This document shows, piece by piece, positions 1-64,000 of a DNA stretch of 64,000 bases; position 1 is the first letter of the stretch, and each line of letters begins with the position of its first letter. Source of the DNA: Punctularia strigosozonata HHB-11173 SS5. Taxonomy: Eukaryota; Basidiomycota; Agaricomycetes; Corticiales; Punctulariaceae. The notes below the pieces were generated by a model. That model did not search any database. It was not told the origin of the DNA and was given only the letters and a program-made list of their open reading frames with translations. The stretch covers positions 1-64,000 of the forward strand of contig NW_006767445.1 of assembly GCF_000264995.1 (NCBI RefSeq), given 5' to 3'. Both the position numbers and the translations under genes were made by a program.

Positions 1-105
1 CTGATATCTTGCTAATCTATGCATGTAGGCTGTAATCAACCAAATCTGAGACGGGCGGAAAACAGCCTGTTTTCCACCCTGGGGCATGGATAGGTCGTAG
101 ATGGC
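1..105. repeat. Dispersed repeat, copy A (may extend left of window)
   Basis: This segment matches 601-705 in the same orientation over about 100 bases, sharing blocks such as CATGTAGGCT and CCAAATCTGAG. At 57-75 it holds a perfect hairpin, GGAAAACAG / CTGTTTTCC with one base between the arms. No coding frame is convincing. The family is not recognised; it could be a terminal repeat of an unknown element or a tandem unit of about 600 bp. Confidence 0.7.
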
Positions 106-600
106 TAGAAAAATTCGTGTAGATGCATCTGACCGGTGTGAATGGACTGACATAGGGTGCACTGCCACATCGGTGTATCTACGCCCCATAAACGCGGATA
201 TACCTGTTGCACTCCGAGTAAAATATTGTTTGTGGGATGGATATTGGGTGTAAAAATATCTTCTTTTTTTCTGGGTCGATGTGAATCTTCTATACAGGTC
301 CTGTTACGTTGACGCACTCGCCTAACCTAGCCGTTGATTTTAAAAACGCTCGACGCACTTGCGGTATTATTTCTTTTTGATTTAAAAACTTCCACGCATT
401 CGTTTTTCCCACGGTAAACGCGTCCATAAATCACGATAAAATGTGCGCCAGCTGGAAGTGCAGTGGGGCGATTTTTAGAGATAGTTACTGACCCCAGAGC
501 TATTGTATTGGGCTCACAAACCGCCTTGCACGGCGTCTATCATAAACATTTTATTGGCGGCTGCGCTGTGATTCAAATTTGCTCAGGATGGTCCCTGCCC

Positions 601-705
601 CTTGATATCCTGCTATTCTAGTCATGTAGGCTACAATTGACCAAATCTGAGTTGGACGGAATTGAGGCTCAATTCCTAGCTGGGCCGTGGGTAGGCTAAC
701 GCTAC
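601..705. repeat. Dispersed repeat, copy B
   Basis: Direct-orientation, diverged partner of 1-105. The hairpin is kept at the same place (658-676) but with a different stem, GGAATTGAG / CTCAATTCC, again with one base between the arms. The roughly 500 bases between the copies contain AT-rich motifs in short irregular repetition (GACGCACT...TTTAAAAAC near 310-400) and no gene I can support. Confidence 0.7.
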
Positions 706-1215
706 CGTCGTATGCCCTCCCTCATAACCCTAATTCAGTCGCTATGCCTACCACTCTTGGTACAGGCTGCACTATCAGAAGATCCTGTCTTGCGCATCCT
801 GATTCAGAGGTTCTTGAAAATGTGGCAGGCGATCCAATACTCAGATATGATGCAGGTAACAGTAACGTTCAGGTGAGCTCATTTTGCAAACCGTTCAGAG
901 ATAGTGTTAATTGTTAGACATGAATCAGGCAGACATACCCTCTGCTCGTTCGGCATCTTCATCCTTCCATAGCGACTTTTTTGAGTCACGATTCGGCTGG
1001 TAATGTTGACATATAGCGAGGTCCCGCAGGCGTATCTTTCATGACTGCAAAATTGCGAGGCTTGGTGATATTCACGGCTCTGTACATTCAATTCAACTTA
1101 ATTTGCGGCTAGACTCGACATGGACGGCGCTCAGGCGAGAGGGGGGGCGCTGCAGATGCGCGACTTACGTTGACTCCACTACGTCGAAATGAGCTCTGGC
1201 ATCCTTACCGGGTGC
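706..1215. other. Intergenic
   Basis: No gene or RNA recognised. The right end is the 3' flank of the minus-strand carboxypeptidase gene. Confidence 0.5.
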
Positions 1216-3063
1216 TCAAGGCTCCTGACCCGCGAGCCAGAGTTTGACGAGTTCCAGGGTTTCTTCGGGCTTATCGTACGGAGCCATATGCCCCGCGCCA
1301 TCCACCGTTGCAAACGTGAACCCCCGCGCGCTCCTCGTCTTCCCCGCCGCAACGCCGTTCACGCTCCACTCCCTCAACTTCTCCCCCTTGAACTCCTCCT
1401 GCCCCGTCCACTCGAGCTCGAGCGTCCAGCGCTCGTTTCCGACCCAATTGCAGCCCAAATCGTGCGCGCCGACGTAGATGAGCGCGCGCACGCCGCGCTC
1501 GAGCAGCGCCGCAACGTGAAACTGCGTGGGCCGGCGGTAGTCCATCGCGGCGTGGAACGCGGCGCTGACGGCCGGGTTGCAACAGCTGACGTTTCCCGTG
1601 AAGATGGGGTCGACGCCGAGCGCGGTGCGGACGGAGGGGAGGGAGAGGTAGTGCCGGATGTCCATCGTGATCGGGTAGCAGAGTGTCTCCGAGAGGGGCC
1701 CGTCGCACTCCTTACTGATGTCGTACGGATTCAAGCCTAAAGGGCAGCAGGGTCAGCTAAAACGCTCTTTGAGCTGTGAGGAGGGACCGAGCGCGTACCG
1801 GTCGCGAGGAACGGGTCGTCTATCTCGGTGCCGCAAAAGCTCTCGGCGGCTGCGCAGTTGATCGCATCGAACTGGTCCACGCAAGATTCATTCATCCATT
1901 TCACGCATCGGGGAACCTGGCTTCAGGGGTCAGCTGAAGTATTGAGGGTAGGTCCAAGAGCCCAGGATATACATACTGCCTGCTTCATACGAACGCAATC
2001 TCTGATTTGCAGGTCAACATCATACTTGGCCACGGACATCAAGTGAGAAATCACTTACGCGATAGGCAAAATTGGGCTGACGGACGCGGTCGTACACATA
2101 ATCTCGTACCTCGACGGCATCAGGGTATAGTAATCCGTCACACCATTGCCTGCAACATATTCACCACCTCGAAAGGAGGATATATATGACGAGCACTCAC
2201 CGATCATGATAGACGTCAGGTTGATCGGGATCATCCCCGCTTTGACCAGCAACACGTTCTGGTCGTACACGGCTGAGGCAAAGACTGGGATGTACTGCCC
2301 GCCGTACGACTCGCCCGCCATATGAAACCCTCGGCCCTTGAACTGCGGGAAGTGCTCGAAGAAGATCACGACAAAGGCGGCAATGTCCGCAGCGGCATCT
2401 TCGCTCGTGTCCTACGGATAACATGAGTGTATATTCGGAAGTACCGGAGGCATGTGGACTCGCGACGTGTCGCCGTGTTCGGCGTATGAAAAGCCGACAC
2501 CGACGGGTTGGTCGATGAAGAAGATGTTCGCCGCGGCTACGAATGAAACGCTTGTAACCGTGTCCACGACTTGTGCAAATCGGATGTATGCACACCGTTC
2601 CACGAGTAAGGGTTGTAGACCGTTTTGTGGTCGGTGGAGGGGATGAGGCACGGACCAAGTTCCATGAAAAGCCCTATCGACGAGCTGCAGCCTGGCCCTC
2701 CGTTCGTCCATAGAATCACGTCGTCCTGATTGGGATCATTCCGACTCTGAGTATTTCCTCGGGGCCAGTGACGATACGGAAGTGTCGGGCTCGAAGTACC
2801 TCGAAGAAGTAGAAAAAGAAGTGCTTCGCTTCGATGTCGATGTAACCCGTGTATGCACTGAGAACAGCAACAAGCGGTGTCAGTATCTCCAATGGATATA
2901 CTTCGAAAGATTCAGGGCCAGGATGTTGACGTCCACCCTCGACGTTCGACTACCGCACGGCAGAAGGACGACAGCCGGAACGAAGGTGCACAAAAGCGCG
3001 TGCAGTTGAGATGCTTGAGTACGTCGAGAATGCACGGGAGGCAATGCAACGAAGAGCCGCCAT
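1216..3063 (-). CDS. Serine carboxypeptidase (peptidase family S10, CPY-like)
   Basis: A vacuolar or secreted exopeptidase that removes C-terminal residues from peptides. The catalytic triad is visible: Ser in GESYGG (about 2310), Asp in the block [13 protein letters not shown] (about 1455) and His in [11 protein letters not shown] (about 1285). The oxyanion/substrate region reads [12 protein letters not shown] (about 2695), followed by [17 protein letters not shown]. Several short introns interrupt the gene; one at about 2750-2802 joins [18 protein letters not shown] to [17 protein letters not shown], and another near 1735-1798 joins FLATG to LNPYDIS. The start is chosen at an ATG that, with one intron, runs directly into AYTGYIDI. 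This gives a very short N-terminal part with little room for the usual propeptide, so the true 5' exon is uncertain. Coding exons are otherwise open. It lies downstream of the Pro/Cys-rich gene on the same strand, only about 40 bp away. Confidence 0.85.
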
Positions 3064-3101
3064 TGACAAATATAGGAGATGCAATGTTGATCATTACATA
3101 A

Positions 3102-4073
3102 CTACCTGAAAACCCTACCTATACCACCGCATTCGAAGCATGTCTGCTGGTCGAAGATCAAGAAGGAGGGGGTGCCGCGACCTTGGCAGCGCCAACAGAG
3201 TTGCCCGCCTATCCGAAGGTCTCCCGGACTAACCTGGGGACAATATCAGCCAAAGCGCCCGTCAAGGACAACCTAACGATCCTGGCGCCGCGTTCCCCGG
3301 CACGCCCGCAGCAGGGGGATGGCTGCGCGAGTAGCTGTGATGGCTGGCAACGCAGGGGTAGTCCGGCCTTCGACCATACGATTGTGTCCGCGAACGGCCG
3401 AGGTCGCTGCCCGGGCCGGCTGGGCGTAGTTTCGGTAACGGTCGCTGGAAGCTCTTGCCCGACGTGGATGGCGTGGGTGTCGCAGAGAAATTCGTGGGGG
3501 CGTGCGCAACGGCGCCGCTGTACGGCCGAGAGTATTTCTCCCAGCATTTACAACAGGGGTGCGAGGGATCGTAGTACTTGAAGCCGGTATTATGACCTAT
3601 ACGCAAATGAGGGCATGAGGGGTAGCTGCATGACACGGTTCAGAAGTGGACTCACACTTAGGGCACTCGTATCCTTATGGATAAACCAGCATCTCTCCGT
3701 TCCTCCACAGCGGGTGCCCGGGCACCGGCGTCCTGGTCGGTCTCCCATCGTCAGGAACTCCTGATCCGGATTCTGACATTGTGGGCGATGCGGGCGGATA
3801 CGATAAAGTTCTTGAGCCTGACGTGGACGGCGAACGAGGCGACGGCCCGGGAGGCGGCGCGTATCGGCTAGACAGGGCAGGTGAAGACGATGAGGGTGGA
3901 GTCGGATGGGAAGCAGAGGATGATGCGCCGGCTTGGCCACCACCTGCCGCATAGAAGTCGCGGGCGAAGTCAGACAGGGATGCTTGTGTGGAGATAGGGG
4001 CGGGAGCGGGGGAAGGCGAGACTTGAATTGAGGGATGTCGGGCCGGTGGTGGTCTTTGCTTGGCGTATCTCAT
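3102..4073 (-). pseudogene. Pro-rich protein with Cys-rich C-terminus; in-frame stop
   Basis: Unknown function; the family resembles conserved basidiomycete proteins with a Pro/Ser-rich N-terminus and CxxC pairs. Visible blocks in order are ASLSDFARDFYAAGGGQ, then WRNGEMLVYP, then (across an intron at about 3613-3665) CPKC-HNTGFKYYDPSHPCCKC-WEKYSRPYSG, and at the end IGGQLCWRCQGRGTPSFLIF followed by CFECGGIGRVFR and a stop at 3102-3104. The paired Cys motifs suggest zinc binding. A TAA interrupts the frame straight after LVYP (about 3677), where a sense codon such as CAA is expected, and the frame changes again around 3240-3270, which may be an intron or a frameshift. The first ATG lies inside P450-derived sequence, so the native N-terminus seems to be missing. 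I infer a decayed or chimeric gene. Confidence 0.6.
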
Positions 4074-4600
4074 CGCTCAGTCTTTCCTACACGTCGGGAT
4101 GGAGCGCTAGTACATGAAGAACCCGGGAGAGTCCAGTTGTAGTCGTATCAAACGCGGCAAATGTGAGGAGGCTGAATGAGTTGATAATATTGAGCACAGG
4201 AAGACCTTCACGAGACATTCGACGTACTTCGTTTGAGCGACGAGCTCTTCATCAGGGATGTGATCCTTCTCCAAAGCGAACATTTTTTGCACGCACTGCA
4301 CACCAAATAGGTTCGATTAGAAGTGGCAAAAACTAAAGAACATCGAGCGCACGAACTCATCACACTCAGGATATCTTTCCCTCGTCCGACCTGCTCCGCG
4401 AGCGCCTGGTCCCCTGTCTCGAACGCCATCTTCTTTTCCGCCCATAGCCTGCGTGCAGTCCCGTCCATCTGGTCAACGATCCTTTGTAGCATGCGCATGT
4501 GCTTGAGGCGCGCATACTCCGCAAGAATGCGGCGAAATCGTGGGGAGCCGATGCGGGAATTACTGGAAAGAATCGGCGCAGGGGCATGAACGGGAGTAAC
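4074..4600 (-). pseudogene. Cytochrome P450 fragment (mid-gene exons only)
   Basis: Recognisable P450 segments on the minus strand are RFRRILAEYARLKHMRML, then RRLWAEKKMAFETGDQALAE with GRGKDILSVM, then KDHIPDEELVAQ and the I-helix block LTFAAFDTTTTGLSRVL. These correspond to the same middle exons found in the three better P450 genes of the window. After LALHPDV a TAG replaces the expected Gln codon, and the homology fades a few codons later (ERLSDEIRQAK), where the neighbouring Pro-rich reading frame begins in another phase. Nothing from the N-terminal anchor or the haem loop is present nearby. It is a truncated relic of the local P450 family. Confidence 0.75.
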
Positions 4601-5921
4601 GTGGGCCTAGCGTTAAGATAGGGAGCGGATTGTAAGCAGTCGGTATACGATGAGGTGGTGAACCTTTAGATTTGTCAACGGGATCTCGCGCGACTGGAAA
4701 GCTCGGAACGCATGTGAACATCGGAAGCTTACCGGGCGATGGTGCCTCGGGCGTTAGGATGGAGATCATGTCTGACCTAGTCCAGTCACTTCTGATTTCT
4801 GATGAGGCTCCATGATACGCACAAAATACGCACGCTAAGGACAGATCTTAGGCATTCGACTAATTCGGGTCGGGAGGTGACAATCAGCAGCCTATATCAA
4901 GGTTCAAGTTATATTGATAGAAGCGAGTGGTGAAGCTTGAAGCTTCGAGGTGCTGAGGCCTGCGCCCTACGGGTGAGGATGTGGCAGTCGAGCCTGCCCT
5001 GAACCGCGATGCACGAGGTTGGCGCGCCGCGCGGGGGCGCCGACCTCGACGACGACGACGACGACGTGGACGTCACTGATGGTCTACCTCAATATACGCT
5101 TTCCCCAACTGGTTTCACGTCCGAAAAGAATCTTTAGATTTCCCGAGTGCATTGCTGCTGAGGCCTGCAATCTGCTCGTCACGCATGTCTCAAAGGCAAG
5201 TAACTGCCGCCCAATACGACAAGCTACGCTACCTCAGATCGAGATCAACGACGTGCCGATTCTAGGGAGAAACAAGCCCGGGATCCTATAACACCTTCAT
5301 GGTGCGTTCTTTGCTCTCAGCGCCTTCAGCAGAATGACTGATGACGGTGCGTCATAGTCCTGTTTGTAGCTCATTTGCCTTTGTACTCCTTCCGCTTCCT
5401 ATCTTGAACCAAATCGTTGCGCCGAAAATGAAGGTGTTTGACCTACGGATCTTTGCACGAAGCCTCTGACCTGTGCTGCAAATATCTGGGAAGATCGGAG
5501 TGCGCCCTTCGAATTCCTTGAGCTTTCGCCTCGAGGCGGATTCTAACTTTAAGGCCTAAACAGCGCCTTTGACAAATTCAAAGCCCGTCACCGGCCATGT
5601 TTTCTTTGTTCCTCGTCGCCTTTCTTTGTCGTCATCTAGCTTATATGAGCGCATGATCAGCACGCTTCAGTCCAGCCTCCAACCACTCTTTCATCTTTCT
5701 CGTTTACTACATCTCTCGCATCCAACTACGCGCCCTGGAGGCAATTGTTGGATCTCACCACAAAGTAGAGCGCGACTCGTTACAGGTAATCCCCTTTGTC
5801 TTCCCGCCACTCGACTACTCACTGACGATTCCCAAGTTTCCTCGCGTAACGCCACCTTCACGTTCTTTGCGACCACTACACGACCCCGTCGATCGGGTAT
5901 CGACCGCACGATTACACCAAG
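4601..5921. other. Intergenic, with a short GAC run
   Basis: No gene supported. A (GAC)n run at about 5050-5068 would encode a short Asp tract from an ATG at 5009, but the frame closes after about 40 codons and has no recognisable continuation. The pyrimidine-rich stretch from about 5600 to 5900 is probably promoter and 5' UTR of the plus-strand gene that starts at 5922. Confidence 0.4.
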
Positions 5922-8639
5922 ATGGATCCACGAACAGCCCACGAACACGCTGATGACATGGACGAGAGTGATTATTCGTTGGACTCGGATACGCAAACCG
6001 ATGTCGAAGAAACCACCGCGGATAATGCGGGAGGTCTACTCGTGAGTCAAGATTGTGGACGTTAGCATTCCAACCTGAGCCGACCCCCCTTAGGCGATAG
6101 ATAATTGGGCCAAGGAGATCGCAGATATGCTTGAGGAGTGGGAGTCCGAGAGAGCACTCCGCCCTGACGCTAAGCCCCTGACTCTGGACGTGAGCAGAAC
6201 TCTTACAAATGATGAAGGCTCCGCCGATTGACACCATTTGCTCCAGTTCGGCGCACCGCACACCTTCATCAACGGGCAGTTTCTGTTGGCGACAGAATTG
6301 GAGCGCAAGACATTCGCCAAGCGCTGCGGGAAGGACGATGATAATCAACCGGTGGAAATGAGGAAGCGACCTGACACCGAGCTCGACTTTGGCGAGGTCA
6401 AAGCCGCAGTCGAGAAATACCTGTCCGTCAGGTGCGGAGAATACAACTACCACGCAGCCGTGCCATTGGTGAGTGAGACGTGAATCTTTCTCCGAGCTGT
6501 ACTGAGATTGTTGCGCTTCCGACGACCAGTTACTCACAACGTTGACGAACTACTTCTATGACCTGCACGTCCGTTTGATGGATACGATCGTCGATGCGGC
6601 CATGGCCAACGCCGAGAGGGCTAATAGGGCTGCTTTGCACGTTCGGGATTTTGCGGTGGAGTATAGTGTGTATAAACCGTGTCCTGGCCTCCTGGCTCTC
6701 ACACGACTCTTTCTGACTCTCTGCTCTTCACCCAGCTATGCTCGTCCAACAATCGCTCTTAGCAATTGCTGAACATGATATCCGTGTATGGCATGCTTCG
6801 AAGGGGGACGAAGAGAGCATGAATTGTACGTGGTCGTGCTTTAGCGTCTGGTTAGCAGTGGTTCATGGCATTTATTTGGACATAGGCCATTTCAAGAATC
6901 ATGTCAAATTCAACGCGCCGCCGGATTTCAGAGAACACACGCAAGAGACCGGATATGTGATCTCAATAGCCGATAAAGAATCGTGGAAGCGCACTGAGGA
7001 GGCCATGCGTTCTGCGCGAACGATCTTCCAAAACAAATCGCAAGACATGGCGAAGCTCAGGGAGAAACAGAAAGCCGCCGACCGCCTGAAGCGCCTCCAA
7101 AATAAGCTGGACGCAGCAAAGCCATCGACACCCGCTGGTAAACAATCTTGGCTCCGAGATTTATGCCCTTTCTGACTGGTGACCATCTTGCAGCCTTAGT
7201 TGATGGGAAGTGTTCGAACTGCGGAATCCCTCTTCAGATGCCGCATGCGACCCAATCTGACCCGGGCGCGGCGCAAGGGGAAGACCGGAATGTGCATCCA
7301 CCCGAAGACGAATCGCGGCCGCAGCCAGGGCGGCCTGTTCCAACCTCAGTTCCTCGTGGTCAGGGGCGAAACAAACGCGGCGTCTCCGTTTCCCAGAGGA
7401 AGACCAAGAAATTTGTGCGATCCTCGGCTGGTCAGGACATAGCCAAGGTTTCATCCTGTCCCAGTGGTTCGGACCCACTGTCGGGCGCGTCAGCACCTGC
7501 CGGACCATTCACCTTCACGTCATCCATGCAAGCAATCGTTGATCCTACACCGGCCGCGTCGGCTTCCACGGGCCCGTTTTCCCTCGTCCTGGAGCCATCT
7601 GAAGTCAGCTCACCGAATATACCACGATGCCCTGTGCTCTGCGGCCTTGATGCTCAACCTTCATCCAGTGCACTACCGAGCGCTGACCTCCGCATAGGCA
7701 CGGGCCCTGACCAGGACGCGCAGGGTCAAGCCGCCGGCTCGCTACTGCCCGCCCACCATGAGCCCGATTCGACCGCAACACCACAATGTCGGTTGCCGAA
7801 CCAGTCTCGGCCCCAAGACTTCGAGAACGAACGAGCCAGACCATCGCCGACCATTGTCATACCCGCTCGCGCGCGCAGCCAGTCCTGCTCGAGTGCTACT
7901 TCGTCCACTCTCGTTACGCCCGTTGACGCCAACATTACGCCAGGGGGAAGGCACGCTACGCCACCGGTGTTCTACAAGGGAGGCAAAAAGGTTCCGCCGC
8001 CCCACGCCGCCCCAACTCCGGAATCCGTCAACGCTCCCCCGAAGAAGTCAACCGATAAAGCTACTCCCTCAACTAGCGCAGCAAATGCATCTGCCGGCTC
8101 CATGCCGCCGCCACCGGTGCCAGGCTCACGCGTCGGTGTTCATGCTGGCATGTCCTCGACGCCGCCGATAACGACCAGTAAGTATCTATTATTCTCGACC
8201 CCGTGTTTCTTGCCCATTATGCTCGTGTCCGTTCTCTGCAGGTGATGCTATGTCCGCCGCCGCCGCCGCCGCGGCGAAGCAGCCTCGTGGCATCGAGGAG
8301 GCCGCTTCGCCTCTGGATCCACCTGCTTCTACCGCCCGAAGGGAGCGTGGAGGCGCGCGAACACGCGCACAAGAGCCATCGCAAGGTTCGCCATCCGATC
8401 CCGCGCCAACACCGCGACCGCAGACGCGTTCTCGTTCGCGCACGGCGACCGACCCCACGTCGTCCTTATTGTCAGAGCCACTGAGACAGGCTGGGAACGT
8501 TACCAAGGCGCATAAAACTCCGACCGCGTTGGCTGCGCCTCCGCCGGCACCTGACACAGGTGCGGCGGCGCAGACGCGCAAATCCGGACGTGCACTTAAG
8601 AAACGCAAGCTGAACGACGTGGAGGATGCGGAGGATTGA
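5922..8639 (+). CDS. Hypothetical protein, eight exons, Pro/Ser-rich C-terminal half
   Basis: Function unknown. The start is the ATG opening MDPRTAHEHADDMDESD, an acidic N-terminus. Introns with clean GT/AG ends join GGLL to AIDNWAKEIADML (6042-6093), then LTLD to FGAPHTFINGQF, VPL to LLTTLTNYFYDL, VEY to TMLVQQSLL, SMN to HFKNHVKFNAPPDF, STPA to ALVDGKCSNCG, and TT to DAMSAAAAA near the end. The first half (about 300 residues) looks folded and mostly helical, ending in a charged coiled-coil-like stretch (MAKLREKQKAADRLKRLQNK). A single CSNCG pair follows, then about 450 residues of low-complexity Pro/Ser/Ala sequence. The C-terminus has a basic, NLS-like KKRKL and ends DVEDAED. A nuclear or chromatin-linked role is a guess from composition only. 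No breaks seen. Confidence 0.75.
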
Positions 8640-10733
8640 TATCGATCGTGCTTCGCGATCCAGATGGCGTCCATGCCGCGTCAACCATGTATCGTAAACA
8701 TGTACGTGCTTTGCGCACCAATGCTAATCCTGACGCCGATCACTGCGCTGGCCTTGAGGCTCGATCGCATCCCGCACCCGACACGCTGGGCGCCTTCGGG
8801 CGATTGCGGGTAAGCAGCTTGAGTCACTGAGAAGAGCGGGCCGTCAACTTTCTCCACCCTACGCTCGGGCTCATCGGTCATTGCGATCGCTGACATGTAC
8901 ATCTCTGCTTGAATCTGGAGAGCAAAGTACGCGAGAACGGTACTACGTGCGTTCTCTTTTCATAAGTTCGCTCAAGGTCGATTATCCGAAGCTACATACG
9001 ATTGGCAAGTATCCGGTATTTGGACCGCGCCGGGTTATACTACCTACCTAGTACCTACCTACCTACCTTAGTCGCATGGGTGTCGTCGTCCCCGGGGTCG
9101 ATGGTGCAACGGATCTGAGACGAGATGTCCCCTTGCCCATTTGGAGGTTGCGTCACTCTTCAGGCGTCCGGCGAATACTTTGCTGGAAGACGCCATGATG
9201 GCTCGAGGATATTTGGCAAGCCGAGTGCCTGATCTGAAGAACTAGGCTCGAAGATCCGTCGAGTTGCCGAGGTGTTCGATATCGCAGAAAGTCCCTTGGG
9301 CACCGTTGATGGTAGATGCGCATCGTGATTCTGTTTGACCATCTTCACGAGATCGACTCTGGGGTAGGGACATCAAGCATACAGTCCTGATATGTGGACA
9401 ACTATTGACGAAAGCACGCGGGCGCTATTGAGCAAATCAAGAGCGACAGCATTCGAGGGTGTTGCGAACAGATGAACGAGCGCCTGGTGATGGAGCCCCA
9501 GCCCGGCACGGTCGTCCGCGCCAAGCGAACTGTTGCGATCATTGCGAGGTTCATGACGGCGAGCATGGGATCCAGAACGACCAGAATTGTCATGTAGTAA
9601 TGAAGAGTAGTACAAGGCGGGTGCCGAGAGAGGTTTCCGTGTAAACAAGAAATTCACAGTCGGAGGAACGGCTCGGAGCGCCAGACGCTGTGTGTCCCGT
9701 CGACGGCCTGAGGTCGCTCGTTTCGATCGTTCCACCCCCGAGATGCCAGAGGAACTAAATTCAGAGTGAGACAGGTACGCGGGCATGTGTTGGAGAAGAA
9801 GAGAGAAAAAGAAATAGAGCATTCGGCGTTATCTCCCTTGGCAGTCATCCGGTCGTGCAGGTCTCAGGGGCTGATCTAGGTCGGTGCGTCCGCATGATGG
9901 GCTAGAGAGCCTTACGAGTTGTATCAGAACTGGGTCGCTCGAGATGATTGCTTGCCCTGAAGAGGCACCGAGTAACAGAAAGAGATCTGAGAGTCCCCGC
10001 TGCATGATTCGAATCGGATTATATCCGGACCTAACGGATTCAGTCGAATACGAGTGAAGTCCGATCGTTCGGGGGGGTGAGCTACGAATTCGAGGGCGCT
10101 CACAGGACGCTTTGGTGTGCCTTGAGGTTCGATGAGGAAAACCTGAGAAGGGAGGCGCGTGGAGGGGTAGCCAGCATACAAGTTGGCCGAGGTTCCTGAA
10201 GGGCCGTGGCCGTGTGCCCGGGCGGCGTAAAATGCCGTCGGGTCGCATGCTGAGGCACTGTCCACGACGCGTTACCCGATCGATAAATCGCGTCGTGGCG
10301 TGGAGGCAATAGAGTTACTCGCAGGTAAACTCGAGACTTGCCCTCGAGTCTCGACACTGACCTGTTTCTATGAGGAGGGTTACTGAGGGAACAAGAACCA
10401 AGGAGTGATGCAGGGTAAGCGATCCATTGCGGGGTATACAACCGATGCAAGCTATGCACATTAAAGAGAGAAGGCTAATAGTATGTAACGCGCGGGAAGT
10501 CGTAGCAGATAGGTAGATACCACCGTGCCTCTCCGTATTATTACTGTAGATGTACACCCCTGGTCCGCCCGAGGGGACCAACGCAGCAAAACACCCATGT
10601 CCGCCGGTTCTCACTGCCAAGTCAGAGAAAACGGATCCCACAGTCGGCGTGCGGCCTACCCGAACGCAACTGCGATCGCCCTCAGGTTATGCACAGTTGA
10701 GCGCGAGAGAATAAACAGTGTTGAGGGCTCCGG
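8640..10733. other. Intergenic, about 2 kb, no supported gene
   Basis: Both strands contain open stretches (for instance minus 9402-9593, hydrophobic), but none shows a recognisable domain, consistent splice sites or a coding-like pattern that I can defend. A TACC microsatellite sits at 9041-9070. Confidence 0.4.
9041..9070. repeat. Microsatellite (TACC)n, imperfect
   Basis: Six to seven TACC units with one interruption (TAGTACC). Confidence 0.9.
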
Positions 10734-11785
10734 TCATAACGTCCCGCACCGCTTAATGACGATCGGCACGCTCGGTTTGCGGAGGATGTCGTCGGAAGCG
10801 AAGCTTTGGATGCGCGAGATGACGTCCTGGCCTTCCACGACCTCGCCGAACACGACGTTCTTGCCATCACACCACGGCGCGGGTGTAGTCGTGATGAAGA
10901 ACTGCCGGAGGGAGGGTGCGCCACGAAGAGAGAGAGTTCTGTCAGCAACCGTACGCCAGACACCCGGGAGAACGATAGAGAGCGATGGGAGACAGCTTAA
11001 ATGAAATGAAGGATGGGAACGCGGCGGATCCAGCCCAGGGGGAGAGGGGGAGAAGCGTCTGTCAAACCGGGGGAGGGCGCAGACAAGAATAGCACCGCAC
11101 CCAATCTGCCGAGGAATCCGCAAATGCACGAGCGCCACGAAACGCGAAGAAGAGAGAGAGGACAGGGACAACGCACACACCTGCGACGTGTTGGAGTTGG
11201 GTCCACGATTCCCCATGGAGAGTAGCCAGGGACGGCTATGGCGCAGCGCGAAGTTCTCGTCTGTATGTATGGCGGAATGATGATCAGCTATGATACAAGG
11301 GTGCAGCCGGATAATCCGCGGCGCGGCTGACCTCTGAACGGTTGTCCGTAGATCGACCGACCTCCCGTGCCGTCGCCCTTCGTGATGTCCCCGCCTTGGA
11401 TCATGAACTAGCATCGGATGAAGAGGGTGTTAGCGCGCGGGGCCCCATGGGAGATGAAGCATCGACGAAGGGCGGGGTCGTCACGAACCTCAGGGACTAT
11501 CCGGTGTATCTTTGAGCCTTCGTATCCGAAACCGTGCTCGCCCGTCGCCAGATCACGAAAGTTCCGCGCGGTATGTGGCACGGTCGAGTCGAAGAGGCGA
11601 AAGACTATCCTGCCAGCGGGGACGTTGTTGATGGCCATGTCGAACTGGGGAACGTCAGGTCAGTCATACATTCTATCTTCTGCACGACGGTGAGCACCGT
11701 ACGTAGACGTTCGGTCCGTTTCTAGAGCGCGGACACAGTGAGGACCACGCAACGACTGAGCGCAGGCCGGGGCGTACCTGGCCAT
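10734..11785 (-). CDS. Cyclophilin (peptidyl-prolyl cis-trans isomerase), divergent
   Basis: A single-domain, cyclophilin A-type isomerase that speeds cis/trans conversion of Xaa-Pro bonds. From a start at 11783-11785 the first exon is only 8 nt (11778-11785); a 19-nt second exon (about 11703-11721) then gives MARNGPNVY, which joins [19 protein letters not shown]. Further blocks are [20 protein letters not shown] with [60 protein letters not shown] and, at the end, IVIKRCGTL. The catalytic Arg (HR in KIHRIVP), the FMIQGGD block and the Trp used for cyclosporin binding (PWCDGK) are kept. Unlike the usual form, SIYG and GEVVEG are retained but GPNTNGSQ has become GPNSNTSQ and the tail insert [10 protein letters not shown] is unusual. 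There is no signal peptide or retention signal, so it is probably cytosolic. The gene has about six introns. Confidence 0.88.
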
Positions 11786-14700
11786 TGTGAGAGTAGTTTT
11801 CGAAGAACGGCGAGTTAGGAGAGTAGGGGATTTATGTTGGGGGTTCAGGATAGGGTGCCAGAGAGGATGTGTGCCCTTTATACCACATCATTTGACTAAT
11901 GGCCAATTGAGGTGGCCGAGGTGGGCAGCTATACGGGATCGGTCACAGATCTATCAGAGCGGCGGAAGTTGCCGGAGCGGGTGAGCCACGTCCGAAACGG
12001 GACAGCGTGTCCTTCTCATGCCCCGGACTTATCCACGCGACATCATATCGCCTCGCGCGCTGCTCAGTTATCGCGGAATCCATTTCACCGGCGAACGCCG
12101 TTCACGGATATTTCGTCCCCTCCCAGCCGTTTGACTAAGTGACTTTCATACGTAGCTTGGCTGCACCAGTTCGCTCCGTGATCTACCGGTCTCTGGTACT
12201 GCCAACGAACATGTGAGCCGGGTGACGACATCTTCCGGGGACAAGGAGACTCAGATTATGGCCAGCGTCGGCCGCGATCGCACTCGGCAGTTCTGCACAC
12301 GAAAAGACAGACTCCGCGTTCCGTCAGTGGGAAGTTTTCGCGTCGTGTCCTAGCCGGGAACTCAGTACGTGTTTGAAAAACAAGTCCCCGCCCCACAGCG
12401 GCGAGCGACATTGGAAACGCGGCAAACAACACGTGGATGCTGCAGAGCCGTGCCTAGACTAGGCAAAACCCTCCTAAAAGGCTAAACAATCCCCGCTCAT
12501 GGCCGACATGGCGCGCAGGTGGGACGCACCCATATGCTGCGTGCACGCGTTCCCCGAACAGTGAATTCGTCCTCGATGCTTCGCGCTGGAAGGTTTTGCA
12601 TACCATTCGCTCTCTCCCTGTGGTATCTATGGTGAGTTAAGTAGTGGGAGAGAGAGGCAACTTCGTGGGAGAAGCGCCTCGAGGACCCGTTGCGGCTTCG
12701 CGGCGCCCTCACGTTGTCCCCTCCGTGCCTCCTTCTTCCCGGATTCTCCGGCATTCCCCAGTCTGGGATCAGTAACAATAGATATTTTGCCATCGGCGAT
12801 GCAGGGGCGGGAGCCGAGAACGTTACTCTAACCACCCCCCTGCCCGGCTCGCCCCTTCCATCCCCGAGGATGATCAGACTCTCCTGGAACGATCGCGACG
12901 GTGACGGTAACCAGCAATCAATCCACGGGGCAGGAGTGTCGGCAATCTGTACGTGAGTCGCTCAATTGTTCTTCTTTTTTTTTGCGAAGATACTGAACCG
13001 GCATCTTCTCTTTGGGTTGGCTTGCTGGACCGGAAAGGGCAACCCCATCCTCTGAATATATCACGGCCGAGAAGGCCCTCGAGAAGGGAAACCCGATAAA
13101 TGGGTACCCGTATACATTCCAATTACATTGTTCATTTACCGCAGATGGATGTAAAGTTTGACGATGTGGTAAGCCATCTCAGACTGACATCACGGTGGCG
13201 TGCGGATCAGACGGCTGCGCCAGAAAGGAACGGCATTCAGTGGATGGATTGGGCAATCGACGTAAAGATACTGGAGGATGTGGCGGTTCTCGCTCGTTAG
13301 ATCCCAATGTGCGGCTCTTTTCTCTGGCAGTTGGACATGCCACATCGAAATGCTAAGGGACTGATGCAGCACCGGACCAATGGGACGGAAGTTTTGTTCT
13401 GTACTGTTCGGGACCGCGCGGTCACTTCAATTGGGCACTGAGAAATGAAAGGCTGAGGTACGTCAATCTCTTTCGTTACGTGCACGAGTAACCCGTAGAA
13501 TCTAACGGACTGTCCACGTGTGTGTAGGAAAAGTAACGAGTAATTTGTTGTTATGCCGGTCTATTCGGCACCGATACAGTGGCTACTACATACTATTGAG
13601 CGACGGGTCCCTCTTTCATCGAGCGCGAGTTTGCTTACGCACTCTCTCCAGCGAAGCCCTGCTAGCGCAGTAGTGGCGCTGTTCTCTGCGGTTATCTCCT
13701 TACACGTGTCGGGCGGTGATAACAGGCACGTAGACACGGCAGGGGAAGTAAAACACTCAATCGTAAACCCGGAAGACGCATAATGGGCATCAACATTCAC
13801 GTAGGATGTATATACACTTCTCGTCTCTCCTCGTTCGATCGAGCTGACTGGCATCATACCCTAGCTGGATCTTTATCACGGCCTCGGAGGTTTGTGTCTG
13901 CCAAGGAGTTCCTGTCCATATAGTAGCGACGGAGTGGGCCTGCGTGCACACGTGCTGCATGCAACGTGTATGCTCATACCGAGAGTGATTATATGTTTGT
14001 ATTGGTGAGCGCGAATAAAACGGCAGTCGCCCTCTTTCTACACTATTACGAGCCCACAGATACCGACCCGAAGCCTCAAGTTTATCTTGGTGTTTCCTTC
14101 ACACAGTGCGATGTTCTCCTCCGCCATCGTGACTTCATATCGTTCGGCCGAGATATGGACATGAAAGCTGGAAGACGGCGCTCTCAATACAGATCCAGGT
14201 CAGATACCGAGAGAAGGCCATTGGAACTCGATGCGCACACTCTTGACGAGGTGTGCATCGAAACTCCCCTACTTGGTGCTTCGTGAAGTTGATCGAGGAC
14301 GGCATCCCAGGCTTCGCGAGGTCTACGACCTTGTGCCAATGTGCCTCGATTTTCTTTTCGGACGAAAATTCACAGACCAAGTTTTCGTGTGTGTGTGTCC
14401 CCTGCTGCGCATTTCTGCGAAACGATCACTTGCTCATGCAACCACATCTGCACCGCCGGGAATAACGGTGTAATTCGTGTCACCCGTACAGGCACTGACG
14501 CTACGGACATACCCATGGTTTTCCGCCCATCGGTCCAAATCCGGAATCAGGCCACTGATATTGGGGTATGAATGTTATCCTCTGTTCGGAGGCGGATGGT
14601 CACTCGCTCACACCCGTACGCTAGGAGCGGCAGCACTCTCATGGGATGACCCGACCGCTGGACCATTGCAAGTGCCGCCGCAGGGGTACCGGCGGCGGAC

Positions 14701-16324
14701 TGACAATAACCGCTTCAAGTTTTCCAGAAATCTGTCACAGAATAGTCCACGGAGGTTGTGAGCGAGGCTTTTAGTGGCATGTCTGGCGAACATCTTCACG
14801 TATCCAAAATCACCTGTGCACACAGGCGCGCGTGTCATCCTTTCCGTGGCTATCTGGGGCGAGTGAATCGAATCGATGAGAGGGCGGCAGGAGTGCAGCT
14901 GTGCGCTATGGCAGACCACTTCCTCATCCTGGGCCGCTCGTGACCCACAATCTCCGCTGCCACGTACGTCGCTTGAACCGCTCATATTGCGAGCATTTGA
15001 GCATCCGACTAGGCTCGGTTGTATCAGCAGCACTCTTGACACCGTAGTGCCACTCGATGAAAGGAGAATGCCGTGTAGTCGCTGGTCCCTAAGTGAGTAG
15101 CCGAGTGCACAGATGTCACTGACGTTTCTCACGATGGTCCTCGCTATCTGCGCTTGCGTCTCGTTGGCCATCGATGACGTCGACGCAAAGGATCCGCTTC
15201 TGCACACCTACTCCGACATGGGAGCGAGCTTCTGACGGGGATCATACCTTACATCAGGCCGCAGGATCGTACCGTTATGCATGGTACTTACAAGACAAGC
15301 ACGGCATAGCTGCCTGAGCTACTCTTCGAAAGCTGTCGCCAGCTGCTAAGGGTGGGGCACGGGTTAGAAGCCAGTAATCTGATTAGAACTTCATCAGATG
15401 CATCTCTTCTATCCGGCGACTTGTAAGCGAGCGTACGTTCACAACAGATGATGAATACTTGAGCATTGGCTCCTAGCCGCCAATGAGGGAGGGCCAAATG
15501 GAGATCTCCGAGAGCCAGTCAAGCTACGTGAAGCCATGCGGTCATGGACAGGGAAACGAGCCACTGCGGTCTAATCGGAACGAAGACATTACCAGCGGCA
15601 AACGCGAAGCCCCGGCGCGTGAGACCTCCGCGACAGCGTACGCACAAGGTTGCGCAGTAGGCGCCTAGGTACTCCTTATCGTGTGATTGCCAAATGAGCA
15701 TCGGCGTATCCCGCTGAACCGAGACTTATGCAGAATGGTATATGGGGGAAAGGGAGACGTCCACAGTAATCTCAGGGCGTAGGTGTCAAACGCGAGCCCG
15801 AAGGGCTTGAGAGCGCTTCCTATCTTCAACGCCGACAGGGTTATACGTATGAGGTGTCGATATGTGCTTCTGACTTGCGTAATCGCTCCCGGTACACCGC
15901 TCTCAAGGAGACACTACGGGCTGGATCAAAAGCTGACAGCGGAAGCGGTTTGCGGCGTGATCAGACTCCAGGCACAGCTGGGGATAACGTCCGGGACCGA
16001 GCTAGATCTCATGTTGCGCATCATCTGGCGAACAGAACTCATGTCCGGATCGAAGTAAGTGCCCGAGCGGAAAAGCCAAAGCCTAACGAGTGTTTACACA
16101 TGTGAAGGTGTTATTATGTCAATATTCGAAAAGACTGGTCTCCCTCAATGAAGGCCGTCTTTGCGCCAGTTCGAGTCCAGCGCGGATACCGTCATACGGA
16201 GTTCTAGTGCTATATGACTCGTTCGCCGCAACAGCGGAGCCATCAATCGTACGAGAGCGGGAAGGACAACCTAGTGATGAATCGAAGCGCTTGCAACCGT
16301 GCATGCGTAAAAATTACATCATTA
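11786..16324. other. Gene-poor stretch, about 4.5 kb
   Basis: No protein family, tRNA or rRNA is recognised on either strand. Open stretches (for example plus 13966-14286, minus 14608-15207) lack family motifs and consistent introns. It may hold decayed repeats or non-coding transcripts; I cannot tell by eye. Confidence 0.4.
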
Positions 16325-16597
16325 CTACTATAGTTTTACGACATTATGTTCGTCCCCTGTCCCCATGGCTTCATGGACTGAACCTAAAATGACAGGTTGT
16401 CCCCTGTCCCCTCACCTGCCGGACGTCCGTAACTAAGTGTGGGAAAATAATGCTTTGACTGTGGAAAACACAAATGTGATGTATATCACTTCAGGACCAA
16501 CGGGCCGGGTCAAAATGAACTTCCCACGGATAGTTGAACTAACGTGTCCCTGTCCCCCTTCTACAATCCTGAACATAAGGTCGTAAAACTACAGTAG
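16325..16597. mobile_element. Probable MITE with 28-bp terminal inverted repeats
   Basis: The left arm (16325-16352) and the reverse complement of the right arm (16570-16597) agree at 25 of 28 positions; the shared core is GTTTTACGAC. The 217 bp between the arms include three copies of a CCCTGTCCCC-like motif (about 16355, 16400, 16545) and no reading frame. The length and the absence of a gene fit a non-autonomous DNA transposon. No clean target duplication was identified, so the superfamily is open. Confidence 0.65.
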
Positions 16598-17951
16598 ATA
16601 CATTTGCGATGTTATTGAACTTAATGACCAGCGTTGCGGCTGGATGAGATCACAAAGACTCTAAATGAGCCCCACAAGGTTCAATCAGCTATAGGGTCTA
16701 TACATTGCTACGCTATCATGATGCCGACTTACATCTGTGCTCGGCCAACCAACAATAGGACCGTATGTTTGATCGTCCTCTACGCAATGGGTCACCTTCG
16801 ACTCCCGCTGTCAGGAGCAAAAGTAAAGATCTCCTTTAATTTGACAGTCTTTCTATGAGTGTGGAAAAAACTATATCTGACGAGCGACATTCTCCAGAAA
16901 TTTCAGCCGGAAAGTTGCGATATCGGTGACCGCCGAGGGGAACACCTTGAAGGCACTTATCCTCACGCGTTTGTCCCCATGAGCATCGCCTATCCTGAAC
17001 ATGGACGAAACACCGGCCAGTAACGGTCGTAGACGTCAGCGATGGGAAAGAGATTTGTCTCATCATTGGTAGCTCCAATATGATTCGTTGAGATAACACA
17101 GTAAGTGTTTAGGTGACGCGGAAAACGCCTGGTCACCTCTATGCATGTCCGTTCGGGGATGGATCAGGATGCATCGGAAACCGGGTACGCCACGACTATC
17201 GTGATACGTATCGGAAACCGGGTACGTCACGACTATCGTCAGTCACGGTGACAAGGTAACGAGGCTGAGGATGTAAGTACACAACCGATAGGAAACCAGT
17301 GCTGGTTGACATTACCGACATGATTATGGAGGTATGCTTGACATCTGACGTGGCCGTAGAGAGTCGGTTCAATGTCCAATCTGAGGCATACCGCGTCATT
17401 GATTTGTATTCTAGAAGACCCCAGCGTGTGCATGTGTAGCGGGCACAACGGCAGTGTCCGGAATATAGTCGCCTGGCTGTCGTACGGCGGGGAACACAGA
17501 TCGTGTGGAAGCAGCTGCAGTGGGTCTTCGCGTGCATATTGCCCGGTATAATGGAATTTTGTGACAGGCGATGAGAGCAGTCCCGTGTTTTGTCTTCCGG
17601 AGTCGATCGATTACATCGGGGTGCGGGAGCTGGCAAAGAGGATGGTGGTGTGCCGGGGCGCGCCGACGAAAAAGACGGGGCTGTCTTTCTCACGCCACCT
17701 TCGCGATTTTCTCTCGAATTGTCGTCAATAAAGTACGTATCGTTCATTCACCAAAGAGATGCTCGTATGATGCCTCCAGTAAGCGGGAAATGCTAGATGC
17801 ATGCAGGAACCACGCGATAAGGCGCCATGTACCCATCAGGCGTGCTCCGCGCTCAGCTCAAAGAGGTATCAATTGAGTACACGACTCTCCTCTTGACATC
17901 ACCGCTGCTACGAATGTAGAAATGCGCAGAGCGAGGCGTATGGTGTCTGTA
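16598..17951. other. Intergenic
   Basis: No gene supported. It contains a short tandem duplication (17173-17239); the remainder is unassigned. Confidence 0.4.
17173..17239. repeat. Tandem duplication, 37-bp period, about 1.8 copies
   Basis: ATCGGAAACCGGGTACG is repeated at 17173 and 17210 followed by CACGACTATCGT in both copies, with one C/T difference. Confidence 0.85.
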
Positions 17952-20418
17952 TTAAGAATCTATCTCTGATGACAGCAAAGGCGTAATGATTAGCGGAAGA
18001 TGGGGCTTCGCATCCTCCTGGCCTTTGACTGAAGGCACCATCACGTTGCCCAACCTCCACACGATTTCCGACTTGGACTGCTCAAACTTGAAATTGTGGA
18101 TCAGCATGTATATCACAGCCTCTGCAGGGTTACGGTGCTGCGTAAGTACAAGGGCGATCAACGACATTCCACAACTCACTCATCTCCAATTCCGAGAATT
18201 TGAAACCGCTGGCGTTATCGAGTCAAGTCAGTCATTTCACCAACTTCACATGACGTCTGCGACTCACATGCATGCGCGACTACCACCAAGAAACGTGAGC
18301 CTTTGATGACCGTCTTTGAGCATCTATCACAATCCATATCAAGATGAGCACTCACTGATTGGAATACACGCCAGGTATGTGTGCATCCGTGACGCTATCC
18401 GGGAGCGGCTCGAGCCAGCGGCCTGGTTTCCATTCCAGTGCATCGGGGCCCCAGAGTGCCTTGTTCCTGTTCGCCATCGCCATGCCTACGAATATACCCT
18501 GATTGTTCTTTATCGGCAGCTCGTGTATAGCAGTGCCATCCACGCCAATGGTGGGCGTTCGTAGGGGTATCACGATATCCTTACGTGCACTAGAGCAACG
18601 GTTTAGTGAGCTATAGTATTCGATCTATATGCAAGCTGGTGCTCACGTCCTTTGTACGAAGGGCACAGGAGCGTACCTAAGGAAATTAAAGGTATGCATG
18701 ACGTGCAGATGACGAGAGCTCACAAGCGTAGGGTTTCACGAATAATGCTATCAAGCAGCGGGAGGGACATCAATTGCTCGTAACTTGGTAACGTGTTTGC
18801 AAGCTCCACATGCAGTCCGCGGATCTCCTGCCGAAGCTCATCTTGAAGTTGAGGGTTTCCGGACAGCAAATGCAGTATACGAGCAAGTGCTGATGAGCTG
18901 TAGGTGTCCCTCATGAGTACGAGAATCAACTCTGTTCAACGCATTGGAGCATACGTGGTATCATATGCAGCGAATATGAGTAGACTATGGGGACGGAACG
19001 TCACTTCGAACGAAATATATGGATAAAATGAGCACCTACTTCATTTGTCCCAACAACTGATCCTCAGGCAGACGATCCTTTTCCGCGCTCGCCATATTTG
19101 CGCGCACTACATCTGTGTCATAGGCGATGCCGGTAGAAAGTCGGGGGGCTTACGAAGCGTCGTCATAATGTCCTTTCCGTGTGCTACCTGGTCGTACTCT
19201 TCGCCTTCCCCACGCATTATTGCCTGCTTCTTACGCTCATAAATTTCCTTGCTTGTCTCGTCCATCATATCGACAATGCTCTTGAGTGTTCGTACTGAGG
19301 GAAATGGAATCGCGTCGATGATCTTTCTTCCTAGTCCAGGTGGTAGAATGGCACTGATGTAGGGCAACATGATACAAAGAGGTGCGATGGGAAAAAGCGA
19401 CGGGCTGTTCGAACAGGTCTTGAGACGGCAATGACTGTCAGAGAGAACAAACGCACAATAGATTCTTTGCGGATTCGCTATATATGTTTGCTGCTCCTTC
19501 CTTCAGGGCATCAAAAGAATAGCCTAGTCCGCCGACTCCAATGTATTCCAAAGCGGCCCTGGAGCACCACTCCAGTATATCAATCTCAGATTTGGGTCCT
19601 TCCACGTGGCGTGTCAGAGCCCTACGTAACTGAAGAAACAGGATCTATGAGAGCGACTGGTCCATTTGCGGAGGACTAACCTGCTCGGTGATCGTGAAAA
19701 AGGTCGGGACTAGCGTGCGTAAATGCGCAGGAGAGAAGAGCGGGTTCAGCATCTTGCGTTGCCTGAGTACGTATACGTCAGCATAGGCGGAGACAATTAC
19801 CATCGGAGGCGGACCGTCTGTGTTGTTCCCCTGATCATTGTGATGAGTGTCGTTATTTTAGAACGCATAAACGGACGAGTGTACTTACCAAGGCTTGCAA
19901 CTAGACCGTTCCCAAATAACAGTCTCGATGTTCTTTGATGCGTATTTCAATCAGATACGATGGGACTGGAAAGAACAGAATTCATTCGTACTCAAGACTA
20001 TGGGCGCTTTCTTCAAAAACATCTTGGTCCTTGACCAGGACATGATGCAGTGCACGAGGATCCGTGAGATATATATGTTCGTCCTGAATGTTCAAGCTAA
20101 GGTGCGGTGAGACAGATAAGATCTTGAGCACAATACCCCAAAGAAGCCGTGAACCTTGACGGCAGACCCCATGTCACCAAGCTGTTGATGAAATGCGAAC
20201 CCGGAGGTATCCCATATTTGCCGGAAGTTACCTGCCATTCACTGTGAACGAGTGACATCTTGATGAGGGGTTGCAAGGAGCTACATACCGACAAACAACG
20301 ATGGGCTCGGCGGTCCGGGAAGATTTCTGAGGACTGATTTTACCACCACGCGCTTGTACATTCTCCACGTGCCCCATAGCGCCAGCACAAACGCGGAGAT
20401 CCCGATGACACCTAACAT
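17952..20418 (-). CDS. Cytochrome P450 monooxygenase (P450-A)
   Basis: A microsomal haem-thiolate monooxygenase of the type expanded in wood-decay basidiomycetes; the substrate cannot be read from sequence. The start at 20416-20418 opens an N-terminal membrane anchor (MLGVIGISAFVLALWG) followed by the hinge LPGPPSPSLFVG. Later blocks are LTDPRALHHVLVKDQDVFEE, SRLLFGNGLVASLG, HGKDIMTTL, RANMASAEKDRLPEDQLLGQ, the I helix LIFAAYDTT, the K helix IIRETLRL, PGRW in the PERF region, and the haem loop FLGGSRACIGFKFSELEMK. An intron splits the Ile codon right after the haem Cys, and a second follows at ELEM/K. The C-terminus ends at 17952. All exons appear open, so the gene is likely functional. It is the intact neighbour of the transposon-split paralogue at 21334-37394. 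Confidence 0.88.
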
Positions 20419-21333
20419 GAGCAGACGAGCGATGAGCAAAGATCGATGGCCACAGCGAACTGGGTGCTCTGCCTTTATATACCCAGGCATGAGAATCAAT
20501 GGCTTCATCGATATCCCGTGTGTAGCCAACCCAGAACACCTGTGTATCATTTAAGGAATCGTAAGCCGTGTTTACATCGCATGACACTAAGACGGATCTC
20601 TCACCGAGTGCTTCATTCATCATTCGCGGCGCGTCCGGCAGCGATGCTGGCATTCGGAACACAACGAGATAGGTCGGCATCGATCTTGTTCCATGCGAGT
20701 CAGGGAATACGCTTACTGAGTAAATGAAACTTCGCGCAGAATTGAACTCGTGGCATGGAGCGGGTGTAGTCAATGCTGTCGATCCCCTTTCCCTGGACAC
20801 TGTACGTGCTGCGTGGTTGATATCTCGAGCTGACATGTTAGCGCAGGCATCGTAGCGCAGGTCTGAGAGCACACAAAACGTCTACCTAGAGCTGCGTTGG
20901 TAAGTGATGTGAACGTTCCGACGAGACAAAGGGGGCGCCCACCAAGTCCCAACGGCACGAGCAGTTCCCGGCAATCGGAGATTGCGAAGCATCTATGGGC
21001 TACTATTCAAGGATCTTCATTCCGGGAATTCGTCGCCGAGAAGTCTTGCTGTACTCGCTCCCAAGTCTCATGCTGACAACGTAAGCCGGCACCCGAGCCC
21101 GACGGTGACATCGTGGACCGCGGTCAGACTGACCAATGGTTACCGGATAGTGCGGCGATCGAACCGACATGACGTCACGAGCTTCTACTTTCTCCGCTTT
21201 GTCCTGTCCGAGTACTGAGAAAGAAGGCATATTGTTGCATAACACGGGCTCAGAGTGCGGCGTACAAGGCAGAAAAAGTACGACAAGGTAGTAACCAGCA
21301 CCTTTCGGCCCCGCATCTGCACCTTCCTCGGAG
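20419..21333. other. Intergenic between two P450 genes
   Basis: This contains the promoter of P450-A (minus strand) and the 3' flank of the split P450. No other gene seen. Confidence 0.45.
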
Positions 21334-22467
21334 CTAACGATCGACCAAGCTGACTCGAAGAGGAAGCTGTGGATGGTCGTTATCCTGCCCCTTGATGTAC
21401 GGGACCAACACCGGAGTCATCTTCCACGATATTTCGGAAGTAGGAGGTTCGAACTTGAAGTTGTACAGCATCATGTAAAGCACCGTCTCTGTGGAGTTTG
21501 ATCAGTACGATCACTGCACAGAAGAACGGGCCACGCACTGATTTCAATCTCTGCGAACGTGAACCCGCTGGGTACCAGGAGGCGATGAGCGACGTTTTCA
21601 GGATTCGAGGCAGGTGGTGTCTTACATGCATGAACGACTTCCGGCAAGGAATGTCAACCTGGACAGCGAAGGCGTTTCAGTGCGACGCGAAGGGGGAGGT
21701 TATCAGTAACCCGCTCACTGATTGGCATAAACACTCGGTATCTTGGCGTCCGTTACCGTAGAGGGGAGTGGTGAGCGCCAGCGCTGAGGTTTCCACTCCT
21801 CGGCATCCGGTCCCCACGTGCTCTTGTTCCTGTTTGGACTCGATATCCCTATCCAGACGCTTTGGCCTTGGCGCACAGGCACTTCGTAGATGGATTTCCC
21901 ATCTGTGCCGATGACGGGAGTCGCGAGGGGAAGGACTGTGTCCGTCGTGGCACTATGAGATTATCAGCCGGTCACGTCCAGGGATCAACTATGATTGGCC
22001 AACATACACTCGCGACATATAGGGCGCCGGCGGGTGACTGCAGTCTCGATAATTGAGCGCATCGCTATTCGACGACCAAAGAACTTACAGTCGGAGAGTC
22101 TCGCGGATGACACTGTCCAAAATCGGCATCGACATTAATTGATCATAAGACGGATCGATATCGCCGAGCTGTTCACGCATATCATTGATCTCGTTGCGAA
22201 GTTCATCCTGCACGGCTTGATTCTTCGAAAGGAGGTATAAAATGCGAGCTATCGCGGAGGATCTGAGAGTAACGTCGCTTCAGTCGCGCTCATTAGAGAG
22301 TCGAGATACGCACGTGGTGTCGTAGGCTGCGAATATGAGCAATCTATCCCCAATCCCGTTTTAGTTGGACGCGATGAACAGATATCATAAACGGACGCAC
22401 GTCATCTGACCGATCACTACGTCTTCTGGTAGGCGCTCGCTCTCATCAACTTCCATGTTGGCCCGGA
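21334..22467 (-). pseudogene. Cytochrome P450-B, C-terminal half (separated from its N-terminal half by a transposon)
   Basis: Begins in the minus direction at an intron acceptor (22468-22470, TAG) with RANMEVDESERLPEDVVIGQ, then the I helix LIFAAYDTT, SSAIARILYLLSKNQAVQDE, the K helix SVIRETLRL, the exon TPVIGTDGKSIYEVPVRQGQ, WGPDAEEWKPQRW, and the haem loop FLAGSRSCIGFTFAEIEIK. The tail is VPYIKGQDNDHPQLPLRVSL and stops at 21334-21336. Exons are open, with haem Cys, K-helix ExxR and I-helix Thr kept. The missing first half lies at 36141-37394 on the same strand. Joining the two gives a collinear P450 with the same exon plan as P450-A. Coding parts are undamaged, but a 13.6-kb intron insertion very probably prevents normal expression. 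Confidence 0.9.
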
Positions 22468-22476
22468 CTACTCCAC

Positions 22477-22483
22477 CTTCAGC
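22477..22483. repeat. Target-site duplication, left copy (CTTCAGC)
   Basis: Identical to 36103-36109. Each copy directly abuts one end of the 13.6-kb element. Confidence 0.85.
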
Positions 22484-22495
22484 CCCAGTGAAAAC
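22484..22495 (+). repeat. Terminal inverted repeat, left
   Basis: CCCAGTGAAAAC, a perfect 12-bp match to the inverted right end. Similarity stops after that (GGGC versus AACG). Confidence 0.85.
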
Positions 22496-22780
22496 GGGCA
22501 ATTATGATACGGGATGTGCGGGATTGCAACATCCGAAGCACATAAGCGACAGAATCAGGCCGGTCACCAGAGATTGTGCACGGTATATCTGCCGAAGTAT
22601 GGGAACGTGCTCACGCAACAGATTGCGATGAATTAGCGATATCCGTGTATACCGCGTGCAACCTCCACGAATCTATGCATTCTATTGCATTCTATTCTAT
22701 ATGATACTGGCTCATCCATATCCTCTGGACTCGAGGGCCGGTACTAGTGTATACTACAACTGAATCACTTAACTGAACAC

Positions 22781-25700
22781 ATGGTGGATTTGTGCCAGTG
22801 CGAGGCTGTGTGCAAGTACGTACCCTGGCTCCTCCCACACCACTCTGTAGTGTGCGCCAACTGCAGAATGTCTGCGTCAGCCGGCGCTCCGGATCTCTAC
22901 TATTGTGGCTGTCTCGCCTGTAAAGAGAAAGGCACGATGATGCGCTCTCGTGCAACCTGGTTCAGGCATCGAGATGCATGCGAGCAGCAACGGAAGGACG
23001 GCCTGATACCTGCGCTCACCGAGAGTCAAGCTCTACAGCAACCTTTCGGGCAGCAACACTCTGGACCCCACCTTGGTGTCCCACACCCTACAGAACATCC
23101 CCGACGACGTTCTCGGTCTCGGAGCACATCACGCCAAATCGGGGACAGGAGAACGATCTCTGTGACAGCGCACGATCATAATGATAACGGACAAGAGCTG
23201 ACGACTGGTGGAGATGGCGTTCAGCTCGCAGAAGATGATGCAGTGCGTATAGGCTCCAATTTGACATCCTGAAGTCTCTCTAACATACGCTTCTACTGAA
23301 CAGCTGTTGCATAACCATGGCAGTCCCCCCGTCCCCCGCTCAACTTCTCCCCCGCAGGACTGTGCCCAACCACATCTCACGCCTGCCCGTGCCCATCGAC
23401 TTGGCCCTCTGCCCCGTGAAAACCCTAAGGACGGTGTGCTGCCGCCATCGTCGACAATCCCAGCGTTGAACACCAGCCTCCAGTTCATTGAGGCCCTTCG
23501 CTCCACTTCGGCTCTTGAGGACACAGGTCTTGAAGATGATACGATTCATCGCATACGAAACCCCTTCCGGACTCCACCGCTGCTCACACCCGACGAGCAG
23601 CTGTCAATTGACATATTCCTCGCCGTCACAGACGGATCGGAGAAGATCTATGATCTCACATGTAAAGCTGTTATGCGGTGCCACCCGGGAGATTGTCTAC
23701 TCTCGTACTATCTTGTCAAGAAAAAGATTGCAGATCTCACTGGCGTGTACCCTATAATCACTGACATGTGTCCGAACTCGTGTGTGGCTTACGCGGGTCC
23801 ATATTGCAATCTTGAAGAATGCCCTCACTGTCATGAACCACGCTATGAGATTGCCAACAGCAAGCGAAGTACGCGACAGCAGTTCAGCACGTTCCCCGTT
23901 GGCCCTCAGATACAAGCACGTTATTGTCACTCGGACGGGGCTCGTCTCATGCGTCATAGAGCTGGAATGATGCAGGACATACTTGACGAGCTCGAAGACA
24001 ACCACTTGCTCGAAAATATCGAGGACATCTACCACGGGTCCTTGTTCTGGGATGCGTATCAAAGAGGTCGTATTGGTGGCGATGATGTTGCCCTCATATT
24101 CTCGATGGACGGGGCCCAGTTGTTTGAGCACAAGGCGTCTAATTGTTGGATCTACATTTGGATCGTGGCCGACATGCCGCCAGACCACCGCTACAAAAAA
24201 AAGTACATCATTCCCGGAGTTATCGTTCCTGGACCAAACAAACCAACAAATCCCGACTCTTTCCTTTATGTCGGGCTGCAGCATGTTGTTGCACTTCAGA
24301 AGGAGGGCCTCCAGATCTGGGACGGCGAGCAACGGAGAATGTTCACCTCATATCCATTCATTTTTCTAGGCGAAGCTGATGCTGTTGGAGCACCCGAGCT
24401 TAACGGATATGTTGGTCATAGTGGAAAACAAGGATGCCGAGTACGATGTGGTTATGTGGGACGTCGAAAACCTGGTGGTGGTCACTACTATGCAGTTTCC
24501 CTCAAACCTATTGGCTACGAAGAACCAGGATGCGATCATCCAGATGTCGAACAGCCAACAGAGGCTCAGACTGAGGAAGAGTATATCGCTGATGTCTGCA
24601 AAATTGTTGGCTCCCAGACAATAACTCGCTATGCAACACATCGCCTGGAGACGGGCTTGGTCAAGCCCAGTATATTCCTTGGTCTTCCTCGAGCACATCG
24701 GCTTGACATTCCCGACCTTTTCTGCGGTGACATCATGCATGCTTTTGGTTTAAATATCACGGATCTCATATACAAGCTTCTCCGTGGAATGATTGACTGC
24801 GACACCAGGAATGGTGATCACAAGTCACTGTGGCGAACCTGGGCTGTTCTGGCCAGTGAACAGGAATGGACTCGACATGAGGAGCTCGTTGCATCGGCAA
24901 AGCAATATCTTCCCGGATTCTTTGACAGAGCACCTCGCAATCCGGCGCAGAAAGTTAATAGCGGATATAAGTGTGTCGAGTTTCTGCACTGGATCTTTGG
25001 CCTTGCTCCGGCATTCCTTCATGGAGTCCTACCAGAAGAATTCTGGCGCCATTTCTGCAAGCTTGTTGCTGGAACTCGTAGTGTATTCAAGCGGAAGAAC
25101 ACACGGACCAGTCTACACGTGGCGCACAATCAGCTTTTCGAATTCAAGCATGGTCTTGAGGAAATGTATGCTGAACGGAAGATATCCCGTATGCATTTCA
25201 TGCCGCAGGCGACACATGGTATCACACATGGGCCCAGTGACACAATCCGTGTTGGACCATTGGTGTGCAGTTCACAGTTCGCAATGGAACGGACTATCGG
25301 TGACCTTGGTGCAGAACTGAAGCAGCCGTCCAACCCCTTTGCAAACCTTGCTCAGCGTGCACTTCGACGTGCACAGGTGAACAGTCTCAAGGCAATATAC
25401 CCTTGCTTTGACTACGAAGCCTCCAATCAGCAAACACAACGGCAAACCCCTCACAAGGCAGTGCAATGTGGATTTACATTGCTTCATGCGCGAGAAGATC
25501 GAGCACGTCCCGTTCATGACTGCGAAGCATTGGTGATCGAGGCATACTTCGAGACTATTGGTGGCGCAGCTCTTCGGTCACGCTGGATACAGGAAGGCCG
25601 TTCCATTTGTAGATGGGCTCGTGTACAAACACCTAGCGGGCAAATAATCAGATCCGCATGGAAGGAGCTTACGCGGAAAACTACACGGATTAGCCGTAAC

Positions 25701-26133
25701 ATCAGGGTACATCCAACATTTTCTGTTATTGAATTTATGCTAACTTAAGCCCTAGTTCCGTGACATTGATGGAGGGGGAGGCATTCACTATGCCGAAGTT
25801 GTGTACTATTTCTGGTACGAGGTCCATGGGTTTAAGCGTGGATTTGCGCTAGTCCGCAAGTATGGCCCAGTAAATGCTGAGCTGCTAGAGGCGTCATCAG
25901 GAACAGTATGGGCAGCACAAACCATAGGTGACCAAGGGCTTCTCGTCATAGGTGTTGAAAACATCATTGCATGTGTCGCAATGATCCCGCACACGTTCGG
26001 ACTTGGACCACAAGACAACAGACAATCAATAGAACTCTATTTTGTCATGGACAAGATATGGGATGCCATAGGCGAGATGGGTGAGATCATTAGTGCAAAT
26101 GACGACGATGAACGCAGCGATGAGGAGAATTAG
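22781..26133 (+). CDS. Tnp2-type transposase (CACTA/EnSpm-like)
   Basis: DDE-type transposase that would cut and paste the element by acting on its terminal repeats. Three exons (22781-23242, 23304-25706, 25756-26133) with GT-AG introns of 61 and 49 nt, each exon a whole number of codons, give about 1080 residues with no internal stop. The N-terminus carries a Cys/His cluster (CQCEAVCKYV, CANC, CGCLACKEKG, WFRHRDACE), probably a zinc-binding DNA-contact region, followed by a basic Arg/Ser stretch (RRRSRSRSTSRQ). The core has the family blocks FSMDGAQLFEHKASNCWIYI, PDHRYKKKYIIPGVIVPGPN and NPDSFLYVGLQHVVALQKEG. The last exon holds the C-terminal region IHYAEVVYYFWYEV...SSGTVWAAQ and an acidic tail. 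The gene sits 297 bp from the left terminus, as expected for an autonomous element. It is a Tnp2-like family rather than KDZ or Plavaka, whose signature blocks are absent. Confidence 0.88.
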
Positions 26134-26755
26134 ATGTGGTCAGACCTGTATGTAGCACCTTATGACCGTGTGACCCATAGTTAGGGTCCATGCATCGCAA
26201 CCGGTTTTTCACGTTCTCAACCCAGTACATCCTGTCCAAACCTACCGTATTACTTCGCTTCATGCAACATTCACTGCACTGCTGAAGCCTATGGGTGGCT
26301 ATATGACGAAGATCAATATGATGAACGGAGCTTTGTTCACAGCAACGACTACGACACAGCGACAGCCGTGACAGCGAGACCGTGTTTGAATGGGTTTACT
26401 TTCGCCAGGGCCATGGGCACGGGCCTTGGTAAGGTCGTGCACCATCTGGGCCTGCTCAGATTGGATAGGTCGGAGGAACGGGTGTGCGTCTATAACGGCA
26501 CTGTGCCCAGCCGTTGCAAGATGAACCCCGGGACGACCTCGCATGCTAACCCCCCATTCAACCTACGTGTCCCAAAGTCATCGTGCGCGCTTCCACCATG
26601 TTTGACACGATCCGGCCCATGGTATGTTCTATATGCTTCTCCTGTTCCAACAAAACACTCTGATACTGTGCTCAGGGTATGACATCGCATTTCACACCTC
26701 AGGCTGGTTGTCACACCAAACTAGCTCGCGACATTTTGGCCTTCAACCCCCCTAC
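26134..26755. other. Non-coding interior of the transposon
   Basis: No gene recognised between the transposase stop and the tandem repeat. Confidence 0.5.
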
Positions 26756-27180
26756 CAACGTGGAATGCGCATTTTGCTTTGTTCGGCCTACACGCACGCC
26801 TCAGACGGGTCGCCGCTTGTCATCGCGTCTTGCGCACTCGCGCAAGCGCGCATAGCTCTTCGGCCTCAAACGGGCTTGGTCTCGACGCTACGGGATTCCC
26901 CTCAATGCCAATCACGACCACCAAAGCACGCGTCTCGCGTGGCTTGTTCAATGCGCACAACTCGGCCGCGTCTCCACTCGCATCACGACTCGCGCATGCG
27001 CACGCAGCTCTCCGGCCTTTGATGGCAACGGTTTCGACCCTGCAGGTCGCCCTCAACGCCACCTAACAACGTGGAAGTGCGCATCTTATGCGGTTCGGCC
27101 CACTCCCGCGAATGGTACGCGTCACCCTTCGCTACCACGGTCGCGCGCGCGCACGCGCAGCTCTCCGGTTTTCAATGGAG
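26756..27180. repeat. Degenerate tandem repeat, period about 153 bp
   Basis: AGCTCTYCGG recurs at 26854, 27006 and 27160 (spacing 152 and 154), each followed by related sequence that includes CCCCTCAATGCCA or GCCCTCAACGCCA. CAACGTGGAA with TGCGCAT and GTTCGGCC recurs at 26756 and 27067, two periods apart. The block is CG-rich in GCGCGC motifs and stops just before the fatty acid synthase homology begins. Confidence 0.7.
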
Positions 27181-27259
27181 CAAGAAGTGGGCCCCGCGCC
27201 TCGTCAAGACTAGGTGAGCATCTATCGTCCGTTTGCGTAACGATTTGCTGAGGAAAGCG

Positions 27260-30200
27260 CAGCGACGGCACGGTGCACCTCGACACACCGTTCTCTCGCC
27301 TCTTGGGCAAGCCCCCGATCATGGTGGCGGGCATGACGCCGACGACCGTCAAGGCCGGCTTCGTCTCCGCAGTGCTTTCCGCGGGGTACCATGTCGAACT
27401 CGCCGGCGGCGGACACTACAACCCCGCCGCGCTGCGCGCCAAGGTCGCCGAGATCCAGACCAAGATCCCGCCGGGGATCGGGCTCACGCTGAACGCGCTG
27501 TACATCAACTCGCGCCAGTTCACGTTCCAGTTCCCGCTATGGCAGGAGATGCGCCGCGAGGGCCTCCCCATCGAAGGCTTCTGCGTCGCGGCCGGTATTC
27601 CGACCACTGAGAAGGCGGGCGAGATCATCGAGGGCCTCCGCAGCGCCGGCATTCGCCACGTCAGTTTCAAGCCCGGTTCGGTGGATGGCATCCGTCAAGT
27701 CGTCAGCATCGCCGCGGCCAACCCCGACTTCCCCGTTATCATGCAGTGGACCGGAGGACGCGCCGGTGGCCACCACTCGTGCGAAGACTTCCACCAGCCC
27801 ATCCTGTCGACCTATGGCACTATCCGTCACCAGCCTAACATCGTTCTCGTTGGTGGCTCTGGCTTCGGCGGGGCTGACGACGTCTGGCCCTACCTTACCG
27901 GCGAGTGGTCTGTGGAGAAGTTCGGCGCGCAGCCGATGCCGTTCGACGGCTTCCTGTTCGCGTCTCGCGTCATGGTCGCCAAGGAGGCACACACCAGCCC
28001 GTCCGTCAAGGACCTCATCGTCGCCGCCTCCGGCGTGGACGATGCGCAGTGGGAGGGCACGTACGTGAAGGAGACGGGTGGTATCCTCACCGTCCAGTCT
28101 GAGCTCGGCGAACCGATCCACAAGGTCGCGACGCGGGGCGTGAAGCTCTGGAAGGAGTTCGACGAGACCGTCTTCAAGCTGCCGAAGGAGAAGCGCATCG
28201 TCTGGCTCAAGGAGCGCAAGTCGGAAGTCATTGCGAAGCTTAACAGAGACTTTGCCAAGCCGTGGTTTGGGTGGAAGAAGGGTGACGTGGTCGCCGAGGA
28301 CATCGCCGATATGACTTACGAGGAGGTGCTGCTGCGCATGGTGCGCTTGATGTACGTCGCGCATGAGGGACGATGGATCGATACCTCGCTGCGGAATCTC
28401 ACCGGCGACTGGCTGAGACGCACGGAGGAGCGGTTTACGGGTGTGAACGGCGGGAAGCCGAAGCCGAGCATGTTGCAATCCTTCACGTCGCTTGACGAGC
28501 CGCTGCCGTCCATCGAAAAATCCCTCAACCTGTACCCGCTCGCCAAGGAGCAGCTGCTGGCAGTGGAGGATAAGGCGTACTTCCTCACGATCTGCCAGCG
28601 TCCTGGCCAGAAGCCCGTTCCGTTTATTCCCGTATTGGACGCGTCCTTCGAAGTCTGGTTTAGAAAGGTGCGTCTTCCTAGTTTGTGTTTTGATCATCAT
28701 GTCTGACGGTGGTTTCAGGATTCGCTCTGGGCCGCGGAGGACATCGAGGCAGTATTCGACCAAGACCCGCAGCGTGTTTGCATCCTGCAAGGTCCCGTTG
28801 CGGCGAAGCACGCTACCATTAAGGACGAGCCTATCAAGGACATGCTCGACAATATCACCTCATTGCTCGTTGACAAACTCGTTGAGCGCCAATACGCCGG
28901 CGACAAGAGCAAGATTCCCACCGTCGACTACCTCGGTTCTGCGCCTGCTGTTGCTTCGTTCCCTGCGGGCGTTAACGCCACACGAGATGAGAACTCAGTG
29001 TCCTTCAGCATCGGGTCGGACGTTCCGTCGACAGAGGCCTGGCTTGAAGCCCTTGCAGGCCACAAGCTTTCATGGCTTTGCGCATTCCTCGCCTCGACGA
29101 CCATCGTTCAGGGCACGTCCTACATCGACAACCCCGTCCGCCGCCTGTTCGCGCCTCGTGCGGGCCAGAAGGCAGTTATCCGGCTCAGCGGCGGCTCGCC
29201 GATCGGCGTCAAGCTGTTCGGTGCCGCCCGTTCCGAGGGTGTTCACAAGCCTGCGTTCGAGGCCGTGGACGTCAAGTACGACGCCGCGCAGCGGCTTATC
29301 AACCTGACGATCTTCGAGGATCGTCGCGACGCTTCCGTGCCGCTGTTGCTCCAGTTCAAGTACACCCCCGAGACCGGCTACGCTCCCATACGTGAGGTCG
29401 CCGAGGGTCGCAACCAGCGTATCAAGGAGTTCTACTGGAAGCTTTGGTTCGGCAATGATTCGACTCTGCCTGCGCTCGACGTGCACGAGACTTTCGTCGG
29501 TTCTGAGGTTCGCATCGAGGCGCCAGACATCGAGTCCTTCTGCGCCGTTGTTGGTAACCAGGGCGAGGCGTTCAAGACCACCCGGACCGAGGTCGTCAAG
29601 GCTCCCATGGACTTCGCCATCGTTACAGGCTGGCAGGTATGTCATATCCATATGTTTTCATGTGATCAGGCGGGAGCTGAGTGCGCGATTCTAGGCTATC
29701 ATGAAGTCGATCTTCCCTGCATCTATTGATGGCCATTTGCTAAAGCTCGTCCATCTGACCAACGGATTCAAGATCGTCGACGGCGCGAAGCCGCTCAAGG
29801 CAGGCGATATCTGCAGGGCCGAGGCGAAGATTGTTTCCGTCGTCAATGGCGATGCCGGCAAGACGGTGAAGGTCAAAGGTCATGTTTACAGCCAGGGCAA
29901 GCCCGTCGTCGAGGTCGTGTCGTCCTTCCTCTACCGTGGACGGTTCACCGATTACGAGAACACCTTTGAGACCACCGAAGAACCCGATTACCTCGTGGAG
30001 ATCCCCAACGACGCGGCGGTCGGCGTTATCCAGAGCAAGGAGTGGTTCGAGTGAGACGATGACACCAAGCCCCTTCAAGCCGGTACCGGGCTTATCTTCC
30101 GCATCAAGTCCGAGATATCATTCAAGAGCAAGAGCTCGTACCGCTCGCTGACCGTCACGGGTGACGTTTTCGTCCGCGACCAGTTGAAGCGCCTCGTCAA

Positions 30201-32828
30201 GGTCGGCACCGTCGACTTCGATCAAGAGGACTGCCACGGCAATCCGGTTCTGGCTTACCTGCAGCGTCACGGCAAGCCGCAGGGCTTGCTCTCCCCTCTG
30301 CCAAACGATGGTTACTCGCTGTCCAATGAGCCAGCGACCTTCGTCACTCCGTCGACCAACGAACCCTACTCCAAGGTGTCCGGCGACTTTAACCCGATCC
30401 ATATCAACCCTTACTTCTCGAACTATGCCTCTCTTCCTGGTACCATAATGCACGACATGTGGTCGAGCGCGGCCACTCGCCGCTATGTCGAGACGATCGT
30501 TGCTCAAGGCAACCCAGACCGCGTCAAGTTGTACGTCTTCATTGTGCGTTCATCGACTGCTTAATACTGACATTGCATCAAGGTACGAGGTCGCCTTTGT
30601 GGGGATGGTCCTCCCCGGGGACGAACTGAACGTCAAGCTCCGCCGCATCGGCATGAGGAACGGCAACATGGCAATCAAGGTTGAGACCTTCAACCAGCGT
30701 GGGGAGAAGGTCCTTGACGGCTCCGCCGAGGTCGCGCAACCTACCACTGTTTACGTCTTCACTGGCCAGGCTCGCAGGAGCCGGGCATGGGCATGGAGCT
30801 TTACAGCATCTCGCCAGCTGCTAGCGCTGTGTGGGACGCTGCCGACGCCCATCTCACGACTGTTTACGGGTTCTCGGTCATCGATATCGTCAAGAACAAC
30901 CCCAAGGAGAAGACGGTGCACTTCGGTGGTCTCAAGGGCCAGGCTATCCGCCAGCGTTATATGGAGATGACTTACGACACAATGGATCGTGACGGCAATA
31001 TTCGGACGCTCCCGTTGTTCGGAGACATCAACATTCGTTCGCCTCAGTACACGTTCAGCCACCCCAACGGTCTCCTCTTCGCTACTCAGTTCGCTCAGAT
31101 CGCGCTCGTCGTGGTGGAGAAAGCGGCGTTTGGGTGTATGCGTGCGAAGGGGTTCGTGCAGCCTGACTGTGCATTCGCCGGTCACTCGCTCGGCGAGTAC
31201 TCCGCGCTCGCGTCCATCGCCGACGTTTCTTCCCATCTCATCTCTCGTCGACGTCGTCTTCTACCGTGGTATCACTATGCAGCGCGCTGTGGAACGCGAC
31301 GAGCACAACCGCTCCAACTACGCTATGTGCGCGGTTAACCCGAGCAGGATATCGCATTTGTTCTCAGATGCCGCTTTGCGTGAGGTTGTTGACGCGATCG
31401 CACATCGCACTGGCTGCCTCCTTGAAATCGTCAATTACAACGTCGAGGTACGGCTCGGATACTTCTCAGCGTTGTCAGTCTGCTCACTTGAAATCATAGG
31501 GTCAACAATATGTCACTGCTGGCGAGCTGATTGCGCTGCAGACGCTCACTACCGTGCTCAACTACCTGAAGGTCCAGAAGGTTGATATTGCGAAGGTATG
31601 CGTCCCTTCTGGATATCGTTGTTCTCTCCCTCAACGCTGCACGCAGTTGACGGAGCAGCTGAGCATCGAGAAGGTCAAGGAGATGCTGGCGGAGATCATC
31701 GACTCGTGCTACCAGCGCTCGCAGGAGCTGCAGGAGGCCGAGGGCTACATTACGCTCGAGCGTGGGTTCGCGACAATCCCGCTTCCTGGCATCGACGTGC
31801 CATTCCACTCGCGTTACCTGTGGGCCGGTGTTATGCCGTTCCGTGCATGTAAGCCTGCAATGCCGCATTCGGTTGAACTACGCTGACGACGCCTTTACGT
31901 GACAGATCTGTCCAAGAAGATCAACGCTGCTCACCTGAACCCCGACATGCTCATCGGCAAATACGTCCCCAGTCTGATTGCCAAGCCCTTCGAAGTCTCT
32001 CGCGAGTACGCGCAGATCATCTACGACCAGACGTCCTCGCCTCGTCTCGACAAGCGGAACTGGGAAGAAGAACAGTGGGCCGCGCCGCACCAGCGCCGGA
32101 AGCTTGCCTACGCGATCCTCGTCGAGCTGCTGGCCTACCAGTTTGCATCGCCCGTGCGATGGATCGAGACTCAGGACATCCTGTTCACCCGCTACGACTT
32201 CGATCGCTTCATCGAGATCGGTCCCTCGCCGACGCTCACGGGCATGGCTTCGCGCACTCTGAAGGCGAAATACAAGAGCCAGGATGATTCGCATGGCCGC
32301 CGCCGTACTATCCTTTGCCACGCTAAGCACACCAAGGAGATTTATTACTAGTTCGAAGACGCTCCGGAGGAAGCCGCAGAGTCACCCGAGGAAACGCCCA
32401 TAGCGGCTCTCGTGGCAGCAGTCGCCACGCCCGTAGCTGCTGCAGCCGCACCTGCTCCTGCGGTTGCTGCTGTCAGCTCCCATCAGGCCGATCGAAATCC
32501 TCACCGTGATCGTCGCGCAGAAGCTGAAGAAAGCGGACGAGGTGTCTTTGTTGAAGTCAATCAACGACCTGGTGAGCGGTAAATTGACGCTGCAAACGAG
32601 ATTCTTGGCGACCTTCATCTCGAGTTTTCTTCGGCGCCGAAGAAGGGTGAGGAGCTGCCCCTCGAACAACTCGGCTCGACTTTGACCGGTACTGGCGGCC
32701 TGGGTAAATACATCTCTGTCCTCGTTTCTCATCTCATTGGTGGGAAGATGCCTGGCTGCTTCAACATCTCCGCCATCAAATCGTACCTCTCAGAATCATG
32801 GGACTTGAGGCCCTCTTGTGTGCGATGA
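27260..32828 (+). pseudogene. Fatty acid synthase fragment (ER-DH-MPT-partial ACP), decayed
   Basis: Piece of the cytosolic type I fungal fatty acid synthase. It begins at DGTVHLDTPFSRLLGKPP, the start of the enoyl reductase domain, so the N-terminal acetyltransferase part is absent. The ER (to about 28665) has AGMTPTTV and QWTGGRAGGHHS; the dehydratase region follows, with SGDFNPIHINPYF (about 30390); the malonyl/palmitoyl transferase has [10 protein letters not shown] (about 31190). From there it runs straight into FEDAPEEAAESPEE and an Ala/Pro linker and an ACP, as in single-chain basidiomycete enzymes. Homology ends at SWDLRPS (about 32817). Introns are retained (28666-28719, 29636-29695, 30531-30582 and others). 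Damage: TGA for Trp at 30052-30054, TAG for Gln at 32349-32351, frameshifts near 30770, 31228, 32477 and 32598, and Leu in place of the phosphopantetheine Ser (SGKLTLQ against the usual GGKSTLQ). Not functional. Lies wholly inside the 13.6-kb transposon. Confidence 0.93.
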
Positions 32829-33022
32829 TCATGTAGCTGTAGCCAGTTGAATGATATGGTCCATGTATGTAGTTTGTCAAAAACTCGGTGCGAGAGCACG
32901 TAGCTACCCGGTCGGGAAATAACAGTGTGATCGCCGGAGTCGACACGCTACTCCTCGAACCGCCGGCGTGACCTGTTGGTTGGTTACCTCAAGGTCTACA
33001 CCCCTGTCATTCCACACACCTG

Positions 33023-35452
33023 ATGCAGCATAACACCTTGCCCTTACCGCGTTTGGGATTATTCAATGGAACTTCTCCTCTGACCATCTCAACAGATGTG
33101 AATTATCTGACACCGACCGGGTCACCGAACCCGAACATTATGGCATTGCATGATGAGAACTCTGCGTCTTTGCATGGGCAGGTCAGTTCATGCTGACTTT
33201 CTGTTCACAAACTGCTCTGATCAGTTTGTGTAGACCACTTCGGGGCTTCGCTCACCGTTCACATTTGCTGGTAGCGCCAGCCCGGATGTGTTGATCCAAC
33301 AGCGCATAGGCTGTGCCGATCACGACACCCTGGTCCGCTGCAACAATATGGCATACCTTGGAGTGGTAGCCCGTCTGCAATGTGTACAGCAGGAGAGGGA
33401 TGTCCTACAGATTCGTCTTGACGAACAAATGTGAGACATGTACCTTTATATGATGGCGAACTAACCTTATCTCCTGGTAGACTTCTTTACGACCGTCTTT
33501 TGAATCGTGTCTCCGGCGCCCCCGTATCGACTCCATTTCTCCTTGGATCTCATATGACCCTTCCTACCGGAGCCAATATATCGGTCTGTGGAAAAGTGAA
33601 GTATTGGAATTCAGCATCGTGGACGAGGACCGAGCAAGGCGCACCTGGTAGACCAGGCCCACATCTTGACGATGAGAACATCGCTCAGCGTTACATCGAA
33701 GATGCCAACGGCAATCCGGTTTCGGGCGCAGTTGCCGCAGCTGCACGGGCTACGACTAACGCATTGCTGTTATCGCTTGCGCAGAATGATCAAGTAGCGC
33801 CATCTGCCTCTAGACTCACATACGAGGCCCTCTGCTACCTACATAGCAACCTGGCAAAGCAATTCCCTATGCTTCTCTTCTGCGATGGAGGCATGTGGAA
33901 GACCACTGTCCTCATTGGTCAGATATATTCCGGATTCATGAAGACTCACCGAGCTAGGGTTGCAGCTAGTGCTAAAGTCAAATCCGAGGAGCAGAAGGTA
34001 GAAGATTTCGATATTCCTTTGTCGCAGGAGTCTAGCAGCAAAAGGACGAAGCATACTCGTACTGAGTCAGTAGATATACGACCTGCGCCCAAGAAGCAGA
34101 AAGCGACCACACCACAGCCACACACTCCTGCGACTCCAGATCCTGCTCTGCCAGCGACCATCATCCCATCGATCTCTATCACGCCTGGTACCCCGCATCA
34201 TCAACCAACGCAGCTTCAGCCTAGTCCACCATCCTCTACGATCTCATCTCTCTCATGTCCCATAGTGGGGCCCGATGTGCAAGCCTCATCAAAAAATGGT
34301 GACGACTATACTATTGCCACTCCACTTGAGGACCAAGAGTCACAGAATGGCCCCGTGAGGACGATCACGGACGACCTCGAAGCTTCAGAGCAAGATCCTT
34401 CAGCTGGGTCACCAGACGACAACACCATTGTCCCGCAGGTCCCAGGGCCGATGTCATGGCGTAGGTTCTCGTCTCTATATCAGACATCCATAACTGACTT
34501 GTAGCCCTCTGCATAGCATCTCATTCGGCATCCTCTCCATCAGATTTATCGCCGCCGGAAACCGAGGCCGCAGTGCAGTCAACACCTGCGCCTCTGGACA
34601 TCTCCGGCTCAGCGGTAGAAACCAGTCCTGGTCCCTCTGCTAGCATGAGCCCGATGCGCACAATGGACACGGCAGCCTTGGACTTGCTGAGTGACGCCGC
34701 AGCATACACGTCAAGTTCTACGAAGCTGCAACCGTCTTCAGAGGGCTCACTAGTACGTCCAAATGCAGTGCTGCGTGATTACAGATATGATTATACCTGT
34801 CCCAGCAGATCGTACTTCCTGAATCATCCTATACACGGAAACCGGGTTCCTTGTATGTACAAAGCCTTCGTCTGCATTCAATATGTGCCTGACAGTTCTT
34901 GTGAACAGCCCAAACCCAGTTCGTCGGCTGACCCGTAGTTCGAACACCGATGATGACCAGGAACATGCCGGGGCAGCCACCGAGCTGAGCCAGTGTGCCG
35001 TTCCTCCAGATCTGCCCTCCAAGGTTGTTAAGGGTAGAGCCAGGAAGGCTGCAGGATCTGACGCACTTTTGTCCACCAAATACAAGGCAGGAACCATTAG
35101 CTGGCAGTATGTCATCGTGTATAATTGTCGCTACTTGAAGAACTGATCACTCCTTCAGGTCACTTCTTATGCGGGATATGATTAGTGTAGACGCCAGCGT
35201 GACATACAAAGAATATCAGACGAAGTCCGCGTCCATTGCTACAGATGATGTCGAGTATCTGAAGGTATGTTATTCTCTAATGAAGGAGATGACGTCTCTC
35301 TCACAATGAACACGTTGCAGAGACTTAAGACTGAAGCAGCAGACATGGTGCGGCTGCTCATAAATGACAACCTATACGCCATCTGTACTGACAACCTGCG
35401 TCCTGAATTGTTAGAAAAAGGCCAAAAAGACAGGCTAGCATGCTCTATCTGA
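33023..35452 (+). CDS. Unknown protein encoded by the transposon, eight exons, 687 residues
   Basis: Function unknown. Eight exons (33023-33181, 33234-33430, 33481-34460, 34505-34752, 34809-34852, 34909-35106, 35159-35264, 35321-35452) total 2064 nt and stay open throughout with matching splice phases, which is strong evidence for a real gene. The N-terminus (MQHNTLPLPRLGLFNGTSPL) leads to a coiled-coil-like segment (VARLQCVQQERDVLQIRLDE). A conserved-looking domain follows (ALLLSLAQ, LCYLHSNLAKQFPMLLFCDG, GMWKTTVLIGQIYSGFMKTH), then a basic, NLS-like stretch (SSKRTKHTR ... APKKQKATT) and about 300 residues of Pro/Ser/Thr-rich disordered sequence. The C-terminus is a charged helix. Its place near the right end of a Tnp2 element parallels the second gene (TnpA-like, DNA-binding) of plant En/Spm elements, so an accessory transposition or silencing-evasion protein is a reasonable guess. 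It could instead be captured host cargo. Confidence 0.8.
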
Positions 35453-36090
35453 AGTTGACAGGACATGGAGAGTTCCGGGGACGTTGCGATGATGTTTTGT
35501 TGATTTGGCTTCGGACCGGGAATTCATAGGATTGTACTAATGCATATTCGCAGAGATTTGGGGCTGCCGGATGGCGCAGAATGGTAGCGGATTTAATTTG
35601 GGTAGTCAGGTAGTATTACAGCCGTGCTAATCCTCCCATATTGCGTTGAGGGTCTTTGTATCCATCGTCATCCCGAGTGATTCTGATGAGCTGGCGTACA
35701 CACATGATGATAAGCGTTGCCCTGCAAGGAAAACTGCTCGCAATCCGTTCTCGTCCGACGGGATTCGAACTCTGACAGTATCAAAGCGGATGTGCTCGAA
35801 TGTTTGTGCTTCGGCATCCGCTGACAATCTGTACGGTACGCGACATTCATGCTACGCTTACACAAGTGATCCCCCACGAGGTATCCGGGAGAACCGGAAA
35901 GATACTGAAGGATTCCTTGGCGCTCTGTTGCGAAGCAGTGGCTATGTAACTTAGTCTCAAAATCGTGGATGATTGCAGGTGCCTCCGGATGATAGCGAGG
36001 TCCTGCGAGGCCGCTTCACTCTGGTGCTTCTTCCGCTTATCCTGTGATTTCTCCTGGGATATCCTGTACAATACGCTCTCAAAATCCGTT
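35453..36090. other. Right subterminal region of the transposon
   Basis: No gene. Contains a hairpin at 35785-35822 with perfect 8-bp arms (AGCGGATG / CATCCGCT). Possible binding sites for an element-encoded protein cannot be defined from one copy. Confidence 0.5.
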
Positions 36091-36102
36091 GTTTTCACTG
36101 GG
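36091..36102 (-). repeat. Terminal inverted repeat, right
   Basis: GTTTTCACTGGG, the exact reverse complement of 22484-22495. Confidence 0.85.
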
Positions 36103-36109
36103 CTTCAGC
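36103..36109. repeat. Target-site duplication, right copy (CTTCAGC)
   Basis: Matches 22477-22483. On the gene's strand it reads GCTGAAG, in the branch-point/acceptor part of the interrupted intron. Confidence 0.85.
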
Positions 36110-36140
36110 CATGACACGGGACGTGAACAACGCCACCCAC

Positions 36141-37394
36141 TGAGGATCGAGAGTATGTCCTTCCCGTTCGTCAGAGTCTCCTTCATGTCACCATCGCCGC
36201 TCAGGAGCGCCCGTTTTCTCTTCCTGTATATATCGACGCTGGTCTTCTCCATGGTATCGATGACATATTTCAGCTCTTGGACCTCGCGAATAGGAAGCAA
36301 TTCCACAATCCACCTCCTTATCTTAGCGGGGAGCGGGGTCGTCAGCGCCGGAAGAAACTGTATCAGCGGGAAATACGGGAACGCGTTAGGGCTGCGATGT
36401 AAGACATGAGCCATCATCAAAATGGGGTGATGTCACTCGTACAGGAGGCTTTCCGCAGCGTGACTGTATACGTTATCCGCGTTCTCTCCTAATGCGCCGA
36501 ATGAGTGCCCTAGCCCTCCTACTCCAATGTATTCGAGCGCGGATCTAGAAGACCAGTCCAAGACGTCGACAACAGTTTCGCCGTTCTGGACGAGTTTCGT
36601 GATGCCAGCGCGTAGCTGATAGGTGCACATCAGAAGTCTAGTAAGAGAAGTTCTGAGTCGGGGTATGGCCTACCTGTTCGGTGACCTGAGAGAACACGGG
36701 CTTCATCTGGCGGAGATTTGACGTCGAAAAGACAGGATTGAGCAACTTGCGCTGCCTTTAGACCAGTGAGGTTGATGATCGAAAAGTGTAGCAGCCACAA
36801 TTACTTTTTATGCTGTTCCCCTAGCAAGAGATCGTCACCCATACCGCTCCCTAGCAAGACAAGGATAACATACCGACGCTTCCTATCAGGCCTTGCCCAT
36901 AGAACAATCTCGATGACCTGCCCATGAGTCAGCAAGTGACCCCATAGAGTCGAGACAGAGGGGCTCACTCGACAACGCCTAAACTCTCTTCGAAAAGGTC
37001 CTGATCTTTCACCAGGATGTGATACAGAGCCCGAGTATCGGACACATACAGCTGCTCATCCTGAATCGATCCGTCAGCCCAACCCCTCTCCGTTTGTCCA
37101 GGAAGAACGAGTCACCTACCCCCATGAGTCCATGCACTTTGACGACAGATCCCATGCATACAATGTTATCGTGTAACGGTCCAGCTTCGTAACCCAGAAG
37201 CTGCTGCATATTGCCTGGGCACGTTGAATTGGTAGATGTAGCAGAAGACGGGATCAGGACTCACCATAGAACCACGATGCCGGTGTAAGGCTGGGTAGGG
37301 TCTTTACCATTGACTTGACGATAGCTTTCTTGTAGAGCGTCCATATCCCGACGACGACAATTCCGGCACTCAACAGAATGGCTGCGTTGTACAT
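36141..37394 (-). pseudogene. Cytochrome P450-B, N-terminal half (separated from its C-terminal half by a transposon)
   Basis: The start at 37392-37394 opens a membrane anchor (MYNAAILLSAGIVVVGIWTL) and the hinge LPSLTPASWFYG, a looser form of the usual LPGPP. Then come MQQLLGYEAGPLHDNIVCM, SDTRALYHILVKDQDLFEES, the glycine-rich SRLFYGQGLIG, QRKLLNPVFSTSNLRQMKPV with FSQVTEQ, VLDWSSRSALEYIGVGGLGH, and IDTMEKTSVDIYRKRKRAL ending NGKDILSIL. The last exon ends at 36141 with a GT donor at 36140. No I helix, K helix or haem loop follows here; those are at 21334-22467. Splicing across the reconstructed 47-bp intron gives SILIRANMEVDESERL, matching P450-A at the same place. No stop codons were seen in these exons. 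Confidence 0.9.
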
Positions 37395-38811
37395 GGCAGA
37401 TGGGTGAGAGAGACGCGCGACGAGATTTGGGTACGAGACGCGGAACGTCTATTGGAGGCCGTGTGAGTAGCTCATTTCAGGCTCTGCTCGGGGCATTGGA
37501 CAGTACAAATGCTCACGATGCGATTGCGACAGTAACTCAAGGTGAACTGGTCACCAAACCCGCCAGCCAGCCTGAGCGTATCTTGAGCCTCGGCGAAGAT
37601 TCCAGCGAGCCTGAACGCTGAACTCCTGTCTGTGTAGCCGTTGACCACAAAAAATGAGCATTAGGGCAATTAGTTATAGCCAGTTGTGCAAGCGTCCCTG
37701 CAGCGCGTCCAATGAACGTTGCAGAACGGCCGCGTCGGACCTTGCTTGGATGCAGTCCGCGTTCTTTCACACGCTCACTGAACGTCCGGTCGTGGGAATG
37801 TTTGTTTTCTGTTGAGCTGCAAGGCTGCAGTAAGTACGGCACTCAGATTCAGCTTGAACGTGAACGTCTACACTCGCAGGCATCGCAATATTGTCAATTG
37901 CAGGAAACGTTGACGTTCTGGACTTGCGTTATGTGGGGCCATCACTCACCGCCTTTGCTTCTGTTTTGGCGAACCTGCAGACGATTCATACGCATCTGTT
38001 CGAAATTCTTCGCTCTCGGACAATGAGCTCTCGAATCCCATCGACACAGAATCAAAAGCAGCCCGACGATGATATATACTCAAACGCGCGTACCAACTCG
38101 GCGACTCGAAGGGGTCGCCATGCGTCCGGGCTTCCTTGTACCGCCGTGCCAGGCCGTGCTCGTCGACCGTCTTGGACATCTCGTGCTCTCATGAGCACCT
38201 ACGATACGCTCTCCACGTATCCCGTCGCCGTGGTGGCGGTGACTTCCTGATCTTACGCCTTCAAGACGCAGTGCTGCGCAGAGGAGATGCAGACACGAGA
38301 CAGGGGTGGGTCGGTTGGATCGGTCGGCTCGTGAATGGTGTGTTCTTCAATCCTTGCGTTTCTATTCCTGGATGCCATCAACGGTGGAGATCACGAAATG
38401 CCGCGGCGAAAGTACACCGTCAGCGCTGCAGCCCGCATTGTGAACACGACAGATGACCTCTGCGGCACGATTGCCGCCCTTCCCGACGACGTCGATCCTA
38501 CCCGCATTTCCGAACGCTTCAACGTCGGCGTGAAGATACCGCACTCGAGGGCCTAAGGCGGTGTGCCATCCCATTGACGCATCTCCTGGAAATCGCTGCG
38601 TGGCGGCAGGAAACAGAAGATGCGCTGCATCACCAAGCCTTGCTCGCCTACTCCTCTCCGACCGCTTCTTCGCGGGACCTCGGCCAGAACTGAAGGCATG
38701 AGAGTGTGAGCGAAGCATTGTACGTCTTACGCCGGTCTCGGCACATGCAGCTTGCCTCATACCGCACCAGCATGACCCATGGCGCCATCTAGGCAGCCAG
38801 AGCTCGCAACG
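37395..38811. other. Intergenic, about 1.4 kb
   Basis: Several open stretches (plus 37891-38250, plus 38335-38556, minus 38362-38847) show no family resemblance or intron support. The left part is the promoter side of P450-B. Confidence 0.4.
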
Positions 38812-38819
38812 TATAAATA
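38812..38819 (+). promoter_or_regulatory. TATA box (TATAAATA)
   Basis: Lies 96 bp upstream of the ATG of the Kre9/Knh1-type gene, a normal distance for a fungal core promoter. Confidence 0.6.
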
Positions 38820-38914
38820 CTGGACAGCGTAGACCAGCTCTCTCCACCGTTCAACGTTCCACGACAGTAAACCGCCTTACAAGCACTACAACACCGACCT
38901 TCACGACGATCACG

Positions 38915-39483
38915 ATGTTCTTCACGCCCTCTAAGCTCTCCCTTGCCCTGTTGGCTTCTCCCTTTGCCGCGCTCGTCTTCGCCTCGCCCGTGAAGCTTTC
39001 GATGCGCGACGTGTTCGTTCCGCCCATCACCGCGCCCATCGCCGGCGCTGTGTGGCCCGTCGGCTCGCAGCAGACCGTTACCTGGTGAGAATTTCCATCC
39101 GCCGCACCATTCCCAAACGACTAACTCTGCCTATACGACGCAGGGACGTGTCCGACCCGCCTGAGGACATCGCCAATCCGATCGGTACGATCGTTCTCGC
39201 CAAGGCTGGCCTCGTTTTGGATCTCGGTGCGTCAAACGCTTTCCCTGAGCCCCTGTGCAGCTGGTTCATGCGTACTATACGTATTCAGACGACCCACTTG
39301 CGACCGGTTTCTCCATCCTCGACGGTAGCCACGTCGTCACCGTTCCCGACGTGACACCCGGCGACGACTACTCGCTCGTCCTGTTCGGCGATTCTGTGAG
39401 CACCGTTTTCGGGTTGTTCTCAGGTAGCGCGCTGACGACCTCAACAGGGCAACTTCTCTCCGGAGTTCTCCATCACGGCCTGA
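38915..39483 (+). CDS. Secreted Kre9/Knh1-type (Ser-Thr-rich GPI family) wall protein
   Basis: Small secreted protein with a single domain of the kind found at the N-terminus of yeast Kre9/Knh1 and many basidiomycete GPI-anchored proteins; a cell-wall glucan role is inferred from the family. The start gives a signal peptide (MFFTPSKLSLALLASPFAAL then VFAS), followed by DVFVPPITAPIAGAVWPVG and QQTVTWDVSDPPEDIANPIG, then GFSILDGSHVVTVPDV, PGDDYSLVLFGDSGNFSPEF and SITA before the stop. Three introns fall at VTW/DVSD, LVLDL/DDPL and FGDS/GNFSP. At about 120 residues it lacks the Ser/Thr-rich stalk and GPI signal of longer relatives, so it is probably freely secreted. A good TATA box lies upstream. 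Confidence 0.85.
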
Positions 39484-40148
39484 ACATCGATGATCCTGTC
39501 GGGTTCAAATTTCGAGCCGCTTCTCGGTGGGAAATTGCGATATGCTGGAGTGAGAGGGGTGTTGAGGCGAATAAAGAAGAAAAACCGTATGGACATTGAC
39601 GGGTGATGCTTGTTGCAGCTACGATTGTTTTTTGTTGGCATTTCCTACGCCGAGTACGTTTGCCGAGAACTGGTCTACTCGTAATGCATCCGTAGTTTCT
39701 GCTCCGTCGTCCGAGCCACGGATTTCACATGTGGACGAAAGCGACAGCAAGGATACATCGATCTTCAATCCTTGGTCTGACTTGTGTCAGTATGCCCGCG
39801 TCCTTGTTTTCTTGTCCCGACGACATCGACGAAGCGGAGGCCGAGGAGGCTCGAAGAGGATGAGCTATAGAGGATGAGCGCGAACTGCGCTCCGTGAACG
39901 TCGCGCTAGACCGTGCTGCACACGGCATCTAACCTTTGTCGAGTGGTTTACGCCATCCTACGAACCCTCATGCGAGCGAAACGCCAACATGACATCACTG
40001 CAAAAGATTTGTTTCTTCCTTCTCTGACAAACAGGGAATATGACAATGGGTATAATATCCGTTGTACATGTGATCCATCAAGCATATAAAGAAAATTTGC
40101 GCTTCTATCCTGCGCTTGAGCGTGCATCCGTCCTCGAGCGAAGCATCG
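39484..40148. other. Intergenic, convergent gene ends
   Basis: 3' flanks of the wall-protein gene (+) and the transporter gene (-). Nothing else recognised. Confidence 0.5.
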
Positions 40149-43100
40149 TCATCGACTCAACGTCCGATCACCCCTCCACCCCTCCCACGTCCTTGAACCG
40201 CCTCTCCCTCTCCCATGCGGACTCCTCAAGCTCCCCCTCCCCATCCGACTCCCGCTCCTTGCCCTGCTCCCTCCTTCCGGATAAATCCCGCCTCCGCCTT
40301 CCTCCTCGTCTTCGTCGTCCATCGCGCCGTAGTTCGGCGTGCGGACATGATCGACCGCGCTCTGTTTGTTTCCGAGGTACCACTCCGGGAGGAAGAAGGC
40401 GAGCGCGAGCGGGATGATCGAAATGACCGTCGCGACGAGGACCATCACCTTCATCGTGTCGTCGTAAGCTAGCGCGAAAACAGAAAATAATGAGCATTGG
40501 ATATTCAGAGCGAGCGATCTTGCCCATGATGACGCACCTAGGACGACACCCTCCCTGATGTGGCTTCCATGCGGGTACTTGGTCGCGTTCTCGATACTCC
40601 CGAACAGCTCCTTGCGCAGCTTGGCGTCCACGCCGGGCAAATGCCTCTCCAGCGCGCTCGGCATCGTCGTCGACCATATCGCCCCAGCTAGCGCACGCGG
40701 TCAGCACCTTGCAGCGAAGGGATGGGACGGTCCGACGGGGGCTCACCGATCGCACCGCCCGTCGCTGCCCCGATCTCCGTCACGAGCAGCACGAGCGCGA
40801 TCACCACCGCGACGTCCGCGTGGCTCACGCTCGCCTGCGACCCGACCTGGCTCGCTACGCTTGCGAGCCCTCCGCCTCCGCCTTGGAGTATCTGCGTGAG
40901 CACGAGCTCGGGGGCGGACGCGCCGCGACGACGGGAGTGGATCATCAGGATCACGCCACTGACAAGGGGAGAGGGTAAGCATACATGAACGCGCGCGCGA
41001 CTGAGGGGCGACGTACGCGACCCTAGTGAATAAGCCGACGATGAGCGTTCTCTGTGTGCAGGGAAAGGCGTAAGAATGGATGTACGCATGTCCGGATGGG
41101 CGTGAGGTGTCGTACCTTATATCCCCTTACTCTTTGCATCACCACGCCCCCCATGATCGCGAAGACGCTGAGGGAGACGACCTGGATCTGCGTAAAGTAC
41201 GTCGTGCTCCTGAGCGACCTACATCTCTCACAGGATCAGTCGATCGTGACCAAACACCCAAAGGCAATCGTGCGACGCTCACCAAGACTTGACGACGAGG
41301 ATGAACGAAAAGAGGTACGTCTGCGTGACGTAAAATGCCATCTAACCCCGAGGACGGCATGCATCAGCACCTCGTACGCGACAGACAAGACAGACAACGG
41401 GAGGGGGGAAGGGCGGTTCTCACGAAATCGAACGCGCCGACGAGCGTGGTGATCACGACCGTCCTGTTTCTGACAAACCGCTTGGCGACGACCGGATACG
41501 TCGCGTGCGTAAAGTCCCAGTATCCGAAGAACCCCAGACACGCCACGCCGGCCAGCAACATCAGCGGTATCCGAGCTACATCCCACGTTACGGTCCGTCA
41601 GCATTGCTATCCTCGAAGCTTGATAGTGCGGCCAGCCACTCACGGTCCCTCCATCCCCCGTCCAGACGCTCGCTGAGCGTGAGCGGAACGAGGATGAGCG
41701 CCACGGCGCTCCCGAGCAGCGTCAGTCCGACGAGGTCGAGCTGCTCGCTCGCGGTGACGAACGTCTGCAGCTTGCTGGGCTTGATCGTGCGGAGCGAGGG
41801 CAACGAAGGCGGGCGGCGGTGCAGCGGCGAAGAGCCTGCGCGGATCGCCGTTTCCATCCATCAACGATCGGATTCAAAAGGGTGGAAAGGAAGGGTAGGA
41901 GGGAAGGGCGCACCGACGCCGAGCGCGGGATCGACCAGGCCGCGTTTCTTCGCCTTGCGTTCCGCCCACAGCAGCGTGAGCACGAGGGGAGAGAGCGCGA
42001 GCGGGACGAGGATGGCGAACATCGCGTCTGTCCCGCGTCCAGAAAGAACGAGTTCAGCGACGCGGGAGGAGAAAGAGGCTGGAAATGAGACGAGACGTAC
42101 ATCCCCATCGCCAGCCGATGCTGTTCAGTACCGCGCTGGAGATGTTCGCGCCGACGAAGGCGTTGAGGATGAAGGGCGCGGTCGCGAGCGCGGAGACGAG
42201 GCCACGGGCGGAGAGGGGGGTGATGTCGGCGATGATGATCGAGGTGAGGAGTTGGAGCCCGGTGTAACCACTGCGTAGATGCCGGGAGGAGGGGCAATGA
42301 GGACCGGGTTCAGATGGGCTGTAGAGCGCAGCGGAAGAGGAGAGACGTACACAGCGTAGATAAGGATGCCAGCTGCGACGAAGGCGATGTGCGTCGCCGT
42401 CGCGATGACGAGGTAGCCCACGACATAGAAGCAAACTGGTTCGGGCCCCCGTCAGTAATGACGTGTCGATGTTACAAAGGAAGAGGGACGCACGAACGAC
42501 GACATAGGCCTTCCCGCGAGAGGAGACATCGGCGACCTTGGCGATGACGGGTTTACCGACTGCGACTGTACGGCGCATATACGGCGCATATAGTGAGCGC
42601 TACGTCCACGATTAGATGGAAGGTGAGCGCACGGATGATAGACTGCGCGACCTGGATCGCGGAGATGAGCGCGTGCCCGCCAAAGGCGGAGGTGGCAAAG
42701 TTGAGGTAGGAATAGGTCGTGCTGGCGTCGAGCGAGTAGATGTACGACGCCAGCGCCAGACTAACCGGGTCGTCGTCGTCGTCAGTCCAGCATGATCGAT
42801 AAGGTCGTATTAAGACGCACCCGACGAAAAGGCACCATTTCGAGAAGCGGCCGTAGACGTGCTCGGTCGCCTCGATCGTGATGACGCCCGCTTGCGCGTC
42901 CGGATCGGGCTCCGCCTCGTCGTCGCCCTCCAACAGCTCGTCGTCCTCGTCGCCGTCCTCGATGTCGTCCAGTCCGTGAACGTTGACATAGAGCTCCGGA
43001 CGCAGCAGCGCGTCCGCATCGTCGAGGCGCGGGCCAGTTGGATCCGACGGCGAAGAAGGGTCGCGGTCGCCGCCTGACGCATCTCCGTATCAGATTAGAT

Positions 43101-43185
43101 TGTGGTGGGCGCCGAAGCCGCCAGGCTCACGGGTTTGGCTCGGTTCGCGCGAGCGGGGCAGGAGCGTATATCCTCCTCTGGTCAT
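40149..43185 (-). CDS. MFS siderophore-iron transporter (Sit1/MirB/Arn type)
   Basis: Plasma-membrane proton symporter for ferric siderophores. A start at 43183-43185 gives MTRGGYTLLPRSREPSQT; an intron then leads to a long acidic cytosolic N-terminus (DDIEDGDEDDELLEGDDEAE). The membrane part opens KWCLFVG, then SLALASYIYSLDASTTYSYL, NFATSAFGGHALISAIQVAQ, AVGKPVIAKVADVSSRGKAY, GYTGLQLLTSIIIADITPLS, ARGLVSALATAPFILNAFVG and GWRWG. Helices 7-14 lie in exons with QTFVTASEQLDLVGLTLLGS, ERLDGGWRD, GYWDFTHATYPVVAKRFVRN and VVIALVLLVTEIGAATGGAI. The extracellular loop before the last helix includes WSTTMPSALERHLPGVDAKL and KYPHGSHIREGVVLG. The last helix is followed by a Gly/Arg/Ser-rich tail. At least ten short introns are present; no break seen. 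Iron-responsive control is expected in the family, but no defined GATA-factor site was established here. Confidence 0.88.
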
Positions 43186-44213
43186 CTCCTCATCTCCTTG
43201 TGCGCGACAGAAAAAAACGGTGACAAGCGGGAAAAAGAGGACGACGGTGGGTGGTGGAAGACGGAGGTGAGAGAGGGACGTGGGGGCCTAATTTGATCGA
43301 TGGCTATGATTCACGTCCCGGGCGCGCGCGGCGCAGTTAGCTTCCGAACGGCCCAGAGAGGGAAAAAGGAACGGGGGCTAAAAATCCGCGGTGGCGTTCT
43401 GCGCTACACAGGAGGACAACACCATATACGGTTGGCTCCGGATGTGTCATTGATGGGTTTCAACAGTTCTGGCGCGAACGTTATCCTTTCTATTCTGTGT
43501 CCCTGCACATTCCTGAAGGCCCATCAGTATTGTCGAGCAAGGAATACGGCTCCACGGCCCAGGCCGGAATGACCCAGCTGCTGTGGCGACGAAGAAGCCG
43601 ACGGCTTGCGTTCCGCTTGCGTCAGTTTGCTTCTCTGATTGTGAGAGTATTGCATCTGACCGTGAGACCCTTTTACCTGACTGTGAGAACTAGGACGATG
43701 TGAGTTTCTCAATGAATGCAGTGCGGTACAGCCGTTTCCTTCCATCTTTCATGCGCCTCATTACGACGTCGACATGCATCGAGGATTGACCGGTTACTTA
43801 TGAGGCTCTTCTCTTGCGTACACGACAAGGCGAAGGGGTGAAGGACCCCAGATGCGAAAGGCTTGGCAGCGCCCATATCGCGACTCCACTGACCCGGAAC
43901 AGCCAACCGTCTCATCGCGCGGAACGTAGTCGATATTCCTCGACTCAATACTCCTCGTGGAGCTCACGCACACGCGTCGCGGTGACCTCAGCAAACTCTG
44001 CAACCGTATTCTATGCTTGGGCATCCCTTCCATAATTGAAGCTTATTCCTCATATTTTTGAATGCCCGGACCGGACACGACCGGTTTGGCGTTTCTCGGC
44101 CTTCCGTTCTTCCGTTTTGGAATCTAAACATCCCCGACGCGATCGAACATCGGACCCGACGAAAGTGAACTGAAGGGCCTCTAGCAACTCAACAGAACCT
44201 ATCCTTGCTCGCC
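43186..44213. other. Divergent intergenic region
   Basis: Promoter region between the transporter (-) and the VOC gene (+). It includes three copies of a CTGAYYGTGAGA motif at 43635-43688; no other feature is supported. Confidence 0.5.
43635..43688. repeat. Three CTGAYYGTGAGA motifs spaced exactly 21 bp
   Basis: CTGATTGTGAGA at 43635, CTGACCGTGAGA at 43656 and CTGACTGTGAGA at 43677, with unrelated spacers. Twenty-one bases is two helical turns. Confidence 0.75.
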
Positions 44214-44948
44214 ATGGCCGCGGCGCCGATAGCCGTCTCGCACCTAGATCACTTCGTCATCACCGCGTCCGACATTGACGCGACGATCGCCTTCTACGCG
44301 TCCGCGCTCGGGATGCGAGTCGTCTCGTTCGCGAACGGAGAGCGGAGAGCGCTGCATTTCGGCAGCCAGAAGATCAACCTGCACCAACAAGGGAAAGAAT
44401 TGTGCGCACCGTCCTCCGCCCAGATCTAATGGACATGCACGTCTCGCGGGCTGATGTGAATGGTAACTTGTCCGCCGTCGACGTCGTCCCGGGGCGATCG
44501 CAGCGAACCGAGTACGTGCACCCCTCCCTTGATTATTCCGACTCTCGGAAACGCGCCGGGACGATCTGACGAAGACGCCGGATCGCCACGACCACGCAGA
44601 AGCCCGCGTGGCTACTCCGGGATCGCAAGACCTCTGCTTCATCACCACGACCCCCATCTCCGGCGTCCTATCCCACCTTGCGTCGCTGGACATCCCCGTC
44701 GTCGAAGGTACGCACCGTCTCGCGTATCCAGAGCTTCTTTTCGGGCGACGCTGGCGCATCTTCGCCCCCCCTTTTCTTAGGTCCCGTTAAGCGTACAGGG
44801 GCGCAAGGACCGATGCTGAGCGTGTACGTGCGCGATCCGGACGGAAATCTGGTCGAGGTATGTGCGCCGATCATCTTCGAGCGACGCGTCATATCGTGTT
44901 TGACCCATCCACGCAGATCGCCAACTACGAAGAGGGTGCTGAGGCCTG
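44214..44948 (+). CDS. VOC-family (glyoxalase/dioxygenase-like) protein
   Basis: Small metal-dependent enzyme of the vicinal-oxygen-chelate fold; the substrate is unknown. From ATG 44214, AVSHLDHFVITASDIDATIA opens the first beta-alpha-beta module (His ligand in HLDHF), followed by YASALGMRVVSFANGERRAL and INLHQQGKE. The second half has TPGSQDLCFITTTPISGVLS, LDIPVVEG, then across an intron PVKRTGAQGPMLSVYVRDPD with GNLVE (Glu ligand), and a final exon IANYEEGAEA ending in TGA at 44946-44948. The join between GKE (about 44400) and the exon beginning near 44614 could not be fitted to a clean GT-AG pair in phase, so either a small exon was missed or the middle is damaged. The position where close relatives have Glu (ITETP) is Thr here. 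Confidence 0.75.
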
Positions 44949-45877
44949 AAGGACGTTTCAGCATGTGTATGATAGATATATCGTCGTGCAACGAATACGT
45001 TCCTTCCGTCAATTGTCGTCGGACGCTCCCTCGTCCGGATACTCTGCACTCTCAATACCCGTCGCGCACCGAACGAATACCCGCTTTCGAAGTGACGTTG
45101 AGTGTATTCTCCCTATGACGTGTCCTGTCGCGCCTTCATTGCCGCCCTTCGCCGAGAATCGTGGACGATAACAACATACCTCTGTATCATGCGCAGTCAA
45201 TAAATAGTAACTCATGTCCGCGCATAATCTGCGCTTACATCCCACACCCTCGGTAAGATGCATTGTCTATGCTACACCCGCCGATCGTAAGCTTTGGAAA
45301 GGGTCATCAACTTGTTCTCCGGTGTAGCTGTGGCATCGGCGGAAGGCTGGGCACGACGCAGTAGATCGGGGCCCATGCACATATATCGCTACTGTAGTAC
45401 AGCGAGAGTCGGGCGAGTAAAGTTTGACAAGTTGCGTAGTGGCCGGTTCACAAAGATGAGAGAGTATAACTTGACCGAGGGGAGACCGGTATCCGGCACA
45501 CATTTCTGCCGGCCACGTTTCACTCGCGCCTTTTCGTCGTTGACGAGGACGAGCGCGCCGTTTCGACCGTCCATCAACAATGGAATTACGCTTTACAACG
45601 CATACATGCTCTGGTTGATTGAACGAGCGTTCGCTTCTGCTCTTGGACCGCTTATCATCGTCAACTGAACGCGATGACTGTCTAACCGCACGCAATGACG
45701 CAAGACTCAATCCTGTTACCAAGCCCACCTCGTCTGACACTGCGGGAACGCGCAAGACGCAACTGCTAACGGATCTTGCGACTGATCTATGCAGAATATA
45801 AAGCATATAAGGTAAGAGCGGTGTACTCTCATCTTTCCACACTAACCTCTCCGTGGAATCCTTTGAGGCGCGTTATC
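44949..45877. other. Intergenic
   Basis: No gene supported. An AT-rich stretch with TATAAA and TATAAGG (about 45796-45811) lies 65-80 bp before the SDR start and may be its core promoter. Confidence 0.5.
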
Positions 45878-47043
45878 ATGACCAACCGCCCCATCCTCGT
45901 TGTTGCTGGTGTTGGTACTGGCTCAGGTGCGAGACACAATACTTCTCACCATCGATGGCCGATCTCATACATACGTGTGCTCATAGGCACCGGCGCTGCT
46001 TCAGCGTACGCAGCCCTATGTACGCACCGCGCGAAGGACGCTGAAATACAGTTCTCTCTAGACGGGTCTTCGCACAAGTCGGATACAACGTAGCCTTAGT
46101 TGCACGCGATGAAGAGAGTCTGAAGAAGACCGCCGAAGAAATCAAGCAGGCAGGAGGTGGTGATGTATGCTCGATGTCCGATGCTTATATTTCGTTAGCT
46201 GATATGTCATACCGTAGGCTGAAGCGTTCCCGGCTGCCTCTTACGACTATCCCACCTTCGCTACCATCTTCGCGGACATAAAAAAGAAGTGGCCTAGTTC
46301 ACCCGTTCGCGCGGCCGTATACAACGCGGCGTACGGCGTATGGAAGCCGTTCTTGGATGTCACTGAACAAGAGGTACGTCACCCATGGTTGTCTCACAAG
46401 GTCTTGAGTGACATCAGATCTCAGGTGAAGGAGGCCGTGGACACGAACATCACCGCCGCGTTCGCCTTCTCTCGCGAAGTTATCCTCGCATTCAAGTCCA
46501 ACGACCTCAACGAGGACGGCAAACGCGGTACCTTGATCTTCACGGGCGCGACGGCCTCCATCCGCGGCAACACCACCACCAGTTCATTCGCTGCAGGCAA
46601 ACATGGCTTGCGGGCCCTGAGCCAGAGTCTGGCCAAGGAATTCGGGAAGGAGAACATCCACGTCGCGCATGTACGTACACCAGCGGGTTATGTTGTGACA
46701 TATTGATATACTGTCTTACTGATCTTGCCGGTCCTTCAGGCTATTATTGACGGGGTCATCATTACGGGACGCACGAAAGAGCGCAAGAACGATCCTTCCT
46801 GGGAGAACAACCCCGATGTCCGTCTCGACCCCGAAAGCATAGCCAAGGTACCTTATCCTAGTTACCACGCAGTTCTCATATCTTACAATATGATGCTCGT
46901 CACTCAGACATATCTGGCGCTGGCAAAGCAGGACAGATCTGCTTTGACATGGGAGTTGGATCGTGAGTTCCCATACTCTCTTCTTACACTAGACGAATAA
47001 CATTTGGTTCGTGCTAGTGCGCCCTGCCCATGAGAAGTGGTAA
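45878..47043 (+). CDS. Short-chain dehydrogenase/reductase (SDR) with FxxxK active site
   Basis: Rossmann-fold NAD(P)-linked oxidoreductase; substrate unknown. The start gives MTNRPILVVAGVGTGSG, an intron completes the nucleotide-binding loop (GTGSGTGAASA), and another joins ASA to RVFAQVGYNVALVARDEESL. Then KKTAEEIKQAGGGD, AEAFPAASYDYPTFATIFAD, VRAAVYNAAYGVWKPFLDVT, VKEAVDTNITAAFAFSREV, LIFTGATASIRGNTTTSSFA with AGKHGLRALSQSLAKEF, and ENIHVAH joined to AIIDGVIITGRTKER. It ends RPAHEKW. The usual catalytic YxxxK is FAAGK here, so Tyr is replaced by Phe while Lys and the preceding Ser/Thr-rich segment remain. Related fungal SDRs with FAAGK are familiar, so this is probably a subfamily trait rather than damage. 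Exons appear open. Confidence 0.88.
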
Positions 47044-48516
47044 ATATGTGATGGCTTGTTGCGCCTTTGTCAGCAGAGGTACCAATTCATGGCTGACCTC
47101 GAGGAATATGAGTCAACGATGGGTCAACCTGAGAATTCCTGGTGGACGCGTCATGGAGAGCTATATGGACTAACAAAAGCCCAGTCGATTCAGACGACTG
47201 CTTACTATTCCCTTGCCGTTGTTTCCAAGAGGGTTGACACACAATAACTATTTGTTTATACACCGACTGGGTCTGGAACCTCGTAAAATCTCTTGCCGGT
47301 ATTTGTGCAGCATGCTCTCGTCTCTCCTGAATGCAAGTTCTGGATAAGCAAATGTTCGACTGCTTGAACGATACAATCCGAGTTCGAGCGAGACGATGAG
47401 CTGCATGCACTTTTCATCTCGCACGTACCGTTTCTGCGACCTTCGCGTTTCTTTGCTCGTCGTTCAAATGACGAAGTCGCATAGTTTATCAACAAGGGAC
47501 GTGAGTAAGGGGGCGGCAAGCGCCTCATTCCGACTCCCCCGTCCAACCTGATTGGTTACATTCGAGCGGAGATTACATCGGATCACAAGGCACAGATCAC
47601 GCGTGGCTCGGAGTTCCAACCAAGTAAGCAAGCGCCCAAAGCTCCACATCCCAAGTCCAAAGACGGAAAGTGACATTACGCAGAGAAGAAAATCCGCAGT
47701 AGAGATAACGATTACGTAACTGACCAGTATCAACAGCAATGTAACCTTCGGCACCCCGGCGAGCTCCTTGATCAGATTTACAACTGATCTCAATACATAA
47801 TCTAAGCATTCTCACACTCACTTTGTCACGCTGCTGCGGCCAGATTAATTCGAGCGCACGATGGCCCTCATCAAATTCGAACGTTGAGTATGATCTAAGT
47901 ACGCCCACGTCAGACCTTCCGCAGGTTCTTCTTATATATCCGTGACTGAATTCGTGTTTGTTCTCTGATTAGCAACGCCGAACAGTCGTATCCGCAATGC
48001 TCCCGAGCATTCTCCTCCTTCTGACCTGGGGTTGCCCCGCGTCCATACGCGGCTTGAATGGCTATCACGAAGCTTAGCGGAAACATCCTCAGCGTAATTC
48101 AGTAACTAACAACGATTTCCTCGACGACACCGCCCGCGAAGGCGGACACCTTCTCGAGTTATTCCAGCCTCGATAATGTGGCGAGGATTACCCGGAAACT
48201 GTTGCCCCTGGTCGGGGCTCCATCTACGTGGTGACTGGGTCATCCAGAATTGTTTCTGACAACGTGTTGCGCCCTTGCTACTCGATGCATAGGAGTGATT
48301 GAGAGCCATGAACAGAGGGCAGCACTGACGTCCAAGCCAGGTGACGCCGGAGAATCCATCCGTCGACGGCGTGTCGCAACCCGAGGACGAATCTCCGAGT
48401 TCAATCCTCGTGCATCCGCATTGGGTCACGTTGACTGGTTGCTCACGACAACCAGCCAGACGAATGACAGCACGCGGACACCTCCTCCGGGTGTTATTTT
48501 CATCTACGTGTGGCGG
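47044..48516. other. Intergenic, about 1.5 kb
   Basis: A minus-strand open stretch at 47464-47908 is hydrophobic (for example VTLLLILVSYVIVIS), but no domain or splice model is convincing. Otherwise nothing recognised. Confidence 0.4.
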
Positions 48517-48522
48517 TATAAG
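48517..48522 (+). promoter_or_regulatory. TATA box (TATAAG) of the LPMO gene
   Basis: Lies 75 bp before the ATG at 48592. Confidence 0.55.
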
Positions 48523-48591
48523 AGCAGCTGGATGCTCCGATACCGTTCTGCGTCGCCCATCGGACGATAACTCGAGATCCCTAGCCAAAGG

Positions 48592-49663
48592 ATGTTCGCC
48601 ATCGTCGCTCTCGTCGCTGCTCTCGCTCTGCCGAAGGCCCTCGCTCACGGAGGTGTCCTCTCGTACGCCAACGCCGGCAACTGGTATTCGGGATGGCAAC
48701 CCTACAACTCGCCCACTGGCCAGACCACCATCCAGCGCCCTTGGAGCACCTAGTGAGTGTCTGGCTGATAATCTCTCTTATGAGAGACCTGATCTCGTGC
48801 ATACTCAGCAACCCCATCACCGACGCGACTGACCCTACACTCGCTTGCAACGACGATGGCACGTCTGGCGCCCTGCAGCTGACTGCGACCGTTGCGGCTG
48901 GCTCTGAGATCACTGCGTACTGGAACCAACCCTGGGCGCACGCTTACGGCCCTATGGTACGTACATCCTTGACCTCATTCGCTTCTGTACCGTTGACATC
49001 TGCTCAAAGCTCACTTACCTTGCGCAATGCCCTGGAAGCAGCTGTACAGGCGTAAATGCCAACAGCCTCAAGTGGTTCAAGATCGATCAGGCCGGTCTCC
49101 TGAGCGGCACAGTATTCGACGGCTACTGGGGCTCGGGCAAGATGATCGACCAAAACTCATCCTGGACCACGACCATCCCCTCGACTGTCCCGAGTGGCAG
49201 CTACCTCATTCGCTTCGAGACTATCGCCCTGCACTCGCTCCCCGCCCAATTCTACCCGGAGTGCGCGCAGATCACAATCACCGGCGGCGGCAACCTCGCC
49301 CCGACCTCCGCCGAACTCGTCTCTTTTCCCGGTGCTTACTCCAACTCCGACCCCGGCCTCTCCATCGACATCTACAGCAGCGCGGCCGAGACCGAAACCA
49401 CTTACCCGATCCCTGGCCCGCCGCTGTACGGGAGCTCGGGTGCCGCGTCCTCTGCTGCACCGGCGCCTTCCTCGACTGCCGCGACATCGACCGTCAAGCC
49501 CGCGTCGACATCCTCTGCGCCCGCTTCCACTGCGTCCGCCGGCACCGTCGCGGAGTATGGCCAGTGCGGCGGTCAGGGCTATTCCGGCCCCACTGGCTGC
49601 GTTGCGCCATTTGTCTGCAACGTTGTCAACGACTACTACTCGCAGTGCCGTGAGTACTTCTAG
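48592..49663 (+). CDS. Lytic polysaccharide monooxygenase, AA9, with C-terminal CBM1
   Basis: Secreted copper enzyme that cleaves cellulose oxidatively. The signal peptide [18 protein letters not shown] ends just before [11 protein letters not shown], leaving the N-terminal His of the copper histidine brace. An intron joins RPWSTY to [20 protein letters not shown]. The second brace His is in [12 protein letters not shown], and an intron joins GPM to [20 protein letters not shown]. Then follow [30 protein letters not shown] and [16 protein letters not shown], where the Gln-x-Tyr equivalent (QFYPECAQI) is kept. A Ser/Ala/Thr-rich linker of about 60 residues leads to a fungal cellulose-binding module, [15 protein letters not shown] then [15 protein letters not shown], with the four Cys in place. 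Exons are open and an upstream TATA box is present, so it is likely functional. Confidence 0.93.
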
Positions 49664-49937
49664 ATAAACTTGGTATCCAGCGCTTATGCTGATTCCTGGT
49701 TACAGTCTCCTCTTAAGTTCAGAGACTTATACTCCTGTCTCAAGTTGGGGCGGAGGACACCATGTTGCGCAGAGTTTCTCATCGACTGTATCATACAGCC
49801 TCATTGCCGAATGTCCGAGTTTGTATGTCTCATTGTTTTCTGTCCCCATGCGCCGCAATTAGCTACATGGTCCGACACGGGGGTATACGCAACGGCCTCC
49901 CATGGTAGCTCCTCGATATAGTGATGCGGTGCGATGG
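49664..49937. other. Short convergent intergenic region
   Basis: 3' ends of the LPMO gene (+) and P450-D (-). Nothing else seen. Confidence 0.5.
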
Positions 49938-52278
49938 TCAGTGGTGCAGATCCGTAACCTTCATTGGCATGTGAGGTATCTCTTTCTCGTGCCCTTCTGT
50001 CGTTGGAGCAACGATGGTTGACACCGGGAAGAAGATTTTAGCGTCATCGGGGAGCTGAAACGAGAAAGCCTCCAATAAAACAGACAGAACAATCTCTGCG
50101 CAAATCGGATCAGCGTGTAATATCATAAACTGATTAAAAACCGCACTCATTTCGAATTGCGCGAGCTTGAATCCGCTGTAAGGTAGCTGTCAGTGAACGA
50201 GGATCATGTCAGGCGAAAGGATAGAGAGACGTGCATGCAAGATCGGCCACCGCCCAAGAAGGTCATCCTAAACGTATCATGAGCATGTTACTGTTCGAGG
50301 CAAAATGTTGTACATACAAATGCGAGTAGACGGCCGGAATCTTGGCATGAACCAATGCGTCTGGGAGGGGGTTAAGCCATCGCTCAGGGCGCCATTCGTC
50401 GGCATCCGGTCCCCAAAGCGCTTTGCTACGATTGATAGCACCAATTCCGATAATAACGTTCTGATTGTCTCGGACGTGAACCTCGCGGATTTCTTCACCG
50501 TCGGTACCTCGGATCGGGAACATGAGCGGCACGACGCCGTCGCTGATGGCACTGCGGAAACACGTAAATATACACAGAAAGGGAGGTGAGGGAGACTTAC
50601 GTCCGAAACACGAACGGAAGTGGCGGGAAACTACAATGTTGGATCATAGGCGTTGTGGTATCAGAGTAGGAATCTCCAGCTTACAGCCTCAAGGTCTCTC
50701 GACAAACTGCATCAAGATACGGCAGTGAGGAAAGCGTATCGTACGACAGGTCCCGGTTCTCGCGCGCCTCGACGATCTCCTGCCTCAGGCGTTCTTGGAC
50801 CTCTGGATGGGAGGCAAGCAAGAAGAGGGTGCGAGATATCGCGCCTGTGGTGGTGTCCGTGGCAGCGAAGATTAAGGTGCTAATCGTACAGTCAGAAATG
50901 TGCACGAGCAGATCTACAGGCAATTGCGTACTTTATTTGCCCAAACAGCTCGGACTCAGTGAGACGCTCCTTTTCGGAAGCAGACATGTTCGCTCGCACT
51001 GAGTAAAAGACTTTGTGAGCCACTTTACATATTTTTGGTAAAAAATGAACTCACTGAGAGCGCCGAATATGTCGGTACCGCCGCCAATCTCTTCGATCAC
51101 TGCTTGGTCCCCTATTTCGAGCGCCTTCCTCTTCTGCGCATACACTTTCATGGCCTCCTCGTTCAAGGTATCCGCGATGCGTTTTGCTTCTTTCAAGGGC
51201 GGTACGGGTGAGATATCGATCAGGAATCGGCGGAACCACGCCGGCCCGAGCTTCGTCAGAAGTGGAAGGAACTGGCGGACGATCTGGAGCTTGAAGACGG
51301 TGGGAATCAGTCGCTTTGCGTTTTCGGCGTAGCGACTCCGAACGTTCGGTTTCAACGCGTCGAACGAGTATCCGAATCCGGCTACATGATGCCAACTATC
51401 AATCAGAGCAGGGAAGACATACATCGAATGGATACGTGCCTTCTCCAACTATTTCCAGAGCTGCACGTGATATCGGATCGAGCATGTCGATCTGCCTGGA
51501 TCCGTTAGACAGGTGGAGCTTGATCATATCGCGCAGCTTAGGCGGCAGCGTCAACGAGTGAGGATTACGATGTATCGATCAAGCTTGCCCACCTGGAAGG
51601 CAACATCCTGGAAGATTGGGCCGATGTTCCGCATATGTGATTGGGAGAACACCGGGTTCAAGATCTTCCTCTATACGTCATGACTGTCATATCAGTATAC
51701 ATAAGGATACGATACAATTCCCGGAACATACCTGTTTGCGATGTTGCTCGCCTACTGTTGCCAGTAATCCCTCGCCAAAGATGATCTTCAACCCCCTAAA
51801 AACGGGTGAACATTCTGTATCGATAGAAGGAATAACGACGAAGTTGGTAAACGTAGCTGTCTCCTGAAACACCTCCTGGTCCTTCACAACGATATGATGA
51901 AGAGCGAGCGGATCCATAACGTAGATTTGTTCATCCTAAGCATATTCATTAGACGCAAGGGTGATGGCGTGAAGAACAGTAGACATACACCAAAGAGACC
52001 GTGGACCTTCACGGCGCTTCCGTACTTCTCGTTCAAACTGTAATGGAAGTCCCATCCCCTCGAATTGAAGAGCTGACCAAAATTGCCTAGGACAAGATCA
52101 ATACTTCGAAGCATGGCTCAAGAGCTGCCGTCGATCTCTAACCCTTGAGCCAAGATTCGCGTGGCGGGCCCGGTAGGTTATGCTGGACGACCTTCCGCAC
52201 CGTCCGATCATAAACCCTCGATGCGCCCCAGAGCACTGCAATCCAGCCAACGACGTATAGGATCTCGAGGATTGCCAT
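49938..52278 (-). CDS. Cytochrome P450 monooxygenase (P450-D)
   Basis: Same family and exon plan as P450-A and P450-B; substrate unknown. The start at 52276-52278 opens an N-terminal anchor (MAILEILYVVGWIAVLWGAS) and LPGPPRESW. Blocks in order are GWDFHYSLNEKYGSAVKVHG, MDPLALHHIVVKDQEVFQET, IIFGEGLLATVGEQHRKQ, RKILNPVFSQSHMRNIGPIF, GFGYSFDALKPNVRSRYAEN, GGGTDIFGAL, RANMSASEKERLTESELFGQ, the I helix LIFAATDTTTGAISR, the K helix AVCRETLRL, DNQNVIIGIGAINRSKALWG with PERW, and the haem loop MTFLGGGRSCIGFKLAQFEM. The intron that splits the Ile codon after the haem Cys appears to use a GC donor (at about 50245) instead of GT. The tail ends PHMPMKVTDLHH. No stop codons were found in the exons. Confidence 0.88.
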
Positions 52279-52982
52279 AGATTGAGGACGTTGGGCCCCG
52301 AAGGCCGAGATTGAGTAGTTATTATCATAACCTATGCTCAGATGATTGCCAGCGTCCACGCGATCATGATGCTGACCCAATGACCCATCATGATGAATTG
52401 CTGACAGGGCTCCGTGTGAGCTCCATAGGCGACGTAATCACCGGCTTGACGACGCTTCGTGTCCTTCTGGCGCGGCGTCCTTTCTTCAAGCTGTAAGAAT
52501 GGCACATTCGTGCCCTTTGGTATTCACTGTAGGCAGCGACATCTGATCGTAGAATGGATGCGTTAAGCAATAGGACCTATGGTGGAACCATGTAAACATA
52601 CCCTTCAGAATCAAGGAGGCGCATATGAAATGCGCCGAACATGGAAAGGTGGTTGGCCACATATGGTCTGTTCAATAGGCATTACCATAATGGGCAAGTG
52701 GGCCAGGACACACGAAGCAGTTCGCGATTTGTCACTACATATGTAGCATCCTACGTAGGAATAGTAGCATTAGCGTGGAAAGCCTCGGAAGGATAGGCGG
52801 AAAGAATAAGCACCAATCGTAAGCCGTTGATGAGCATGTCCCATCTTCACCATTGGCGATCTCATTCCCATGCAAGACAACCGTCGATGAATATAGTGTG
52901 CTCAGTTCTGAGACTTACACCTAGATCGTGAATATCTGCATAGCAATCCGAGTTGTTTTAGTCCCACAACGATCTGCATAGT
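52279..52982. other. Intergenic
   Basis: Promoter side of P450-D and 3' flank of the XPF gene. No gene recognised. Confidence 0.5.
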
Positions 52983-55900
52983 TCATGTCCGCTTGTCCTC
53001 TCCACGATGTATAAACTCCCAACACGCCTTCCCTGGCTCTACACCCAAGATCTCTTGCACCTTCGCTAAAGGCAGTTCACAGAGCTGCCTCACGCTCGCG
53101 ACCTTGCTCATCACGTACTTGACGTTCTTTGCGGTGATCCCCGGTAGGCAGCGGAGCAGCTCCTCTGCGGCCTGGTTGACGCCCGCCCCAGCGTCCGGGT
53201 CCTCCTCTGCGCCGACGGTGATCGCCTTCACGGGATCGGGCTCAGCGCTGTTGAGTTTGAGATCCTTGAAAATGTCCGCTGTGGCGTAAGGCGATGAGGA
53301 CCAGATGATGCGCACCCGCGGGAAGCTGAGTGCGAGCAGAACGAGTTTCGCTTGGATGCTCGTGACGCCAGGTTGGTCTTGGTCGGGGCCCGGGCCGGGT
53401 TTGCGCTTAGGTGGGTACTTGCCAGTGGGCTTTGCGTACGACTTCATCTCGGTGACCGTCTAGTTAAGCTTTGATTAGCGATGGGTACTACTCGGATTAT
53501 AGAACGTGTACCTCGAGAGAGAACGACTTATGTTCCTCAAACTCAATAAGCAATATCGGCTGCTTGTAGTGCACCGACATCAACTCGCACTGTGTGTATC
53601 TGTTGGGCCGACTCGCATCAGACAGGTTGCAGAGCACACGCAGACTACCCACAATCGTCCGCTGGTGAAACTCTGCACCAAATCAGGCAAGCTCTTCCGC
53701 TCGACACACATGTCCGGCGTCAGGATGTAATCACCCACGGTCAGCGTCGCCGGCACAACCAGGATGTTCGCCGCATGCAACAACGACGGCAATGTCGACC
53801 GGAACTCCCGCATGTCAACGATCACTCGAGAGGGCTCGGAGTTTACCTGGCGTTGCTGACCGCCGGCTGCTCGCGTGCTGATGGTCTTGATGAGACCTTC
53901 AGTAGTGCCTGTGGCAGCGCGGCGCTCTTCGAAGATAGGCAGGAGCATTGACTATGCGTAGCGCAGATGTCAGCACCTTGGAGGATGTTCTAAGAAAACA
54001 GACATACACCGCGCTCCTTGATTAGAGACTCGAATGCTTCCTTCTCCCTCCGCTGCGCAGCGAGAAACCTGTGCTCCTCGCAGCTCAACTGATACACCAT
54101 GAAGTATACCCGCACAGCCAGCCCGGGATGTGAACTGCGATACACCTGAGAACAAACTTACATGGCGAATTATAACCGGAAGCAAGACGAGATCACATAC
54201 CTCAACCCGCCGGACGAAGTCTTGATTCGGCTCAAACATCACGATGAAGCGCGGCTGGATTTCTGCAAGCATCATATCATCCCCGTCGTCCGAGTAGGCT
54301 CGGACGATTACAGTCTGCGAGGGAGGAAGCAGTCCGTAGTTTTCGTCGAAACCGTCTTCTTCCAGCACGAGTTGAAAGTCGTCGTCCATTGCCAGGGCGA
54401 TCTGGCCGTCCATTTCGGTCGATTGCCCATCGGAGGTGCTCAAATCGCGGAGTCCCTGAGTCATAAGGCTGATCCAAGAACAAAGAAACAGATCAGGAAT
54501 CGCATACGGGGCAGAAGGACGAATCACACTCACAACTCCGCGATATCCTCCGCCTCCTTGACAATCTGGCCCTCTCCTAAGCCTACCCCGAGCTCATTCT
54601 TGACGTCAACCTGTCCCAACCCACTTCCTCCGGCGGCGTTATCCCTGGCACCCTCATCGCGCTTGATAGGATTCACCGGCGCACCGCCTCTAACCCTTCG
54701 TCGACTTGCCCTCTTCTCTTCTCGTTCCCTGTCCTTCTTCCGCAGCGCTTCGCTGAGACCATCCGTACCTCCTGTTCCGGGAACCGTATTGCTGCCTTGA
54801 CGATTGTTTGTGCTAGGTCTCGACGAGGGACCGCCTTTGGCCGAGGCGGATTTCTCTTCCGCAAGGCGGCCTTTCCACCAGAGATACGCCTTGAGCTTGC
54901 GTTCCATCATTCGCCTCCCTTGTCGACCAGCTGGTGCGTCGATGTCCATTGAAGAGAGGAACTCGGTGAGCAGCGTGGAAGTCTGTGACGACGATGTCAT
55001 GATAAGCACCGTGTTGTTCCCGGGTGCCACTGAAGAGCAACCGAAGAGTCAATATCCTCAAGTACTAACAGAGATACGAAGGACCTACATGACACCAATT
55101 GCGGGTTCTTGAGCTCGCCCCTCATTACCTCCTCCTCCACCTCCTTCAGCACCTCCGCCAGAAGAGCCCACTTCGGCAATTCCTCCAGCACTGGATCCAT
55201 ACCCTCTGGCAACCACGCCGGTCGCTCTCCTTCCTTTTCTTTCCCTTTTCCATGATCTGCTGTGGGGAGCTTAGTGCCCACGGTACCCTGTATTTCATCA
55301 AGGGCGTCCCAAGCATCTTCGTCATCCGCTAGGTCGATCACTACGGGCTTACCCTTGCCTGAGACGACAGGATCAACGCGAGAAAACACGGTCACGGAGA
55401 ACCAAAGAATGACCTTTACCGATTGGCGCACTGACGGTGTAGCATCGTCGCTTGGCCTCGCGAAAAATGATGTTGGCGGCATCGGTCAGCATCCATGGGC
55501 TATGGTTCACTTTCGGTCCACCAGACGCTGAAACGGAGTTGGCCGCTATGAGGGTCTCAAGGTAGGCGTGGAACGCGAGCGGGTCGTACGTGAGAAGGTA
55601 GCTAGCGTGTTGAATAGACAAGAAGTATGAGCGAATCTGGTCGGGGGGGACGGTGGCAAACGCACGATAGCAACCGGCGGAGAGTGGCTAGGTCGTTCAC
55701 GAGCTGCTTCGTTCGTGGCCCGACTTTGTGCCATACAGGGTCTAGCTGGCGGCGAACGATAAGGTCGAACGAGCGGAAATAGGCGTTTTCGATGTTGAAG
55801 TCGTCGAGGTCCAGCTGCGATATAGCCCCGAGTGTCAATAGTGGAAGCGGACATAAGAGGAGTAAGATTGGACTGACAGTCGTGTTAGCGCGTTTGAGCT

Positions 55901-56841
55901 CAGACAACGTGGTCGTCATGCACTGAACGATGGCTTGGTGAATGTCGCTCATAGCTTCGGTGAGGGGTTGGTAGAGCTCGATGACGTCGGCGCGACGCCG
56001 GGCGAGCGAATGTTGCACTTCTTGATGAAACCTGGATAAGAACCAAATTTCAGCGTCTGGGCCTCAGGATAGCAAGTGACACAGGAGACAGAGATGGCAC
56101 AGGAAACGGCAATCGAGAAAGTGAGATGTACAGGACAGAGCGTGTGCCATAATCAAGAAGGAATGCATACTTGCCTGGGGTAAATATGTACCCGGCGAAG
56201 CTGCAGCTCCTTCATAATGTTCTTCAGTGGGGACAATCCGGAGGTGATATGTTCCGGTTGATCAGTGAATGCTTTGAGGAAGCCGGTAGTGTTCCGTTCA
56301 CGATAGAGGCGGACGATGAATGCTTCGAGTGAAAGGGCGGTAACCCTGAATAAACCGTCAGTAGCAGATACAGTGCGAAGAGAGCGTGCACGCACCTTTC
56401 TGCATGTAGAACGAGTATTCCGGTGATCAGTTCGGTGGGTATGTCTCCTTGAAGCATATCCACGACGAGAATACGCGAAGTCACGCAGATAAGCCCGCCT
56501 CTTTTGTAGAGGTCTTGTCTGAGGACCTCAAGTTATCCCTTCCGGTCTCGTGGTAAGTAACAGGACTCGCACCTCTCCTTCTTCCCCATCTCATAACCGA
56601 CAGCTCGCAGACCCGGTCTTCGACATCCCATCACACCCAACTCCTCCCCAATACCGCCAACCTCTTCGTCGGTAGCGTTGACCAATAAGACGAGACTCTG
56701 GGGTGAGTCGTATATCTTCAGGAGATAGCACACTAGCTTCCTCAGTCCCAGACCGCGCGCCAGAAGTAAAAGGTCGCTCGTCTCCGGCGAGTGGACCTCC
56801 TCGAGGATCTTCTTGTGGAACGGCAAGAGGAAATTCGACAT
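52983..56841 (-). CDS. RAD1: XPF/Rad1 structure-specific endonuclease
   Basis: Catalytic subunit of the XPF-ERCC1 (Rad1-Rad10) nuclease, which cuts the damaged strand 5' of lesions in nucleotide excision repair and trims 3' flaps in recombination and cross-link repair. The start at 56839-56841 gives MSNFLLPFHKKILEEVHSPE and the inactive helicase-like half (LLLLARGLGLRKLVCYLLKI; DLYKRGGLICVTSRILVVDM; ITGILVLHAER; VTALSLEAFIVRLYRERNTT; LKNIMKELQLRRVHIYPRFH; NIENAYFRSFDLIVRRQLDP). A charged linker follows (MERKLKAYLWWKGRLAEEK; KKDREREEKRASRR). The nuclease domain holds RVIVDMREFRSTLPSLLHAA, VGDYILTPDMCVERKSLPDL (the metal-binding ERKS motif) and LLIEFEEHKSFSLE. The C-terminal (HhH)2 region reads EELLRCLPGITAKNVKYVMS and VRQLCELPLAKVQEILG. 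About ten introns; no break found. Confidence 0.93.
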
Positions 56842-57441
56842 AATTACTCTACTCGTTTGAAGGATGCTGGAGGCGCGTCAAAAGTCAGTGTGTGAAGGAG
56901 AACGGTTTCAGCCTCGCGAAGCTCTTGACGACTGCCAAGGTCGAACGATGAAAGAGTGCTGGATCCGGAGTTGAGCGAACTGCGACCGCCAGTGTGAGAT
57001 GTAGTCGCTCGGTTTCGCGGGACATTCCCAGACAAATGGTGAGGGGAAAGTCCAAGCGTGTTCGTCTCAGCTCATGGGGTCCTTCGCCGAGAACTAGGCC
57101 GAGGAGTATGAAAGCGTTATATTGACGACGCCAAGAGGTCAAGGACGCCGTCAGACTCAGAGGCTCTCGTGACCGACGGACCGGTAACCCTAACCCTACC
57201 CTTATTATGGCGAAAGAGAGAGGAAGATCTGTCCGTTGTATGAAGGTCAATCGCAGCCCTGTGGTTATGATAAAGTTTTCCGGATTGATTGCTAACGCCA
57301 AGCACTGAGTCAACATTCATGCGTAATAACACCACTCCACTCAAACGAGGCGGTTGACACTATAGAAGGTTCTATGAGCCAGAGGACCAACGGGTAAACC
57401 AGACACTTACCGTCAAGATGAGGTCCCAAGCTCATCCAGGA
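56842..57441. other. Intergenic; CCCTAA pair inside
   Basis: 5' flank of the XPF gene. Two and a half telomere-like CCCTAA units occur near 57184-57200, too few to mean a telomere. No gene supported. Confidence 0.45.
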
Positions 57442-57729
57442 TTAGGCAGCACCGGTTGAGCTCGGCAACGCGGTCACGGTCCAGGTGATGACCGTAGTCT
57501 GCTCAATCATCCATGGCGCGTGGTCCGTGAGCGTGAAGTACTTCTTGGTAGCGGTGAAGGTGGCGGGGATGGCGGTGTCAGTGATCGTCCCGGTCGCCTC
57601 GACGGTCGGAGAAGGGTTCTACGGGCCAATGTCAAAGGATATGACACGGGGAGGAGTGCGAAGGAGACGTACGGGCATGGCGTAAACCGCAGAGAACAGC
57701 GCGGCCACATAGATCAAGGAAAGCTTCAT
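57442..57729 (-). CDS. Small secreted protein, 77 residues
   Basis: Not a recognised family. Exon 1 (57729 down to 57673) encodes a signal peptide, MKLSLIYVAALFSAVYA, followed by MP. A 54-nt GT-AG intron leads to exon 2, which encodes 58 residues rich in Thr, Ala and Pro (NPSPTVEATGTITDTAIPAT, FTATKKYFTLTDHAPWMIEQ, TTVITWTVTALPSSTGAA) and ends at TAA 57442-57444. The mature protein is about 60 residues, has no Cys and no membrane segment, and may be O-glycosylated. It has no CaaX end and is therefore not a mating pheromone precursor. It fits the broad class of small secreted proteins that many Agaricomycetes make during growth on plant material. It was found by joining exons; neither piece is long on its own. 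Confidence 0.7.
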
Positions 57730-59811
57730 ATCGAGTTGGGATTGTTGAGCAAGACGTTTCCAAACGATGGCGGATTGACGGTGCGCACAGAAAGGCAGGA
57801 CGATTCATGCTGGATTTATATGATTCGGCATCACCATCTAAAAGGTGCCAAATACGCAAGGATTTGCATCATCGCGGACATGTGCACGATCACAAGGCGC
57901 TCTGCGGCCACCGCTCATTCGCGCTCAGTTGCGCAAGGGCCAAAGCTGGACTTCTGCAGACCAGATGCAATGGCGTGTGGGTACGCATGCCCTATAAAGG
58001 GAAGACCAACGGTAGACGCACGTTGTATGGTGCGGAATCGGAAGCCAAGCAGCAGGGAAGCGCGAGGATCGACCGATCGTCGGAACGGGATAAAATCTTT
58101 ATCCGGATCCGCAAGTCTGATATGAAAGAGGACACCGCTCTACCAGTGGTAGGGGTAGCGCACGGTGCAGCTGTCGTTTAACATTAGTTTCAACCTTACG
58201 AGGACTGCTGTACGTACTTCTACCAGTCGGCATGGGGTCTTGGTCAGTCTCACTCTTGCGGCCTTGAGATGGCTCATAACACGGCGCATGTAGCCATCCA
58301 AAGTCTGCTTGCTTTCGTCATTGGTACATCGGGCGCTTGCCTTGTGGGCGTGCACCACGCAAGCCCGCGAAGCGCTGCCTTCAGACTCTCAGCATGGTAC
58401 AGAAGTATTACACATGGATGATGCTCACCGACGCTCCGGAGATCCGGTTACCAACCTGGACAAAGCCGGACGTCGTCATGAAATCTCCGAAACCGCGATT
58501 GCGGGGCCATCAGTAGATCGAACTTGGTTACCGGAGAAGCATACCCGAGTATTTGAGTTTCTCCGGCTCGGTGGTGAGGGTGGCAATGAATATGTAGTTG
58601 CACGACGTTTCCGTGGCCTTTAGTTGGTACAGCTTGTCAATTATACTGTCGAGTGCATCGAGCGCTGTGCAGCGGGATAGGCCTGGCATCAAGCTCCAAT
58701 CCCAGAAAGGCTAGACGTAGTAAGTGGTAGATTCCGTTCGGTCAAGCACATCATGATGCGACATTCGCGAGTACGGAAGAGATGAGCAACCAATGAGCAA
58801 CGGATGTTATCGGAAGAAGGGGAGGGAGCCGCTTTGAATGTGCATTTCTCCCACGCATGCTGTCTTGCTTTGCGCGGCCACTGCGCCAATCGACTGTAGT
58901 CAATTCAGTTCTACCTCTTGCTCGTTGCACCAGCTCGTGCAGACATGAAGATGCAGGGGCTATGTTTAGCATGTAGATCTTTAGCTGGCGGACGGGGCGA
59001 AGCGCTGGTCGACTAGAATTTCACGCGATCACCGCTGAGAATAGTCGGCGCAGCTCCCCCGTCGCTTCCTCGAACACAAGACACTGTCGCGTCGGTGTTC
59101 GTGTGGGACGCTCACAAATGAACAACTTTGGCCCGAGCGATAGGATATCTGAGAGGCCAGGGCCTCTCAAGGCCCGCTACCATGTCTTTGCGCCCGAGAG
59201 CGTTCGTGAACTCCGTCCTGGCGAGTACTCATATCGACGTATTTGAGAAATAGCTTATTTCGCCAGCTTTTTTGGACATCCGTCAGGGTGAGATACTACC
59301 TCGTCTGGACTCGCATTCAAACGTCCATCAAATATGAGCGCCTTCTGCTCGATACCAACACCGCAACCACGAACAGGGGACGCTCCCGCCTTTGGTCTTT
59401 CCGGCCCTTTGGCTCCTGATGCGCGTCAGGCTTGCATGATCTGCGGGGGTGACCATCTTCTCATCGGGTTGCTGCGTCCGAAGGTTCTGTAACTTGGTGA
59501 TCGCGCAACACGGTTTTCTCAGAGCCAAGTCTCCATCTTCGCTTTCCTGACGCCGGGCCGCGAATGGCGCTCTTTGCCATTTCTGAGCTCTCAGCTGCCC
59601 GACGAGGCCAAAGGCAAGTCGGCTACGCCAACATTGCCAAGCGGAACGTAGCATCGCGCGCAAGAGTTACTCTCACGTACGAATTCTGCGATCAACGTCG
59701 GCGGGCGGGGGTGAGAGGTAGGCGGGCCCGCCGTGGCGGTGACACGTTCGGACGTGCCTGACTGCAGCCCGTGGCTTCTCCTGCTTGAATTTCAGCACAG
59801 GGAGGTAGGCA
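57730..59811. other. Intergenic, about 2 kb
   Basis: No gene supported on either strand. Open stretches such as plus 58309-58623 and minus 59328-59663 show no family motifs. Confidence 0.4.
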
Positions 59812-59818
59812 TATAAGG
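59812..59818 (+). promoter_or_regulatory. TATA box (TATAAGG) of the laccase gene
   Basis: Lies 120 bp before the chosen ATG at 59932. Confidence 0.5.
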
Positions 59819-59931
59819 AGTGCAGGATGATGGCAAAATCTCCACCCTCCCAGCGGCATCAGTCCTGGGATTTCTTCCCCGGCGGTCTGACTTCTATTTT
59901 CTGCTATTACGGAACGTCCACATATTCTGCT

Positions 59932-62005
59932 ATGGCTCGATTCCAGTCTGTCGCTACATTCGTGATATTATCCTTGGCTCTTGGTGGTCTCGCCGCAATA
60001 GGGCCTACGGCCACCATTGATATTGTCAATGTCGAACTTTCGCCCGATGGCTTCAATCGCTCGTAAGGTGTTCACTACTGCAGGTTCGCATGACTCACGA
60101 CCACGCAGAACCGTTCTCGCTGGTGGAACATTCCCTGGTCCTCTCATCACCGGTAACAAGGTTGGTGAATCCCACTCTCTATCGGTATCAACACTGACAA
60201 TGATCCTTCCAGGGCGATAACTTCCAGCTGAATATCAATAACCAGCTTACGGATACTACCATGTTGAAGACGACCACTATCGTAAGCGCTGTCGCATTAT
60301 ATCGTTGCCGCTGTCTAATTGTTTTGCAGCATTGGCACGGTCTCTTCCAGAAAGGCACCAACTGGGCTGATGGTCCGGCGTTCGTCAACCAGTGCCCGAT
60401 AGCGAGTGGCAACTCGTTTTTGTACGACTTCACCGTTCTTGATCAGGCTGGCACGTTCTGGTACCACTCTCACTTGCAAACCCAGTACTGCGATGGTCTT
60501 CGTGGTGCGCTCGTCGGTGAGCGAAACTGCATGATAATCTTACCGATAGACCCGTACTGACGCTGCTTTTGGACAGTGTATGACCCGAATGACCCCAACG
60601 CCGATCTCTACGATGTTGATGATGAAACCACCGTTATTACACTCGCGGATTGGTACCATGCTGTGGCTCCCACCATCGCAGTCGGTGTCGCTGACTCTAC
60701 GTTGATCAACGGGCTGTGAGTGAGAGAAACTCAGAATTAGGGACTGGTCTGACACTCCTGCAGGGGTCGTTATGCGGGAGGGCCCTCATCCGACTTGGCA
60801 GTTATCAGCGTCACTTCTGGGAAGCGTTACAGGTTCCGCCTGGTTTCTATTAGCTGTGACCCCAACTTCACCTTCCAGATTGATGGTCACAAGTTCACCG
60901 TTCGTAAAGCACCACAATCAGTTCGGCATAGCTTCTGATATCTTTCTCAGATCATCGAAGTTGACGGTGTCAACCACGAGCCCCTCGAGGTCGATGAGAT
61001 CCAGATCTTCGCCGGTCAGCGCTACTCGATCGTCATGGCCGCTGACCAGCCCGTCGACAACTATTGGATCCGCGCCAACCCGAACAACGGTGCTGCTCAG
61101 GGCTTCGACAACGGCATCAACTCTGCAATCCTGCGCTATGTCGGCGCCGACGCCGTTGAACCCACCACGACTCAGGATACCCCGTCTGCGGCGCTCGTCG
61201 AGACGAGCCTCGTGCCCGCCGAGAACCCTGGCGCGCCCATTCCCGCTGACCAGCGCTGCGTCGACTGCGCAGACGTGAACATCAACCTCGCGCTCGACTT
61301 CAACCTCAACGGCGACTTCCAGTTCAACATCAACGGTATCAGCTACGTCTCTCCCACCGTTCCGGTGCTGCTACAAATTCTTTCTGGCGCACAATCTGCG
61401 ACGGACCTCCTTCCGACTGGAAGCGTCTACGCTCTCCCGAAGAACAGCACGATCCAGATCTCGCTGCCGGCTGGTTCGACCGCCCCTGCTGCGGGCGGCC
61501 CGCACCCCTTCCACTTGCACGGAGTCAGTCCCTTCCCTCCCTCGTTTCTCCGAGGTCGGCAGTGCTTATATCATCCTTAGCACACCTTCGACGTCGTGCG
61601 GGCGTCGGGCCAGTCTGACTACAACTGGATCAATCCGCCCCGCCGTGATGTCATCAGCACCGGCCAGACTGGCGACAACGTCACCGTAAGCTTCACCGTG
61701 ATCGTCCTTGATTCTCGGTCTTCTGACGTGACGGTGTGCATAGATCCGTTTCGTCACTGACAACTACGGTCCCTGGTTCCTCCACTGCCACATCGACTGG
61801 CATCTCGAGGCCGGCTTCGCCGTCGTTCTCGTAGAGGACACGGGTGACGTCTCGGCGAACGTCGCGGTCCCCGACTCGTGGAGCGATTTGTGTCCGACGT
61901 ACAACGACCTCACCGGTGAGCTTTTTCATCGTCTATGATTCAAGCAAGTTGCGCTTGCTGATATAGACTTCATGCTCAGCCGACGAACTTGGCGGCCAGG
62001 ATTAA
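59932..62005 (+). CDS. Laccase (multicopper oxidase, AA1_1)
   Basis: Secreted blue copper oxidase that oxidises phenols and, with mediators, lignin, reducing O2 to water. The start gives a signal peptide, [20 protein letters not shown], then [20 protein letters not shown]. Copper signatures L1-L4 are all present: [41 protein letters not shown] and [15 protein letters not shown]. Phe stands at the axial position of the type 1 copper (HLEAGF), a feature linked in the literature to high redox potential. About ten introns are visible, for example [56 protein letters not shown] and [13 protein letters not shown]. The last intron (about 61918-61980) leads to ADELGGQD and a TAA at 62003-62005. Length (about 520 residues) is normal for fungal laccases; no breaks seen. 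A TATA box lies upstream. Confidence 0.94.
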
Positions 62006-62503
62006 AGCAACGAAGACGAATTCGCCAACAGGGTTTTTTTTATATCAATATTGATCTGTTAATACACAAAGGTGATCGGACTGGGGTCCGTAATCGCTGC
62101 CGCTCATTTTTCTCCTAATTGTGCACTCAGAATATGTAGTGCAGCATAGTACTATCGCGAGGACAGTAATTCAACACCAATAACAGTGAGACGTTCATGT
62201 CCGTGTTCTTCCTATGGAGTTCGTGCAATGAGAAATATCGTTGTTACTTCCTTAAAATGTCCCACCTACGCTCCGTCGACCGCGGGTCAATGAGAGCGGA
62301 TTGCGAAGCTTGGTCTTAAGATACTTATGCAGCTTGTGAAAACTCTGAGTGATCTTATGGAATAGTATACGAGCAGCTCTGCATTCAGAACGAACATACC
62401 GGCTCCCCCGAAGGAGGCATTGTGCAAGAGCTTCGTCACGGTGACAGGGCTGTGACCCCGCCAAGTCATTACAAAAGTGTGATAAAGTGTGATTATCCGC
62501 TAC
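62006..62503. other. Laccase 3' flank
   Basis: AT-richer non-coding sequence with a T run at 62032-62041. No gene. Confidence 0.5.
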
Positions 62504-62505
62504 TA

Positions 62506-62939
62506 AGGTTTGGCTCATACACGATCCGGGAACATCACGTGATATGTGTGACATTCCAAAAAAGGCTATTCGTCGTCTGCTGGCACCGTCTCGCCGTCGT
62601 CGCTGCTCGCTGCTCACTGTTCTGGCCTCTATGAATGACTAGCACCTAGTATATGAACTGTCCAAGCGTCTGACTCCATCAAAAATGCGCATCCGCACGA
62701 AATCAGAGCGAATACACCGAGAAAATGTAACTGAGCCCAAACTATTACTTCGTTCGCATCGTTTTCTTCCGGATTCCGTCATACAAGAGCTTGATGGGTG
62801 GACGCTATGATAGTTCGATGTAGGATTGACTCGATGCGACGCTAGCTTGCGTCCCATCCACAATTTTACCAAATCGGGACTGTGACCGTGATGTGACTGC
62901 CTTCACGTGATGTTCCCGGATCGTGCATGAGCCAAACCT
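62506..62939. mobile_element. MITE, 434 bp, 37-bp terminal inverted repeats, TA target duplication
   Basis: The left arm (62506-62542) begins AGGTTTGGCTCAT and ends AACATCACGTGA. The inverted right arm (62903-62939) agrees at 36 of 37 positions. TA lies directly outside both ends (62504-62505 and 62940-62941). The interior has no gene. Long arms, a TA duplication and small size fit a non-autonomous element moved by a Tc1/mariner-type transposase, although other TA-inserting families cannot be excluded. Each arm carries a palindromic CACGTG. Confidence 0.85.
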
Positions 62940-62941
62940 TA

Positions 62942-63349
62942 CTAAGTACACCCCCAACTGAACTCATTATTAAGCCAATGTTATCCAACGTCTAACTGTG
63001 AGATTGGCTCTGCTGCACACGCAGTCTTAGGCTAATCTCATACTGATATTGCAAAAATGATATCATGATGAGCTCACAGCCATGTTGATGTGGCACTTGA
63101 CCAATGAGTTGCATGTATCATGAGGGGTGAGGATATGGTATCCCTGAAATGCTAAATTGAGCTTGATAAAGGTCATGCATGTACAACATTCTGAATGTTG
63201 AATACACATGACTGGGTGGTTGTGAACAGGTGGAAATAGTACAGTAATGTTAATATTTTGGAGATCTGACTGGGAATTGCATGTGAGCTGGTTGACATCC
63301 TCATGAGTTGAACACAAATCAGTATCCATCTGAGAGTTATATAATAAAT
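62942..63349. other. AT-rich, CpG-poor non-coding sequence
   Basis: Composition changes here: CpG is almost absent while TG and CA are frequent, unlike the genes to the left. No reading frame. Confidence 0.5.
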
Positions 63350-63921
63350 TTATGGGTCAATGTCCATTATCTCATCCTCTTCCAATTCGTCCTCTTCTAA
63401 CTCGTCCTCAGTACCATTTTCAGGAGTGGTAGCCTTACTCTTTCCTTTCCTATCCTTGGCTGCTTTCTCCCTCTTCTTCTTATCACGTGTTGCCTTGGCT
63501 TTTGACTGCGCGTCTGCACGCTTGGCTGGCCCTGTACTCTGCAATATGTGTGAAGCTGCAAGGTGGTGCTGCTGGCGATCTGGGAAGGCACATTGCGGGG
63601 CCGTTAAATGTCTTGGCAGTACTTCCCGTATCCTCGATGCATTGTGCAGTGCATGCAGGTTCAGAAAATAGTGATCATCACCAGTGTGGATAACTTGGTC
63701 CACTGAGCGAGAAGTTTCAGCTCTTTCTTGCCTAGCAGGTGTAGTTCCCACTCTGCAGCCATTTCCACTGCAGTCATGCTGAGCATTGAATATAAAAAGA
63801 ATATTCTGGAGCTTGTCAGTATACTATAGTATGTATCACTGCAAGTGCTTACCTGTGGTGTCAATACTGCTGCAGTAGGAGTACCTGCAGTAGTTGGCCG
63901 AGATAGCAAAGGCATATTCAT
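63350..63921 (-). CDS. Hypothetical protein, at least two exons, Lys/Glu-rich C-terminus
   Basis: Function unknown. Exon A (63921 down to 63853, MNMPLLSRPTTAGTPTAAVL then TPQ) is joined by a 74-nt GT-AG intron in phase to exon B (63778 down to 63350). Exon B starts HDCSGNGCRVGTTPARQERA, continues HTGDDHYFLNLHALHNASRI and REVLPRHLTAPQCAF, and ends with a basic stretch (KKKREKAAKDRKGKSKA) and an acidic tail (EDELEEDELEEDEIMDIDP). The Lys-rich then acidic end suggests a nuclear protein. The true start may lie in an upstream exon beyond the window. The surrounding CpG-poor DNA suggests this belongs to a repeat or transposon, but no family could be named. Confidence 0.5.
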
Positions 63922-63956
63922 CCGCTGGTGATTTGCATCTGAAAAAATCTAGATCA

Positions 63957-63984
63957 CTATATGGCACTACATAGTGCCATATAG
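63957..63984. repeat. 28-bp palindrome (13-bp arms, CA centre)
   Basis: CTATATGGCACTA at 63957-63969 and its exact reverse complement TAGTGCCATATAG at 63972-63984. Confidence 0.9.
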
Positions 63985-64000
63985 CCTCCATAGGTCCATA

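Follow-up and report, generated by a model that had tools for sequence, protein, structure and literature searches.

A 13.6-kb DNA transposon with a 7-bp target-site duplication in a short, pre-existing intron of a P450 gene of Punctularia strigosozonata, most likely inactivating the gene

In Punctularia strigosozonata HHB-11173 SS5 (assembly GCF_000264995.1), positions 1-64,000 of contig NW_006767445.1 were analysed on the forward strand, and this whole stretch of 64,000 nt is called the window below. One minus-strand P450 gene in it is divided into an N half of 294 aa and a C half of 249 aa, with about 13.7 kb between them. It is almost certain that a transposon inserted into an intron that the P450 already possessed, and, given this insertion, loss of function of the P450 is predicted with good confidence. 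The combined reading, in which the transposon entered a pre-existing 47-nt intron, generated a 7-bp duplication and most likely inactivated the P450, is thus held as probable. Gene disruption by itself is ordinary. What appears to be new here, judged from the bases at the junctions, is that the duplicated bases hold a likely branch point and that the CCCAG end of the element offers a potential acceptor. The features that define the insertion are as follows.

22484..36102, no strand assigned: DNA transposon of 13,619 bp; its terminal inverted repeats are perfect over 12 bp and its target duplication is 7 bp long
22484..22495, plus strand: left terminal inverted repeat CCCAGTGAAAAC, from the sequence
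36091..36102, minus strand: right terminal inverted repeat CCCAGTGAAAAC, from the sequence; CCCAG as seen from the P450 donor
22477..22483, no strand assigned: left copy of the target-site duplication, CTTCAGC, from the sequence and the flank test
36103..36109, no strand assigned: right copy of the target-site duplication, CTTCAGC (GCTGAAG on the gene strand), from the sequence and the flank test
36141..37394, minus strand: P450 N half, ATG at 37394, 8 exons, 294 aa, from spliced alignment, translation and Pfam
21334..22467, minus strand: P450 C half of 249 aa (counted from behind the split codon) in 8 exons, from spliced alignment, translation and Pfam
36103..36140, minus strand: part of the split intron on the donor side, 31 nt plus one duplication copy; donor GTGGGT at 36140
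22468..22483, minus strand: acceptor side of the split intron, GCTGAAGGTGGAGTAG; copy of the candidate branch point plus TAG acceptor
17976..20424, minus strand: neighbour P450-A; its intron at 19153-19107 (47 nt, phase 1) falls at the codon of the split intron
49941..52278, minus strand: neighbour P450-C; its intron at 51054-50999 (56 nt, phase 1) falls at the codon of the split intron

The stretch 22484-36102 is a cut-and-paste DNA transposon, as identified by its terminal inverted repeats and target duplication: the inverted ends are identical at 12 of 12 bp and the flanking duplication at 7 of 7 bp. The whole window was searched for inverted pairs with perfect 12-bp arms at a distance of 1-20 kb, and among the 88 obtained the element pair was the only one with a flanking direct repeat of at least 4 bp. 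In ten first-order Markov controls, 69-103 inverted pairs were found in each and a 7-bp flank in none. The count within 22400-36200 was 29 inverted pairs, and no nested element was seen, the other pairs in the window having no flanking repeat of at least 4 bp when perfect 12-bp arms were tested. A second copy of the element's end pair was not found in the window. Other delimitations of the element were tried and dropped: with an 8-bp duplication (CTTCAGCC) one G would be left over at the right end, duplications of 3 bp (AGC) or 2 bp require asymmetric or unmatched ends, and with CA..TG ends (22486-36100) the flanks no longer match.

The two halves of the P450 gene complement each other. In the Pfam search, the N half covered positions 1-212 of the p450 profile (PF00067, E 1.1e-14) and the C half, within its first 198 aa, positions 253-421 of 462 (E 6.1e-35), in agreement with a preliminary description of this DNA, in which two same-strand halves were said to be each without the other's part. 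Spliced alignment to P450-C, a template in which a few residues were guessed, covered template residues 6-303 with the N half (identity 118/289, no frameshift or stop) and residues 301-564 with the C half (identity 123/262). The N half terminates in KDILSIL and one base of a split codon, while the C half contains the motifs AAYDTT, ETLR and FLAGSRSCIG, the last of which fits FxxGxRxCxG, the haem-binding motif of P450. The alignment of the C half initially required a frameshift at 21503, which was read as a missed 50-nt intron (21538-21489). This intron was accepted because, among the 18 splice pairs listed, it was the one to restore a P450-like sequence up to the stop at 21334. The coding exons were also described beforehand as open on both sides; this holds for the N half, in which no lesion was found, and for the C half once the 50-nt intron is placed, so that both halves are open in the gene models, with 1,629 coding bases free of lesions. 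GT-AG ends were imposed by the gene models, and GT-AG at the 14 remaining introns of the split gene is therefore no evidence. A codon-usage gene finder recovered only fragments in the two halves.

The P450 genes of this region are clustered, P450-A and P450-C being close by, so that two separate P450 genes or pseudogene pieces might flank the element by chance. This explanation is extremely improbable, since the two halves complement each other exactly in their coverage of the P450 profile and the break coincides with the codon of a conserved intron. On the minus strand, the preliminary description correctly placed the donor GT (36140-36139) and the acceptor TAG (22470-22468), and removal of 22484-36102 together with one CTTCAGC does give a 47-nt GT-AG intron with a codon split into A and TC and the translation SIL-I-RANMEV, which is properly aligned with MTTLLRANMAS of P450-A. 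The same restoration of a conserved intron in phase, and the matching 12-bp ends and 7-bp duplication exactly at both junctions, argue against an assembly artefact that fused two haplotypes, or two paralogues, at a repeat, and we consider such an artefact very improbable.

Both P450-A and P450-C have a phase-1 intron before the RANM codon, at a position identical to that of the split intron, and in P450-C this intron (51054-50999) was also recovered by the codon-usage model, which uses no template. The restored intron is as long as its counterpart in P450-A (47 nt). Since the two neighbours share this intron position and phase, the element is read as having entered an existing intron, and the split intron is, judged by this shared position, older than the insertion. 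Without the element, the gene would extend over 2,435 nt, of which 800 nt belong to its 15 introns; with this share, a landing in an intron is unremarkable and would occur by chance in about one case in three. The three related minus-strand P450 genes (17976-20424, 21334-37394 and 49941-52278) lie within 35 kb, and the halves of the split gene are 45-58 percent identical to P450-A. Other genes observed in the window are an AA9 polysaccharide monooxygenase with a CBM1 domain (48908-49663, plus strand), which adjoins P450-C, and a laccase exon (60939-61580, plus strand), which matches PDB laccases. Together with the fused fatty acid synthase carried by the element, these genes point to a wood-decaying Agaricomycete as their likely source.

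On the gene strand the duplicated bases read GCTGAAG, and the CTGAA within them, which in the empty intron precedes the end of the acceptor by 11 nt, is a fair candidate for the branch point and likely serves as such. Among the 41 other introns modelled in the three P450 genes, which are 47-61 nt long, CTNA occurs within 5-35 nt of the end in 34; the stricter CTRAY is present in 16 of the 41 and absent from the split intron. After the insertion each flank has a copy of the candidate branch point. The copy on the acceptor side is intact, as is the TAG, and the distance from donor to acceptor is 13,673 nt. On the donor side, the duplicated branch point is followed by the CCCAG of the element end, which gives a possible intron of 43 nt. 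By computation, use of this acceptor adds 83 further codons before a stop, 13 CAG/TAG acceptors in the element are located 43-369 nt from the donor, and retention of the intron adds 20 codons before a stop, four of these codons being entirely within the element. Against the CCCAG acceptor, it should be considered that 43 nt is shorter than every one of the 41 modelled introns, and that its branch point would lie 7 nt away, closer than in any intron with a sole CTNA (minimum 11 nt); distances of 7 and 8 nt are those of second candidates only.

A fungal spliceosome that handles introns of about 50 nt would most likely fail to join the native sites 13,673 nt apart. Transcripts from the P450 promoter would then either keep the intron with its stop or be spliced into the element, for example at CCCAG with a 43-nt intron, and the protein from either type would be without the haem-binding half. 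As the interrupted intron is far longer than the modelled ones, truncated transcripts are expected and seem more likely than excision of a 13.7-kb intron, and because the predicted protein is without its haem-binding half, the split allele is probably null.

The alternative is that the P450 still works, the whole 13,673-nt intron being excised, perhaps at a low level or only under methylation silencing as with soybean TgmR*. The donor, the branch-point copy and the acceptor are intact as this would require, and the halves are open, as they would be under continuing selection, or equally if the insertion is very young. Nevertheless, we regard this alternative as unlikely: such fungi seldom have long introns, none of the 41 introns modelled in the three P450 genes is outside 47-61 nt, and the element offers 13 CAG/TAG acceptors nearer to the donor. 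A precedent for it is TgmR*, a CACTA element of 13,024 bp in the second intron of R, a MYB gene of soybean; accurate excision of TgmR* at a reduced level is reported in the accessible part of PMC4219821. This is likewise a very large CACTA-type element within an intron of an otherwise intact gene. However, TgmR* has CACTA ends, a 3-bp duplication and a long plant intron, and its splicing was demonstrated, whereas the outcome in Punctularia is predicted from sequence (PMC4219821, available in part). The different outcome favoured for the split gene, inactivation, has a soybean parallel in the gene F3'H. F3'H itself is a P450. Intron 1 of this gene contains Tgmt*, a 20.5-kb CACTA element for which loss of function has been suggested, as stated in the available portion of PMC2613891. 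Like the present element, Tgmt* is large, looks autonomous, belongs with the tnp2-type elements and lies in an intron; however, the intron is 4.1 kb long, and the 13-bp CACTA ends and 3-bp duplication are unlike those of the present element (PMC2613891, same portion).

The insertion was also said beforehand to be recent relative to gene decay, a claim that is weakly testable: the open exons fit it, but dating by synonymous sites fails. Between the split gene and P450-A, pS is 0.81 and 0.84 and pN is 0.35 and 0.27 for the two halves, with 134/293 identical residues in the N half and 145/249 in the C half, so that the synonymous sites are saturated and date nothing. The 1,629 coding bases without lesion give a rough bound of less than about 0.9-1.5 percent for neutral divergence since the insertion, a bound which depends on the assumed indel rates and is void if the gene is still spliced.

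The element carries the following features, all on its plus strand.

22781..25748, plus strand: transposase gene; the frame from ATG 22781 ends at 23272, and the main 827-aa frame is 23265-25748; exon ends approximate
26839..27178, plus strand: 35-nt unit present three times in diverged form, spaced by about 152 nt, from the sequence
27176..32825, plus strand: fused fatty acid synthase piece with introns, from about beta 554 to about alpha 259; broken
33422..35146, plus strand: second element gene, with a 360-aa frame at 33422-34504; additional exons may extend it to about 35146

The transposase gene, which like the cargo is antisense to the P450, is tnp2/CACTA-like by sequence. Its 827-aa frame matched Pfam Transposase_21 (tnp2) with E 5.7e-6 and 26.1 bits, under the curated cut-off of 28.6, and this was the sole Pfam family found up to E 10, with no KDZ family. 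No match was obtained for the frame in NCBIfam or among viral contigs, and the search against PDB gave two weak matches (E 0.056 and 0.83), neither of them a transposase. In the numbering of the frame, the residues D282, D372, H(3)H at 651 and E675 agree with the CMC pattern as given in the accessible parts of PMC12730594 and PMC4592977. The cysteines between D372 and E675 form GCRVRC, that is C(3)C, unlike the C(2)C of the CMC pattern, and the sole CxxC of the frame is at 186, ahead of the first D. An AlphaFold2 model of 603 transposase residues, made without an alignment, had a mean pLDDT of 31.4 and was discarded. The 33422-34504 frame of the second gene matched no Pfam or NCBIfam family; its product might be a DNA-binding partner of the transposase.

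Between these two genes, homology to fatty acid synthase begins at beta residue 554 and continues to alpha residue 259. The end of beta (2003-2057) and alpha 3-90 are in a single frame, so that the source synthase gene was a fusion. The matching frame shifts between beta 1687 and 1690 and again at 1832, an in-frame stop follows alpha 90, and the carrier-protein part is spread over more than one frame. Because of these frame changes and the stop, the cargo is, by its reading frames, a decayed fragment that would give no working enzyme, and the decay looks older than the insertion. The piece is internal to its gene and GC-richer than the element's own genes. The 35-nt units, 152-153 nt apart, sit exactly at its 5' edge and may mark how it was taken up. 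No CACTA-type element with fatty acid synthase cargo was found in the titles and abstract openings of the literature searched, which is a weak negative.

The element combines CCC..GGG ends, a tnp2-like transposase and a 7-bp duplication, features known from a single copy at the scale of the window, and it was compared by description with known families. In the part of PMC12730594 available to us, EnSpm is described with a 3-bp target duplication and CAC..GTG ends, and the wider CMCT clade with 2-5 bp and mostly CA..TG ends. The transposase signature of EnSpm/CACTA (CMC) is related, with the acidic triad and the H(3)H before the last E; however, the present element has 7 bp and CCC..GGG in place of 2-3 bp (2-5 bp in the wider clade) and CAC..GTG or CA..TG (PMC12730594, same part). 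Plavaka, for which that part gives a 2-3-bp duplication and ends TGT..ACA (A) or CATCA..TGATG (B), also has a related signature but differs from the element in both ends and duplication (PMC12730594). Kyakuja (KDZ), common in mushroom-forming fungi, shares the 7-bp duplication according to the same excerpt; its ends, however, are CA..TG without inverted repeats and its KDZ transposase is unrelated, whereas the element has CCC..GGG ends with inverted repeats and a Transposase_21-like protein (PMC12730594). TRC elements (SmTRC1 and the TRC of Aedes aegypti), as far as the accessible text of PMC1636069 describes them, have CCC ends, 2-bp duplications and lengths of 4.5-9.2 kb. The CCC ends are shared with them, their Transposase_21 domain has a below-cut-off counterpart in the present transposase, and the Aedes end CCCAGTCAAC resembles CCCAGTGAAAAC of the element (PMC1636069). 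However, TRC elements are animal elements and much shorter, and their duplication is 2 bp, whereas here it is 7 bp and the adjoining 2 bp are unmatched (GC on the left, CT on the right).

In Cryptococcus, CMC elements with 3- or 2-bp duplications and KDZ elements with 4-8 bp have been reported in introns and exons, according to the available part of PMC12810828. The insertions of CNIRT6, CNEST and KDZ elements into FRR1 are likewise basidiomycete DNA transposons within a gene, but the CMC elements make 3- or 2-bp duplications, and the available part of that account mentions no large gene cargo (PMC12810828). A search of titles and abstract openings yielded no CACTA-type element with a 7-bp duplication, again a weak negative. 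On these partial descriptions, the element is placed in none of CACTA, Plavaka, Kyakuja and TRC. It may be a new variant, and with one copy at hand the 7 bp may be characteristic of a family or peculiar to this insertion. A more far-reaching proposal, which we consider quite improbable, is a separate CACTA-related lineage in mushroom-forming fungi, with CCC ends, a 7-bp duplication and branch-point-like targets in short introns. In such a lineage, the doubled branch point and the CCCAG acceptor would make a ready splice into the element with each insertion, yielding a host-driven transcript.

If a tnp2-type transposase truly makes 7-bp duplications with CCC ends, the element would be an exception to the rule of a 2-5 bp stagger in CACTA-related transposons. 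The broken synthase cargo shows that a DNA transposon of such a fungus carries an intron-containing piece of a host gene. The locus as a whole is a simple natural experiment on the ability of a fungal spliceosome to span 13.7 kb with all signals intact.
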